Source of the DNA: Aphanomyces cochlioides | Lineage: Eukaryota; Oomycota; Saprolegniomycetes; Saprolegniales; Verrucalvaceae | Assembly: GCA_019828595.1 (NCBI GenBank) | Contig: JAHQRK010000026.1 | Coordinates: 956,635-1,020,634 of the forward strand | Direction of reading: 5' to 3' | Length of the DNA stretch: 64,000 nucleotides | Part shown: piece after piece, positions 1-64,000 of the stretch | Layout of the letters: every line of letters begins with the position of its first letter | Numbering within the stretch: the stretch's first letter is position 1 | The notes under the pieces: model-generated | The model's input: only the letters and a program-made list of their open reading frames with translations | Told to the model about the DNA's origin: nothing | Databases searched by the model: none | Made by a program: the position numbers and the translations under genes

Positions 1-291
1 TCTGAAAAGTTTGATATGATGGAAATGGATATCATCCTTTCCATCGAATCAGCCACGTAACATGGATGCCGATTCTCTACTGTATGTATTAATAGTACAG
101 TATAAGCTCGGGGTCATTACTATTCACTATCCACATCGGCACTTTTTAATCTATCTGTAGTATGGAGCATAATTTTATTCACATCGAGGCTTTCTAATCT
201 ATTTTAAAATTCGAGAAATTTGAAAACGACCCTCGGCGACTCTTTAAAACATTCCAAATTTGGAGTTCATATATTCAACCGCAGCAAAACC

Positions 292-423
292 ATGGGGAAA
301 GGCAAAGCATGGACGCAAGAGGAGCTGACAACACTTTGCAATTCGTGGCTGAACATATCTCAAGACCCAGTCTTCGGTAGTGACCAAGCATCTGACTCAT
401 TTTGGTCCCGAATATGGCAGCTA
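292..423 (+). pseudogene. Harbinger Myb/SANT-like accessory protein, truncated
   Basis: The ATG at 292 opens a reading frame with GKGKAWTQEE followed by LCNSWLNISQDP and FWSRIWQLY, the pattern of the Myb/SANT-like DNA-binding partner of Harbinger transposases. That partner is known to help nuclear import and terminal binding of the transposase. About 44 residues are recognisable; after about 423 the frame runs into sequence that belongs, on the other strand, to the transposase. The gene is therefore 3'-truncated by the deletion that fused the two genes. An upstream in-frame extension back to 220 has no ATG. Confidence 0.55.
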
Positions 424-1170
424 TACATCGAATACGTTCCTACCGCATACGCCAAAACAGAGCGAACACCACCCGGCTTTCTCCAATCTGTAGTCAGCTA
501 CTGCTTCTAGGTTTACTATTGGATGTCCTTCTTTGCCTCTGAACTGACCATACCATGCTTTAGGGCAATTTCTCCATGGCCAGTGCATACAGTCCAAAGA
601 GCCACTCATCCCAGGGAATCCCCTGCTTCTGTTGTAGTTCAAGAGCATTTCGATGTCTTCGTGTGTTAGCTGACGCAAGAATTCATCGCCAAAGACATAT
701 ACAACACCATTGCAGAAACGTTTCAAGCACTCCAATGATGTTGTTTCGGACATTCGCATTGATTCATCAAGCAGATCAGCGGAAATGCCATAAGCAAGCA
801 TGCGAAGAGCAACTGTGATTTTTTGGTGTGGAGAAAAACTAATTAGACCAGCGGCATCTCGTTTCTGAGCAAAGAACAAATCATGATGGAGTAACTTGTC
901 CATGATATTGAGGAGCAATGTTTGACGCATTTGAAAACGACGACGGAACTGAACAGGAGTGTATAAAGGCGTGGAGCTGAAATAGTCTTTGATCAACTGG
1001 TTGTGATCTTCAATGCGTCCACGAGGAATGTTTTTTCGGCGTTTGATTTGGCGCTTAGCATTACTACCTTGCCCAGTAAAGTTCATTTCAGTATTGGGCG
1101 AGAACAACAATACAAAAGCCATATCATCATCAATTTGATCGTCGAGTTGTTGCTGAAATCGCTTGGTCAT
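421..1170 (-). pseudogene. Harbinger (HARBI1-like) transposase, C-terminal part lost
   Basis: The 249-codon frame reads like the N-terminal two thirds of a PIF/Harbinger DDE transposase. It has the RRFQMRQTLLLNIMDKL region, the helix-turn-helix-like stretch ALRMLAYGISADLLDES, then GMSGSLDCMHWPWRNCP with the first catalytic Asp, and KAWYGQFRGKEGHPIVNLEAVAD. The normal continuation with the second Asp and the final Glu is missing; the frame ends in unrelated residues within about 25 codons. Catalysis is therefore impossible. No internal stop is present, so truncation rather than mutation killed it. Confidence 0.8.
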
Positions 1171-1317
1171 GTTGGGGATGAATACAAAGTGTCCGCTGAG
1201 AATAACGACTTCTTCAATTTATTTTAAGTGGTTTGACTATTTAAAGACCTCTGCTTTAAATTAGAATAAAAAGTTCCGATGTGGATGGTCTTAGCACACC
1301 ATATACTACGTAGTCCT

Positions 1318-1346
1318 ATGTCCGGATAAAAGTTGTATCCGGACAT
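1318..1346. repeat. Perfect 11-bp inverted repeat, 7-nt loop
   Basis: ATGTCCGGATA at 1318-1328 is followed after seven bases by its exact reverse complement at 1336-1346. It lies just outside the Harbinger remnant. It may be a decayed terminal pair of a small element or one of the window's many fold-back repeats. Confidence 0.7.
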
Positions 1347-2316
1347 GACAGTCATTCCTGAAATGAATGCATGTAGTGTTGTATCGTCTGCATCCAGTGT
1401 GTGCCTCTTGGGGCAAATTTAAGTGTGCCATGGAGGAAATAGAAATAGCACCACGAGAGTTAAGCATTGTACTCGGATCGACCTTAGATGGTAGTTTTTC
1501 TGTGTCCTAGCTAGATATACTTGCAATCAGAACCCAGGAGTAGGATTTCATGTCAGTTTTCAACATGTGCGATTGAGCTGTCTTGTACTCCGGAGTACTA
1601 CCTCTGTTTCACATTACTGTGTGCCTTTGACTTCTCCGCGACCCCAAAAATTCATTTCTTGACTAAACTAAATGATGTTTATCATGTTGAAAAGGCATCA
1701 AAAATGGAAGGTAGAACTCATTGAACGAACGACAACAAGCTTGATTTGAATGGTCAAAACCGACACCGTCTAAACGCCATCGAAATAAAAATACAAAATA
1801 ATAATTATATTTCACAAAAGTCCAGGACTTCAGACTTGACATTTCCGCAATGAACACCCATAGCACACGCGTTGGTGGAGTGCCGAGAAGCTTGAAAATG
1901 TCTTTTCACTTTGCAAGCAGTCATGCGCCTTGTGTTGGAACAACATGGGGCAGCTTAAAAAAGTTGCCCCATATAAAAAAAGATGCAATGAGACGCGCGA
2001 TTAACCTCATGTCAAATGTGACTTGTCCGGCATCCATTCTCGATGAAGCGGAACTGATACTCCAACAGCAAGGAGTCCCAATGCAACAACCATAGTACGG
2101 AGATTTATAACCAATTTATTCATTGTATATTCAAATTAGCCAATCAAAATGAAATGCACACAGAAATGTGGTAATAATGATTTTTCAAATGCACACAGTG
2201 ATATGAAACAGAGGTGGTATGAAGTACGTTGTGAATCCACCGTACAACAATATCCGGATGGTGGAAGATGGTGGAGTTGGTGGAAACCCAGTTAAGTGCT
2301 GTTATTTTGATATGTA
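1347..2316. other. No recognised gene
   Basis: AT-rich sequence. The only sizeable frame is an 81-codon ORF at 1850-2095 on the plus strand, rich in Ser, Pro and His, with no domain I recognise. I see no other structure. Confidence 0.4.
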
Positions 2317-2661
2317 GTTTCTCCTCGATTTTCGCGCAAGCCATCAATGAACATACTGTCAAACTCAATTATTATAAAATATTGAGATTACAGTGGATTG
2401 TACAAGTCGATATCTTGGGAATTCAAAATGTAAATCATCAGGGACACAATATGTCGTCAAAAGCAGCTCAAAATGTACTTCAGCGCAATCAGGAGCGTCG
2501 CGCTTTCGAACGCGTGAACGCTATTCTGGACATATTGAACGACTAGAAACTCGGCTCAGCGATATACTCTGTTGGAAATACTCTCATACTTGATACGCAG
2601 AAGAACTTATGTACTCTAAAACTATATGTTTTTTTAGTGCGCGAAAATCGAGGAGGCACTG
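2317..2661. mobile_element. Non-autonomous Tc1/mariner-type element (MITE)
   Basis: The right end reads, on the minus strand, CAGTGCCTCCTCGATTTTCG and is matched at the left (2317-2338) by CTCCTCGATTTTCGCGCA, two bases shorter at the tip. TA flanks both ends (2315-2316 and 2662-2663), the Tc1/mariner target. The 345-bp body contains a 31-codon ORF at 2451 (MSSKAAQNVLQRN...) that I cannot place. The same CAGTG start appears in the MITE at 8530-8730, suggesting one superfamily source. Confidence 0.6.
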
Positions 2662-2789
2662 TATTCACAGGATATTACTATTTAGTCCCTTGTGTTACTA
2701 AATGGTCACCCAAAACTTTCTGAGTTAGTATTTAGTAACCCCCTTCCGGATAAAATGTAACAGATTCAGTTGACGACCATGTAGAGCTG

Positions 2790-4652
2790 ATGATACGACA
2801 CCAAGTTCAGGGTCATGAACATGTCAACACAGATACTTCGTCACGAGCTCGCCGTGGGCGAAACTTTTCCATCAATGCCTGATATGCAGAACGAAATGGC
2901 TCGCTATTTTGTCGAAATTTTCGTCTTCCAATAAAAGACAAATTGCGCTTGAAGGTTGAGTGTGTCGAGCACCTCGATTGCCCTTTTTCTGTTCGAGCTC
3001 GTCGAGTGCGGAACTGTGACACTGCGAAGATTACCAGCGCCGACAACACCCACTCGTCTGAACTTGTCGATGTTTACGCCACGCTTCAGCGTGCTCCAAA
3101 CTGTCTCCGTGGTTTGCTACTCGTTGCTGTGACCGACGAGGTCATGAGAATTTCAAGCGCTGATGCAAGTACTTCAGTGATTGACAAGAAGTCGAAGGTA
3201 GACCATCGGCTCTCAGTAAGCCGCATGCAAGCCTGGCGTGCAAAACAGAAGGTTCTGTCTGTGTCGCGCGAGGAAGGAAAAGAAAGCTACAAGGACTTAC
3301 AAGACTGGCTACACCAAATGAAAATCAGTAGTCCAAGTGCGTCAATTCACTTTGCAGCCACGAAAAACAGATTTCAATGCTGTGGCCTGGTACATGGACA
3401 ATTCAATCACGTCATTAGCAACATGCTCCCATTACTGACATTGGACGCTTGCCATCTCAAGAGGTAAGACAAAGGCACGTTATACGTCGCCTCTACGCTG
3501 ACTGGTAATTTCGACATTATATTTGTTGGACTGGCCATTAGCAACTGCAGTGAACGCGAGAACAAGGCCGATTGGATTTCGTTTCTAAAGACAATTGCCA
3601 AAGCTTTGCCAAACCTGATCGACTGTACGACTCATGTCACTGTAAGCGATCGTGATAAAGATCTGATTCCTGCGGTGAGTGAAGTATTTCCGTCTGCAAA
3701 CCACTCATACTGCTCTGTGCACATCAAGGGAAACGTTGAAAGCCGAATTGAAACTGGCATTGGTGGTACTATTCACTTGATGGCTCGCTCTGCTTTAAAG
3801 AATGAAGTGGAGTCGATGATGATGGACCTCAATGCTGTGCGACCAGATATTGTGACATATAATTGAATTGAAAAGAGCTCGTGGATTTCGGCGTATTTTC
3901 CTGTTCCTCGTTTTGGTGTTGTGACCTCAAACGCTGCGGAGTCCATGAACAGTTGGATTGACAAAGAGCACTTGTCAAGTCATCTGTCAGTATTGATGCG
4001 AATTACAAGGAAGACCAACGTACGCTTGGCAGATTTATAGAAAGAGTACGGAAGACTCGAAAGTGCATTGTGTCCACGATTGGTGATGTTCTTCAAGAAT
4101 ATGATGGACAGTGCTTTGCGCAGAGAAGTTCTTGACCATGGTGAAATTTGTGAAGTCAAGAAACTATCGACGAATGAGTACCGCACTGTCAATCTCGACA
4201 TGGGGACATGCAGCTGTCAAGTTTGGCAAGACAAGTTGTATCCTTGTGTACATGGATATGCTGTCATTCTCGCACGCCGTCTACAAGTCATCGACTTTGT
4301 TCATCACGTTTATACTACTGCAGCTTGTATTTCTGCGACATTTGTGCGGATCACTCCTGTGGACATTACCAATTGCGCGTCGGACATATCTACACTCCCA
4401 CCTCTTCAACCTACGCTGTCGTCGGCAGGAAAGAAGCGAAAGGCCAGCCGCGGAGAAGATATTGTTAATGCCGAGTCTAGCCAGCAGACGAGAAGAGGCG
4501 CTCAATGCAAAACTTGCGGAATGCCTGGCCACAACACCAGAACTTGTGCAGAGAAGTCAGTTTTGACAATCAACGATGAAATGGATACCGCACAATGGGA
4601 ATTTACTGAAGGAATGTGGCTTTCAAGCAATATGTTCGGTATTGACATTTGA
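2790..4652 (+). pseudogene. Mutator-like (MULE) transposase, four in-frame stops
   Basis: A single reading frame runs from about 2790 to the stop at 4650 without any frameshift, but is interrupted by TGA at 2880, TAA at 3465, TGA at 3864 and TAG at 4038. Landmarks in order are an N-terminal cysteine region (CVEHLDCPFSVRARRVR), LTLDACHLK with the first catalytic Asp, VSDRDKDLIPAVSEVF and HSYCSVHIKGNV with the second Asp and Cys-His motif, NAAESMNSWI with the expected Glu, a SWIM zinc finger (CSCQVWQDKLYPCVHGYAV) and a CCHC knuckle (CKTCGMPGHNTRTC). This is the complete domain order of MULE transposases. Decay has been by substitution only. Terminal repeats were not identified. Confidence 0.88.
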
Positions 4653-5054
4653 AGTGCTCTACATATTTGCATAATACATATTCAAACAGAGATGTTAACT
4701 ACATAATTCAAAGTACTTGCATTGTTATCTCATTCATCCTTTGGTGTCCATGCATGCGCGTTGAACTGTACGATATACAACAACGTCTTGTAATCACATG
4801 TTTTCTTTTCTAATCAGAAGTACTCATTACCTGTAACGAATCCTCGTTGTCCACGTAAAGTGAAGACTCTTCGACGTCCGCGGAAAATGAAGATAATACG
4901 TCTATTTACAATATCTACCTTTGTTTCATATTACTGAGGACATTTTATCTTGTATTTATTGCCATGGTCGCCAGTAAAGTGTAACAGAGGTAGTCGGTGT
5001 ACTACTAAACACATGTGCACTAGATACAGTACATATTTACAGTACTTTAATCAG
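4653..5054. other. No recognised gene
   Basis: AT-rich sequence downstream of the MULE, with several copies of ACAGTAC/GTACTG-type words near 5020-5045. No ORF or structural RNA was recognised. Confidence 0.4.
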
Positions 5055-5387
5055 TCATTCATCTGCAAATTGCATTCCAACACGACACTGGGGGCAAGTT
5101 GCTGGCCTGCACTCATTGATTGAATGATCATCAAACTGGTATATGCATACTCGGCAACATGCCTGCCTGCATGTGATAGGAGACACTGCGTCAGTCATTT
5201 GTAGGAGACAAATGACACGCATTTCGTGCTCTTCATCTCTCTGGCGTTGAGCGGCGCGAGCGGCGGCCTTTCTTCGACGATTGCGCTCTCGTCGAAGCGC
5301 CGCATTCTCTATAGCACGAGCCAAAGCTTCCTCACGCGTCAGACACCACGACGATCTCTTATCCCGCGCCGCATTCTTTACCGACAT
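5055..5387 (-). CDS. RING-like zinc-finger protein relic, 110 aa
   Basis: The frame has a basic, charged N-terminal half (LTREEALARAIENAALRRER, then Arg/Ala-rich) and a cysteine-rich C-terminal half: VICLLQMTDAVSP, ITCRQACCRVCIYQF and RPATCPQCRVGM. The spacing recalls RING-HC fingers of the CVICL...C-x-H-x-C-C-x-x-C...CPxCR type, but the first Cys pair is incomplete and the expected His is Gln. A diverged copy at 61645-61934 has the His (TCRHPCCRVC) and an intact start with CPRCNAC upstream. Here the homologous start codon is lost and a one-base indel precedes the current ATG. Probably a decayed gene, possibly mobile; function unknown. Confidence 0.4.
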   Translation of the reverse strand: MSVKNAARDKRSSWCLTREEALARAIENAALRRERNRRRKAAARAAQRQRDEEHEMRVICLLQMTDAVSPITCRQACCRVCIYQFDDHSINECRPATCPQCRVGMQFADE

Positions 5388-5550
5388 GCGCGCGTTTCAA
5401 CGAGGGCATTATGTACTCCTTCGGCTGTATGGTGAGTGACCAATTTGCAACAGACCAACATAATTATCCGGAAACCTAATTTAGTGACCAATTTGCAAAA
5501 TAATATATTTTGGTACCAAACAGCAATATTTTATTTTATAGGGCACCATT
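5142..5550. repeat. Diverged duplication, copy 1 (partner 61645-62051)
   Basis: About 400 bp aligns by eye, in the same orientation, with 61645-62051 near the right end. Shared words include TGCCTGCATGTGATAGG, CCTCACGCGTCAGACACC, CGCCGCATTCTTTAC, AATTTGCAACAGACCAAC-like sequence, ATTATCCGGAAA, TTGGTACCA and TAGGGCACCATTT, with many substitutions and small indels. It contains the RING-like ORF and about 170 bp of its upstream side. Similarity stops abruptly after GGGCACCATTT in both copies. Confidence 0.8.
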
Positions 5551-6609
5551 TAGCAACGACCCCGTATAAGCTCACAGTCCTTTCAGATTGTGGCACTCAA
5601 GCATGCCATGCGTCTCGAGATTAACTGTAAGGTTATGTGAATGACTGGGAAAGATAGATGTATTGCAAACACAGCAGGCCTTGAAATCATAAATGCACTT
5701 ACAAGAATACGGAAGAAAACCTCCATGATGTGTGGAGTTTGAATGTAATGCAGACTATCCAGGTTCTGTCACCGCTTTGTTCACCAGACTTTTGATTGGA
5801 TAAAATTAGTTTTTGATAAGCTTACAAATGACACATGAAGCACATCAATCTTGTTGGTTAAAATATTCAACCAATTGCCAAGACCCAAGAGGACAAAATG
5901 ATGGTCAAGCTGGGTCAAGCTGGACCTCGAATCATCCACAAGACAAAGAAACAGATGTGGTGATTTCAGCGCTACGATCATCGCTTTTATTAGCGTTGAT
6001 TTCAAATAGATTCAGCACGATTGAACAAGCGTTGATATCACCGATATCATAGCCGTTGCAATCACCGTTGAAATCACCCCTGATATCGCAGAATTAACAA
6101 TATGTGCTTTCACCGGGGACAACACCAGTGGAATCAACGTTAATGATACAGCTTCCGGATATTATGACGGATAACACCATTTCACACGATGACGTTACAT
6201 TAAATATGAATCGACTGGTCAGTGTGAATTTCACCTTGCGAGAAGACTGTGCTGGCATCAAGGCCCGTGAGATACAATTTTGGAGGCTGTCACGTCCTCT
6301 TGACGGTCGGACACTACCACGCGCATTACAGGGTGTATCATACCGATCACGGGGCGTGAAAAAAGTCAATACATGAAGACGGTGAGGTTTATACAATCTT
6401 AGAAGGCGAGCACATTTTCTGCCGACTATCTCATCATCTCTGTAGGTGAAGATCTAGCTTCATTTCAGGGTATGGCGCTCTCTGAAAGGAAAGCCCACAA
6501 CTCCGAGCTGCACAACTTGCTTAAGAAGCGCCCTCGAAGTCGTGAGCATTCTTCGTCAGATGGTACAAGTCATAGCCACAATTTAGTCCTAGACCTTCAA
6601 AATGAAAAC
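5551..6609. other. No recognised gene; short NG-type degenerate repeat
   Basis: Around 5960-6090 the minus strand reads as a run of short Asn/Gly/Asp-rich words (GGTGATTTCAACGG, GGTGATTGCAACGG, GGTGATATCAACG), similar in style to 7435-7690. A 90-codon ORF at 6104-6376 (plus) has no recognisable domain. Nothing else is evident. Confidence 0.35.
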
Positions 6610-6930
6610 GAGTAATCTCTAGTATTTCTCTCGGTGAAATCGTTCCGAAGGACTCTTGAGTGTTGAACTTACTAAGGCTACACGCAGGCTACCGTCAGAG
6701 GATGGATGGTCGTGCGCGTTGTGTTGCAGCCGTTAAGGCATGTGTGTTTCATTGCTACGTCAGTCAAGACTGAGTCATCTCCAGTATTTCTCACGATGAA
6801 GTTGTCAACTAAGGGCCACTAAGTGTCGCCCGTGTTGTAAACAGAAGAGGAAGCTACCGTCTGACAAGGAGATTGTCGCGCGTGGCGCATTGTAGTCGCG
6901 TAAGGGTGTGCCCTTGCTGCATGGATAATG
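6610..6930. repeat. Diverged tandem duplication, about 163-bp unit
   Basis: Unit one starts at 6610 (GAGTAATCTCTAGTATTTCTC) and unit two at 6772 (GAGTCATCTCCAGTATTTCTC). Both continue with a GATGAA/GTGAAA stretch, GCTACCGTC (6688 and 6853), a GTCGTGCGCG/GTCGCGCGTG word and a final CGTAAGGGTGTG-like word. Offsets stay at 162-167 bp, so this is an old two-unit tandem repeat. No coding potential was recognised. Confidence 0.6.
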
Positions 6931-7434
6931 ACCAAGTACTTGCTGTGATTTTTCCCGGTAGAGTTGTTGATAACATTTTGTTGAGTTTTGAATTTGCTTT
7001 AAGGTGCCAGGAGGCTGCTATGAGGGATGAGATGGTGTGTTGTAGCTGCTTGAATGTGCTTCTGTGCCATTGCTGTGGGATGGTGTTAATACTCCAATGC
7101 TGTGTGATATATTTAATATGCAATCGACTATGGACATTTTATTTAGATTTCCTCGTCTAACCAGTTATTGCCCGACTTTCCAAGATTTGAACTGACGTTG
7201 CAAAAAATTGGGCATAATAAAGCGTATGTTATACCTTCTTCCACCGTTGTAAGAAATAGACCATTCGTGCTTCGAATTTTTACAACAATATGACGCATAC
7301 AATATCGATGGGCGCAATACGGGAGAACTGTCTTTTACGAATTTATCAGACCTAAGCACATTGGTGTAACTGCCGACTCTCATACACGTGAACCCAACGC
7401 CCGCAGTGGTACTAGTTGTAATCAAACTGACGCA
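6931..7434. other. No recognised gene
   Basis: Overlapping short ORFs on both strands, none with a recognisable domain or signal. No repeat boundary was seen. Confidence 0.35.
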
Positions 7435-7752
7435 AGTAACGATTCAAATGGTGCAAGATCCATGGATATCATCATCGAAACACCAGCTCTTCTAAACGAC
7501 GTGAGTAACGATTCTAATACCGTTGACATATCAGCTATTTCCAACGGAGTAAGCAACGGTGACTTTGCCTGTGGTTCTAGCGGTGCTGTAAACAGTGTTT
7601 CAAGCGCTAAAAGAAGCTGTGAAATCGACGGTATTTTCAACGGTAAAAGTAACTGTGATCTTTACGGTGGTTTAGACGGTCGAGTCAACGTTGACGATAC
7701 ACTCCATTTAAGAACTGTCCAAGCTATAGCTAATCAAATTACCAAAACATGA
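7435..7752 (+). CDS. Low-complexity Asn/Gly/Asp/Ser-rich ORF, unknown
   Basis: From the ATG at 7462 a 96-codon frame is made of short degenerate words: NDVSNDSNTVD, ISNGVSNGDFAC, GIFNGKSNCDLYGG. At DNA level AACGGT/GACGGT recurs every 9-18 bp. The composition resembles the reverse strand at 5960-6090, so the two may be fragments of one repeat family. No signal peptide, membrane segment or catalytic motif is visible. Whether it is translated is unknown. Confidence 0.25.
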   Translation, partial: SNDSNGARSMDIIIETPALLNDVSNDSNTVDISAISNGVSNGDFACGSSGAVNSVSSAKRSCEIDGIFNGKSNCDLYGGLDGRVNVDDTLHLRTVQAIANQITKT

Positions 7753-8529
7753 GATAAATTGAAGGCATCTTGCCACAGCCAAACTGTTAACCCAGACGTT
7801 CTGAAAATTTTACAAGGCCTTCTTCAACCTGTGGAGAATTGACTTTCTGTATAATATTCTCGTAGAATATGATTTACCTATAATATATCATATTGACCTA
7901 TCTCTAAAAATGATATTAGTGCACAAAATGACACAAAGCAAGAGCTGTCTTATTAAAACAAGCTCTTTTTACCCTTCTTCTTTTTCCATGCTTCTTGGGG
8001 CACTGGAAGACTGCTGGTCTTGCGCTTTGGCCTCTCACTTGATATCATCAACGCAAGCCTTCATCGTTTGCGATTCGCGCGCTCGCAACTTCAGGGTCTT
8101 CAACTTCTTGGGTGGTTTGAACTTCATTAGTTTGTATTTGATTTCTGATAAGGTCTTCAATCTTCATTTCAAGGTCTTCGACGCGCTCGCTAAGCATCGG
8201 TACATTTCTTGTTGTTCCTTGCTCGGTCTTTACTGACGTTGCAATGAAAAAAGCGCATACTCAAACGGCTGCAACACATCGCGCGCAACCATTCCATCCA
8301 CTCACGGCAGCCTTCTTGTATCTTCAACCAAGTCAAGACTCAATGGGCAGTCGGGACAACAAGACTGACGCAGTAAGAAATTTCTAATCGATTATTTCCG
8401 GATAATGACATTCCTTGATAACAGTAATGAATCCATGGCGAAACAGGAGTGCAATTCCTGTTATGAAGGAATTGCTCGGCATGATCGCGAGATTTACCCT
8501 TTACAAACGTCTCTGCCGCTTTGCCTTTA
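7753..8529. other. No recognised gene
   Basis: Contains a 108-codon ORF at 7910-8236 (plus) without recognisable domains and a short inverted repeat around GCAATTCCT...AGGAATTGC near 8450-8475. Otherwise unremarkable. Confidence 0.35.
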
Positions 8530-8730
8530 CAGTGCTCCCCAAAGATTGAAGATACACGATACTCTGAATATAAATATGTGACCAAAAATATTGATTTAAA
8601 GAGTTCAACGCACATGTTGGTGCAGAATATTGAAATTTACCTGTGTATCTTGATACTATTGTACTTTGCATACCTTATACACCTTATACATTTTATAGAA
8701 TCATGATGCTGCAATTCTTGGGGAGCACTG
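8530..8730. mobile_element. 201-bp MITE, Tc1/mariner-like, TA target
   Basis: Left end CAGTGCTCCCCAAAGATTG at 8530 and right end, read inward on the minus strand, CAGTGCTCCCCAAGAATTG at 8730, differing by a one-base shift. TA directly flanks both ends (8528-8529 and 8731-8732). The interior is AT-rich with no credible transposase. Size, termini and target are as expected for a mariner-type MITE. Confidence 0.8.
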
Positions 8731-9277
8731 TACACGAATGTCACTTGAAACGAAACTGTTTGTAACCTAGGTGTTCAGTCAACAGAGTAGCACTAAGTGG
8801 CTGTTGATGGGTGCTGAGGGTGTTGGGTGCCTGTACCGCATCAGCAGAAGGACTGTTTTCTGAGGGTCGTTAGAGGAGAGCATTTTTTGGACAAAATAAG
8901 GGCTCAAAATGCTCGATTTTGGATGGGTGAGGGTGCTGAAGGTGCTCCTCTGCGATGTCGCGTCCTTGTAATGACATATGTTGGGAAGACTGACGAAGCC
9001 CACAGTTGCATGATGCAACTGTGGGCCAACCTTCCATGCTACTTGCACGAAGTTTGCTCAAAGCGACAGAAGCCAAGATCAGCCTTGAAACTCGAATGGA
9101 TGCATTGTATCTCCCAAGCGCACACTAATATCTACTTGAACCCGACTACCATGGATTGTGGTAGATGTAGAGGCCTCGATTAAATGGTTGAAATGGTCTC
9201 AGTTGCCCCACAATGGGAAAAATACTGCACGATTTTGAAAGATTCTTTCAAATCAAAATACAGACCAACAGAAATCT
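8731..9277. other. Unrecognised stretch containing a palindrome
   Basis: A 118-codon plus-strand ORF (8827-9183) has no recognisable domain. GGGTGCTGAGGGTG-type words recur at 8810 and 8930. The near-perfect palindrome at 8999-9025 lies within it. Confidence 0.3.
8999..9025. repeat. Near-perfect palindrome, 13-bp arms, 1-nt centre
   Basis: CCCACAGTTGCAT is followed by a single G and then its exact reverse complement. The geometry matches the palindrome at 20122-20146. Confidence 0.85.
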
Positions 9278-12200
9278 CTATTTACACAATGTATAAGGCA
9301 TGGAGCCGCTGCAAGGCTGGCAATTTTGAGTACATATTTCTTGCTGAAGCTGATTAATCAAATCGTTGACAGATTGCCAGGTGTTCCTTTTGGGCCCGTC
9401 AACCTTCATTTCTTGTTCAATCTTAGTGAGCCTTCTAGAGTTCACAGCCTTAATGAAATGCTTCGTGTAGAGAAGAAAGTTGTTTACGCCCCATAAAGCC
9501 TGCTTGTTTGGTTACTGACTTAAATGTTGAGTTAAACACTTCACAACTCACTGAACTGATGTCCCTGAGAAGTGGGATATTGTCAATTCTATATCCGCTA
9601 GAGCAGTTCACGTGATTTTTGTAATGAAGGCGATCAATTACAAACCAGACATTATGAAAGAAGAGAGGCTCTCGGTGCATACAATACGTATGCAGATTGC
9701 AAGCATTATCCATGATAACATATCGACGACCCTTAGTCCTTGGCCACCGTTGATATAATATTGAAAAGGGATGGGCAGGTGATTCATGGTCATGTAGGAC
9801 AGAGAAGCCCAAACAGATTCCATGGGGGCAACAAAAATGAAATATACCAGGGAGTTTAAAACGCGATAAAGGAAAATATTTGCTGCAGACTTTATCTTCT
9901 GCGTGTTCATTGTTATACATGGCTAATGGACGCTTCACCGCCGATCCAGGGTACCACTCGTGCATATCGTCGTCGTCAAAATTAATTGTAAATTCATCAT
10001 CGTCGATATCGTTCAGTTCATGAGAAGGGAGATAGTCAAGATAGCATAAAAATTGTGAAACTAAGTATGAAAGAACACTCTCCAACGGTGACCACAAAGG
10101 ATGAAAGGGTTGTACATCCATCAATGATGTTCTAAGAGCATATGACAAGCACGGCATCAAAAGCTCTAGTTTTGAAAGAACGTCGGCCTTTTGAACCAGT
10201 AAAACATGAACTCTGGTTTCCATTTTTGCTAGGGATAAGAGCAAGGGGCCAGCTACGTTAGGATCTCGTATGGCACCATTCTGAACAGGTGATTGTCGGG
10301 CTAAATTCGACAAAAATGCTCGCCATTGAGAAGAGCAAAAACCATTTCTAGACGATTCTTCGTGTGTCAACGCCTCACAAAAATTAACAAGACATGGACA
10401 GTGCAAACGTAACAATTCCTTGAGATGTTGGTGATCGCCATGGGTTATGTGAGTCGGTGGGCAATCTTCCAAACCTGCCCTAGAACTACAAAAATGCAAA
10501 AGAGCTTTTCGCGTAGCCTTGTCACGAATAAAAAGTCTGTATTGCACCGGTACCCCTTTACATTTTCGTGATGAACGTGGGATTTCCTCTCTGCATATCA
10601 TTAAGCCGCTACATTTATCAATGAATCGAACCTTGCAGTAGAATACTCGCGTCTGCAAGCCATTTTGGCATTACCATCTCCAATAATTATTGGAGCTGTT
10701 TCGAGAGAACCACAGTGAGGACAGGAAAAGCAACTAGAGACATCGTCACAAAGCCTACAATTGGTATTATCCTGGTAAATATTTAGAGGATACATACATG
10801 CGTAGTATGTGCCAGCAAGCTTTAATGAACGTTGAGCGACTACAAAAAAAAGAATGGTGCGTGACGTGTTGGGCTTCAATCACACGATAAATTGCTGAAA
10901 TTGGTGTGGCAGCCAAGATTAAGTTGAATCTTATCGAGTTGACTAAATCTAGATCAAAGAAGGTATCGGGGCTGACGCGTAAAAATCCATGGTACATGCC
11001 ATCGAAATCTAAATGCTTTAAACATGAGTCGTTAGAGCACCTGTAAATAGGGGCTATAAATTCTGTAAACGCATACATCCCGTAAACAATTGCCTTCGAC
11101 GGTTGGGTCCATACCAACGTATTGAATGTGCTACCGCATGCACAAATGGGATTGTCAAATTGAATTGGAACAAAATTATTCATGCAGTCAGGATCAAAGA
11201 GGTAAAATCCCCGACGCTGTCGAATACGATTTTGGTCATCAACATCAACAGGAAACAGGACATTCTGCGGACTCCACGAATGTTGCTCAATAATTGTCTG
11301 TTCTTCAGACAACCAGTTCACGTTATCTGCATAGGATGAGTCTGCGTCATGTAGCAAATCTAACCAGGCTAATTTGACGGAACACAATGGAGTATTTATG
11401 CATTTCAAGCAGACCCAGTTGTTTTCGCCTCGAAGTTCGAGGAGTGCTCGATCAAAACGATTATCCTTTGCTATCACAGATGCATAAACTCGATTTTTGC
11501 CGTTCAGAAAACCAACGTAGAAAGGGACACCATGAGGAATATCCGTTATTGAGCTTGGATCATGACCTCTCGGTGGAGGCGGCAGGTTTATCGTAAGTAT
11601 TTTTAGTGCTGCAACATGAAAACAAGACTCTGGTTCAATCTGTGCATCGTAATCATGGCTGCTCCGAAATACACTCATCTCGGGATGTTAGCAAACTTGA
11701 TGTCTACAACATAGATGTGCGAACTAGAGTTGTCAAACGTGGTTTGGTTCATTCTAGCGTTGGCGGATGGCAAACAAAACAATTTTCCAGGGGATACAAT
11801 GAGAAGAGAGTCATTAGCTAGAATCAAGTGGGCATAACGATGTGCAAATGACATCCTGAAGGGATTACTCGGCACGTGCACATTTTGAGCAATCGGACTT
11901 TGGGATAAGAGATGCAAACTTGCATTTTCTCCACAAACAAAAGTTGTATCGCCATTTTCGTTGGTATTATCGGCTAAATCACCCGATACACCACCACTTA
12001 ATACACCGTAGTCATCAATAAAGCCTAAATCTGAGCCATGGTCACCAGTCTGAAGATCATGATCATTTAGAGATGATTGGAAGGACAAGTCTTGGCCATT
12101 GTCAAAGCTATAACCTGAATCATCACTGTTATAACATGATCGAGGGTCATTTTCTAAATCAAAGTTGTGATCGCCTTCTTCCATGGAATAGATTTGGCTG

Positions 12201-12364
12201 CTGCTAGATAATGCAAGCAAAGAGTTTACAATGTAATCACCTCGTGCATTAACTTGAATTCTCTCGCGGATAATTGTTCGATGGGCTTTGCAACTACAAG
12301 GGCAATCTGCACACAGGTCTCTGCGACATCGGACCAGCTTCCTTGCTCTGCAGCAGACGTGCAT
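9278..12364 (-). pseudogene. KDZ (Kyakuja-Dileera-Zisupton) transposase with frameshifts
   Basis: Read from 12364 leftwards, the parts are: a cysteine-rich N-terminus (RRDLCADCPCSCKAH) and acidic linker to 11675; a long middle frame 11678-10767 (SIRFNLILAATPISAIYRV); a Cys-rich segment near 10700 (CRLCDDVSSCFSCPHCGS); and 10658-9450 with CCPHGICLGFSVLHDHESP, YVIMDNACNLHTYC, FVIDRLHYKNHVNCSSGYR. These C-terminal motifs are the KDZ core. Frames change at an A8 run (10844-10851), near 10640, near 11676 and near 9480, after which the tail continues to a stop at 9278. Some breaks could be introns, but the A8 run looks like a simple frameshift. Element ends were not found. Confidence 0.75.
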
Positions 12365-12678
12365 CGTAGACGACGGTTCATCATGAATCTGAATGGATAG
12401 TGACGTTTCAAAGCTAAAAAGATCTTGGCGAGAGAAACTACCCCAACGAACAGGAAAAAATCTTGCTCACACAGTACATAAATGAGCCAATCGGAAAAAA
12501 ACTGCTTAAAGGGGATTCGAACTCAAGCAGATATAGATACATCGATACAGTTAAGTACATAGTCCCATACACTATTGCGAATTCACTGAAATAGAGTATA
12601 AACGCAAATCCAATGTCCTCCAACAGGGCGAGTCCATTTGGATGACGTCCAATCTCTTCGAGCATCTACGAGGTATAA
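12365..12678. other. No recognised gene between KDZ and LINE remains
   Basis: Short ORFs only, the longest being 75 codons on the minus strand (12438-12665) with hydrophobic stretches but no recognisable family. Confidence 0.35.
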
Positions 12679-13540
12679 ATGACCACGCCATACATGTCGA
12701 CTGGCCGCACACGTCTCCGCTCCGAACATTCCACCCGCGCGCTTCTATCCCTATATAGTCATCTAGCAGCCCGTGGGCTTCACAGTTTGGACGATTTCCT
12801 TACCCCGCATCGCACTTGGCCCAATGTCAAGGAGTTCTCGACATTTCTTCAAGACTACTTGGACACTTACGAATGCATGAATCGACCACAATCGTTCACA
12901 TATTTTCACTCCCTCCTCACCCTTATTGCCCACAACGTGTGGGACTTCCTGGAGATACCACGCGACACACCTATGCCACAATCACGTGAAGAACACCTCC
13001 CAACGATGCTTGAATTCAAAGGAGCCTTGAAGGCTCTCCACATGTGGCCTCGATCATTCATCCGAGCCATCACATACCTTGCTCCAGCTCTGTCAAAACC
13101 ACATCCCTTGAAATCCCCATTGCGAGATACACTACCTCGAATACACTATATCCATCGAGTCGCTACTCCTCTCCTCTCTCTTCTTCCTCCCATCTACTCG
13201 GACGTGTGGTGGCGCATCCCTGTACAGGATGCTGCCAGTCAACTACACCTACTTCTTTCTACAACATTCCAACCCACGAATCATGGAGTGCTCTTACCCC
13301 AATTGTTGTGCTGTGGAGACACATCAACACTGTCTATTCGACTGTCCCATACTCCAGCCAGTGTGGAGCGTCCACAGAACGGCTTGGGCAGACTTTGGCC
13401 AGCTCTTCTCATGACAGCAGCTCATCAACTTAAATGACTTTCCTTTGACAACGCAATGGCAAGACTATATGCATATTATTCAACCTCTATGGACCCTCCT
13501 TGTGAACTGTCCCGTCTTCGTGAAAGGTCCTCCTTGAAGA
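12679..13540 (+). pseudogene. 3' end of a LINE-type retrotransposon ORF2
   Basis: The frame starting near 12679 and, after a one-base frame change near 13230, the second frame give a protein tail ending with LPPIYSDVWWRIPV, FFLQHSNPRIMECSYPNC and ETHQHCLFDCPILQPVW. The CxxxxC...H...H/C pattern close to the end matches the zinc-binding domain after the reverse transcriptase in many LINE ORF2 proteins. No reverse transcriptase catalytic motif is present, so this is a 5'-truncated copy, the usual product of LINE insertion. In-frame stops follow near 13412 and 13537. Confidence 0.6.
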
Positions 13541-13656
13541 TTAGCAGCGAGCCAATCGTATACCAAGGGCTTGAACAGACGCGCATTACCGTCACATACC
13601 TCCACAGAGGTTCCGGTCCGGGTCCATCGCAGAATTGGACGAGTCGAAATACGAGC

Positions 13657-14322
13657 ATGGAGGGCGGCGGCAAGACCAGCTTGGAGGATCGGGCGGCGTC
13701 CATGGCGAGTGGCCTTCAAGAGGTTACCAACGCAGCAGGAGCGGTCAAGACCGGCTTGGAGGTGTCGGTCCGACAGGCTCGGGAGCTGGCTGACGAGATC
13801 ACAGCGAGCAAGACGTCGGACCTCGACGCGTTCGAAGCTTAGATGGCAGCGGCGCGGGCTCAGAAGGGCTTCACGGCCAAGGTGGTGTTAGATGAAATCA
13901 ATGCGTTCCGCCCTTCGACGGAGAATGAACGTGCGCTAGAGTCAATGCAACGTCCCATAGACGCAAACGACAACCGCGAAATTAAGCGGCCAAAGGGCAG
14001 CGAGACCTCAGCTCAGTCGGTCCCAGTGCATGAGAACTTTCGTTCCTTCTTGCCTGGCGTGACCGAGGGGCAGCGGGAGTGGAGTTTTGGACGCAGTTTG
14101 GAGAAGCCGATTGGCAGCTATACTTCTATGTTGGTATGGGCCAATATCGTGTTAACCCGCAGTTGGTGCGTGTCCTTTCCAATAGGTCCATGTGATGATT
14201 TTGTAGGTCCATGGTTCTGCCCAGACGTCGCGCAAGTTGCTGGAGAGGGCCAAGCGTCTTTCTTCGCATGTTTTCCATTTCCACTCAAAGACTGTCGGCT
14301 TTGGTGGGTCGGCTTTTCATGA
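13657..14322 (+). pseudogene. GC-rich ORF of unknown origin with an in-frame TAG
   Basis: From the ATG at 13657 one frame continues to 14322 apart from a TAG at 13840. The first part is predicted helical and Ala/Glu/Lys-rich (AGAVKTGLEVSVRQARELAD); the second has KRPKGSETSAQSVPVHENF. The DNA at 13600-13900 is distinctly more GC-rich than its surroundings. I do not recognise the family. It could be part of the LINE, another element, or a transferred gene. Confidence 0.3.
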
Positions 14323-14358
14323 CTCAGGTTCGTCAGAGGAGTGGTTCGCGATTATATT

Positions 14359-14422
14359 ACAATGTCTTTATTCTTGTCGTGTGCGTTATCACAATGTTTT
14401 TATTCTTGTCGTGTGCGTTATC
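14359..14422. repeat. Two tandem copies of a 32-bp unit
   Basis: ACAATGTCTTTATTCTTGTC with its continuation GTGTGCGTTATC at 14359 is repeated with one change at 14391 (period 32 bp). Recent tandem duplication in AT-rich sequence. Confidence 0.8.
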
Positions 14423-14998
14423 ATTCGATCAATATATCCTCTCCTCGTTTTCTTGAAAATATTGTCCAATTAGATGTAAGTTTTACGAAATTTAGCACTA
14501 CGATTCGTCAAAATCTGTAAATTCTGGTTTTGCTCGTTTAATGTGTTGCGTCAACACCTGGTATTTCGACCAATTATACACCACCAAACTGGACCACTGC
14601 CCATCCAATAAGAACATGAATTATTGACTGGCCATCAGTGCTGTTTGAATAAAAATTAAATACTATACAAATTATTGTGAATTATAAAAGTATATTTACA
14701 CAGTCCATATTCTCAATTACAGTACTCGATTCCTGTTTTGTTCAAGCCATGCCCGAAGACACGGTTGATGAAAGTGTGGTTGGTGGACATGTACAAATGT
14801 ACATGATCATGTCGGTACATTGTACTATGTATTTGATAATGGTCCTCGACGACAAAATATTCAGCTGGCCTTTGGAACTGTGTCAAAACTTTGCAGCGCG
14901 AAGAAGATTAATCCAGCAGTACTGACACTCTTTCCGAAAACACGAAGAGCTGCCCTTGAGTTTCAAGGTGAATCCTCCAGTATTATGGTTGAGGGGGT
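14423..14998. other. No recognised gene
   Basis: Two overlapping plus-strand ORFs (14677-14925 and 14820-15023) have no recognisable domains. The second contains NIQLAFGTVSKLC and INPAVLTLFPKTRRAALEF, which look protein-like, so a decayed gene may extend from here across the hairpin to 15681. Confidence 0.3.
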
Positions 14999-15083
14999 AC
15001 AATACACAGAACATACCTTTTGAATTCGTAGTGAGTTTTGTCCAAACTCACTACGAATTCAAAAGGTATGTTCTGTGTATTGT
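14999..15083. repeat. Perfect 40-bp-arm hairpin with 5-nt loop
   Basis: The left arm 14999-15038 begins ACAATACACAGAACATACC; the right arm 15044-15083 is its exact reverse complement; the loop is TGTCC. Forty matched base pairs without a mismatch imply a recent fold-back duplication. It sits within a frame that looks coding on both sides. Confidence 0.95.
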
Positions 15084-15222
15084 TCTCTGCTGACATGATT
15101 CCAGAGTCTTGCACTTTGTCAGGTTTGCTAAAGCCAGGCAAAAAAGTCCATCCTCTATGTGTTGTGCTTGAAAATGAATGCAGAGAAATGGGGATTGAGC
15201 CAACTTTGGCGAATGTCTTGAA

Positions 15223-15681
15223 GTGTACGTATGTTCTCATCAGTGTAGCATGCATGACTCATCTGTTTGGTTAGATCGTATTCCTGTACATCAAATATTG
15301 CGTGTTGTCAACCATGATCATGTTTTTTCTTTTGAAAGGGCCCCACATGCTCGTCTAATATCGCGAAAGAGGACTAAACTATTGAAGGCTCTTCAAGAGT
15401 ATAGTTTGGTTGCTCATGGTACATGTATGGTAAATACCCTGTCACTATGTCGCTATAACGCTCTACAGCTAGTACATATTAATGGACAAGCTCCAAACAA
15501 GTCGTTTGCACGCGTTGAACGACCACAAGAGCGATATTTCCTGTCAGGAGAAGAGTTTGAAGACATTGCCTCTTTCGGCAACAAAGACTGGACTAGCCTC
15601 GTGACGCAACGAAGCTGCTTTTGTCTCTTGAAGTCCAATCACAGCGTAGTCTTGTTCAGGTATAGAACTAGTACAGTGTAG
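15223..15681 (+). CDS. 152-codon ORF of unknown function
   Basis: The frame contains protein-like sequence (RKRTKLLKALQEYSLVAHG, RPQERYFLSGEEFEDIASF) and no internal stop. A related frame upstream is broken by the 15.0-kb hairpin, so this may be the C-terminal part of a disrupted gene. I recognise no family, signal peptide or membrane segment. Confidence 0.25.
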   Translation: MYVCSHQCSMHDSSVWLDRIPVHQILRVVNHDHVFSFERAPHARLISRKRTKLLKALQEYSLVAHGTCMVNTLSLCRYNALQLVHINGQAPNKSFARVERPQERYFLSGEEFEDIASFGNKDWTSLVTQRSCFCLLKSNHSVVLFRYRTSTV

Positions 15682-17011
15682 ATAGTAATTTCCTTTTGTA
15701 GTACACGCGACACCTCGTTGCGGAAGCACAACAAGAAACCTCTGCAAACTGGATTCACCGACCGCTGTGGGTCCCTTCACACGTGACGTGGTGCGACCCG
15801 TTGCACATGAGCAAAAACGACCTCCTGCAGTTGTGTCATGCTTGCTTAGGTCAGATTTATACACCTGACTTTTGTGGTCCTGTCGACATTCGCGACGGCT
15901 GAGACTTCTCTTGTCTGATAATCAATAAATGCATTCGTTAATGTAGCACTAGTACATTACTTGTGCTATATTCTTCTTGTTTTCATTCTCACTAATCTCT
16001 TTTGTTCATACAGCTTTACTCTTATGACTCTCGTATGAACGCACTGATGCATTGTCCTGCAATTGTGTATTGCGTCTGCCTTTTTCGGCTTGAATGGGCA
16101 GAGTGGCAATCCCAACTCCACTCCAACCATATGTATATTCAGAAATTACATGGGAAATGACTGTGGCAAAAAGGAGCATATTGGGCTCTTGTTTTGGCAA
16201 AAAAGCTTCCTCCGTTAGAGGGACTTATCTGTCTGGACGAAGGTATAAGTCCTGGGTATAAAAGCCAAATTATCTGGGTTTTGATGGGTTTGCATTGCCT
16301 ACCCTTTGGGCATGAGTGGGTGCCGATGGAGCAGCCGTCTGATGGGTAGTGTGGGCTCCAACAACGCAGGATTCTGGTGTTGTTGTGGGTTTGTCCTGGG
16401 TGAAATATGCAATGCAAATTGAAAGATTACTCATAGAAGTCAGCACCGAGAGTTGGACTGGAGGATTAGCGATCATGAAGGTCCGTTTCGTTGCAGAAGT
16501 TTCTTAGCCATGAATTTCAACTCAAAGTCAAGGAGTAACTTTAAAGATGGCTAGAGAGCGTGTACAGATGCCAGCCAATATCAATGCTCTGGAAACTCAC
16601 TGACCAGAATGATCGTATTGAGTCGTGGACACATGCTCGTGTGAAACTAGCGTCCTGGTGTAGAGGAGTCGCATACCGGTTGCGTGAATCAGCATGAGAG
16701 ATTAGCGAGCGGAATAAAGATCGGTCTCGAGAAAGTTACCACACTTTGCATCTTAATAGGATAGGACAAAGGGCTTTTTGATTTGCTCTCAGTGTTAAAA
16801 TCTGTCTGTGCTCTGGTGAATATTGCGTTTAACAGGGGGTATTGTAGCGGCTTCCCACCAAATGCAACTGCCTGGGAGCGTCATGACATCTGGCGGTAAG
16901 GCTAGTCGTGACTGGCTCGTTGTAAATCCACGACGGCGGCACCAGACGGAAGAGGGTGAAAGACTCGGTGCTGTTTCTTGCGTGGTCACTTTGTAATTTC
17001 GGCGATAGAGC
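15682..17011. other. No recognised gene; 5' side of the mucin/PAN gene
   Basis: Short ORFs on the minus strand (16006-16476) without recognisable domains. The last part is presumably the promoter of the gene starting at 17012, but no clear TATA box or initiator can be assigned. Confidence 0.3.
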
Positions 17012-19282
17012 ATGGTCTCCTTGGCCCTGGTGCTCAGTACGTTGTCGAGCGTGGCAGTCTTTGTCACGTCCAAGACATCTCCTCCTAGTACACCGAAACC
17101 AACCAACACTCCGCCAACTCCACCGCCAACGCCAGCTCCAACTAATCCATGGACGTGTCTGCGTGTACGGTCAAGTGGCACGGCTACGTATTATCCCGTC
17201 GTCATTGATCCCAATGGTGATGTTGCTAGTCTATCTGCGAAAGAATTGACGACGTTGTCTGAATGTCTCATGACGAATTGGTCAAACTCTCCGATTGCCA
17301 TGTCTTGTGGTTGTGACCTCTTGCAAAAGACTGACCGCACCGGCTATGATCAAAATAGCCAATATTGGTGCAATACCGGCAAGAAGTACTTTAATGCAAA
17401 CCCGCCAAATCCTGATTGTACTGCAGCCCCAACTCCAAAACCTACGAATACACCAGCACCAACACCAACACCTCAGACGACAAAAGCAACAACGGCTGCA
17501 CCTACTCAATCTCCAACGACACCACAACCAACTACCGCTACGACGAAAGCACCAACTCCTCAACCAACCCTCGCCACCACCACAGCACCCACACCTCAAC
17601 CGACTATCGCAACCACAGTTGCGCCAACACCACAACCAACTTTTGCAACAACTATTGCGCCAACACCTCAGCCGACTACAACTCCAGAACCAACACTCAC
17701 ATCAACTCCTGAACCGACCCCAGAGCCGACTCCCCAATCGACTCCTGAACCCACGCCTGCTGCCATCCCAGAGCCGACTCCTCAAGCAAGTCCTGAACCG
17801 ACGCCTGCTGCCACCCCAGAACCAACTCCTGAACCAACCCCAGAGCCGACTCCCCAATCGACTCCTGAACCCACGCCTGCTGCCATCCCAGAGCCGACTC
17901 CTCAAGCAAGTCCTGAACCGACGCCTGCTGCCATCCCAGAGCCGACTCCACAAGCAACACCTGAACCCACTCCTGCTGCCACCCCAGAGCCAACTCCTGA
18001 ACCAACACCAGAGCCGACTCCACAAGCAACACCTGAACCCACTCCTGCTGCCACCCCAGAGCCAACTCCTGAACCAACACCAGAGCCGACTCCACAAGCA
18101 ACACCTGAACCCACTCCTGCTGCCACCCCAGAGCCAACTCCTGAACCAACACCAGAGCCGACTCCACAAGCAACACCTGAACCCACTCCTGCTGCCACCC
18201 CAGAGCCGACTCCCCAATCGACTCCTGAAGCTACCCCTGCTGCTACTCCAGGAGCGACACCTCAGTCAACCCCAGCGGCTACTCCAGAACCAACACCAGC
18301 TTCGACACCCGCGGCCACTCCAGGAGCTACGCCTCAGTCGACTCCGGTGGCCACTCCACAGTCAACCCCTGCAACGACGCCTGGACCAATACCAGCTCCA
18401 ACACCAGCGGCTACTCCAGCTCCTACTCCAGCTCCGACCTCATCTACACCACAACCAACTCCATCATCCACACGTCCAAAAACTCCCGTGGTCACGTCAA
18501 CAAAAGAGCCCACTACTCGAAAGCCTAAAACAACGAAAGCTCCAACTACAGTCACTCCAAAACCCACAAAGAAAACTCCGTCTCCATCTACAACTTCGAA
18601 ACCAACCACAACTACGCCATCTCTCTGTCCAAAGGTTGTCAATGATGTCGACTACGAAGGCAACGACATCTCCCAAACCAGTCGTGCAAGTTATGATGAC
18701 TGCTGCAGTGATTGTACCAATACACCTGGCTGTGTCGTCTACGTCTGGACTCCATGGAATGGCGGTACTTGCTTTCTCAAATCGAAAGTCGGAAAGCGTA
18801 CATCATACGAAGGGGCTCGCTCTGGTCAAATAGCGAAGACCACTCCTGCTCCTCAACCTTCTCAATGCGCGAAAACCATAGATAACGTGGATTTTCCTGG
18901 CAACGACGTTGGCCAAACAAGTCGCGCCAACCACAATGACTGTTGTGATGACTGTACAAATACTCCAGGATGTGTGGTGTACGTTTGGACGCCATGGAAC
19001 GATGGAACATGTTTCCTCAAGTCAAAGATGGGAGAGCCAACTCCTTACAAGGGAGCCAAGGCTACTGCTCAAAAACTTTGCCAAACTCCACAAGACAATG
19101 TTGATTTCTACGGCAATGACATCGATAACATCGCTGGTTCCAAGGAAGACTGTTGTGGACTGTGTCGTGCTCGAGATGACTGTGCGGGATATACGCATTT
19201 CGAAGGCATTTGTTGGCTCAAGGGAAAGATTGGTCCGTCGAGCTACAAGGATGGAGCCACGTCAGCCTCCCGTTACGCTTAG
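17012..19282 (+). CDS. Secreted mucin-like protein with three PAN/Apple domains
   Basis: Intact 756-aa protein. Residues 1-20 form a classic signal peptide (MVSLALVLSTLSSVAVFVTS). Residues about 45-136 are a cysteine module with PIAMSCGCD, TGYDQNSQYWCNTGKK and PPNPDC. Residues about 137-535 are Thr/Pro repeats (EPTPEPTPQATP type), expected to be heavily O-glycosylated. Three PAN/Apple modules follow (about 537-605, 616-685, 687-756), each with a C-C pair (DDCCSDCTNTPGC, NDCCDDCTNTPGC, EDCCGLCRARDDC) and a CFLKSK or CWLKGK strand. PAN modules in oomycete secreted proteins typically bind carbohydrate or protein, so a cell-wall or host-surface adhesin is a fair inference. It is the only intact member of the family here. 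Confidence 0.88.
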   Translation: MVSLALVLSTLSSVAVFVTSKTSPPSTPKPTNTPPTPPPTPAPTNPWTCLRVRSSGTATYYPVVIDPNGDVASLSAKELTTLSECLMTNWSNSPIAMSCGCDLLQKTDRTGYDQNSQYWCNTGKKYFNANPPNPDCTAAPTPKPTNTPAPTPTPQTTKATTAAPTQSPTTPQPTTATTKAPTPQPTLATTTAPTPQPTIATTVAPTPQPTFATTIAPTPQPTTTPEPTLTSTPEPTPEPTPQSTPEPTPAAIPEPTPQASPEPTPAATPEPTPEPTPEPTPQSTPEPTPAAIPEPTPQASPEPTPAAIPEPTPQATPEPTPAATPEPTPEPTPEPTPQATPEPTPAATPEPTPEPTPEPTPQATPEPTPAATPEPTPEPTPEPTPQATPEPTPAATPEPTPQSTPEATPAATPGATPQSTPAATPEPTPASTPAATPGATPQSTPVATPQSTPATTPGPIPAPTPAATPAPTPAPTSSTPQPTPSSTRPKTPVVTSTKEPTTRKPKTTKAPTTVTPKPTKKTPSPSTTSKPTTTTPSLCPKVVNDVDYEGNDISQTSRASYDDCCSDCTNTPGCVVYVWTPWNGGTCFLKSKVGKRTSYEGARSGQIAKTTPAPQPSQCAKTIDNVDFPGNDVGQTSRANHNDCCDDCTNTPGCVVYVWTPWNDGTCFLKSKMGEPTPYKGAKATAQKLCQTPQDNVDFYGNDIDNIAGSKEDCCGLCRARDDCAGYTHFEGICWLKGKIGPSSYKDGATSASRYA
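17697..18225. repeat. Coding minisatellite in mucin domain (72-bp higher order)
   Basis: Twelve-base PTP-type units are organised into a 72-bp (24-residue) higher-order repeat, for example three nearly identical copies of PQATPEPTPAATPEPTPEPT between about 17950 and 18200. Near-identity of neighbouring copies indicates recent expansion by slippage or unequal exchange. Long open frames on other frames and the opposite strand are by-products. Confidence 0.85.
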
Positions 19283-19381
19283 GCTCTTAATCTTAGGCGA
19301 GTACATGTTTGAAAAAGCATAGCATTGTATAAATCTCCAAACAAGATTGCCAAGTGAATGTGAACTTCACTTTATCTAAAA

Positions 19382-19900
19382 TTGGTTCAATTTGGTCTCT
19401 GTCATGAATACTACCGTCTGAGTGGATTGATCACCAGCTACAATTACGGCCCCGATTGGTGGTGTAACACAGGCAAAGCGCATTTCAACGTCAATCCACC
19501 TAGACAAGACATCGATACCTACAACGACGTCTCCAAAGACACCGGTTCTGACATCGATTGTCTTTGGTTTGCCGCTACCAAGAGTGTCGATATTCGAGGG
19601 AGCAAGACATACTCAAGCACACCAGAGTGACTTCAAAACTGCCAACGACGAGAATTCAACCAACCACATGCCCTAACGTTGTTTCAGATGTGGACAACCT
19701 CGGCAACGACATTGCTCAAACCAAGCGAGCTATTACGTCGATTGTTGTACTGATTGTGCCAAAACGGCTGAATGTGTCTTGTTCGTCTGGAAACGATTGA
19801 AGGGTGGGACGTGTTTCTTCAAGTCCAAGATGGGAAAGGCGTTGCCATTCTCGGATGTCAAGGCTGCTACCTTAAGGTGAAGAGCCATTTCGCTGTCAAG
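19382..19900 (+). pseudogene. Mucin/PAN paralog fragment, heavily decayed
   Basis: Pieces of the cysteine module (YNYGPDWWCNTGKAHFNVNPP) and of one PAN domain (TCPNVVSDVDNLGNDIAQTK) are present in different frames, with no Thr/Pro region between them. Frameshifts and stops are frequent. This is a remnant of a tandem duplicate of the neighbouring intact gene. Confidence 0.75.
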
Positions 19901-20121
19901 TCGTAAAGACAATACTATGATGGGTGAAACCCTTTGTAACGCTGCTCTTCACATCGCCCAAGGACTCCCGACCTACGCCGATGAAAGTTTGACAAAGAGT
20001 TTATCGACTGAATGTCTACTAGCGTTAGCACTAGATTGTGCAATCCCAATAAAAATGCCTAAGACCCTGCTGCAAGGGACTTCCCTCCGCGTGAACGTTT
20101 AAAAGTCTTGCCCTTCCTTTG

Positions 20122-20146
20122 GGGATGTTGTACCGTACAACATCCC
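20122..20146. repeat. Near-perfect palindrome, 12-bp arms, 1-nt centre
   Basis: GGGATGTTGTAC, a single C, then GTACAACATCCC. It lies between two PAN pseudogenes. Confidence 0.85.
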
Positions 20147-20162
20147 AATTGACAGCTGCAAT

Positions 20163-21265
20163 ATGCTGTCGGATGCTCCATCGTTATCAGTAGTTCCATC
20201 GACGGACGCTCCATCCACCGGAACATCGTTGATACCAACTCAGGCGCCGTCTCAGACCTCGTCATCGCCTACTTCATTGACCTCTGAGCCTACCGCCGTT
20301 CCATCTTTGACTCCAATGCCGTCGATCTCGACACCTATAGTCACACCGGTTTTAGCTGAGGTTGTGATGCCTCGCACAACCCCTCGAATCTCGCCTATGA
20401 CAACAACCAGGACACTGGAAGTCACCCGTCTGGTAAAGACCACTACCCTTACCACAACACCGAAAACCTCCACGACCACCACAGTACCAACGGCCACATT
20501 TAAGCCTAAAACGACGACCGCAGCGCCAACAACCACACGCAAGCCCAAAGCGACCACAACAAAGCCTACCACTACAATTCAGCCATCATTGTGTGTCAAT
20601 GTCGTGGCAAACGTGGACTATCCCGGTTATGATATTTCCCAACCAGCCGCTCCAGCCATCATGACTGTGCAACGACTGCTCTGACACCCCTGGATGTGTC
20701 GGTTATGTCTGGACGCCCTGAAATGGCGGCACCTGCTTTCTCAAGTCCAAAATCGGCCAACCTTCGCCATATAGGAGTGCTCAGTCAGCGGCTGTGCGAA
20801 CTCCATCGACCACACTCGCACCATTATCATCAGCTCCCACATCATCACTATCTCAATGCGCCAAACCTGTCGATGACATCGACTATCCAGGCAACGACAT
20901 CGCTCAAATCAAACGTGCCGACCACAATGACTGTTGCAGTGATTGTGTCAGTACACCAGGATGTGTAGTGTACGTCTGGACGCCATGGAACGATGGCACC
21001 TGTTTCCTCAAGTCAAAGATGGGGGGACCAACACACTACTCTGGAGCTAAGGCCGCTGCACAAAAAAATGTGCTAAACTCCACAAGAGAATGTCGATTTC
21101 TTTGGCAACGAGATCGACAACATCGCAGCATCGAAGGATGAATGTTGTGGATTGTGTCAAGCTCGCGAAGACTGCGCTGGTTATACACACTTCCAAGGTA
21201 TTTGGCTCAAGGGGAAGTTTGTTGTGCCAAGCTACAAGTACGGCGCAACGTGCGCTTCTCGATAA
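20163..21265 (+). pseudogene. Mucin/PAN paralog with three PAN domains, frameshifted
   Basis: A Ser/Thr/Pro-rich region starting near 20163 leads to LCVNVVANVDYPGYDISQP, where the frame breaks near 20655. The rest of PAN 1, PAN 2 (CAKPVDDIDYPGNDIAQIK to CFLKSKMGGPTHY) and PAN 3 (FFGNEIDNIAASKDECCGLC) are in shifted frames; a TGA interrupts PAN 1 and the frame shifts again near 21066. PAN 3 lacks one codon at the Cys before WLKGK. The signal peptide and first cysteine module are absent. A non-functional tandem relative. Confidence 0.8.
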
Positions 21266-21942
21266 TCCTCATTGCCGCATTACTATGACATTGTCTCTCA
21301 ATGTGAATAGTCTGGTGCTCAGAGTGGTTGCAAGAATATTTCTATTAGAAGAGAACGATTAGCAATGCCCCCCTCCTACAAGTTTGTTAAACTTGTGACT
21401 TTCTGGCCTGCCATCAGTTGTCGGACTGCTTGTAATTGCCAACTCCCGCGTCCTTCTACAAAGAAAATGAAAATCTTGCACGTTGGACGATTCCACAATG
21501 TGGAATTCGCAGGACAAGGACCAACCGAGGCCTAACTCAAGAATTCACAATTGTTGACGCACGACAATAGTAATATGACAGATTGCTTGAGTGTATGATA
21601 GAAGTTAGGCAAAAGAGTCTGCAATCCTCTATTTTGTCGAAAAACTTGACTGCTCCAGCTACATCTATGACGCTAAAGCCACCAAAATGGAAAGATTACT
21701 TCATTTCTTTCGGCGAAAAACACTCGTGACACAAAAATCGATCGAAAGTTCCAGTACTTTTGGGTTCGATTGGAGCTTTGACGACCAGAACTTTCCATGG
21801 TTCAGCCAAAGTATCGTTGGAACAACGACCAGATGGACCATCTGCCTCTGCAGAATATTCCGAGGACGAGACCATGTGGTAGAGTGTTAAAGTCAAAACG
21901 AAGCCACATTCTAGTTCACTTTGCAATTGAAGCTTTTGAGAA

Positions 21943-23300
21943 ATGGTGTCCTGGAGGCTGACTTTTTGTATCTTGGCCACTGCGACCTTCCTCGTGAACT
22001 CGAAGACATCAGCCCCTCCTGAACCACAACCAACGCCGGCATTTACTCCAACTCCTCGCCCGACTCCACCTATTACTCCAAGGGTTACACCCCTGAACGC
22101 ACTCCATCCAACACCCCCGAACGCACTCCTGCGAGAACACCCTCCGACACCCCAGAGCCTACTCCATCCAACACCCCTGAACGCACACCAACCAACACCC
22201 CAGAACACTCTGGAGTGTCGGAGGGTGTTCTCGCAGGAGTATGTTTGGGGGTGTTGGATGGAGTAGGCTCTGGGGTGTTGGATGGAGTGCCTACTCCAAC
22301 AAAAACCCCTGAGCGCACTCCATCCAACACCCCTGAACGCACTCCATCTAATATCCCTGAACGCACTCCAACCAACACCCCAGAACGCACTCCATCCAAC
22401 ACCCCAGAGCCTACTCCATCCAACACCCCAGAGCCTACTCCATCCAACACCCCCAAACATACTCCTGCGAGAACACCCTCCGACACTCCAGAGCATACTC
22501 CATCCAATACCCCTGAGCGAACTCCATCACCTGAGCACACTCTAGCAAGAACTCCAGAGTATACTCCAACGCGGACTCCATCCAATACGCCTGAGCATAC
22601 TCCATCCAACACCCCTGAGCACACTCCATCCCCAACTCCAAACCGTACTCCCGTCTCAACACCCACGCGCACACCAAGACCGACCAAGTCGTTTGTTTGC
22701 TTGGAGGCACATACTGGCAACAATTTGTGGGTTCCAGTCACAATTGACTCCAATAGAAATATGTAGCAATTTGCGTCGAACGTGGAATGACATTCGACCA
22801 ATGCTCATCCAAAGATGGTCCAACGAGCCTATCTACCTATCTTGTGGTTGTGACGTATGGCGTCTTACGAATGGATTATACACTGGCTACGACTATGACC
22901 GCGATTGGTGGTGCAACACGGGGAAAGCGCATTTCAATGCCAAGCCACGTACCCGAGAGTGCTCTGTCACCACACCACCCCCAACAACACCCAGAGCAAC
23001 ACCCGCGGTCACTTGCATAACGACAACAAAAGCACCAAGACCCATGCGAACTCCAACGACGACTCAACAGCACACGCATAACACTTCAAAGCCTACGACG
23101 ACAATCCAGCCTTCATTGTGCGCTAAGCCAGTGTCTGATGTCGACTATCCTGGCTATGACATTGCTCAACCATGACCCCGGTGGTAGCGTCTGGATGCCT
23201 TGATGACTCATGCTTTCTCAAGTCCAAGATGAGAAACTCATCACCGTACAAGGGGCCAAGGCTGCAGCGCCGAAGCTTCGCCAAGCTCAGCCAGGAAAAT
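21943..23300 (+). pseudogene. Mucin/PAN paralog with internal inversion
   Basis: The 5' end is well preserved: signal peptide MVSWRLTFCILATATFLVNS from 21943, then Pro/Thr repeats. A frame change occurs near 22085 and a block at about 22206-22292 is inverted relative to the repeat unit. Repeats continue in another frame (PERTPSNTPERTP) to 22680, followed by FVCLEAHTGNNLWVPVTID, a TAG, then in a shifted frame YLSCGCDVW, RDWWCNTGKAHFNAKPR and one PAN start (LCAKPVSDVDYPGYDIAQP) with a collapsed remainder. No PAN domain is complete. Confidence 0.82.
22206..22292. repeat. Inverted copy of repeat block within mucin coding region
   Basis: The plus strand here reads GAGTGTCGGAGGGTGTTCTC and on through GGGGGTGTTGGATGGAGTAG, the near-exact reverse complement of the block at about 22405-22494 further along the same gene. 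It inserts anti-sense sequence into the mucin frame and creates stops. Confidence 0.85.
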
Positions 23301-23607
23301 GTTCATGCGAGGACTGACTTCAGGTCATTCTTCAAATATTCATGTCTTACACATATTAGCAGCGCAATGTCAACACAGTGATCGGAGAGCCACAGCAGGA
23401 CGGGTCGCAATGAAGATAATGAAATCATACGAGGCCAATCAAACGAGAGTTGCCATACTTCTGAGCGTGTCGCAACTCTTCTCGACACAAAACATGCTCG
23501 AGGTCAAAGGAATTAGCCGTCACGAAGCAGTGTCGCAAGCTGTCGAGCAAAACATCGATGGGGCTACAATGGGGCTCTTCACCCGATATTCCGATTTTTC
23601 GGTTCTA

Positions 23608-25005
23608 TCATGTTGAAGTCATGGCTTCCTTGAACTGGGATAAGCCTTCGCCCTTGAGAACGCCTTTGTTCTGTCGAGTCTCTGCAATATACACCATTCT
23701 GCACGAAATGGACCGGGCACTGATCTTCTCAAACATTTGTGCATCCTCTGGAGGCAGTGTTGCGCAGATTCGGCGACGCAAATTCACCAGAGCAGAATTG
23801 AAAATTGCAATTTGTTTTCCGCGAGGGAAGGTCTCGATCTCCTGGGGGGAGGCCGAAATGCCACCATCAAGTGATGCCTTGTTGAGTGCCGCCATGGCAA
23901 TCCTCGCATGCTGAAAGTTCTCAGCGGAGATCGGATCACGACATGATCTGAGGTGCCGCAAAGGTCCAACAGTGCCATCGCCGCGATACCACAATAGCCA
24001 CATGTCCGCGCAGGTTGCGGATGGAAAAATCCAGCCAGGTGGGAGCTCAATACGGTCCGCCGCTGGGCTTTGAAAGAGCTGCCGAGCTGCAAGGTCAAGG
24101 TTTGGTGCCATAGTCGGAGCAACAGGAGCCATGGGCTTGATAGGCGGCGTAGTTGGAATTACACGGCTTGGAGCTTCTGCCATTGGAGTCTTTGGGATTC
24201 TGTCTTCTTCGTTCTGTTCGATAACAATCGGTCGCTTCTGGAGTCGAGCATACACGACGGTGTAGTACTCTACTGAGACATAGAAACCAGGGCGCAGATG
24301 AGTGTCGAGGCCAATCATCGCAGCTTCCCGAGCTCTGTCAATTTTAGCTTGGGGCTGGCTGGCTAATCCAGCGACAGACGAGGCAAAGCCTTTTTTGATA
24401 ACTATTGACATCAGTGCGCTCATGACAGTCTGTGCTTGAAGAAGCAGACGTTGATCCTCGACGTCTTCGGGCTTGAGCAATCTGTATGGGATGTCGTACC
24501 GACATGAACTCTTGTAAAACCAGAAGCCCCACAACTGCCGGCATGTCATCACTGGAAAATGCCATAAAAGTTGAGGCCTTGGAGGAAAAGGGGGTCCAGT
24601 CGCAGTGCAAACACGGCAATCACATGGAGTTGACTGTGATGGATTTGGAAAGGTGGCTCTGTGGCGTTGTAGTCGGCCTTCAGCACTCAGAGGCATATCC
24701 AAAGGGAGAATATGCACATTTGACCTTCTATCCGCCTCTTGAGCTCGAAAACCAGCGAAAGACTGCGTCATTCGTCGTTTGGAGTGACCATGTGACCTTC
24801 GATGAGGAGTTACGTTGGATCTGACGATTGATAGTTGTGGCTCTGACTCTGACAACAGGGATATCACTATGGGTTGGCGGCGAGCCACCCGCGGTGAGGG
24901 AGAGCTGGAATCATCACTCGATATGGATATCGCACGCTTTGAGGGCGTTGCTCTTGCGATTGACCGTCCACGGACTGAGTCCGTCTCCTGACGATGGACT
25001 TGCAT
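23608..25005 (-). CDS. 465-aa protein of unknown function, duplicated Trp-rich module
   Basis: Intact single-exon frame. Residues 1-130 are basic and Ser-rich, likely disordered. Two related modules follow: residues about 145-200 (WHFPVMTCRQLWGFWFY, then YRLLKPEDVEDQRLLLQAQT) and about 322-375 (WIFPSATCADMWLLWYRGD, then LRHLRSCRDPISAENFQHA). They share the pattern W-x-F-P...T-C-x-x-x-W-x-x-W-[FY] followed about 15 residues later by a D-x-x-[DS] helix. A Pro-rich linker joins them. I have an impression of similar modules in unannotated oomycete proteins but cannot name a family. No signal peptide or membrane segment. Preservation amid pseudogenes suggests selection or recent origin. Confidence 0.65.
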   Translation of the reverse strand: MQVHRQETDSVRGRSIARATPSKRAISISSDDSSSPSPRVARRQPIVISLLSESEPQLSIVRSNVTPHRRSHGHSKRRMTQSFAGFRAQEADRRSNVHILPLDMPLSAEGRLQRHRATFPNPSQSTPCDCRVCTATGPPFPPRPQLLWHFPVMTCRQLWGFWFYKSSCRYDIPYRLLKPEDVEDQRLLLQAQTVMSALMSIVIKKGFASSVAGLASQPQAKIDRAREAAMIGLDTHLRPGFYVSVEYYTVVYARLQKRPIVIEQNEEDRIPKTPMAEAPSRVIPTTPPIKPMAPVAPTMAPNLDLAARQLFQSPAADRIELPPGWIFPSATCADMWLLWYRGDGTVGPLRHLRSCRDPISAENFQHARIAMAALNKASLDGGISASPQEIETFPRGKQIAIFNSALVNLRRRICATLPPEDAQMFEKISARSISCRMVYIAETRQNKGVLKGEGLSQFKEAMTST

Positions 25006-25037
25006 CTTGACACAGATTTAAATTTTGATGGAAAATT

Positions 25038-25107
25038 TTAAAAATGTAACCCCTACACCCCAAAACTTTTGCTCTTTGCCTTGCAATATATAACCCCTAA
25101 ACCCCCG
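25038..25107. promoter_or_regulatory. C-rich telo-box-like tract upstream of the 465-aa gene
   Basis: TAACCCCTACACCCC and TATAACCCCTAAACCCCC lie 30-100 bp upstream of the start at 25005. Similar tracts precede other intact genes at 41101, 45983/46195 and 59625. Function as a promoter element is an inference from position only. Confidence 0.35.
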
Positions 25108-25129
25108 AATGTGGATACCAAATGACTCT

Positions 25130-25735
25130 CAATGTGGCAAATCATGTCGACCATCAGATGTCGCCTTGACTTAGTAACTTGGTTGGCCCAGCATTTCCTG
25201 AAGCCAACAAACGCCTTCGATTTGCGTGTAGCCCTCACTGGCTTGGCACAAGAAGACGAAGACATCGATCCGGTTGAATTGGGCAATGCTATTGTCAGGA
25301 TATTCGATGCCATCAAGTGTTTTGGTCGATTGTTGTGAATCTGAAGGGGTTGAGGTCGAAATTTGGGCTGAGAGAATGCCATTGTATTGTGCAGTGCCTC
25401 GATTCCATGGAGTCCAGACAAAGACAGCTCATCCAGGGGTATTGGAGCAGTAATTACAGCAGTCTTGATAATTAGCGTGGTTGGTTTGTGCGATGTCAAT
25501 GCTGTTGCAGGCTGAAAAGCAATACTTGGGGTACTGGTGATTGTTCTAGGTGATGTAGCTGGTTCATTTGACGAATTTGGAGTTGGTACTGGCGTTGGTG
25601 CAGTAGTGTAGCTTGACGTCCACGTCGAACTCATGTCGTAAGCAGTCGAAACTCTGTTCGTTGCCTGAACTCCGTGACAACTACAAGCTAATCTAGAGCA
25701 TGATGCATCTACTGAACATCGTGCTTTCGCTATGA
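25130..25735 (-). pseudogene. Mucin/PAN paralog remnant
   Basis: On the minus strand, a trace of the cysteine module (LACSCHGVQATNRVSTAYD), a short Thr/Pro region (TTAPTPVPTPNSSNEP) and PAN remnants in other frames (a C-C pair region near 25450, and an EGVCWL-like strand near 25190) can be picked out. Several frameshifts and lost cysteines make it non-functional. Its orientation is opposite to the other members of this cluster. Confidence 0.55.
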
Positions 25736-26145
25736 ATAAACAGAGAACGCTCGTAAGGCGTGGTGCGTTTTGGGCCACTGGTTGTGTCTGTAACTTGAGA
25801 AATTATCTGTTTCCAATCGTGGACTTTGGGTCCGACACATGTACGTCACATTCCTGTCGCTGGATTCCCAGAGGGAGATTACATCCAGGAGATCATCTCC
25901 ACTCGTCGCAGTCTCGGACATGAAAGGGCTGTCGAATGGAGCGCAGCGAGTTGTTGGCGAGGGTGAGCAGGGTGGCAGGGACGGCAAGGGGGAAGAGAAC
26001 ACGAATGACGAGGATGGCAAGTCGAAAATGGATCCAAGCCACGCTCGAGGTGACGACAAGTCGTAGAAGCAGCACTACACTGCTCTGCCATGGAGTGGCG
26101 ATCTATGATAACTCGCCCTCCAATTCTGCTGAGATGCGTCTAGCC

Positions 26146-26499
26146 ATGTCTTCAACCAAGCACCGCAAGGGTCAGCGTTCCAAGTCCAACCGTGCGATTG
26201 CTATGAGTTATCGAGAAAAGTACAAAGTGGTCCGTGCCATGGGTAGTAAATACGAGACGTCTGGTCGCCGCATTGATGGCAAAATCGGTGGTGCAGCTGG
26301 GGGTGCTGCTGGTGGCGCTCTTGGGACAGCAGTGGCTGGTCCTGTTGGCACTGCTTTTGGAAAAAGTGTGGGCTCGTCTTTGGGTGCTACAGGCGGTGCT
26401 GCTGCTGGCCAGCGTGCTGGAACGTGGATGGATGGGAAGATTGGCCGTCAAGTCGACAAGTACAAGGCGAGAAAGGGAACAGGAAAATGCCGCGTTTAG
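26146..26499 (+). CDS. Glycine-zipper protein, 117 aa
   Basis: From the ATG at 26146 (an ATG at 26134 is also in frame) the protein has a basic start (STKHRKGQRSKSNR), the block SYREKYKVVRAMGSKYETSG, a Gly/Ala-rich stretch with repeated GxxxG spacing at residues about 46-88, and a basic end (GTWMDGKIGRQVDKYKARKG). The last 90 residues align with the C-terminal half of the protein at 40050-40667. Glycine-zipper stretches can insert in or associate with membranes; the role here is unknown. Unlike its paralog it has no evident signal peptide. A retroelement lies 13 bp after its stop. Confidence 0.6.
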   Translation: MSSTKHRKGQRSKSNRAIAMSYREKYKVVRAMGSKYETSGRRIDGKIGGAAGGAAGGALGTAVAGPVGTAFGKSVGSSLGATGGAAAGQRAGTWMDGKIGRQVDKYKARKGTGKCRV

Positions 26500-26512
26500 A
26501 CTCAAATATGAT

Positions 26513-26855
26513 TGATGTGTGCGATGGCGTGGTTAAGCCATGCTCCGCCACGTCACAGGCTTGTTCTTTGAACAGCCGAGTGTCTGCCGCCAGTGAATTG
26601 CACGTTGAAGTCACTTCAAGATCAAGACCAAGACTCAACGACCAAGGCTCAGCCGGAAGACTGCCGTACGGTCGGTGAGAAGACAATCAAGAGTTCAACA
26701 AGTCAAGGAAGAGAAGATGAGATTTAGATCTTAGTCTCAGTTTGTGTTTTGCTAGCTACTGCGCAAGTCAATCAAGTGCATATTCACGGGAGGCGGCACT
26801 CCCCTATCTGTGTGTTTGAGTTGACGAAACGCGGAGGTTTCAGGGAAACCGCACA
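26513..26855 (+). repeat. LTR 1 (5')
   Basis: 343 bp, starting TGATGTGTGCGATGG and ending CCGCACA. It differs from the other two LTRs by an A in place of G in GCGATGG. It contains the inverted words GGCGTGG and CCACG near the start. No tRNA primer-binding site could be assigned securely in the bases that follow. Confidence 0.92.
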
Positions 26856-26906
26856 ATGTATACTTTAGTGATAGTGTACCGAGCACCTTTGGTTATCCGG
26901 ATACGA

Positions 26907-28047
26907 TGGATCCAACCGGAACCGAAGAGGAACACAAGGAAGGATAGTTTGAAATTTGCACGGAGATGGAACACTCTGGGACTGTCTTGCCGCAAGGCAA
27001 TGACGGTCTAGGTGAACCTGAAGAAGCGACAGCCGAGCGAGAATATGGGCCGGAGGAGACAACGCGGACGACGAAGAGAGTTCTGAAGACGGTTCAGCGG
27101 ACAGCTCAGCGGACGGTTCAGACGGCGAAGTCAAGGACATGAGCAATGTCTACATTTCCGAAGACGAAGATGATGACCGCGACCTGGACGAGAAGACGCG
27201 GAAGCACGAGAAGACGCGGAAGCACCTCATGCGGGAGCAGAATCGGATCAACCGAGAACGACGTGAACGTCGCAAGATTGAGAAATATGGACCGAATTTC
27301 CGTCGTGCAGAGTCAGATTCCTCCGCCACATCCCTCAGCGGCGAAGACACCGATGGATACAAGGAGCGTAAGTATCAGAAAGCGCAAGCGAAGAAGGCGG
27401 AGCAAAAGCGCAAGAACAAAGAACTCATGCGACGCAATCAACGAATGTATTCAACCGTGGTTATTACAGATATCAAGCACCCGCGGATCACGAACTTTGA
27501 TCGCAAGTTCCTAGTCGAATGGAAGAAGAAGCGCCTAGAATACGAACGGCTGCTCCGAGATAAGTGTCGACATGTGGGCAATGCGAAGAGTCAGATGGTT
27601 GGATACATCGAGTCCTGCGATCCAAGTCTGCTGCGTGCCATGTGTGAAACGATCTGGTTCGAATCCGACATTACGGAAGAGCGATTGCGTGAGAAGATCG
27701 AGGAGATTCTGAACACACCGTCTCATTCATTTGGAATTACTGAAGCTGACCTAGAGGATTACTGCCACGATCTGCGCATGCCGGCTACAGGCTCGGTTGC
27801 CAGTCGTCTAGGCCTATTCATGATGCAAGTCAACGATGTCATCGACAGATACGCATTGAAGGAAGACCTCGAAGTGAAGGGAAGTCTCAAGATGTTTCTG
27901 AAAGCAGTGGTCTACCGAATCGACCCACCTTTGGACTGTCAAATCTGGTGCGCGATCAGATCAAGCGTGAACCAGTCTCCACGATCGTCGAATTTGCCAA
28001 AGTTGTGCGCGAACAAATGGATCGCATCGAAGCGTCGGACCGACTAG
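26907..28047 (+). pseudogene. Gag, copy 1
   Basis: An ATG at 26907 opens only a short frame before a TAG; the long frame starts at 27139 and runs 302 codons. It is highly charged at first (SEDEDDDRDLDEKTRKHE, basic coiled-coil-like), then contains the capsid-like helical region (SLLRAMCETIWFESDITEE, EADLEDYCHDLRMP, ALKEDLEVKGSLKMFLKA). Near 27930 the natural continuation shifts to another frame (NLVRDQIKREPVSTIVEF) overlapping 27948-28997. The same shift is present in copy 2. No standard slippery heptamer is obvious, so a shared lesion is as likely as programmed frameshifting. Confidence 0.8.
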
Positions 28048-28997
28048 CGCAACAACAAGGCCTGGTCAGCAAGAAGCGGAGCCCGCCGATAGGGTGGACC
28101 AATAGTGATGTCAAACGACGACGAGGAACACCAGTCAAGGTGCATTTTGACAAAGTCACCTGCTGGGGCGACGAAAAGGGAGTCGTGGGGGCCGGAAGCC
28201 AGTATGCTGAAGAGCAAGCGTACGACTTACTCCGCGATCATGAAGAACGCAAGCAGCGCGCAGAAGAAAGACGAAGAGTCTGGGAGAACACGCGCTATAA
28301 CCGAAATTCGGCAAGTCCTGGTCGCCGTGGCCCCGCTGGTGGCTACGGGTCAGGCAACTCGAACTCACCCTTTAGGAACGACAAGTACGGACCCAAGGAC
28401 ACGCAAGCGAGAACAGACAAGCCTGGTTATCGCGAAGGCAACATCGTCTGCTATGCATGTCAGAAGCCGGGACACAAGTCCAACGAGTGCCAGGAAAACA
28501 GTCCGAACTCACAACTCAGAGGGTACCGCAAAGGAAATAATGCGATAAAGCGATTCAAGCGGAACAATACGAAGAAGCAGAATGTCTATCGTGCTTGGCT
28601 AAAGGCAAGAGCCGCTGTGACGAGCGAAACAGAGGAAGAAGAGCGATGGATCGTGCTGAACGATGCGCTTGAAGTGCCCTACTGTCCAGATACCGGCGCC
28701 AACCAGAACATTATTCCAAGACGAATGGTGGACGCACTCATCAAGGAGCGACCAAGCGTGAAGATTGTGACGCTGGCTGAACCTATCAGTGGAACAGGAT
28801 GCAACGACATGCAGTTTGAGACAAAGTGCTACGTCGAACTGAGACTCAGTTTGCAAACAGCAGCGGGAATGGTCAAGATCCCTGGAAGACGAGTGTGCTA
28901 CATTGTTGAAGAAGGCGACGAATTCCTAGCTTCCCACGACACACTCAAATCGATCGGGCTCGATATTGATCGGTGGTTGGAGCAAGTCGCGATTTAG
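27948..28997 (+). pseudogene. Nucleocapsid and aspartic protease, copy 1
   Basis: The frame continues Gag with VSTIVEFAKVVREQMDRIEA, then a zinc knuckle (CYACQKPGHKSNEC at about 28450) and an aspartic protease with YCPDTGANQNIIPRRMV (active-site DTG) and later FLASHDTLKSIGLDIDRW. It ends at a TAG at 28995 that is CAG in copy 2. A further TAG at 29103 is shared by both copies. Confidence 0.85.
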
Positions 28998-29144
28998 CAG
29001 CGTGAAGCGGACGGTGACGATCTGGGCGCTGAGTCTGACGCCGGCATAGTATGTGCGCGGAAGTCGACCAGCGATGTCGAAGAAGAAGAAGACCGCATGT
29101 GGTAGTCGACTCGAAGAGAAGAACACGATGACGACGATACGCGT

Positions 29145-29420
29145 ATGTCTGACCCTAATGGTCATGACGTCGGTATGCGATTGTCTCGTGCGCCGAGTGA
29201 TGACGTCGATACGCGAGTGTCTGGCCCTCGAGGTCATGACGTCGGTAGTCGTATGTCTTGCTCGAAGACTGATGACGTCGATACGCGCAAGTCGGGCCAA
29301 AGCAGTCATGACGGCGGTAGTCGTGTGTCTCGGTGGATGTTTGATGACGCCGGTATGCGCGAGTCGGACCTATGTAGTCAAGATGGCGATACGCGAGTGT
29401 CTCGAACAAGAAACAGACGA
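29145..29420 (+). repeat. 36-bp coding minisatellite, copy 1
   Basis: Seven units of exactly 36 bp, with TGACGTC or a one- to three-base variant at 29165, 29201, 29237, 29273, 29309, 29345 and 29381. They encode alternating 12-residue units, DVGxRxS-xxxx-D and DVDTRxS-xxxx-H, so the true period is 72 bp. The opposite strand is also open across the array. Confidence 0.9.
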
Positions 29421-31541
29421 GTCAAGAACGTGCGAGTCTATTCGATGCAGTTGCGATTACCCGCGGCCAAGAACAAGCTTGAAGAAGCTCTACAGGAGAT
29501 GGTGGTGAGTGTTGTGAAGAACGGTTTCCCACAAGAGCTGGCTGCGCATATGTGGAAAGTGCTGATCGAATACGACATCTGGAGAATCAAGTTCAACGGG
29601 TCAGATCCCCCAGCGAAGGTCAAGCCATTGCGGGTGACACCCAAAGCCGGATGTGTTCCATACCGATGCAAAGGAAGGAAGAACAATCCGCTGGAAGAAA
29701 GATTTTTGCAACTATTTGCTCAAGAGTTGCTGGACGCTGGAGTCATCAAGCGCAACCAGCAGTCAGCGTGGTGCAGTCCTGTCAACCCAGTCATGAAGCC
29801 TGAAGGAAGAAAGTCACTGAAGACGGCGGACAAATGGACTGACGATGATGTATTGAAACATTTTAGGCTGACGAACGACTATCGAGTGGTCAACATCAAG
29901 ACAGAGCCGAAAGCGGGCACGCTGCCGTTTCAAGCGACAATTACGCAACATCTCAAGGGAATGCAAGCGATGGGAGTGTTCGATCTACCCAAGTGCTTCT
30001 GGCAGTTTCCGCTACACGAAGACAGTCGCGACATGCTCTCATTCATGCTGAACGGATGCGTCTACACACCTGATCGCGTCATGCAAGGCCACGTCGACTC
30101 AGCTTTATACGTGCAAGCGACGAGCGAGGAGTGCTATGCTCCTCTGCTGTTGAAGCACCTGCTTGTTTGGATTGACGACATCCTAGTGTTTGCCAAGAAC
30201 GCAGAGGAGTATCTCGAAACACTGCACAAGTTCTTTGGATTAGTGGATCGTCATGGTTTCAAGCTATCGCCGTCGAAGACCGTGCTATTCACGAAAGAAG
30301 TCAAGTGGTGCAGACGAATACTGAGCGGTGAAGGAGTCAAGCAAGACCCGGAACGAATCGAACAACTCTGCGCGATCCCATACCCCACGAACGCTGGCGA
30401 CCTGCAACAGTTTGTGTGCGCCGCGAATTGGATCCGCGACTCGATTACGGAATATTCGATGACGGTGGAACCATTACAACAAGCGCTGAACAACTCTCTT
30501 GAAGGCAAAGCGAAGAGGAAGCGGATCGCCTCGGGCATCAAGATCGAGCTCACTGAAGGTGAAAAAGCTGCATTCGATGCTGTGAAGTCCAAGATGCGGG
30601 CGGTGGTGGACTTGTCGCACCCACGTGCTGACGCCACACTGTGCCTGTTCACGGATGCCAGCGATCGAGGATGGTCTATTATTGTTACGCAGGTTGACAA
30701 GATTGACGAAGAGAAGGCGATACACGAACATCAGCACGAAATGCTCGTTTGTCAATCTGGAATGTTTACTGGAGCGCAGAAGTCGTGGTCGGTGATCGAG
30801 AAGGAAGCGTACCCTATCGCGCGTGCATGCGAGAAACTCAACTATCTACTTATGCGTCCCGACGGCTTTAGGATGTACTGCGATCACAAGAACCTCATCC
30901 ACATTTTTGCTCCCGGCAAGGAATGGCCTGAGCACACGCGAGGCAAGCTCATGCGTTGGGCTGGAATCATTGGCGGCTATCGTTATACAATCGAGCACAT
31001 CGACGGCATCCACAACCTATGGGCGGACATGATAAGTCGATGGGGTCAGCCGGCTATAGGCAAGGCGACCCAGAAGGTCATGGCAGCTAGATGGACGAAG
31101 AAACGGAAGAACAAGAGTCCAAGACCAGTGCCGAAGCGGAATGTTTTGCGACCGCTCGATGACGAGAAGTTTGTTTGGCCATGTATTGAAGACATTATTC
31201 AAGCTCAAGCGCTACATGCAGCAGCAAGACCGACGCGTGCGCTACGGACCTCTGACGACCAACCATGGGTTGTCGAGGGCCGAATTTGGATACCAGCAGC
31301 GGCCGAAGAATTGATTCAGCGCATTTTGGTGGTGGCACACTGTGGAAGCATGGGTCATCGTGGACAAGCCGTGCTGGTCAACCATCTCAAGCGATTATTT
31401 TGGATCGAGCGGCTGCAAGACCTAGCTGGAACGTTTATCGCTGGATGCCTTCTATGTCCTCATGTGAAAGGGGGGAGAGTGGTGCACAGACCATATGCAC
31501 CGCTTTGGCACGCGAAGCGAAGAAACGAAGGGCTAATTTGA
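29145..31541 (+). pseudogene. Reverse transcriptase, RNase H and integrase zinc domain, copy 1
   Basis: 798 codons. Residues 1-90 are a 12-residue minisatellite. The reverse transcriptase follows (FRLTNDYRVVN, then VFDLPKCFWQFPL, and the catalytic LLVWIDDILVFAKN), then RNase H (CLFTDASDRGWSIIVTQ; MYCDHKNLIHIF) and the integrase HHCC domain (HCGSMGHRGQAVLVNHL with CLLCPHVKGG). The frame stops at 31541 where the integrase core should begin, through an indel shared with copy 2. The catalytic core is open and intact in this copy, but the polyprotein is not. Confidence 0.9.
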
Positions 31542-32642
31542 TTATCTCTTTATGGGAAACTCTTTAGGCGGAGCGAAGTACGTGTTGGTACTCAAGGACG
31601 ACTTGACACACTTTTGCGAACTCGTTGCATGCGATGCGCCTACAAGTCAAGTGTGGTTGATGCGATTGTGAACTGGGCGAAGCGATTCGGAATGCCAAGA
31701 GTGTGGATCAGCGATCAAGGAACCCATTTCAAGAACGTGGCTGTGAAAGCACTGGCCCACAAGTTCAAGGTTCAGCATGATTTCACTCTAGCGTATTGTC
31801 CCTGGCGCAACGAAACTGTCGAGCGAATGAACCGCGACATACTACAAGTCATGCGAGTGATGCTGCGCGAATTCCGTTTGGCCGACCATCAATGGGACTA
31901 TCTACTACCGGTGGTGCAAGCGAATCTCAATCAGACACCAGTGCCATCCCTCGCAAACAAGTCGCCTATGGAGCTCTTTACAGGATTGGAACCCACTACA
32001 CCTTTGGATGTGATTGTACTAGGTCTCGATGAAGGACTTCGTGGCGTCGAGCTATCCAGCGTCGATGTCCGAAGCAGCCTCGAAGAACTGCAACGGAGTC
32101 TACAAGCGATGCACAAGCAAGTCCTCCAGAAGAACGAAACACGTGCACAGAAAGCAACGGCTGCGACTGCGACCGCTGAAGCCTGCAATGTGTGCGAAGG
32201 AGACTACGTGCTATGGTCAAGAGTCGACGAGAATCATCATCCGAAGCTTCTCGTGACATGGCTTGGACCCTATCGAGTGACAGAAGTTAGCGAGTACTCA
32301 GTCGAAATCGAACATCTACTCACGAAGGAGCGACGTCAAGCCCATCTGTCAAGGATCAAGCTGTATGCTGAAGAAAGCTTCCAAGTCACGGAAGAAATAC
32401 TCGAGCACATCTCAGAACAAGGTATTCTATTGAAGGTTAGCGCTATTCTGCAGCACAAGATCGATCGAGACGCTGGCGAGTATGCCCTGCTTGTACGCTG
32501 GGAAGGCCTTGAAGACATCGAAGCCTCATGGGAGCTGCTCAGCAAGTTGATGCGCGAATGTCCTGCAGTGGTGCGAGCGTATGCAAAGACGATCAAGTCC
32601 AAGAAAGCGCGAGAAGACCTTGAGGCTGCGATGGCGAAGTAG
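31542..32642 (+). pseudogene. Integrase core, GPY/F and chromodomain, copy 1
   Basis: The integrase core starts in one frame (GGAKYVLVLKDDLTHFCELV, 31560-31640) and continues in another from about 31640 (SSVVDAIVNWAKRFGMPRVW, ISDQGTHFKNVAV, RNETVERMNRDI), so the D,D,E triad is split over a frameshift. Then come DYVLWSRVDE and TWLGPYRVTEVSEYSVEIE (GPY/F module) and a C-terminal chromodomain (EYALLVRWEGLEDIEASWEL). Chromodomains direct chromoviral integration to modified histones. Both frame changes are found at the same place in copy 2. Confidence 0.88.
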
Positions 32643-32693
32643 CTCATGGTTTCAACAAAGCATGTTTCCTAGCGGAGCATGGCGTGGGGGGTG

Positions 32694-33036
32694 TGATGTG
32701 TGCGGTGGCGTGGTTAAGCCATGCTCCGCCACGTCACAGGCTTGTTCTTTGAACAGCCGAGTGTCTGCCGCCAGTGAATTGCACGTTGAAGTCACTTCAA
32801 GATCAAGACCAAGACTCAACGACCAAGGCTCAGCCGGAAGACTGCCGTACGGTCGGTGAGAAGACAATCAAGAGTTCAACAAGTCAAGGAAGAGAAGATG
32901 AGATTTAGATCTTAGTCTCAGTTTGTGTTTTGCTAGCTACTGCGCAAGTCAATCAAGTGCATATTCACGGGAGGCGGCACTCCCCTATCTGTGTGTTTGA
33001 GTTGACGAAACGCGGAGGTTTCAGGGAAACCGCACA
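32694..33036 (+). repeat. LTR 2 (shared middle)
   Basis: 343 bp, preceded by a G-rich polypurine-like tract (GGCGTGGGGGGTG) and followed by the second internal region. It serves as 3' LTR of copy 1 and 5' LTR of copy 2. Confidence 0.92.
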
Positions 33037-33319
33037 ATGTATACTTTAGTGATAGTGTACCGAGCACCTTTGGTTATCCGGATACGATGGATCCAACCGG
33101 AACCGAAGAGGAACACAAGGAAGGATAGTTTGAAATTTGCACGGAGATGGAACACTCTGGGACTGTCTTGCCGCAAGGCAATGACGGTCTAGGTGAACCT
33201 GAAGAAGCGACAGCCGAGCGAGAATATGGGCCGGAGGAGACAACGCGGACGACGAAGAGAGTTCTGAAGACGGTTCAGCGGACAGCTCAGCGGACGGTTC
33301 AGACGGCGAAGTCAAGGAC

Positions 33320-34227
33320 ATGAGCAATGTCTACATTTCCGAAGACGAAGATGATGACCGCGACCTGGACGAGAAGACGCGGAAGCACGAGAAGACGCGG
33401 AAGCACCTCATGCGGGAGCAGAATCGGATCAACCGAGAACGACGTGAACGTCGCAAGATTGAGAAATATGGACCGAATTTCCGTCGTGCAGAGTCAGATT
33501 CCTCCGCCACATCCCTCAGCGGCGAAGACACCGATGGATACAAGGAGCGTAAGTATCAGAAAGCGCAAGCGAAGAAGGCGGAGCAAAAGCGCAAGAACAA
33601 AGAACTCATGCGACGCAATCAACGAATGTATTCAACCGTGGTTTTACAGATATCAAGCACCCGCGGATCACGAACTTTGATCGCAAGTTCCTAGTCGAAT
33701 GGAAGAAGAAGCGCCTAGAATACGAACGGCTGCTCCGAGATAAGTGTCGACATGTGGGCAATGCGAAGAGTCAGATGGTTGGATACATCGAATCCTGCGA
33801 TCCAAGTCTGCTGCGTGCCATGTGTGAAACGATCTGGTTCGAATCCGACATTACGGAAGAGCGATTGCGTGAGAAGATCGAGGAGATTCTGAACACACCG
33901 TCTCATTCATTTGGAATTACTGAAGCTGACCTAGAGGATTACTGCCACGATCTGCGCATGCCGGCTACAGGCTCGGTTGCCAGTCGTCTAGGCCTATTCA
34001 TGATGCAAGTCAACGATGTCATCGACAGATACGCATTGAAGGAAGACCTCGAAGTGAAGGGAAGTCTCAAGATGTTTCTGAAAGCAGTGGTCTACCGAAT
34101 CGACCCACCTTTGGACTGTCAAATCTGGTGCGCGATCAGATCAAGCGTGAACCAGTCTCCACGATCGTCGAATTTGCCAAAGTTGTGCGCGAACAAATGG
34201 ATCGCATCGAAGCGTCGGACCGACTAG
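33320..34227 (+). pseudogene. Gag, copy 2
   Basis: Same as copy 1 up to about 33640, where one A is missing (GGTTTTACAG against GGTTATTACAG). The frame therefore ends at 33694, and the remaining capsid part is open only from 33754 to 34227 in another frame. The lesion is private to this copy. Confidence 0.85.
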
Positions 34228-35285
34228 CGCAACAACAAGGCCTGGTCAGCAAGAAGCGGAGCCCGCCGATAGGGTGGACCAATAGTGATGTCAAACGACG
34301 ACGAGGAACACCAGTCAAGGTGCATTTTGACAAAGTCACCTGCTGGGGCGACGAAAAGGGAGTCGTGGGGGCCGGAAGCCAGTATGCTGAAGAGCAAGCG
34401 TACGACTTACTCCGCGATCATGAAGAACGCAAGCAGCGCGCAGAAGAAAGACGAAGAGTCTGGGAGAACACGCGCTATAACCGAAATTCGGCAAGTCCTG
34501 GTCGCCGTGGCCCCGCTGGTGGCTACGGGTCAGGCAACTCGAACTCACCCTTTAGGAACGACAAGTACGGACCCAAGGACACGCAAGCGAGAACAGACAA
34601 GCCTGGTTATCGCGAAGGCAACATCGTCTGCTATGCATGTCAGAAGCCGGGACACAAGTCCAACGAGTGCCAGGAAAACAGTCCGAACTCACAACTCAGA
34701 GGGTACCGCAAAGGAAATAATGCGATAAAGCGATTCAAGCGGAACAATACGAAGAAGCAGAATGTCTATCGTGCTTGGCTAAAGGCAAGAGCCGCTGTGA
34801 CGAGCGAAACAGAGGAAGAAGAGCGATGGATCGTGCTGAACGATGCGCTTGAAGTGCCCTACTGTCCAGATACCGGCGCCAACCAGAACATTATTCCAAG
34901 ACGAATGGTGGACGCACTCATCAAGGAGCGACCAAGCGTGAAGATTGTGACGCTGGCTGAACCTATCAGTGGAACAGGATGCAACGACATGCAGTTTGAG
35001 ACAAAGTGCTACGTCGAACTGAGACTCAGTTTGCAAACAGCAGCGGGAATGGTCAAGATCCCTGGAAGACGAGTGTGCTACATTGTTGAAGAAGGCGACG
35101 AATTCCTAGCTTCCCACGACACACTCAAATCGATCGGGCTCGATATTGATCGGTGGTTGGAGCAAGTCGCGATTCAGCAGCGTGAAGCGGACGGTGACGA
35201 TCTGGGTGCTGAGTCTGACGCCGGCATAGTATGTGCGTGGAAGACGACCAGCGATGTCGAAGAAGAAGAAGACCGCATGTGGTAG
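34128..35285 (+). pseudogene. Nucleocapsid and protease, copy 2
   Basis: As copy 1, with the CCHC knuckle near 34630 and the DTG protease near 34870. CAG replaces the copy 1 stop at this point, so the frame runs 385 codons to the shared TAG at 35283, ending in an acidic tail (TTSDVEEEEDRMW). This TAG could be read as a Gag/Pro boundary. Confidence 0.85.
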
Positions 35286-35324
35286 TCGACTCGAAGAGAA
35301 GAACACGATGACGACGATACGCGT

Positions 35325-35600
35325 ATGTCTGACCCTAATGGTCATGACGTCGGTATGCGATTGTCTCGTGCGCCGAGTGATGACGTCGATACGCGAGTGT
35401 CTGGCCCTCGAGGTCATGACGTCGGTAGTCGTATGTCTTGCTCGAAGACTGATGACGTCGATACGCGCAAGTCGGGCCAAAGCAGTCATGACGGCGGTAG
35501 TCGTGTGTCTCGGTGGATGTTTGATGACGCCGGTATGCGCGAGTCGGACCTATGTAGTCAAGATGGCGATACGCGAGTGTCTCGAACAAGAAACAGACGA
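35325..35600 (+). repeat. 36-bp coding minisatellite, copy 2
   Basis: Same seven-unit array as at 29145-29420, offset by 6180 bp, with no difference seen inside the array. Confidence 0.9.
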
Positions 35601-37723
35601 GTCAAGAACGTGCGAGTCTATTCGATGCAGTTGCGATTACCCGCGGCCAAGAACAAGCTTGAAGAAGCTCTACAGGAGATGGTGGTGAGTGCTGTGAAGA
35701 ACGGTTTCCCACAAGAGCTGACTGCGCATATGTGGAAAGTGCTGATCGAATACGACATCTGGAGAATCAAGTTCAACGGGTCAGATCCCCCTGCGAAGGT
35801 CAAGCCATTGCGGGTGACACCCAAAGCCGGATGTGTTCCATACCGATGCAAAGGAAGGAAGAACAATCCGCTGGAAGAAAGATTTTTGCAACTATTTGCT
35901 CAAGAGTTGCTGGACGCTGGAGTCATCAAGCGCAACCAGCAGTCAGCGTGGTGCAGTCCTGTCAACCCAGTCATGAAGCCTGAAGGAAGAAAGTCACTGA
36001 AGACGGCGGACAAATGGACTGACGATGATGTATTGAAACATTTTAGGCTGACGAACGACTATCGAGTGGTCAACATCAAGACAGAGCCGAAAGCGGGCAC
36101 GCTGCCGTTTCAAGCGACAATTACGCAACATCTCAAGGGAATGCAAAAGCGATGGGAGTGTTCGATCTACCCAAGTGCTTCTGGCAGTTTCCGCTACACG
36201 AAGACAGTCGCGACATGCTCTCATTCATGCTGAACGGATGCGTCTACACACCTGATCGCGTCATGCAAGGCCACGTCGACTCAGCTTTATACGTGCAAGC
36301 GACGAGCGAGGAGTGCTATGCTCCTCTGCTGTTGAAGCACCTGCTTGTTTGGATTGACGACATCCTAGTGTTTGCCAAGAACGCAGAGGAGTATCTCGAA
36401 ACACTGCACAAGTTCTTTGGATTAGTGGATCGTCATGGTTTCAAGCTATCGCCGTCGAAGACCGTGCTATTCACGAAAGAAGTCAAGTGGTGCAGACGAA
36501 TACTGAGCGGTGAAGGAGTCAAGCAAGACCCGGAACGAATCGAACAACTCTGCGCGATCCCATACCCCACGAACGCTGGCGACCTGCAACAGTTTGTGTG
36601 CGCCGCGAATTGGATCCGCGACTCGATTACGGAATATTCGATGACGGTGGAACCATTACAACAAGCGCTGAACAACTCTCTTGAAGGCAAAGCGAAGAGG
36701 AAGCGGATCGCCTCGGGCATCAAGATCGAGCTCACTGAAGGTGAAAAAGCTGCATTCGATGCTGTGAAGTCCAAGATGCGGGCGGTGGTGGACTTGTCGC
36801 ACCCACGTGCTGACGCCACACTGTGCCTGTTCACGGATGCCAGCGATCGAGGATGGTCTATTATTGTTACGCAGGTTGACAAGATTGACGAAGAGAAGGC
36901 GATACACGAACATCAGCACGAAATGCTCGTTTGTCAATCTGGAATGTTTACTGGAGCGCAGAAGTCGTGGTCGGTGATCGAGAAGGAAGCGTACCCTATC
37001 GCGCGTGCATGCGAGAAACTCAACTATCTACTTATGCGTCCCGACGGCTTTAGGATGTACTGCGATCACAAGAACCTCATCCACATTTTTGCTCCCGGCA
37101 AGGAATGGCCTGAGCACACGCGAGGCAAGCTCATGCGTTGGGCTGGAATCATTGGCGGCTATCGTTATACAATCGAGCACATCGACGGCATCCACAACCT
37201 ATGGGCGGACATGATGAGTCGATGGGGTCAGCCGGCTATAGGCAAGGCGACCCAGAAGGTCATGGCAGCTAGATGGACGAAGAAACGGAAGAACAAGAGT
37301 CCAAGACCAGTGCCGAAGCGGAATGTTTTGCGACCGCTCGATGACGAGAAGTTTGTTTGGCCATGTATTGAAGACATTATTCAAGCTCAAGCGCTACATG
37401 CAGCAGCAAGACCGACGCGTGCGCTACGGACCTCTGACGACCAACCATGGGTTGTCGAGGGCCGAATTTGGATACCAGCAGCGGCCGAAGAATTGATTCA
37501 GCGCATTTTGGTGGTGGCACACTGTGGAAGCATGGGTCATCGTGGACAAGCCGTGCTGGTCAACCATCTCAAGCGATTATTTTGGATCGAGCGGCTGCAA
37601 GACCTAGCTGGAACGTTTATCGCTGGATGCCTTCTATGTCCTCATGTGAAAGGGGGGAGAGTGGTGCACAGACCATATGCACCGCTTTGGCACGCGAAGC
37701 GAAGAAACGAAGGGCTAATTTGA
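35325..37723 (+). pseudogene. Reverse transcriptase and RNase H, copy 2, frameshifted
   Basis: The minisatellite and the first part of the reverse transcriptase are open to 36233. A two-base insertion near 36145 (ATGCAAAAGCG against ATGCAAGCG) shifts the frame, and the remainder (VFDLPKCFWQFPL, WIDDILVFAKN, RNase H, integrase zinc domain) is open from 36152 to 37723. This break is private to copy 2 and separates the reverse transcriptase into two parts. Confidence 0.88.
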
Positions 37724-38824
37724 TTATCTCTTTATGGGAAACTCTTTAGGCGGAGCGAAGTACGTGTTGGTACTCAAGGACGACTTGACACACTTTTGCG
37801 AACTCGTTGCATGCGATGCGCCTACAAGTCAAGTGTGGTTGATGCGATTGTGAACTGGGCGAAGCGATTCGGAATGCCAAGAGTGTGGATCAGCGATCAA
37901 GGAACCCATTTCAAGAACGTGGCTGTGAAAGCACTGGCCCACAAGTTCAAGGTTCAGCATGATTTCACTCTAGCGTATTGTCCCTGGCGCAACGAAACTG
38001 TCGAGCGAATGAACCGCGACATACTACAAGTCATGCGAGTGATGCTGCGCGAATTCCGTTTGGCCGACCATCAATGGGACTATCTACTACCGGTGGTGCA
38101 AGCGAAGCTCAATCAGACACCAGTGCCATCCCTCGCAAACAAGTCGCCTATGGAGCTCTTTACAGGATTGGAACCCACTACACCTTTGGATGTGATTGTA
38201 CTAGGTCTCGATGAAGGACTTCGTGGCGTCGAGCTATCCAGCGTCGATGTCCGAAGCAGCCTCGAAGAACTGCAACGGAGTCTACAAGCGATGCACAAGC
38301 AAGTCCTCCAGAAGAACGAAACACGTGCACAGAAAGCAACGGCTGCGACTGCGACCGCTGAAGCCTGCAATGTGTGCGAAGGAGACTACGTGCTATGGTC
38401 AAGAGTCGACGAGAATCATCATCCGAAGCTTCTCGTGACATGGCTTGGACCCTATCGAGTGACAGAAGTTAGCGAGTACTCAGTCGAAATCGAACATCTA
38501 CTCACGAAGGAGCGACGTCAAGCCCATCTGTCAAGGATCAAGCTGTATGCTGAAGAAAGCTTCCAAGTCACGGAAGAAATACTCGAGCACATCTCAGAAC
38601 AAGGTATTCTATTGAAGGTTAGCGCTATTCTGCAGCACAAGATCGATCGAGACGCTGGCGAGTATGCCCTGCTTGTACGCTGGGAAGGCCTTGAAGACAT
38701 CGAAGCCTCATGGGAGCTGCTCAGCAAGTTGATGCGCGAATGTCCTGCAGTGGTGCGAGCGTATGCAAAGACGATCAAGTCCAAGAAAGCGCGAGAAGAC
38801 CTTGAGGCTGCGATGGCGAAGTAG
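37724..38824 (+). pseudogene. Integrase core, GPY/F and chromodomain, copy 2
   Basis: Matches copy 1 with the same two frame changes and one Asn-to-Lys change (VVQAKLNQTP). The long frame is 37796-38824 and ends in the chromodomain. Confidence 0.87.
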
Positions 38825-38875
38825 CTCATGGTTTCAACAAAGCATGTTTCCTAGCGGAGCATGGCGTGGGGGGTG

Positions 38876-39218
38876 TGATGTGTGCGGTGGCGTGGTTAAG
38901 CCATGCTCCGCCACGTCACAGGCTTGTTCTTTGAACAGCCGAGTGTCTGCCGCCAGTGAATTGCACGTTGAAGTCACTTCAAGATCAAGACCAAGACTCA
39001 ACGACCAAGGCTCAGCCGGAAGACTGCCGTACGGTCGGTGAGAAGACAATCAAGAGTTCAACAAGTCAAGGAAGAGAAGATGAGATTTAGATCTTAGTCT
39101 CAGTTTGTGTTTTGCTAGCTACTGCGCAAGTCAATCAAGTGCATATTCACGGGAGGCGGCACTCCCCTATCTGTGTGTTTGAGTTGACGAAACGCGGAGG
39201 TTTCAGGGAAACCGCACA
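38876..39218 (+). repeat. LTR 3 (3')
   Basis: 343 bp, matching LTR 2 where compared. It is followed at once by the ATGAT target duplication (39219-39223) and then native sequence. Confidence 0.92.
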
Positions 39219-39223
39219 ATGAT

Positions 39224-40049
39224 TCATCATATACATCGTCTCTTCTACCTGTTGTGAGCATCTCGGGGCGCTGCAGCTCAACATCAGTGCTGCGTCTGTG
39301 ACGCTTATCAAGTGATGTAGCTGCTTCCACCGCTTCTGGGAAACGTGATGCCAGTGTAATGACTATTTCCATTGCTAGTTACTGTATCACGGATGATAAC
39401 CACGTATGGGTGTCGCTGACCACAACAGAAGCGCTGGGGAAATTTCCAAGACAATCCTACCTCCGCAACAATTCAATCTGCCTCTTGACGGCTTGATCGT
39501 CTTGATTCTATCACTGTCTTGAATATTACGTCTTGCAATTCGAAGCGTGTCGATTCTTCCTGTCGATACTGCGACTCGCATCTCAGAACCTTCCACGCTG
39601 GTCGCTCCGTCTGAAAGGCGTCGCAAAAGAAGCAGATTCAATCGCGATCCAGATCGTTCTGAGCAGAGGAGCCGCTCATGAACAATGCCGAACTCCCATG
39701 GCGTCGATCCCCAGATGCGCTACACCTCAATCGGCACCAAAGCGACATCGCTCAAGACGATCATTAAACGAGAGCAAGGGCTTTGTCAAGGCCAAATTTA
39801 GGATAAGCTTACGAGGCTCTACTGGTATTCTCCTTCAGCAAGAGCGAGTAGATGCAATGTGGAGAGCTTAATCTCCTGTCTTCCTATGACAGGTCAACGT
39901 TGGACGCGGTAGTACTCTGTCCCACGTGTTGTAACTTTCCATCCTTCACGAAGCATTACAACCGTACGTGGGAACGATTGGCGACAATTTGTACCACTCG
40001 TCCATCACACTTTGGTCTTCAGTTCATTCTCCAATTCACTGTCTTCTCC
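39224..40049. other. No recognised gene; 5' side of glycine-zipper gene 2
   Basis: Native sequence downstream of the retroelement target site. ORFs of about 85-110 codons exist on both strands (39115-39372 minus, 39387-39641 minus, 39533-39871 plus) but none has a recognisable domain. The last 100 bp should hold the promoter of the next gene. Confidence 0.35.
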
Positions 40050-40667
40050 ATGCGTGCCTTCGTTCCCATCGTTGCCACCGCCGGTGCCGTCGCTGCCTAC
40101 AGCCACCAAGATGTCTATGACCAAGATCAACTCGCTGCTCTCCAAGCCACCTACGACAGCCCCATCATGACACCAGAAGAGGAGATCTATGAACCTCTTG
40201 CTGGGAACGTATACGACCCTCTTGCCAATAACATCGACGACCCTCTTGCCTATGAAATCTACGAACCTCTTGCCGGTAACATCTACAACCCTCTTGCTAC
40301 CAAGTCGACGGGCAAGCGCCGCAAGGGACGCCGTGCCTCGTATCAAGAAAAGTTCCAAGTCGGTCAAACCATGGGTAAACACGAGAAACGCGGTCGCAAA
40401 ATTGGTGGCAAAGTCGGTGGTATTGTCGGCGGAGCTGTTGGTGGTGGTGCTGGCGCAGCTGCCGGTGGAGCTGTTGGATCCTTGGCTGGCCCCGTCGGCA
40501 CTGCCTTTGGCTCCAAGTTTGGCATGACTGTTGGTGCTGCTGCTGGTGCTTCTGGAGGCAAGCGTGCTGGAACGTGGCTCGACGGCACGATTGGCCGTCA
40601 AATCGACAAGTACAAGGCCCATAAGGCTTCCAAGGGCTCTGCCAGCAAGGGCAAGGGCCGTATCTAA
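40050..40667 (+). CDS. Secreted glycine-zipper protein with EPLAGN repeats, 205 aa
   Basis: The ATG at 40050 is chosen because it gives a clean signal peptide (MRAFVPIVATAGAVAAYS). Residues about 46-84 are 10/11-residue repeats (IYEPLAGNVYDPLANN type). Residues 88-120 are basic (KRRKGRRASYQEKFQVGQTM), residues about 117-170 are Gly/Ala-rich with GxxxG spacing, and the end is basic (GTWLDGTIGRQIDKYKAHK). The C-terminal half is paralogous to 26146-26499. A secreted, membrane-active or wall-associated role is possible but unproven. Confidence 0.75.
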   Translation: MRAFVPIVATAGAVAAYSHQDVYDQDQLAALQATYDSPIMTPEEEIYEPLAGNVYDPLANNIDDPLAYEIYEPLAGNIYNPLATKSTGKRRKGRRASYQEKFQVGQTMGKHEKRGRKIGGKVGGIVGGAVGGGAGAAAGGAVGSLAGPVGTAFGSKFGMTVGAAAGASGGKRAGTWLDGTIGRQIDKYKAHKASKGSASKGKGRI

Positions 40668-41100
40668 GTCACGACAGTGATCTTGTGTTTTTGTCCAAGG
40701 AGTCTCAAGACTAATACAAGTGTATTCTTTTTATCTACTTCAATGCAGTTGGAAAGCTGCTCGTGATTTACATCATAAACTACTGCCGAGATTTGTTCAA
40801 CCCGCAAAAATATCCTGGTGGTATATCCTCTGATGGATTGCTCAGGAGGTCAAGCTACACCTACGTACGCTACACTCTTGGAGCTCAGGGTGCCAAAGAC
40901 ATTATTGCATCTGAGGGTTCACCTTGTGACGATCGGCCCCTGAAACATTTAAACCCCTCAACCCCATACAATGTAACCCCAAATCACCTCCACCTCAAAC
41001 CCCACACCCCTCGACATCAAACCCCCAAACCCCCAATATTTCGAAAAACCCCTACACCCCTCAGTTTCTTGGTCGAATCGTCACATTTTGTGTAACGATC
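40668..41100. promoter_or_regulatory. C-rich intergenic tract upstream of ARL2BP
   Basis: Between the glycine-zipper gene and ARL2BP. From about 40935 to 41072 the plus strand is loaded with CCCC runs: AAACCCCTCAACCCC, CAAACCCCACACCCC, AAACCCCCAAACCCCCAAT and AACCCCTACACCCC, ending 30-40 bp before the ATG at 41101. The minus strand could form G-quadruplexes. A 110-codon Pro-rich frame across it is judged fortuitous. A regulatory role is inferred from position only. Confidence 0.4.
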
Positions 41101-41766
41101 ATGTCCGCTGAAGGTATGACCACCGCGAGACCGATGACCGAGAACTGACTGCGACGGCGTAGAGAACCAGCCAGAAATTGCATCGTACGATGATGAGGAG
41201 GAAGAAATCTTCAGCACGGACATTGACGGTGGCAGCGCCGAGGAAAACAAGCTCGATGAAGCCATGGGCGTCATCCAAGACATTCTCATCGACCCTGAAT
41301 TCATCCAGCTCCAGTCGGACTTTTGCCAAAAGCACTGCGGTACGTACCTCCTCTATCTCTCTTACTTTGATCTGTGGCGTAGAATACTTTGACGATGCGA
41401 GCGAGAACAAACTCATCTACATGGATCTCTTCAAGGAGTACACTCTTCTTATCGGTACGACGACGATTTTTCTGGCGCGCAAATGGTGACTCTGCGTAGA
41501 AAACTACCTGGAAGCGCGTTTGCAAGCTCAGATCGACGGCTTTACAATGGAAGAGCTGTGTCAGATGATCCAAGAACACGAAGATGATATCACTGGCGAT
41601 GTGATTGATATCCTGATGAGCTGCGCAGACTTTGACGAGTTCAAGAGCTTGATGCTCTCGTTCAAGCAAAACGACCACGCTGTCTTTGAGAGTACGTCCA
41701 TCCTCGTGGAAATGCCGTCAATAAAATATGGATTTAGTTCAAGGCGACAGCCTCATCTGCAACTAA
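41101..41766 (+). CDS. ARL2BP: ARL2-binding protein (BART domain)
   Basis: Five exons joined by eye: 41101-41113, 41163-41339, 41383-41454, 41500-41691, 41738-41766; introns are 43-49 bp with GTA...TAG ends. The product is 160 aa. It carries an acidic start (YDDEEEEIFSTDID) and a BART domain: EAMGVIQDILIDPEFIQLQ, FDDASENKLIYMDLFKEYT, FTMEELCQMIQEHEDDITGD, VIDILMSCADFDEFKSLML. ARL2BP binds GTP-loaded ARL2 and acts at mitochondria, centrosomes and the ciliary base. A link to the zoospore flagellum is plausible. It converges on the next gene with 76 bp between stops. Confidence 0.88.
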
Positions 41767-41842
41767 AGAGTCTACATGACGTGGCAGCAGCAGCGCTCGC
41801 TACACGCAGCTCGTGGCACGTCGTCCTCCTATCCATCAAGCA

Positions 41843-43113
41843 TCAATATATATATATCAGTACCATGAAGCCTACCGCGTCGTCTGTCGCCTTGGACACT
41901 TGGATTTGCACACAATTTTGATGTGTTTGCTCTACTTTGACCGCTGGCTCCGCTGTCTTTGTCGTCGTTGGTACAATTGGCGTCGGCTTGGTGACTTCAG
42001 CCGTCATTGGAGCAACTGGAGAGGCTGTGGATGGCTCTTGGAGACTTGGAGGCGTGACGATCTCAACGAACGGAGTCTGGATCGACTCTGGAGCGTCGTC
42101 ACTTTCTAAAGTCGTCGTGGAAGCTTCAGCATCTTCCTGACGTGACGGCAGCAACGGCGTCGTGTCCAATTCGGAATTTGAAGCCGGCATTGTTGGTGTT
42201 TCCTCCTCTGGCGATGCGATGACTTCCGCTTTCTCCTGCTTGGTTTGCTCTGTCGACGTTGTTTCGGCTGGAGATTGCTCCAGTTCAGTCTCTAACGCTC
42301 GGATTGAGCTGTCCGTCGCGTCAGGCTCGTGCTCTTTCGTCGTTCCTTCCCTCGTCTCGACAATCTCGCTCTCTTCGTGTTGGTTCTCAATGGGCTCGGC
42401 GTTTCGAATCGCATTGGGATTCGCAATGTAACCTACGCATTTCCGATGAATCCTCGGCATTTTGCCGCGTTCTCTACCTTGCAAGAGGAGTTCCTGCGAC
42501 TTGTGACGCTGGAAATGCGCCATGACGTCGGCGACCTGCGATTCTGAAAACTCCCAATGGACAGAAGCAGCTGCTTGATGGAGCGACCGCGGCGATCGGA
42601 CGCCTCCAGAGAACCAAGCTTTGATGTAATGGAGACTGAAGACGACTTGGACCATGTTGCTTCCTTCATACAAGTCGTCCGTCCCAAAGAGCGAGCATTC
42701 GCTCATGCCGAGTCTACCAATGACCCATCACTTCAACGTTGATGTTGAAGGAGCTGTACCGCTTGCAGTCGGCGAGGAAGACGGAAATGTTCTCCCTCTC
42801 CTTCCATGGCGCCATCGTGGCGCTGTAAGTCCGTGCGATTGGCTTTCGAGACGATTGTGTCGGTGCCAACTTGTACATCTAGAGCGACAATGAGCTGCAT
42901 ATGACCGACGGAGGAAAGTACAAGTTCGCGGAGGAGCACACCAGAGCGCAGGAGAAGGTGCAAGTCGTGTGTTTCAAACGTTTGGTCCATCTTGGCTTGC
43001 ATCCACTCGACGAATTCGCGCTGCCGTTTGAGATATTCGAGCGCCAAGTGCTTGTTTTCCGCCCATTTTGCCGACGACGACAGCTTGCGGTTCGATTTGT
43101 GCTCGAGATCCAT
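41843..43113 (-). CDS. Calponin-homology (CH) domain protein
   Basis: Three exons: 43113-42922, 42878-42760, 42713-41843, with introns of 43 and 46 bp; removing them gives a continuous 393-aa frame. Residues about 25-140 form one CH domain: REFVEWMQAKMDQTFETHD, LLLRSGVLLREL, then WKERENISVFLADCKRLGM and SLFGTDDLYEGSNMVQVVFS, close to the calponin/transgelin type. The rest is acidic, Ser/Thr/Pro/Glu-rich and likely disordered (EQSPAETTSTEQTKQEK). Expected to bind actin or microtubules. It is followed closely by the convergent ARL2BP gene. Confidence 0.88.
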
Positions 43114-43189
43114 GAATGTTCAATGAACGAAGCGCAACGAGACGGACAGGAACGACGAGAACAACGGCACAATGCAAGCTTTTGTTCGA

Positions 43190-43785
43190 TTAAATTTCTT
43201 CCATCGCAACTGAAGTCTGTTCGATTTGGTCGCGGCCATGCACGATGCTCAACGCATGCTGCAATCCACGGAGGCGGTCGATGAGACCCTTCATGACCAC
43301 ATTGTGCTCGTAGACTTCCTAGCCGAGCTTTGAGCCGTCTTTAGATGGATGTCGGCCTACCTTTCGCAGTTGATCACGTCGAGCGAGCAACTCGTCGTCG
43401 GCCAAATCTTCTTTTTTCTACCGCCACAACGTCAGAGGAGATGGACAAACGGACGGACCTGACTGTGAAAACTCTCAAGGAGATCGTTCGTATGGCGCAT
43501 ATACGTGGTTTTCAACGCTGCGATCTTGGTGAAGGAGTCCTGGATCTCGTCTCCTGTCAGTGTCAATGGACCTAGTCCAACGGCGTCGTCGTCGCGTTCT
43601 TCCAGCATACTCATCGACGCGTCGCCCGACGGCGAACTTGGCGGATGATCCATGTCGGAGAAGTTGAACAAGCTCGCATTCGACTGCAAGGGCTGCTTTA
43701 GGTTGAGATTCCTCGCCTCCAAGAGGATCCCATGCGCCGTCGAGATCATCTCATGGAGATGCTGGACTTGACCACGGACGTCCAT
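43190..43785 (-). CDS. Mediator subunit 30-like protein
   Basis: Three exons: 43785-43459, 43417-43361, 43318-43190, introns 41 and 42 bp, product 170 aa. The start MDVRGQVQHLHEMISTAHG is preferred over an upstream in-frame ATG at 43857. The last part, EVYEHNVVMKGLIDRLRGLQ, matches the C-terminal signature of MED30 (conserved LIDQLR) in plants and animals. The middle is Ser/Asp-rich. The whole length is helical or coiled-coil-like, as expected for a Mediator head subunit that links activators to RNA polymerase II. Another small coiled-coil protein is possible. Confidence 0.6.
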
Positions 43786-43997
43786 TATGAAAATGTCCAA
43801 TTTTAGCCAATCATGCCATTGCCGACATGAAAACACCGCCACGATGCCGCCGCTCAAGTCATGGGACTCCTATGGGACTCTACGAACGTTGTGTGCGTGC
43901 TAGCTAGGTCTATCTAGTCGTTCCTGCAAGGAATCGGCGTGTTGTCGAGCGGGAAGGCGTCCACGACGGCGGGAAAATAAAGTCGTGCATGCAATGA

Positions 43998-45983
43998 TTA
44001 GACGAGGAATGGACTGCTAAGCACGGCAAAGCCCGCGGCGACTCCTCCTTCGTTGGTGCTCGAGAGCTAGATAGATAGTCGTCTCAGCTACATGACTTCT
44101 GGGAGGTCGAAGGTCTACCTTGGTGCGGAGAAGATGACCAGCATGTTCATTGAGGATCGCCTTGCCTTGGTCAAACAACGCGACGCTGTACATGCCAAGC
44201 TCGCTGATGGTTTCACCACTGACAGGCGTTCCATTGCGCACCAAGACCTAAAGACAGAGTTCCATTGAGCTTCTACCAGCAGCTTGGAGCGTACAGCCGT
44301 TTGTTCTTGGGGAAGAATGCGTTCCATGAGGATATACGACTCGAGTTCCGCCGGCGTGAACGTGTTGATCGCGTCGACGACTTCATCTCTGCAGCATTGA
44401 GTCATTAGCTCTCCTTGTAGCTCAACGATGACTTACCCGTACAAATTGTTGCCGCCGCCTTCGCGCTGTGGCTTGAGCACAAACCCCCGTGGGTTTGCCG
44501 CCACCATGGCCTTGATGCTGCGTAGCTTCAGTCAGCACGAAGTAACGATAAAGGCAACTACCGTGGAAGATCTGGCGACGATTGCTCGAGGCCATACAAG
44601 CCCGTGAACGATTTCTCCAACGCGACGCTCTCCTCTTCGCTCATGAAGCTACAAGACACTGACAGAGAGCGCAAGGACGATCGATCTACCGTCGAAGTTG
44701 CGCAGGTTGTGCCAAGACTTGCTGAACCTTCTTGGTGCCAGCCAAGTGGTAAGTGATGTTGGGGCACTTGATCGCCAGCGAGCGCTCAATTGTCGTCCGT
44801 CCAGCCCATTCAACCTCGCTAAACTCGAGCTTCATGGAGGAAGACAAGGTCGAATCTACCTTGGGAAGTCTGTCGGTGTGTAGCCAGATCGGTAGTACGC
44901 CACCGCGACTTCATGACCGTCGATCCAAAGCTCGCGGGAAGCTCCTCGCAGCTCGGCGTGGCTCATCTAGGAAGAGGATCGATGACGCGAATGAAGGAAT
45001 GGCTTTACTTGGTTGAGAGAGCGACGGAGAACTTTGACGCGGTGAGTTTCCCACAAGTTATACTCGATCCATCGTTGGTCGACCGAGTTGGTTTCATTCG
45101 GCTGGACGACAAAGACAATCACCGCGCTAAGTGAGTCCATCAACGGAGGAATTATAGACGGGAGGACGTACTTTGGCTTGCCGTAGTAGGCGTGAGCACG
45201 TGCTAGAGCAGCTGGAAGCGCTTTGATCGCTGGGTTCACCGGCAAGTGGCTTGTAAGATCGCCGACGCTGCCGTAGTACTTGGTTGGGATTTCATCTTCG
45301 TATCGTTCGAGCAGAAAGCTAAAGAGGATGTAGAGCAGGAGAACAAAGTGACGGACCGATGCAAGTCAGACGCGAGGGAACTCATGCATGCAAACGATGC
45401 GGAAATCGTATTGAGCTCAACTTGGAGGATCTGTGCCGGTGTCGCGTTGGTCGGATCATCGTGGAGCATGTAGTCAGATCGATGAATTCCAAGCGCTGCC
45501 GTTTGAACAACTCTACAAAGAAACCTTAAGGCGTGGTGGTGTTGGTTGAAGCAAAACCCTTCTTTCTGCACAGCTTTAGAGAGTTCTACCAAGCGTCGTG
45601 TGAACGCATCTTCAGCCAAGACACTGTGCAATTGTTCATGCAACCAGTCGGGGTCGGCAGCCACACGGTCGACTAGTAGTGCAAACAGAGGCGATAGTTC
45701 AATGCCCTACGTATATCCATGGGATCAGATAGCAGCACGAGGAATCACAAACCATTTCAAATTGTTTCTTTGGGATTGGAATCGGAAGAAGACAATAGGG
45801 AAGATGAGCAAATCGTTTCTCGGGAGCTTGAACGAGCATGCCATGGCCAGCTGCGTACGCGGTGGCCTCTGCGAGAAAATGCTCGACTTGCGCAGACGAC
45901 AAACCCATCTTCTCTGCATGGATTTCAACGGAAGACGGAGCCGGAGACGCAGTTTTGCTTAGAGATGCCAAGAGATCAGCCAT
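43998..45983 (-). CDS. GSS: Glutathione synthetase (eukaryotic type)
   Basis: ATP-dependent ligation of glycine to gamma-glutamylcysteine, cytosolic. Twelve exons joined by eye: 45983-45753, 45706-45558, 45512-45357, 45318-45172, 45126-45009, 44966-44860, 44818-44690, 44648-44562, 44517-44437, 44388-44295, 44247-44119, 44066-43998; all introns are 38-52 bp and the product is 498 aa, near the usual 470-500. Family motifs appear in order: [104 protein letters not shown] and [13 protein letters not shown]. One 45-bp intron keeps the frame if retained. It is divergent from the VTT gene with 211 bp between starts. Confidence 0.93.
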
Positions 45984-46023
45984 GTTCGATCGAGATTTCC
46001 AAAATGATGGACAATGGGCAAAT

Positions 46024-46135
46024 CTATAACCCCCACACCCCAGTCTTAAACCCTTCATTTCACAGCCCCTAAACCCCTAAACCCTTGACATGGTTTGAAG
46101 GGTTGAAGGGGTTATTAATTGGGGGAGCAGGGGTT
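46024..46135. promoter_or_regulatory. Bidirectional C/G-rich intergenic tract (GSS / VTT gene)
   Basis: Between divergent starts at 45983 and 46195. The left part has CCCCTAAACCCCTAAACCC on the plus strand; the right part has GAAGGGTTGAAGGGGTTATT and TTGGGGGAGCAGGGG, so the C-rich motif faces both ways in a loose palindrome. This arrangement suits a shared promoter using a telo-box-like element. No TATA box is evident. Confidence 0.45.
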
Positions 46136-46194
46136 AACAAGAACGCCAATTTTGAGCCTTTTGTAACGACCGCAACAAAATTGCAATTTGCACA

Positions 46195-47246
46195 ATGAAG
46201 TATGCTGGTGCGGCAATTGCGATCGTCTCTCTGACGACTGCGTTCGCTCTATGGAGACTCGCTGCGACGGGAGATTTGAGTCGCATCATAGAGTGGATCC
46301 GCGTAAGTCCGTTTCCTCTTTCTTGTGAGCTAACCTGATTGCAGGAGCACCAACTGGCTGGAAGCTTTGTCTACGTGCTTGTCTTTTCAACTTGCATCAT
46401 TGCATGGTAAGGAAACCATCGACGAGACAATAACATCACTTGAATGTATAGCCTTCCTGCCACTGTGTTTGAGTTAGCAGCTGGATACATCTTTGGATTT
46501 GGGTGGGGATGGCTCCTTGCGACGATCGGTAAAACGACCGGCTCGCTCATCTCGTTTACTCTTGGTAGGTGGAGATGACAGCGAAATCTTTGTCTGATGC
46601 TTCTACTGCAGGTCGATATTATCTGCAAGAACACGTTCTCAAGATGATGAATCGCGGACCACCGCTCTTTCGCGCATTGGTACTGCCATGTCTGTTGAAT
46701 ACCGTGTGAGCTAGTTGGTAGGCACAACTCATGTCCAAAAACGAGCTCAAGTGGAAGCTCGTCATTCTCACACGCATCGCATGGATGCCGATTGCAATCA
46801 AGAACTATGGATTGAGCGTCTTACCAGTACGTCTTAATATCAGGATAGGCTGAACTTCACTTTGATCTAGGTGTCGTTTGCGCTCTTCTTCTGGCCCATG
46901 CTACTCATCGGAGCCATCTTCACAGCCATCTCTGTCTCGTTGGGACACTCAGCTACACACGTACTAAGCTTCGTTCTGCTGTTTCTGAGCCTCCATGGAT
47001 TTATAGGTGACCTCTCTCCTCGCCGGTGACGACGGGTCGAACTCTCCACTCAAAATTGTCGTCATGGTTGTCGGTGCGGCGAGTGCATTTGGCCTCGTTG
47101 GAATCGTGGGCTATCACACAAGACGTCATCTCGAGGAAATGGCCAAGGAGAGCGATCCAGAAACTGAGCTCATGACGGACTCTCCATCGTCTCTGACCTC
47201 TTCCAGCGACGAGGAGAGTCTCGAAGAAGTCGCCACGACCACTTAA
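46195..47246 (+). CDS. VTT-domain (TVP38/TMEM64-like) membrane protein
   Basis: Seven exons: 46195-46302, 46345-46406, 46452-46564, 46612-46679, 46722-46826, 46871-46960, 47007-47246; introns about 42-48 bp; product 261 aa. Membrane segments include AGSFVYVLVFSTCII, VFELAAGYIFGFGWGWLLAT, FALFFWPMLLIGAIFTAIS and IVVMVVGAASAFGLVGIVG. The VTT signature is visible as LPATVFELAAGYIFG, then TTGSLISFTLGRYY and LTRIAWMPIAIKNYGLSV. The family moves lipids or supports membrane traffic at Golgi and ER. The cytosolic tail is acidic and Ser-rich. It converges on the PAN gene that ends at 47365. Confidence 0.88.
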
Positions 47247-49220
47247 CGTAAACTATTTAACCCCCAAAGACACAACGCACAGAAACACAAAGTTCATTTC
47301 TCTCGTTAAACGTCAAAGGCGCTTCGAGATGTAAAACATGAAGATGAGATCAAATGGTGGCCGTTTAGGCATAGCGAGCAGCAGACGTTGCTCCCTCTTT
47401 CTCACGAGGTTGGCCAAGTTTGCCCTTGAGCCAGCAAATGCCTTCGTAGTGCGTGTAGCCCACACAGTCATCGCGAGCACGGCAGAAAGCACAGCAGTCT
47501 TCAGGAGAGCCAGCAAGATTATCAATGTCGTGGCCAAAGTAATCCGTGTTGGCTTGACGCTGTTTGCAGAGCTTCTGGGAAGAAGCTCCCGCTCCTTTGT
47601 ACGGCGTTGGGTTATCCAACTTGGACTTGAGGAAGCACGTGCCGTCGTTCCATGGGCCAGACGTAAGCAGTACAACCACGCGTGTTGGCACAGTCAGCGC
47701 ACCAGTCGTCAGGGTTTTCACGGTTTGTTTGGTCAATGGCGTTGCCAGGGAAGTCAAGATCTTTGGTTGTCTTGGAACATTCAATTGACGGTGTGACAGG
47801 AGCACTGTTTTGAACTTTGGCAGCGACAGCACCTTCGTATCGCACGGGGTCACCAGCCTTGGATTTGAGGAAGCACGTGCCATCGTTCCATGGTGTCCAG
47901 ACGTAGGCAGCGCAGTCTGGAGTGTTGGAACAGTCGGTGCAACAATCTTGGGGATCCTCGCGGCTGGTTTGAGCGATATCGTTGCCAGGATAGTCCACGT
48001 GGTGAGAATTGGCTTGCCACAAAGAGGTGAGTCTGTCGTGCAAGGCTTAGGAGTTGACTTGGGGGTGGTCGTTGGCACTCGCGTTGTTTTCGTGGGCGTC
48101 GTAGTTGGAGCTCGAGTGGTCGTGCATGGAGCCGACGTGGTAGTGGAAGAAGAAGTAGTTGTGCACGGGGTCGTGGTTGGAGACCGAGTGGTCGTACGCG
48201 GAGTGGTTGTCGTAGTTGGTGGACGAGTGGTCGTTGTTGGCTTTGGCGTTGTTGTTGGAGATCGAGTGGTCGTCGTCGGTCTAAGAGTGGTAGTTGTCGG
48301 CCTGAATGAAGTGGTAGGTGATGGAGTTGTTGTCCGTGGCTTCGACGTTGTAGTTGGTGATCGGGTAGTGGTGGTTGGTCGAGGGAGTTGTTCTGGATGG
48401 TCGAGATGTCGTAGTGTCCGATCGAGTAGTACTGCAGCAGGCGTCGCTTCTGGGGTCGACACTGGCGTAGCCGATGGCGTGGATTGAGGAGTTGATCCAG
48501 GGGTAGCTCCAGGGGTAGCTCCAGGAGTGGCACCAGATGTGGCACCAGGCGTGGCTCCAGGCGTGGCTCCAGGCGTGGCTCCAGGCGTGGACGAAGGAGT
48601 CGACGAAGGCGTGGATGCTGGGGCAGCAGCAGGTGTCGCATCAGGGGTCGACGCCGGTGTAGCAGCTGGCGTCGCATCAGGAGTGCTGGCTGGAGTGGAG
48701 GCTGGTGTGGCATCAGGGGTCGACGCCGGTGTAGCGGCTGGCGTCGCATCAGGAGTGCTAACAGGAGTGGAGGCTGGTGTGGCATCAGGTGTAGCAGCCA
48801 GTGTAGCAGCAGGTGTCGTATTAGGGGTCGACGCTGGTGTAGCGGCTGCTGTCGCATCAGGCGTAGCAGCCGGTGTTGCATCAGGGGTCGACGCCGGTGT
48901 AGCGGCTGGTGTCGCACCAGGAGTGCTAGCAGGAGTAGAGGCTGGTGTGGCATCAGGCGTCGATGCTGGGGTAGCATCAGGCGTGGATGCTGGGGTAGCA
49001 GCAGGAGTGCTAGCAGGAGTGGATGCTGGCGTTGCATCAGGAGTGCTAGTAGGTGTCGAAGCTGGTGTTGCATCGGGGGTAGGTAGCGTTGCGTCCTAGA
49101 CGTCCCAAACGCGATGTCCGTCCTGGACAGGGACAAAATGTTCAGGACATTTGTACTCATCATGTCCATATCAAATTTCATTGATCTATTATGAATGTTA
49201 TATCCATGCACTAAGTAAAT

Positions 49221-51479
49221 TCACTCTTTCTCTTCCTCAACATCCTCTACAGTTGGAAAGGATTGTTCGTATTGCACTCGCATGACAGATTCTAGGTCAT
49301 CCAAGTCAAAAGCATCATCATCATCACCGTCATCGTCGTCGCATTCAACAACCGATTTGTCGAATGCAATACCATGAGCGCTGTTTAGAAAATCTAGATC
49401 GACCCCATATTGATTCAACATGTGCCAAACGAATACTTCGGTTCGTTTGAAAGGTTTTTTTTCACGATCAAGTTGCGACGAATTAAAAGCGACAGCGACC
49501 TGCATTTCAATGTTTGATGATGACAACTTAACACGCGATTTCGAGTGTACAAGCTTCCCTGTTTTGTGATTGCGCTCTCCGCCAGCTGCCCCAGTTGGGT
49601 TGCGGTGCAATCTAATCAAAACATCACTTAAAGTATCGTAGCCATCCACCTCAGACCATAATAAATCTGGTTTTATCGCAGGCATTTCATTGAAAATATG
49701 ATCAGGGACACGTTTGGCAATAAAGAACGAGGACAACTGACTGCTCAGAACCTCAAACATAGTTGGATCACCGCACGCCAAATTTCTTAAGGCTTTGCGG
49801 CATTGCGTTTTAATCGTTCCCTGGCCCAAACAAACAAAACTCTCTCCATGAATTTCCCGAATTTTGGTTGCAAGAGAAAAGTACAGGGGATCTGTAGCAA
49901 ATACCAGAGCATGGCCTGGGGTGTAAATGATACTAAATCTATAATGAAGCATGTCGATAAGGTCCCTTTTGTCCACTTTCATGATAGAATCTTGTGTGTC
50001 GGCGAACTTACTTTTCGAGTACAAGAAACACACATACACAGAGGAGAATGTCGAATGATCTGACTCTAAATACCCCAAGCAAGTGCACACAGGCTGAAGC
50101 AATGAGTGCAACGCAATGATTCCATCCCAAAACTCAGGAGACAAAATCAAATCTCTGATGTTCACGTCAAAATCAATTTCTGCTGCACTGGCCTCAAATG
50201 GTAGCATTTTAAGACTTCCTCGAACAAGCAAAAGTCTTTCAAGCATACGATTCGAAGATGACCACCGAGTTTTAGAGAATAATACCAATGAGTAAGAAAC
50301 ACCATGTTTACGATAAGCTAATTGAGAGAATAATTCCAATAGCAAATGTGAACACATTATTCTCTCAATTAGCTTATCGTAGCAAATGTGTGCTAATTGA
50401 GAGAATAATTCCAATAGCAAATGTGAACACATTATTCTCTCAATTAGCTTATCGTAGCAAATGTGTTCACATTTGCTATTGGAATTATTCTCTCAATTAG
50501 CTTATCGTAAACATGGTGTTTCTTACTCATTGGTATTATTCTCTAAAACTCGGTGGTATTTTACAACGTTGACAGAATTTTGAAGAATAAAGCGAGGCAA
50601 TTCGAGTGCCTGAATGTCCAAAGCAAGGTTGTGGAGTGCGTGTGATGCGCATCCATAGGCTAGACTGAATTCACCACTGTGGTTCAATAAACGTCAAAGT
50701 TTTGTCATTACATTTGGCGAGTCAGACACGAAAGAAAGAGATACATCCAATGGCCAAATGAAGTTTTCTGCTGAACCACTGTAGATCTGTAAGCCTAAAC
50801 GATTTTTTGCCGCAGGCACTGCTTGAAGCAAGTTCTGAGACGTCTCGTGTTGTAAGTCGAGAGTAAAATTCTCCAAAAAGAACGCTACAGGGCTACAAGC
50901 CATTAAGTTGAATCGTTGTTTAGACTCAATAGTTGTTGCGCCATCAACTGACAAACAAAAATGCTTCCAACTTTTCATATTTTTCACCACTTGATTCATA
51001 ACAAAGTCGTACGATTTTGTAAGTAGTTCACCACCAATGCGCTCACGAGAGGGTAATTTATAAGCAGGGTTAAGTGCAGTAAAAAAACGATGCCAAGATG
51101 CATGATCAAACAGAGAAAATGGTCGACCAGTAGAATGAATAGCAAAACCAAGTAAATAATCCAAATTATCCACTTCAACCTGCTGTAAAGAAGCAAAACG
51201 CAACTGAGTCTGTGATAGAATGGGCATGCAAAGGTCCGGCGGAACAGTAGAGTAATTTGCTGTTGGTATTGCTGTCGGCCGCTAGTAGTATTATTCAAGG
51301 ACATACGTCGAATACCTTGAGGTCGCTTTTTTACATCCACGAATATGAGTTTGTAAGCGCTGTACTTTTGCAACAACAGGGGTCTAGCAGTACATGCAGT
51401 CAACGTAGAAACTTTTCTTGTTGGGCAAAAGGCGACGAACACCAAACTTCATCCAAACATCCTGAGGCGGAGGCGGCAT
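49221..51479 (-). pseudogene. hAT transposase, disrupted by stops and a palindrome
   Basis: From 51479 leftwards: a BED-type finger (DVWMKFGVRRLLPNKKSFY, CMYC, LQTHIRGCK) with in-frame stops; 51227-50694 with the DUF659-like core (KHFCLSVDGATTIESKQRFN, VSLSFVSDSPNV); then the palindrome at 50261-50557; then SLVLFSKTRWSSSNRMLERL and the C-terminal part including IRLHRNPTGAAGGERNHKTG, in place of a full dimerisation domain, and an acidic tail. The order fits hAT. The fold-back in the middle destroys continuity. Confidence 0.78.
50261..50557. repeat. Perfect 97-bp inverted repeat around a 103-nt centre
   Basis: Left arm 50261-50357 and right arm 50461-50557 are exact reverse complements. Both include hAT coding sequence (the bases encoding VSYSLVLFSKTRW). 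The centre and inner arms contain two tandem copies of a 75-bp unit that itself holds inverted ATTATTCTCTCAATTAGC words. The structure points to nested fold-back or template-switch synthesis. Confidence 0.93.
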
Positions 51480-52577
51480 TTCGTTGAGTGGGTGTACTGC
51501 GGATAAACAAACAAGATGTGCTGAAGCGACGTTGGTTAAAATCTATTTATAGTGCGAAAGAATAACTGTCATCAAATCGCTTGTTCGCAAGAGTCGCTGT
51601 CCCGGACGTTCCCAATCGACTGTCCAGACATGTCCAGGACAACACTGTCTAGGACAAGGATAGGAACAGTACACATCTCTAGGGGTAGGCGATGGCGTCG
51701 GTGCTGTGTCTCATCAGGAGTGTTAGCAGGAGTTTCGCATGGTGTTATTTGTGGAGTCGATGCAAATGTTGTGGCAGGGGTTGCTTCAGGAGTTGCGTAT
51801 GGTGTAGTCTCTGGTGTTGCCTGAGGAGTTGGTTCAGGAGTTGGGGCTGGTGTCAATTTGATTGTCGTTAGGGGCGTAGGTTCTGGTGTCGGTACTGGTG
51901 TAAGTTGGATAGTTGTTTGAGGGGTTGGTGCCGGTGTAGGCGCGGGTGTTTGTTGTGTAGTAGGAGCCGGGGTTGTTGCAAGAGTAGGCTGAGGAGTAGA
52001 ACTCTTAGTCGTGGCAGGACTAGGCACTGGTGTTGGTGCTGATGTAGGTGTCATAGTCGTTGGAGATGGTGTTTGCTTCGTAGTCGTTGGCGCTGGGGTT
52101 TTCGCAGCCGTAGTTGGTGGTGGCGTAGGCGCGGCAGTCGTTGGCGCTGGAGTTTTAGCAGCCGTAGTCGTTGGCGATGGGTTTTAGAAGCCGTGGTTGA
52201 TGGAGTAGAAGCTGGGGTACGAATGCAATCCGGGTTGGGTGGTTGTGCATTGAGGGCAGGTTTACCCGTTTTACACCAGTGCGATGGACCTAAGTCGTAG
52301 CCTGTGGTGATGCCGAAAGATTTGTCCTTGTAGTCGCAACCACAGGAAATGTAGATTGGCGTCTTGGACACGTCTGTCGTTTTGCAGTTGTCCAAACTAA
52401 CTCCAAAGCCAGTTTTGGACAAAGCGGCCACATCGCCATCGGAGTCAATCGTGACTGGGAAGTAGAGAAGAGAGACACCATCAACACGCACACAGGCCCA
52501 ATTTTTTGGTGCAGCTGTCGTAGGTGCTGATGTTGGAGCTGGTGTTGGCGCTGCAGTGACAGTCTGTAGCACAACCA

Positions 52578-52606
52578 TTGTTGCTGCGGGCTCCCCGCAG
52601 CAACAA
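52578..52606. repeat. Perfect 13-bp hairpin in the signal-peptide region
   Basis: TTGTTGCTGCGGG, loop CTC, CCCGCAGCAACAA. On the minus strand an ATG at about 52624 starts MKVLQALLL and then runs into the hairpin, after which the PAN gene frame (VVLQTVTAAPTPAP) follows in another frame. The duplication therefore breaks a likely signal peptide. Confidence 0.85.
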
Positions 52607-52629
52607 AGCTTGCAGCACTTTCATTCACT

Positions 52630-53230
52630 TCCACTGCGCAAAATGAATTTTGCGTAAGTTGTACATGCTTTCCTCTCACCTTTTTGCCTGGTCACTTGGG
52701 CCACCATATGAGGAGAATGCCCACCAACTCCAAAAGTCTACATTCGATCAGCATCAGCATTCGCTCGACGAGATTCTCTTGGCACAACGACCCGTGGGAC
52801 TGGTAGTGTACTTGTTCCATAGTCAAACCAAGATATATTTGCTTCCTACAGTAGCAACTATCGCGTACAACAGCACAACAGATCCACTTCAAACGTCCTG
52901 CAATGGCTTTTCCAAACCGCGCAACGAATGCTGAAGGACGTTGCGATAGCATTTGAGCCGCATATGTTGTATGATGACCACAATTCGACAGCAAAGGCCA
53001 AGCAGAAAGGCTCGGCGCCACGAAACCGTCTGAAGGTTTCGGGTTTTTGACAAAAGTGGAAACTATTTGATAACAGTAGACAAAAGTGGGCCATCTTACC
53101 AAAAGTGGGGGCAATTCTAAGAATGGGGGCCTTGCCCCCCCCACAGAGGAATTTCCAAAAGTGGGGACTGGTTTCAAATAGTGTTAAATATATTAAATAG
53201 TGGAAGAAATAATATGAAACCACCCTCGTC
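52630..53230. other. No recognised gene; contains a KSGG repeat block
   Basis: Open frames on both strands (52650-52934 plus, 52692-53177 minus) have no recognisable domain. The block 53039-53113 is an inverted match to 58448-58522, in which CAAAAGTGG(GGG) words recur. Confidence 0.4.
53039..53113. repeat. KSGG-coding repeat block, copy 1
   Basis: About 75 bp with TTGACAAAAGTGG, TATTTGATAACAGTAGA, CCATCTTACCAAAAGTGGGG in the plus orientation. The same block is found in reverse complement at 58448-58522, inside the C2HC/RING ORF, with a few changes. Read in frame it gives FDKSGNYLITVDKSG. Confidence 0.85.
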
Positions 53231-55439
53231 ATGGGCGAAAGTGAAGGCAACGACTCACCTCCACGTGATGCATGCACAAGCCAGGGGCGTACTGTATACA
53301 AGAATATGATTTTTGAAGACAGAAAGTCATGCCGCAACTTTCTGCAAGACATCGCTCTCAATCAAGGCAAACGCATTATTATAGACAAGAAATTAAGCGG
53401 TGGGAAGAATATAACATTTCGCTGCTCAAATCCCACTCCATGCTCCTTCTTTGTTCGAGTCCTTAAATCCAAGAAGAAGGATGTGCGTGGATTCTTCATC
53501 AGTTCCTTCAACTTGGAACATCATGGATGTTCTGGACATTCCAAGCCCACATGCCGTCAAATTACTGAAGATGAAGTCGCACGAGCGGCTGTGACGGCAA
53601 ATCCCAAAGCTTCTGCCTAGTTCAGCAGACCAGCGGCATGGCGTGTAACCAGCGAATGATGTATCGTGCTCAAGAAGCGATCAAGGAAGACATTATGGGA
53701 GATTATGAAGAAAATTTCAAGAAGTTGCCGTCCCTTTTAGAAGAATTTTGCCGTCTCAACCCTGGAAGTCATCAAGCGTTTGAACTGGATAGCAGGGACG
53801 CTACAAACGGGCATTTCTCAGCCACCCACACATTTCAAGACACATGGATCATGGTCAACGAGTCCTTGGAATTGATGGATCCTTCATGAAACACGGATCT
53901 TACCAAGAAGTCATGCTTATTTTAGTCGGGCGAACCGGCAACAATACCAACATTGTACTTGCGGTCGCTCTGTGTCGTAGTGAAGACGAAGACAATTGCC
54001 GATGGTTCCTTCATCAGGCAAAGACAGCTGGTGTCCAGTTTGATGGTGTACCAATTTTCACTGATCGTGGCGTGGGGTTGCTTGCAGCCTTTGAAAATAG
54101 TCGACTTGGCTGTATCGTTAGGTTTTGTGCACGACATATCATCGGCAACGTCATGAAGGCTTTCAATGGTTCTGTGCCTGCCGATCTCAAGGCTATGGTT
54201 TACCGCATTCAAGGTGCTGACACAGATGACGAGTAAAAATCACACTTGGCTGCTCTGAGTCTCACCCATGCAATTATTGCAAAGTATCTCGATGAGATCC
54301 CAAAAGAGAAATGGTTGATGCATCCATCCAGTGTTAGCGACATCAAGATGTATGGCTGGAGAACAACAAATTTTGTGGAATCGGCAAATGGTGCTGCTAT
54401 CCCTACAAGGTCGATGTTCCCGTTTCACTTTTTCAAAGATTAGAGCGCGTTCGGTGGCCACAAAATAATATGATATTTTTAAAATATCATGAAAAAAATC
54501 GATATCATGATATTGGGTTTCGTATACAGCGTTCAGTTGTCATCGTTATATCATGAACTTTCAGAAAAATATCATAATAATATCGTGAAAAAAATATGCA
54601 CCTCTGACCCTGTATATTTATATTGGAATATCGTTGAAGGTGCTTTGTGGTCGGGCCTGAATGTCACTCGAGTCTCAAGGAAGGGTGGATCTGCGTGAGA
54701 GGTCCACCGAGAAGCAAAAAGACAAGCACCGTCGTCAACGCTCGTTCATACTATTGATTACCAGTTGGTATACAACTACGCACTTATGCTACGAAGCGTG
54801 TCGAACGTCGGCGTTGACTGGAGCAGCATAGGTAAATGAGATTCCGGTTAGCGAGCGTATGAACCGGACACAGATGAAAACATGAAATTTGAATGCAAAC
54901 CGAACGCGCTTGATATAAAACGATATCTGTGAAAGTATGATATTTTGCTTGAATCAAATATAGCAATTTCATGATATGAAATATCACAATATTTCGCTGA
55001 CCACCGAACGCGCTCTTACATGGACATATTCATGAAGCAAGCATATGAAATCCAGAAAGAAGGCGAGTCGTGGCAACAAGATGGATACGAGGTGACACGT
55101 TATGCTGAGAAGGTGATTAAACAAGAGCAAACTCTTGCTGGCACCTACACTGTGCATCCCAGCACAAACTATGACGCTTGTGACCCATGCTACCTGGTGA
55201 GTAACTATTTGAGTGGATATGGCTGTGGCAATTCAGGTATTGAGCTCGTCCTGGAAGAAACCATTCAAGCTCGAAGTGTCCTGCCCCCATTGAGAACCCT
55301 CAACCATGTGGGGCGCAAGAAAACCAAACGAATGCGAAGCCATCAAGAACTACCAACCGTCCATTCCACAGTGAAAACTCGTAAGTGCACCCTATGCGGT
55401 GACGTCGGGCATAACAAACGCTCCTGTACCACCAACTAA
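53231..55439 (+). pseudogene. Second Mutator-like transposase, broken
   Basis: Parts in order: an N-terminal FAR1-like DNA-binding region (GKRIIIDKKLSGGKNITFRC, ISSFNLEHHGCSGHSKPTC) to a TAG at 53618; 53638-53889; 53844-54236 with VLGIDGSFMKHGSYQEVMLI (first Asp), VPIFTDRGVGLLAAFE (second Asp) and VRFCARHIIGNVMKAF; a TAA, then TNFVESANGAAIPTRSM (Glu region) to 54442; a MITE; then 55019-55439 ending in a CCHC knuckle (CTLCGDVGHNKRSC). Frame changes occur near 53630 and 53850. It differs clearly from the MULE at 2790. Confidence 0.85.
54443..55015. mobile_element. 573-bp Tourist-like (Harbinger-type) MITE
   Basis: The ends GAGCGCGTTCGGTGG and its reverse complement are flanked by TTA on both sides (54440-54442 and 55016-55018), the Harbinger target. 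The interior is AT-rich with inverted ATGATATT/AATATCAT words and no transposase. Element plus target copy is 576 bp, and the host MULE frame (FHFFKD | YMDIFMKQ) is continuous if it is subtracted. Confidence 0.88.
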
Positions 55440-55487
55440 AGCGTACCAGGTAAACAGTATCTGACAAAACCTGTTGAATATTCCTCC

Positions 55488-55675
55488 CGTAGTTTTGAGC
55501 AAGGCTCCCGTAGTTTTGAGCAAGGCTCTCGCAGTTTTGAGCAAGCCTCTCGCTGTTTTGAGCAACTCCGCTAGTTTTGAGCAAGACTCCGCTAGTTTTG
55601 AGCAAGACTCCTCTAGTTTTGAGCATTTCTCCGGTACTTTTGTGCAAATCTCCGGCAATTTTGAGCAAACTCTGT
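55488..55675. repeat. 21-bp minisatellite, about nine units
   Basis: Units of the type TCCCGTAGTTTTGAGCAAGG, one being shortened. The array is open on both strands, giving seven-residue repeats (APVVLSK-like on plus, LLKTSGV-like on minus). Divergence rises toward the right end. Confidence 0.85.
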
Positions 55676-56107
55676 TCTAGGCCTGATCAAAATCTCCTTA
55701 TCTTTTGCGCAATTCTTCCTACTGCATGACGTATGGGGCTAGATGTAGGTGATCCGAATTAGAACTCCATACAGTAAATAACATTCTCTCATTTCCAAGG
55801 ATACCCAATTTAGTGGAATGCAGCATCGAAAAACACGTACAATCAATAGTTTGCATGAATTAATTATGATGGTGATTCTAGGTTTGACAGTTCAATATTG
55901 AAACTATGATTAAAGCTGTATCTTTTCTCTGTATAAAATAAAAAGTATATCTTATTGATAATTGCTCCATTCGATCAGCAGTCTCTATTAATTTATACTT
56001 GTTTGATCTATCATCTTCGACAGTTGTATAGTATTGCAGAGATATTACATACATCATTGGATTGTAGAAACTTATGTTGCTTAGAATGTCCATTTCTTGC
56101 ACATATA
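55676..56107. other. No recognised gene
   Basis: AT-rich sequence between the minisatellite and the mariner element. No domain-bearing ORF was seen. Confidence 0.4.
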
Positions 56108-57942
56108 CTACTCCGGTCCATAATATAAGTTGGGTAGTTTTCACTTGAATAAAGTATTGAGGCCGAAAAAAGATATCTTGAAATTTTTATGAGATCTTCA
56201 AAATTTATAATACCCTTGAGAAATATAATTGTCTTCTACAATATTATGAAGTCGACTCAATTTTGACAATTCAAACAATTCAGAGCTTGGCTGAAGACCG
56301 ACGGATTGCACTGAAGGTTGAAGGATGCCAGGTTCATTTTGGTAGCGTCCTTGCTCATGTGAGGAAGCTTGAAATTGTTGCCTCCGTTGTCGTTCATTGA
56401 CAGTTCCATTACTTTTTGCAAAGTAATGAAAGACTTGCCGATCGTTTCCATCGGAAGTTCACAAAATTCAGCTTCTACAACAGGAATGAGTTCGTCGATA
56501 GACTGAGAACTCTTTCGCTGCTGTATACTTTGAATAGAGTTAAATATTCCTAAGTCGAGCACGTTGAAATCGGGACTGTTGGCCGGCTGGTTCGAAACGT
56601 CGATGGCCATGATGCTATGCCTACGAAGCTCAGCGGTATCAATACACCAGTGTGGGCTGGCATTTTCTTGTTGGATATTCACACGCGCCACAGAACGGGG
56701 CATTTTGGCTTGTATCGCTGGTATAACTTTGTTGAGGACCATTTCTCGATAAGCCGCAGCGTCAACACTCTTTGGTACGGTGACCAGAATACCCCTTGGT
56801 CTGTTCTTGCTTGAACGGACGGCCTCGACTTGGGATACGAACGGCCAAATACCGATCTTGCCGTCAAAGAATTGCTTCTTCTGGGGATCAAAGCGGGGAC
56901 GCGCAACCGCAGCCAAAAACATTACCTTCTTGATGAACTTGGTGGACTTGAGAGGGCGCAATGGGAGTTCCTCATCGCCGTACGCATAGAACCTTCTTTT
57001 AACCTTAGTCACATAGAACCATTTTTCATCAATATGCACACGATCGCGCATACTAAAAAAACATGGCCTCCATGCAACTGAGGTTGAAGAAGGTACATCG
57101 CGTGTCGGATTCGCCAAGCTTGATTTTCCAGTGTCAATAATGGCTTCACTCGACTTGAATGCCCGCGGAGATTTCCATCGTTGTTGATGTGGCGCATGAT
57201 GGTTGTTTTTGGCACTCCCGATGAAGCTGCAGTTGTCTTGAGTGTCTGGCGGTCTTCCAAGGGGGCTGCCTTGATGGCCGCTTCGATTTGTTTACTGGTT
57301 CGGAGCTTCATCCGTCCAGAATTTCCTAGAGAAGTAATCCTTCAGAAAATTATCCTCATATAAATGAATATTTGTTTGCTAAATACAAATTTCTACAGGA
57401 TTTTACCTTTTCTCTTGGTGGTGATGTCGGCGATGGGAGACCCAGATGCAAGAGAGTCTCGGGCTCGTGCTCACAGGCGCGATATTACGCTCCAATGGCA
57501 GCCATACACTCGTGAAACTGCGGCGAATGCGCCGCGATCGATCTTTCCTCGACTCGAGCGCTCCAGTAGAAGCTGATAGGCTTCGCCGCGCTCATCTCCC
57601 GTGAGATTCCGTCGAGTCGTAGCCACTGCGTTTGGCCGTTTCCTTTGTTGTAAACTTGGTCGAGGCATGGTAGAAGGTATTTGGATGGAATGGTCGTGTT
57701 GTTGGTGTGTTAAAAGCAATTGTGAGCTCACAGCGGGTGTAGAGTTCTCAAAAATGTTGCATTCTCCCCCTTTGGGAGCTCATATCTCTGGTTTCCCGCC
57801 GAGTTCCGTACTTCAAAAAGCACCCAATCAATGCCCGAGATTCGCTCTATTCGTGTGACCAATTAGATCACTGATCGGACACAAATTAGAAAAATTCCGC
57901 GAATCAAAAGTCGACTACAACTTATATTATGGACCGGAGTAG
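56108..57942 (-). mobile_element. Mariner-like element with Stowaway-like ends
   Basis: The left end CTACTCCGGTCCATAATATA... and the right end are perfect 25-bp inverted repeats, with TA on both sides (56106-56107 and 57943-57944). The terminal sequence resembles the CTCCCTCCGTCCCATAATATA class known from plant mariner-like elements and Stowaway MITEs. The 1835-bp body holds one transposase gene on the minus strand. Confidence 0.92.
56257..57731 (-). pseudogene. Mariner-like transposase (DD39D type), inactivated
   Basis: From 57731: NLTGDERGEAYQLLLERSS and YGCHWSVISRL (first HTH), a TGA at 57471, an 81-bp GT-AG intron (57326-57406), SKQIEAAIKAAPLEDRQTLK and SGVPKTTIMRHI (second HTH), a frame change near 57070, then RDRVHIDEKWFYVTK (first Asp), VNIQQENASPHWC (Glu where the second Asp is expected) and NSPDFNVLDLGIFNSIQ (third Asp). 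The Asp-to-Glu change plus the stop and frameshift indicate a dead copy. Conservation is otherwise good, so inactivation seems fairly recent. Confidence 0.88.
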
Positions 57943-57975
57943 TATCAAATTTTAGAGTTGAAAGAACAAATTCAA

Positions 57976-58539
57976 TTATATGTTTAATACAATGAATGGT
58001 TTGCGACAGAATGGACAAGGAGGTGGACCTTCGCGGCGACCCAATACGGGATCTCGCCCGTTATGGATTGCTTCGAGTTTAAGAAAGCACTTTTCATGCA
58101 ACTTGTGGTCACATGTCACAGACTGGAGCCACTTTCGTGCGGGGGATTCGCAAATTCCACACCGCTCCAACTTTGGGACATACTTGTTTCTTTTTCTCTC
58201 GGCGTCTTTCCTTTTTGCGACAGCTTTCGCGGCATCTAGACGCTTTTGGCGCAACTCAGGGTCGCGCTTTTCTTTGCACCTGCGTCGCTTCTGATGAACC
58301 TGCAAATTACGCTTGCATGAAAACGTTGAGCGACACTTTTTACAGTAGAATGCACCGTTTGCCTTTTGTGGGGGCAATGGCATATTAATATGACAAGTGT
58401 GGGGGCCCACAAGAAATGACTGGTGATGGCCCCCACTTCCAATCGTTTTGCCCCCACTTTTGGTAAGATGGTCCACTTTTTCTACTGTTATCAAATAGCC
58501 CCCACTTTTGTCAAAAGCCCGAAGGTTTCGTTTGCCCAC
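57976..58539 (-). CDS. C2HC finger plus RING-H2 protein, 187 aa
   Basis: Residues 1-40 contain a KSGG repeat (RAFDKSGGYLITVEKVDHL, TKSGG). A C2HC/C2H2-like finger spans residues 66-88 (YCKKCRSTFSCKRNLQVHQK, RRRC), followed by a strongly basic helix (RQKRLDAAKAVAKRKDAERK). A RING-H2 finger spans 127-178: CGIC, CDHKLHEKC, CPFC with spacing C-x2-C-x12-C-x-H-x2-H-x2-C...C-x2-C. A ubiquitin ligase with nucleic-acid binding is a reasonable inference. The repeat block in its 5' part is shared with 53039-53113, so the start may be at Met53 (58383) and the gene may belong to a mobile family. Confidence 0.6.
   Translation of the reverse strand: MGKRNLRAFDKSGGYLITVEKVDHLTKSGGKTIGSGGHHQSFLVGPHTCHINMPLPPQKANGAFYCKKCRSTFSCKRNLQVHQKRRRCKEKRDPELRQKRLDAAKAVAKRKDAERKRNKYVPKLERCGICESPARKWLQSVTCDHKLHEKCFLKLEAIHNGRDPVLGRREGPPPCPFCRKPFIVLNI
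58448..58522. repeat. KSGG-coding repeat block, copy 2 (inverted)
   Basis: Reverse complement of the block at 53039-53113, with more intact CCCCCACTTTTG words. It forms the N-terminal coding part of the C2HC/RING ORF. Confidence 0.85.
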
Positions 58540-59585
58540 CTAAAGTCGTGAAGAACACTGCCGGCTACTGTCGTGTGACAAGCTGAACCCTCAACCTTGT
58601 TCCAGTGGTACTCAGCTAGTCAGGACAACTTTTTGAGATTGTTGGCATTCGCGTGAGATTTCATGTTTCCCGCACGGCATTATTGAACTGCAATGCACGG
58701 AAGTATTAGTAAGGAAAGCGGGCTAGTTAGCGTTCTCTAGCAGGGTTGGGAAGGCTGTCGGAGCTGCATTTGTCAAGGTTGACCTGTCTTCGCCTCATGC
58801 ATTTTTCAAAATTTATATCAGGGTATTATGATTGGAAATATTATGTTTCAAAGGTTTATTCTATTAATATTACTTACTGTCAAAATGAATATGCCAAATA
58901 AAATAATATTATACAGGATATAAGTTTGGAGTGGGAGGCGAAAACTGGGGGACTCTGTGTGTTGGTAACACACAGCCTGCGCAACAGATACTGCACCGAC
59001 AATATGGTTCGTCGCTGTTTTGGTCGGCCTTCACCCTAGTATGGGTGCGGAAAGGATAACATGATTGATAAAACACTACATGCACCACAGATGGCCACGA
59101 TGGCCACGCGGAACGCCACGATAGAGCTTGCTTCATTCCCGGAGGAGAAGCAGTGTTTGGCGGAGTAATCCGAGCTGCAAATCGCCATAACTTTTCCCAG
59201 CTACAGTACGTCAGTTCTTAGTTGATGATGTGGACAGATTCAATTCTGGGATTCGCCAACGCAATGGAGGATACTGCTCATAAACTGAAAAGTGCCGAAT
59301 CGACCGTCGACGCGGGTACACGACAGCCTCGGGAAATCTTAAACAGTAGCCAGAGGCGCTGTCGCTAGAACTCGTTCGTTTGACGCGACAGCAACTCAGT
59401 CGAGCAAGCGAAGTTGATGGTTTGTGTTGAGAGTGAAAGTGTTGCGAAAAGAGCTCATGCACCGTGCAAATTACTACCTGCAACGTATACCAACTTCAGT
59501 CATGCAGAGTTCAACGTAACAGATTGGCGTCAGCGTTTCCAGTGTGGCGATGCTGGACTCAGAGTTCGATCTAATGAATTGATAA
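58540..59585. other. No recognised gene
   Basis: Short ORFs only (58909-59136 and 59211-59483 on minus), one with a few cysteines (CRCSICCAGC) but no complete finger. No replication-protein motif was found here. Confidence 0.4.
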
Positions 59586-59612
59586 CCCCCAAACCCCCAA
59601 ACCGCCAAACGA
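59583..59612. promoter_or_regulatory. CCCCCAAA tract upstream of capsid-like gene
   Basis: TAACCCCCAAACCCCCAAAC, then CGCCAAACG, lies 13-40 bp before the ATG at 59625. The motif is the complement of the terminal TTTGGGGG repeat and resembles tracts upstream of other intact genes. Regulatory function is inferred. Confidence 0.4.
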
Positions 59613-59624
59613 ACTAGGGAAATT

Positions 59625-60668
59625 ATGATAGAACAGCTACGAAAGCAAGGCAAGTTGCGTGGAAGTGGTCCTAATGTTATCCCCCCTGATAATGCTGGCA
59701 CAAGTGATGATGTCGATATGGCCCCTATTGGAGAAGGCGAACCTCGACCTCGTATCGATAACCCGCACGTTGACCCTGTTCCTCCTGACGACGGTGGCAT
59801 CTCTGCTGGTGTTGCTTTATTTGCATCCTCTGGAAGAGGTGGACGAACCGATGGTTCTGAATCAAGTGTGGACCCCTTTCGACATTGGATGTATCGACCA
59901 TACACTGAAACCCAAAACTCTATCCTGCCTTATCGATACATTGGAAGTGGAACCTGTGTTGTTCCCTCTGGTGCGAACGCTGCATCCCAAGTGTCAAGCT
60001 ATTCGTTTCGACTCAATTCTCCCTACGATATCCTCACTACAACGACTTACTCTGCTGACCCTGCACCTGCTGCTGATACTGCGGATGGAACTGTTCAAAC
60101 TGCTCAAATGTTCACCTTTTGGTCTGCTCTCTATCGATATTGGACTGTTGTTGCTTGCCACTACAACGTACATGTTTGGCTTAATGATCAAGGCAATGAC
60201 CAAGAAATGAGTGTATGGATATACCACAATGGTCAACAACAACCTCCTTTGATTGCTGATGCAAGCAATGTTGTTACGGATCTTGCAAGGGAAACGCATA
60301 GACACACTCATCTGAAGACACTACGCCTGGATCGAACCGATACTGGCAAGTCTATTTACAACGGAGGCATTCATTTCAGTGGAGAGTATCGTCCTGGCAA
60401 CTACACTGTTCACAACGATGTCGCCGAAGACGAATACAAAGAAACATGGCATCGTACAACAGAAGTACCAAGTCTACGTGAAGTATGCACTGTCATTGTC
60501 AACCGCAGTGACCGTCAACGAGCTATCTATGCTGGTTCTGATGTTACATTTCGATATGTCCTAGAAATCACGTACAAAGTGCAATGGAAGGACTTGAAGG
60601 CAGACTTTCAATACCCTACTCAACTTACAGACTTCTCTGCTATCACGGATGCAATTGGCATTGCTTAA
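59625..60668 (+). CDS. Capsid-like protein (CRESS-DNA-virus type), 347 aa
   Basis: Intact frame. Residues 1-80 are disordered, Pro/Gly/Asp-rich. From about 90 the sequence has the cadence of a single-jelly-roll capsid: NSILPYRYIGSGTCVVPS, SYSFRLNSPYDILTTTT, MFTFWSALYRYWTVVACHYN, HVWLNDQGNDQEMSVWIY, then HFSGEYRPGNYTVHNDV and a C-terminal VTFRYVLEITYKVQWKDL. In small circular Rep-encoding ssDNA viruses capsids carry very similar SFRLNSPYD / YxxYxVxxCxYxVxxW / ITYYVQF-like strands. Unlike most of them the N-terminus is not basic; the next ORF is. No lesion is present. Alternative: an unrelated beta-rich cellular protein. Confidence 0.6.
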   Translation: MIEQLRKQGKLRGSGPNVIPPDNAGTSDDVDMAPIGEGEPRPRIDNPHVDPVPPDDGGISAGVALFASSGRGGRTDGSESSVDPFRHWMYRPYTETQNSILPYRYIGSGTCVVPSGANAASQVSSYSFRLNSPYDILTTTTYSADPAPAADTADGTVQTAQMFTFWSALYRYWTVVACHYNVHVWLNDQGNDQEMSVWIYHNGQQQPPLIADASNVVTDLARETHRHTHLKTLRLDRTDTGKSIYNGGIHFSGEYRPGNYTVHNDVAEDEYKETWHRTTEVPSLREVCTVIVNRSDRQRAIYAGSDVTFRYVLEITYKVQWKDLKADFQYPTQLTDFSAITDAIGIA

Positions 60669-60687
60669 TCATTTTTCAATATACATT

Positions 60688-60861
60688 ATGGTGTCTACAC
60701 GTTCTCGCAGAGGAAGACCTTTGCCTGCGCCTAGACGCCCTAGAGCCCAAGGGCCACAGTATGCACCACGCGACGAATGCAAGCGCCATAGATTGCCTGA
60801 CAGAAAAGCAAAGTCCATACAAGTCACAACATACAGAAGAAGACCTGTAATTAGACGTTAA
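60688..60861 (+). CDS. 57-aa arginine-rich protein
   Basis: Starts 19 bp after the capsid-like stop. The sequence is Arg/Pro-rich throughout (MVSTRSRRGRPLPAPRRPRA, KAKSIQVTTYRRRPVIRR), much like the basic, DNA-binding N-terminus of CRESS-virus capsids but as a separate frame. It ends at 60861, directly abutting the stop of the opposite-strand ORF. Likely a small nucleic-acid-binding or nuclear-entry protein of the same cassette; this is inference from composition and position. Confidence 0.5.
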   Translation: MVSTRSRRGRPLPAPRRPRAQGPQYAPRDECKRHRLPDRKAKSIQVTTYRRRPVIRR

Positions 60862-61341
60862 CTAACTGTCATCTGGGTTCTCTACATCTTCAGTACTCGA
60901 AAGACCGCTATCGCTATCTGAATCGTCTTCAAGAGGAGCGAAAAACGACTCTGGGATGGCACGCATGACAACTTTGGCATTATTGGCACTGGCAATGGCT
61001 TGAAACCGCTTGTTCTGGAGGTTGACAGATCTTGCAAGTCGAATAGCTGAGTGTTTCTTCATAGATTCGCGGTTCTTCTTGTATCTTGACACTGCCAATT
61101 CCATTCGCAAACGTGCAACTTCTTGTCTTGCTTGGGCCAATTCTTGCTCGCAATCCGTCAACATGTTTTGGTAGTATCATGCCGTGGCTGTCTTCGATTT
61201 CGCCATCTTGTCAATCAGCCTTGACTTGTTTCCGAGTTCTTCTTGCAGCGCAGAGTTTTCCTTCATCAAATAGTCCCCAAGGGGGCCAACGACTATGGAC
61301 CAGGCGTTTCTTGAAATGGGTCTTGTGGGTGCTGTCGGCAT
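60862..61341 (-). CDS. Coiled-coil protein with one in-frame TGA
   Basis: From an ATG at 61341 the frame gives AWSIVVGPLGDYLMKENSAL then QEELGNKSRLIDKMAKSKTA, a TGA at 61177-61179, and from an ATG at 61164 a 100-aa tail: QELAQARQEVARLRMELAVS (heptad-like coiled coil), a basic stretch and an acidic Ser-rich end (PLEDDSDSDSGLSSTEDVEN). The TGA may be a lesion, a readthrough site or the boundary of two ORFs. Leu-zipper plus basic composition recalls bZIP-like regulators but no clear bZIP basic region is seen. Confidence 0.45.
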
Positions 61342-61644
61342 GGTAATTTGAGAAATGATTTAGTGGAAGATAAGTACGGTTAGAACTTCCATACGGTTGT
61401 GACCTTTGGCAACAGTCGTCCGGTTGTTTATTCCATTCCGGATAACCTGTATAAATAAATACTTCCATGGATATCCCCCAATATAAGATGGAGAAGGAGA
61501 CGTTACACGGCTCATTCTTCTAAGTCCATAGTATAGGGGGGTAAGGTACAGTCACTGTACACTTGGCAGTACAGTGAATTGGATACTTTGTGTTGCAAAC
61601 GTATTGTAAAAATTTACAGTACATATTGTGGCGAGCCCTAGTCC
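61342..61644. other. No recognised gene
   Basis: Contains TACAGTCACTGTA-type short palindromes near 61548-61580 and a G-run (ATAGGGGGGTAAGG). No viral origin nonanucleotide in a stem-loop could be identified. Confidence 0.35.
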
Positions 61645-61934
61645 TTATGCATACTCGACAACATGGATGCCTGCATGTGATAGGGGGCACTGGGTCAGTT
61701 ATTTGTAGAAGACAAATGGCAAACATTTCGTGCTTTTCATCGCTCTGGTGTTGTCAGCGTGAGCGGCGGCTTTTCTTCGATGATCGCGCGCTCATCGAAG
61801 CGCCGCATTCTCTTTTGCACGAGCCAAAACTTCCTCACGCGTCAGACACCTCGACGATCTCTTATAACGCGCCGCATTCTTTACAAACATGCACGCGTTG
61901 CACCGAGGGCAACTGTACTCCTTCGACTGCATGA
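61645..61934 (-). pseudogene. RING-like zinc-finger relic, copy 2
   Basis: On the minus strand the ATG at 61934 opens MQSKEYSCPRCNACMFVKNA, with a zinc-ribbon-like CPRCNAC absent from copy 1, then KRSSRCLTREEVLARAKENA and a TGA near 61797. Downstream, in other frames, ITDPVPPITCRHPCCRVCI retains the RING His. Damage is complementary to copy 1 at 5055-5387. Confidence 0.6.
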
Positions 61935-62051
61935 TGAGTGACCAATTTACTGCAGACCAACATCATTATCCGGAAAGCTAATTTTCGTTATCAACTTGCA
62001 AAAAAGAACTTGGTACCATATAGCAGCATTTCATTTTTATAGGGCACCATT
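61645..62051. repeat. Diverged duplication, copy 2 (partner 5142-5550)
   Basis: Same orientation as copy 1; see that entry for shared words. It lies between the capsid-like cassette and the subtelomeric repeats. Confidence 0.8.
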
Positions 62052-62928
62052 TGTGGCCGCGTAAATTAAATTCAGTCTTATTGCCAGTTGGGTGCCATTT
62101 GAGTTAGATATATAGTGTTATTTTCCACTATTCTAGCTATGTTTTCCCGCTCGAATCTCCCCAAACAGTGCTCTGGTCGCCGAGATATGAGGCTTCAAAG
62201 CTGGTGGTCCGACTTTTCCGACAAAATTTGAGGTTTGAGTTTTTGGTATCGTTCAACTCGTCTCAGCGACACCAATGTTGCTGTATAATTCAATTGAGCA
62301 ATTCGGTCTTCATTTTGAGTTATTAATAAAAAGCTGGAGTGTAATATGTAGTATAAAACTGTTTCAAACAAGAATACTATAACTAATGACATATATGTTG
62401 TAAACTAGTTGATGCTTTCCCAAAACTGTTTTTTAGTTTTCTCGAAACTCAGAATTTTCACCAATTTCCCATCAACATACTTTGCACCTCAATTTCTCGA
62501 AAATTGGTACCTGGTTGATAAGACTGGTTTTTATTTACGCGGCTTCATTTAGCAACGGCCTCATTCAGCAAGAAGCAATCTTCTGAAAGTTAAGCTAATA
62601 CGTCAAAATGCTTAAATTCTGAAATTAGCTAGTAGGTAAAAATGCATATAATTGAAGAGACGACGACAAATGCCCATTCTCTCTGAAAAGATTTGAGCTC
62701 TTCGGATCTAAAGAGATCACCCCAAACCACCACTCTTTCCCTCTTATTACCCAATCTACATCTCGGTGGCCGACACTTTTGAACGTCGCTGCTACTTATG
62801 CAAAACCGTCAATGCACAGTACATGTACTGTAACAGTTTTTCAAAAGGAAGCAAATTCAAGAAGGAATTAAATCATCTTAGACTCCTGCAAACTTGAATG
62901 TTTCGTGTTGACGATAGCCTTAATCGTC
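62052..62928. other. No recognised gene, AT-rich
   Basis: Only a 65-codon ORF (62195-62392, minus) with a hydrophobic stretch (LVIVFLFETVLYYILHSSFL) is present. The word CATTTAGCAACG (62548) recalls the end of the 5142-5550 repeat (CATTTAGCAACGAC). Confidence 0.35.
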
Positions 62929-62970
62929 GTTTGGGGGTTTGGGGGTAAGCAGGGAGAGGCGACGGGACCA

Positions 62971-63104
62971 CGCGAGCGAAGCGAGCTTTGTCACAAAGGG
63001 GTGAATTAAAAATTAACGCTACAACTACGGAGCGAAGCGACCACGCGCTTTAGCGCGTCACGCCCGAAGGGCGTCCGGAGGGTCTGGGAGGCGGAGCCTC
63101 CCAG
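62971..63104. repeat. Cluster of GC-rich mini-hairpins
   Basis: GAGCGAAGCGA occurs twice (62974-62984 and 63030-63040). Then come three perfect hairpins in a row: ACGCGCT-TT-AGCGCGT (63043-63058), ACGCCC-GAA-GGGCGT (63060-63074) and CTGGGAGGC-GGA-GCCTCCCAG (63084-63104). The dense array of GNA-looped short stems is unlike the AT-rich surroundings and more like intergenic hairpins of some organelle, phage or large-virus genomes. Confidence 0.85.
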
Positions 63105-63406
63105 GGCTCGTTTTAATTGGTTGTAGGCACTTGTAATCTAATTTCATTGGTCCTTTCGTTTGCCTTCTTCAGTGTGAGTTATGTCGCTGATTGTGCAAGC
63201 ATGAAGTGACTGAGGGGATCAGTTAGTCAGTTCAGAAGCTTGCCAGCTTTATCCGGATATCCGGATAAGGGGGATTTGGGGGCCCCGGGGGGATTTTCGG
63301 GGGCCCCTGGGGGGATTTCCATGGGGGAAGTTCCTTGGGGAGGAAGTTCCATGGAAGTTTGGGGTTTAGGGGTTTCGGGGTTGGGGGTTTCGGGGGTTGG
63401 TGGTTT

Positions 63407-63456
63407 CACCCCGACACCTGTACTAGTTGTCGAGTAGACTAGCAGGTGTCGGGGTG
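63407..63456. repeat. 14-bp inverted repeat with 22-nt spacer
   Basis: CACCCCGACACCTG (63407-63420) and CAGGTGTCGGGGTG (63443-63456), separated by a spacer holding ACTAG twice. It could be a termini pair or a cruciform in the G-rich subtelomeric stretch. Confidence 0.85.
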
Positions 63457-63659
63457 GTGTCTAGTTTGAGTCGAGATGGACTAAGTTTAGACTTTAAGGT
63501 TGGTGGTTTGAGATAGCATATTGCTATGCGATCTACCCCGATTTGTCGTAGACCTTCTTTATATGAATCAAAGTATAATAGTCTCTTCAATTCGTGAGAA
63601 GAAGGCCCGTTTGGATTATACGGAACTTTATAGTATATGACTTTCTCATGTGCTTTTGG

Positions 63660-64000
63660 TTTGGGGGTTTGGGGGTTTGGGGGTTTGGGGGTTTTGGGGG
63701 TTTGGGGGTTTGGGGGTTTGGGGGTTTGGGGGTTTGGGGGTTTGGGGGTTTGGGGGTTTGGGGGTTTGGGGGTTTGGGGGTTTGGGGGTTTGGGGGTTTG
63801 GGGGTTTGGGGGTTTGGGGGTTTGGGGGTTTGGGGGTTTGGGGGTTTGGGGGTTTGGGGGTTTGGGGGTTTGGGGGTTTGGGGTTTGGGGGTTTGGGGGT
63901 TTGGGGTTGGGGGTTTGGGGGTTTGGGGGTTTGGGGGTTTGGGGGTTTGGGGGTTTGGGGGTTTGGGGGTTTGGGGGTTTGGGGGTTTGGGGGTTTGGGG
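63660..64000. repeat. (TTTGGGGG)n terminal array, candidate telomere
   Basis: About 42 head-to-tail copies of TTTGGGGG run to the edge of the window, with rare variants lacking or adding a base (TTTTGGGGG, TTTGGGG). The G-rich strand points outward, as at a right-hand chromosome end. Short interstitial copies occur at 62929-62945. Known oomycete telomeres are TTTAGGG-like, so the unit is unusual. A plain G-rich microsatellite at a contig end is the alternative. Confidence 0.7.

Follow-up and report, generated by a model that had tools for sequence, protein, structure and literature searches.

We found that a compact gene cassette near a contig end of the oomycete Aphanomyces cochlioides AC1031 is very probably an endogenous viral element, representing the right-hand part of a linear ssDNA virus of the parvo-like hybrid group (Oomyviridae). 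The cassette lies in the window analysed here, the terminal 64 kb of contig C19 (1,020,634 bp) in a 76.2-Mb assembly of 94 contigs, and consists of a 5'-truncated capsid gene, a conserved arginine-rich gene, an antisense gene and the remnant of a terminal hairpin. As an endogenous viral element it is an ordinary sort of object, from a virus group that was recognised recently and is contested. According to the ICTV, Oomyviridae and Lineavirales were erected for the 'parvovirus-like hybrid' viruses, whose genomes are linear ssDNA and whose hosts are likely Stramenopiles (PMC12451638); an oomycete host falls within that range. The window copy is a new endogenous member of this family, ratified in 2025, and a decaying, non-replicating relic, one of several in the A. 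cochlioides genome. The original suggestion that a capsid module of an ssDNA virus is integrated in a subtelomere of an oomycete holds. Telomeric repeats adjoin the module on its left, and subtelomeric repeats follow on its right. No title on parvo-like hybrid viruses of Aphanomyces appeared among the literature matches listed.

The capsid gene occupies positions 59625..60668 on the plus strand and encodes 347 aa without an internal stop, as predicted. When the local 5.6 kb was shuffled 300 times by mononucleotide, the longest ATG ORF reached only 195 aa (mean 102), so the observed frame is longer than expected by chance. The jelly-roll likeness proposed for this protein was supported by a predicted model (mean pLDDT 75.8) and a fold search: circovirus capsids led the PDB matches of the model, and the best viral fold match was the capsid of Grus japonensis parvo-like hybrid virus (E 1.1e-25), presumably one of the 38 ICTV species of Oomyviridae. 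Judged by this model, the ORF is a jelly-roll capsid. None of the names Cruciviridae, Bacilladnaviridae or Naryaviridae occurred among the 50 matches listed of the viral fold search. At the sequence level 34 homologues were identified, 33 of them on contigs of 0.8-3.8 kb; among named viruses, the parvo-like hybrid viruses are the closest relatives, and the capsid of highest identity (60%) lies on a short contig. The protein matched no Pfam family at E<=1 and no PHROGs family, gave only matches with E above 1 against PDB sequences, and yielded nothing in a tblastn of phage records; in IMG/VR, searches with the capsid and with the capsid, Rep and arginine-rich alignments matched patterns and confirmed no relatives. 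A PLA2 domain is listed for 9 of the 34 homologues, while Pfam found none in the window capsid, the N-terminus of which is truncated where relatives carry the domain. Compared to the copy on contig C56 (360 aa), the window ORF is shorter at its 5' side, and the separate 86-aa ORF upstream of the C56 capsid is absent.

Directly behind the capsid gene, starting 19 bases after its stop as originally noted, lies a 57-aa arginine-rich ORF (60688..60861, plus strand) with a CxRHR core motif. Copies at five other places in the genome (two on C56, one on C34 and two on C1) are 69-86% identical, next to a 63% fragment on C56, compared to 48-55% for the near-full capsid matches at genomic loci, where no other capsid copy exceeds 55% identity to that of the window. 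A profile search returned 13 further homologues among 16 candidates, all 13 of which keep CxRHR. The small protein of a genome-length relative, L054 (described below), covers profile positions 20-56 only, with a whole-protein score of 39.6 bits (E 1.4e-13 in a six-sequence search). The ORF had been interpreted as the basic arm of a capsid turned into a gene of its own. The charges agree with this in so far as residues 1-73 of the window capsid carry a net charge of -4 (range -4 to +5 in 14 capsids including this one) and the 57-aa protein one of +16, but the L054 homologue has a net charge of -7 and retains only the C-terminal motif. The arginine-rich gene therefore looks like a separate gene rather than a detached charged arm, and a pure charge role is unlikely; from these alignments, the protein appears to be conserved for its motif rather than for charge alone. 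Chances seem evenly balanced that it has a specific partner, for which our simplest guess would be the capsid or the genome during packaging. In L054 the small gene overlaps the capsid gene by 1 base, and this spacing, together with the short gap in the window, suggests coupled translation of both genes.

On the minus strand, an ORF ends at 60862 and directly abuts the stop codon of the arginine-rich gene, as described before. The single protein thought to extend to 61341, however, consists of two ORFs, a C-terminal part of 100 aa with an acidic tail (60862..61164) and an N-terminal part of 54 aa (61177..61341), split by one in-frame stop at 61177-61179. The coiled coil described for it is putative: Pfam gave a sub-threshold match to TACC_C (16.4 bits versus a cut-off of 29.9). 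The 100-aa part recurs on C34 (73% identity) and twice on C1 (47%). We considered whether an intron or programmed frameshift connects both ORFs, and rejected this: by eye the break differs among the window, C34 and C1, so that separate decay fits better, though both copies within a repeat on C1 have the same break. An antisense ORF of L054 is located at the opposite genome end and has no sequence similarity to that of the window.

Seven loci in the genome carry capsid or Rep sequence, with both present on C56 and at one C1 locus. In the window no Rep match was found, as originally noted for the surroundings of the cassette; Rep sequence is present at the sister loci on C56, C1, C5 and C3. C56 contains two head-to-head copies, each with a 397-aa Rep, the 86-aa ORF, the 360-aa capsid and a 57-aa ORF. 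The C56 Rep shares 61% identity with the Grus virus Rep, 61% with an A. astaci protein and 66% with an A. euteiches protein, and a fold search with its model (mean pLDDT 86.7) gave matches to nuclease domains of circovirus Reps, to a circovirus Rep ATPase and to AAV Rep68. The family PF01057 (Parvo_NS1) is not listed for the C56 Rep; it scores above cut-off in L054 (24.7 versus 20) and is listed for 8 Rep homologues among the 120 matches listed (of 965 found). Capsid-bearing and Rep-bearing contigs have ten lengths in common in the range of 2.9-3.8 kb, compared to 1.6 expected and a maximum of 6 in 1000 jittered trials, which fits capsid and Rep lying on the same small molecules, although equal length is no proof of identity. 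This comparison covered 33 capsid rows and 114 of the 120 listed Rep rows, four Rep rows on long eukaryote contigs and two without a length being excluded.

The condition of these copies bears on the suggestion that the module is domesticated or recently integrated, of which integration stands, while domestication found no support. Retention of the capsid by the host, perhaps together with the arginine-rich protein, for a cellular role or antiviral interference is quite unlikely. Uninterrupted capsid and arginine-rich frames beside a broken antisense gene would agree with such retention, but the capsid has been cut back at a telomeric junction and is shortened relative to C56, the other copies have decayed to many different degrees, and on C56 four ORFs are just as clean. 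The clean capsid frame may hence only reflect youth and needs no special explanation. Neither an orthologue nor other evidence for domestication of the window cassette was found, the nearest capsid being the 60% one mentioned above.

The ends of the viral genome can be read from L054 (JAKKUQ010000096.1, 3952 bp), the sole relative among 99 pattern matches in a collection of prokaryote genomes. It encodes a Rep, a PLA2-containing capsid, the small ORF with the arginine motif and, at its left, the minus-strand ORF, which is coiled-coil-like by eye. The same 186-nt inverted repeat forms both of its ends and is perfectly palindromic at each, a perfection that could partly be an assembly effect. 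L054 is binned in a bacterial (Thermosediminibacteraceae) MAG, which is probably a binning error. In the window, a remnant of the viral terminal repeat is located at 61489..61552, with about 90% identity to the C56 element and 97% to that of C34, and the viral stretch stops here: the 56 bases at 61497-61552 equal the C34 element in all but one position and then run into host repeat DNA with a 5-base overlap. Strong hairpins occur at the same places on C56 (z -19.3, 51-bp stack), C1 (z -14.6, 39-bp stack) and C34 (z -10.1), next to weaker folds in the window stretch (z -4.6, with other pairings) and at the C1 right end (z -1.1; 28 of 200 shuffles as good). The C1 copy has its right end inside its own hairpin and the C34 copy stops just past one. 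The window, C1 and C34 copies thus all end at a viral terminus on the right, as expected for linear ends joined to breaks, whereas on the left neither the window copy nor the C1 copy ends at a viral terminus. We infer the linearity and replication mode of the window virus from these relatives, the window itself holding one degraded terminal repeat and no Rep.

Two of the sister loci have additional structure. On C56 (L013 4900-5150) the two viral copies meet head to head at a terminal hairpin and a second, incomplete one, as though two molecule ends had been ligated, and positions 6050-15024 of this contig are spanned by a palindrome of 99.2%. On C1 (L011 1879-2711 and 5332-6164), 833-bp direct repeats of 99.4% identity lie head to tail, 3453 bp apart, and could date the insertion. 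This direct repeat would also fit a circular genome, a possibility that we regard as less likely given the head-to-head C56 pair and the ends of L054.

A viral element at the chromosome end that can still be mobilised, moved in trans by the Rep of sister copies such as C56, is highly improbable. It could draw on the terminal-repeat remnant and on the uninterrupted Rep ORF elsewhere in the genome, but the only terminal repeat is truncated and has lost the fold seen on C56, a telomeric junction forms the left end, and the other genomic capsid copies are at most 55% identical. The relic described at the outset is the reading that we follow below.

On the left, similarity to the C56 capsid region begins within 59608-59625, at most about 15 bases from a 27-base run of interstitial telomeric repeats (59584..59610, minus strand, with the C-rich strand on plus). 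On the right, the host repeat DNA (61548..62928) is partly common with a site 11 kb from the end of C14 and includes a MITE-like element of ~500 bp with 26-bp inverted ends (about 62049-62548), of which seven further near-full-length copies exist (88-96%). It is followed by interstitial telomeric repeats (62930..62945, plus, G-rich strand), a subtelomeric repeat fragment (62946..63650, minus) and the terminal telomere array at the contig end (63658..64000, plus) with the 8-bp unit TTTGGGGG. The inverted telomeric repeats at 59584 and 62930 might also have capped a minichromosome, an explanation that was given up because 61548-62928 is host repeat DNA. The subtelomeric fragment is 98.7-99.7% identical to three copies on C56, where it contains a 582-aa RT-like ORF; this repeat may be Penelope-like. 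The ORF gave nothing in Pfam or PDB sequence searches, and the repeat is absent among the places listed for PF00078 in the genome (150 of 1804 candidates scored). It recurs near chromosome ends (C56 1270-6061; C3 1418-9072, left end), often beside telomeric repeats.

The TTTGGGGG unit was also seen at the ends of C1, C3, C34 and C56. The usual oomycete telomere unit is TTTAGGG, and TTTGGGGG may be a lineage-specific change. On C3, a long interstitial telomeric array extends from 2470 to at least 2706, ~2.1 kb inward of the terminal array. Elsewhere in the window, matching tandem-repeat blocks ~6.18 kb apart (27088-29404 and 33269-35584) suggest a tandem duplication, and a 135-aa ORF at 57976-58383 (minus) has a C3HC4 RING finger match in Pfam (22.2 versus a cut-off of 21). 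Rfam gave no matches on the whole window, and Pfam gave no family for a small ORF belonging to the repeat element inside C34.

Four of the seven viral loci (C19, C56, C34 and C3) are less than 15 kb away from a contig end and the two C1 loci and the one on C5 lie farther inward, an enrichment with a binomial probability of 6e-5 for which the 15-kb threshold was picked after seeing the loci, all 188 contig ends were counted as telomeric, and the C34 and C56 loci (capsids 91% identical) may not be independent. We give hardly any credence to an assembly artefact in which reagent-borne virus DNA was misjoined to the contig, as a 2026 letter, regarding most parvo-like hybrid virus sequences as reagent artefacts, might lead one to suspect (PMC13141889), since the seven loci are in differing states of decay on contigs of 1.0-5.0 Mb, the window copy sits between telomeric and host repeats with other copies beside repeat elements, and related proteins are on record for A. 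astaci and A. euteiches.

The captured viruses belong to more than one lineage. In the capsid tree the window sequence groups with sequences from short contigs in a supported clade of 9 rows, and C34, C56 and C1 belong to a different, supported 8-row clade, which implies that at least two virus lineages were captured. Identity by segment was compared for C56 and 12 other homologues: in residues 1-90 of the window capsid C56 is closest (55, 55 and 68% by segment), ahead of all 12, and in residues 90-347 homologue P0002 reaches 54-62% versus 46-49% for C56. This apparently mosaic capsid suggests that the jelly-roll module may have been exchanged between viruses of a common host. In the Rep tree, which was a quick search, C56, C1, C5, A. 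euteiches and 11 other rows make up a supported clade of 15 rows, and the position of A. astaci is elsewhere.

Taken as the relic of such a virus, the cassette could have arisen as follows. By analogy with relatives, replication of the linear genome would have relied on a Rep that combines HUH-nuclease and SF3-helicase folds and would have proceeded by nicking and refolding of the identical terminal hairpins, the capsid protein would have built the shell, and the arginine-rich protein, encoded on the same strand directly behind the capsid, may have been a minor structural or genome-handling protein. The right end, within the old hairpin stem, would then have been joined to host repeat DNA through the 5-base overlap, and the left end to a short telomeric run, as in a break repair that captures or adds telomere sequence; past the host repeat DNA lie the RT-like repeat fragment and the present telomere. 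In mammals, telomeric repeats have been described as inserted during double-strand break repair (PMC7215372). A wider proposal, which we put forward tentatively and consider doubtful, is that oomyvirids are recurrently fixed at oomycete chromosome ends through hairpin-ended genomes caught at eroded or broken telomeres, and that they also swap whole jelly-roll modules while keeping a common capsid arm, terminal repeat and a little-noticed small gene, the CxRHR-motif protein of which would work with the capsid.

Endogenous CRESS and parvoviral elements of eukaryotes are partial, decaying integrated copies, and the A. cochlioides loci differ from these in that four of the seven are close to contig ends (within 15 kb). 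With the Circoviridae and other circular CRESS viruses, the cassette and its relatives share the top PDB capsid matches and the nuclease and ATPase fold matches of Rep, but L054 looks linear and the window capsid lacks a basic arm. Similarities to Parvoviridae are the PLA2-like domain in the capsids of some relatives, the hairpin ends and PF01057 in some Rep relatives; on the other hand, Rep measures about 390-400 aa, the PDB capsid matches are led by circoviruses and the window copy has no PLA2. Closest are the Oomyviridae (Lineavirales), the parvo-like hybrid group to which NIH-CQV/PHV belongs, with a homologous capsid, a C56 Rep 61% identical to that of a named virus, a Stramenopile host and, in L054, a genome-length relative with identical palindromic ends, although the window copy is chromosomal and lacks Rep, the left half and PLA2. 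Parvo-like hybrid viruses entered the literature as a candidate for hepatitis and were later traced to silica columns. The 2026 letter still advises that, as long as definitive hosts are lacking, they be flagged as probable artefacts (PMC13141889). That at least two lineages have left decaying copies in the chromosomes of a single oomycete is direct evidence that an oomycete was infected in the past, and the cassette thereby supports oomycetes as real hosts of these viruses. In a 2022 plant virome paper PHV genomes are given as two major ORFs (PMC9703751), whereas the A. cochlioides copies conserve a small third gene; as fossils, they keep the genome ends and point to this conserved small gene.
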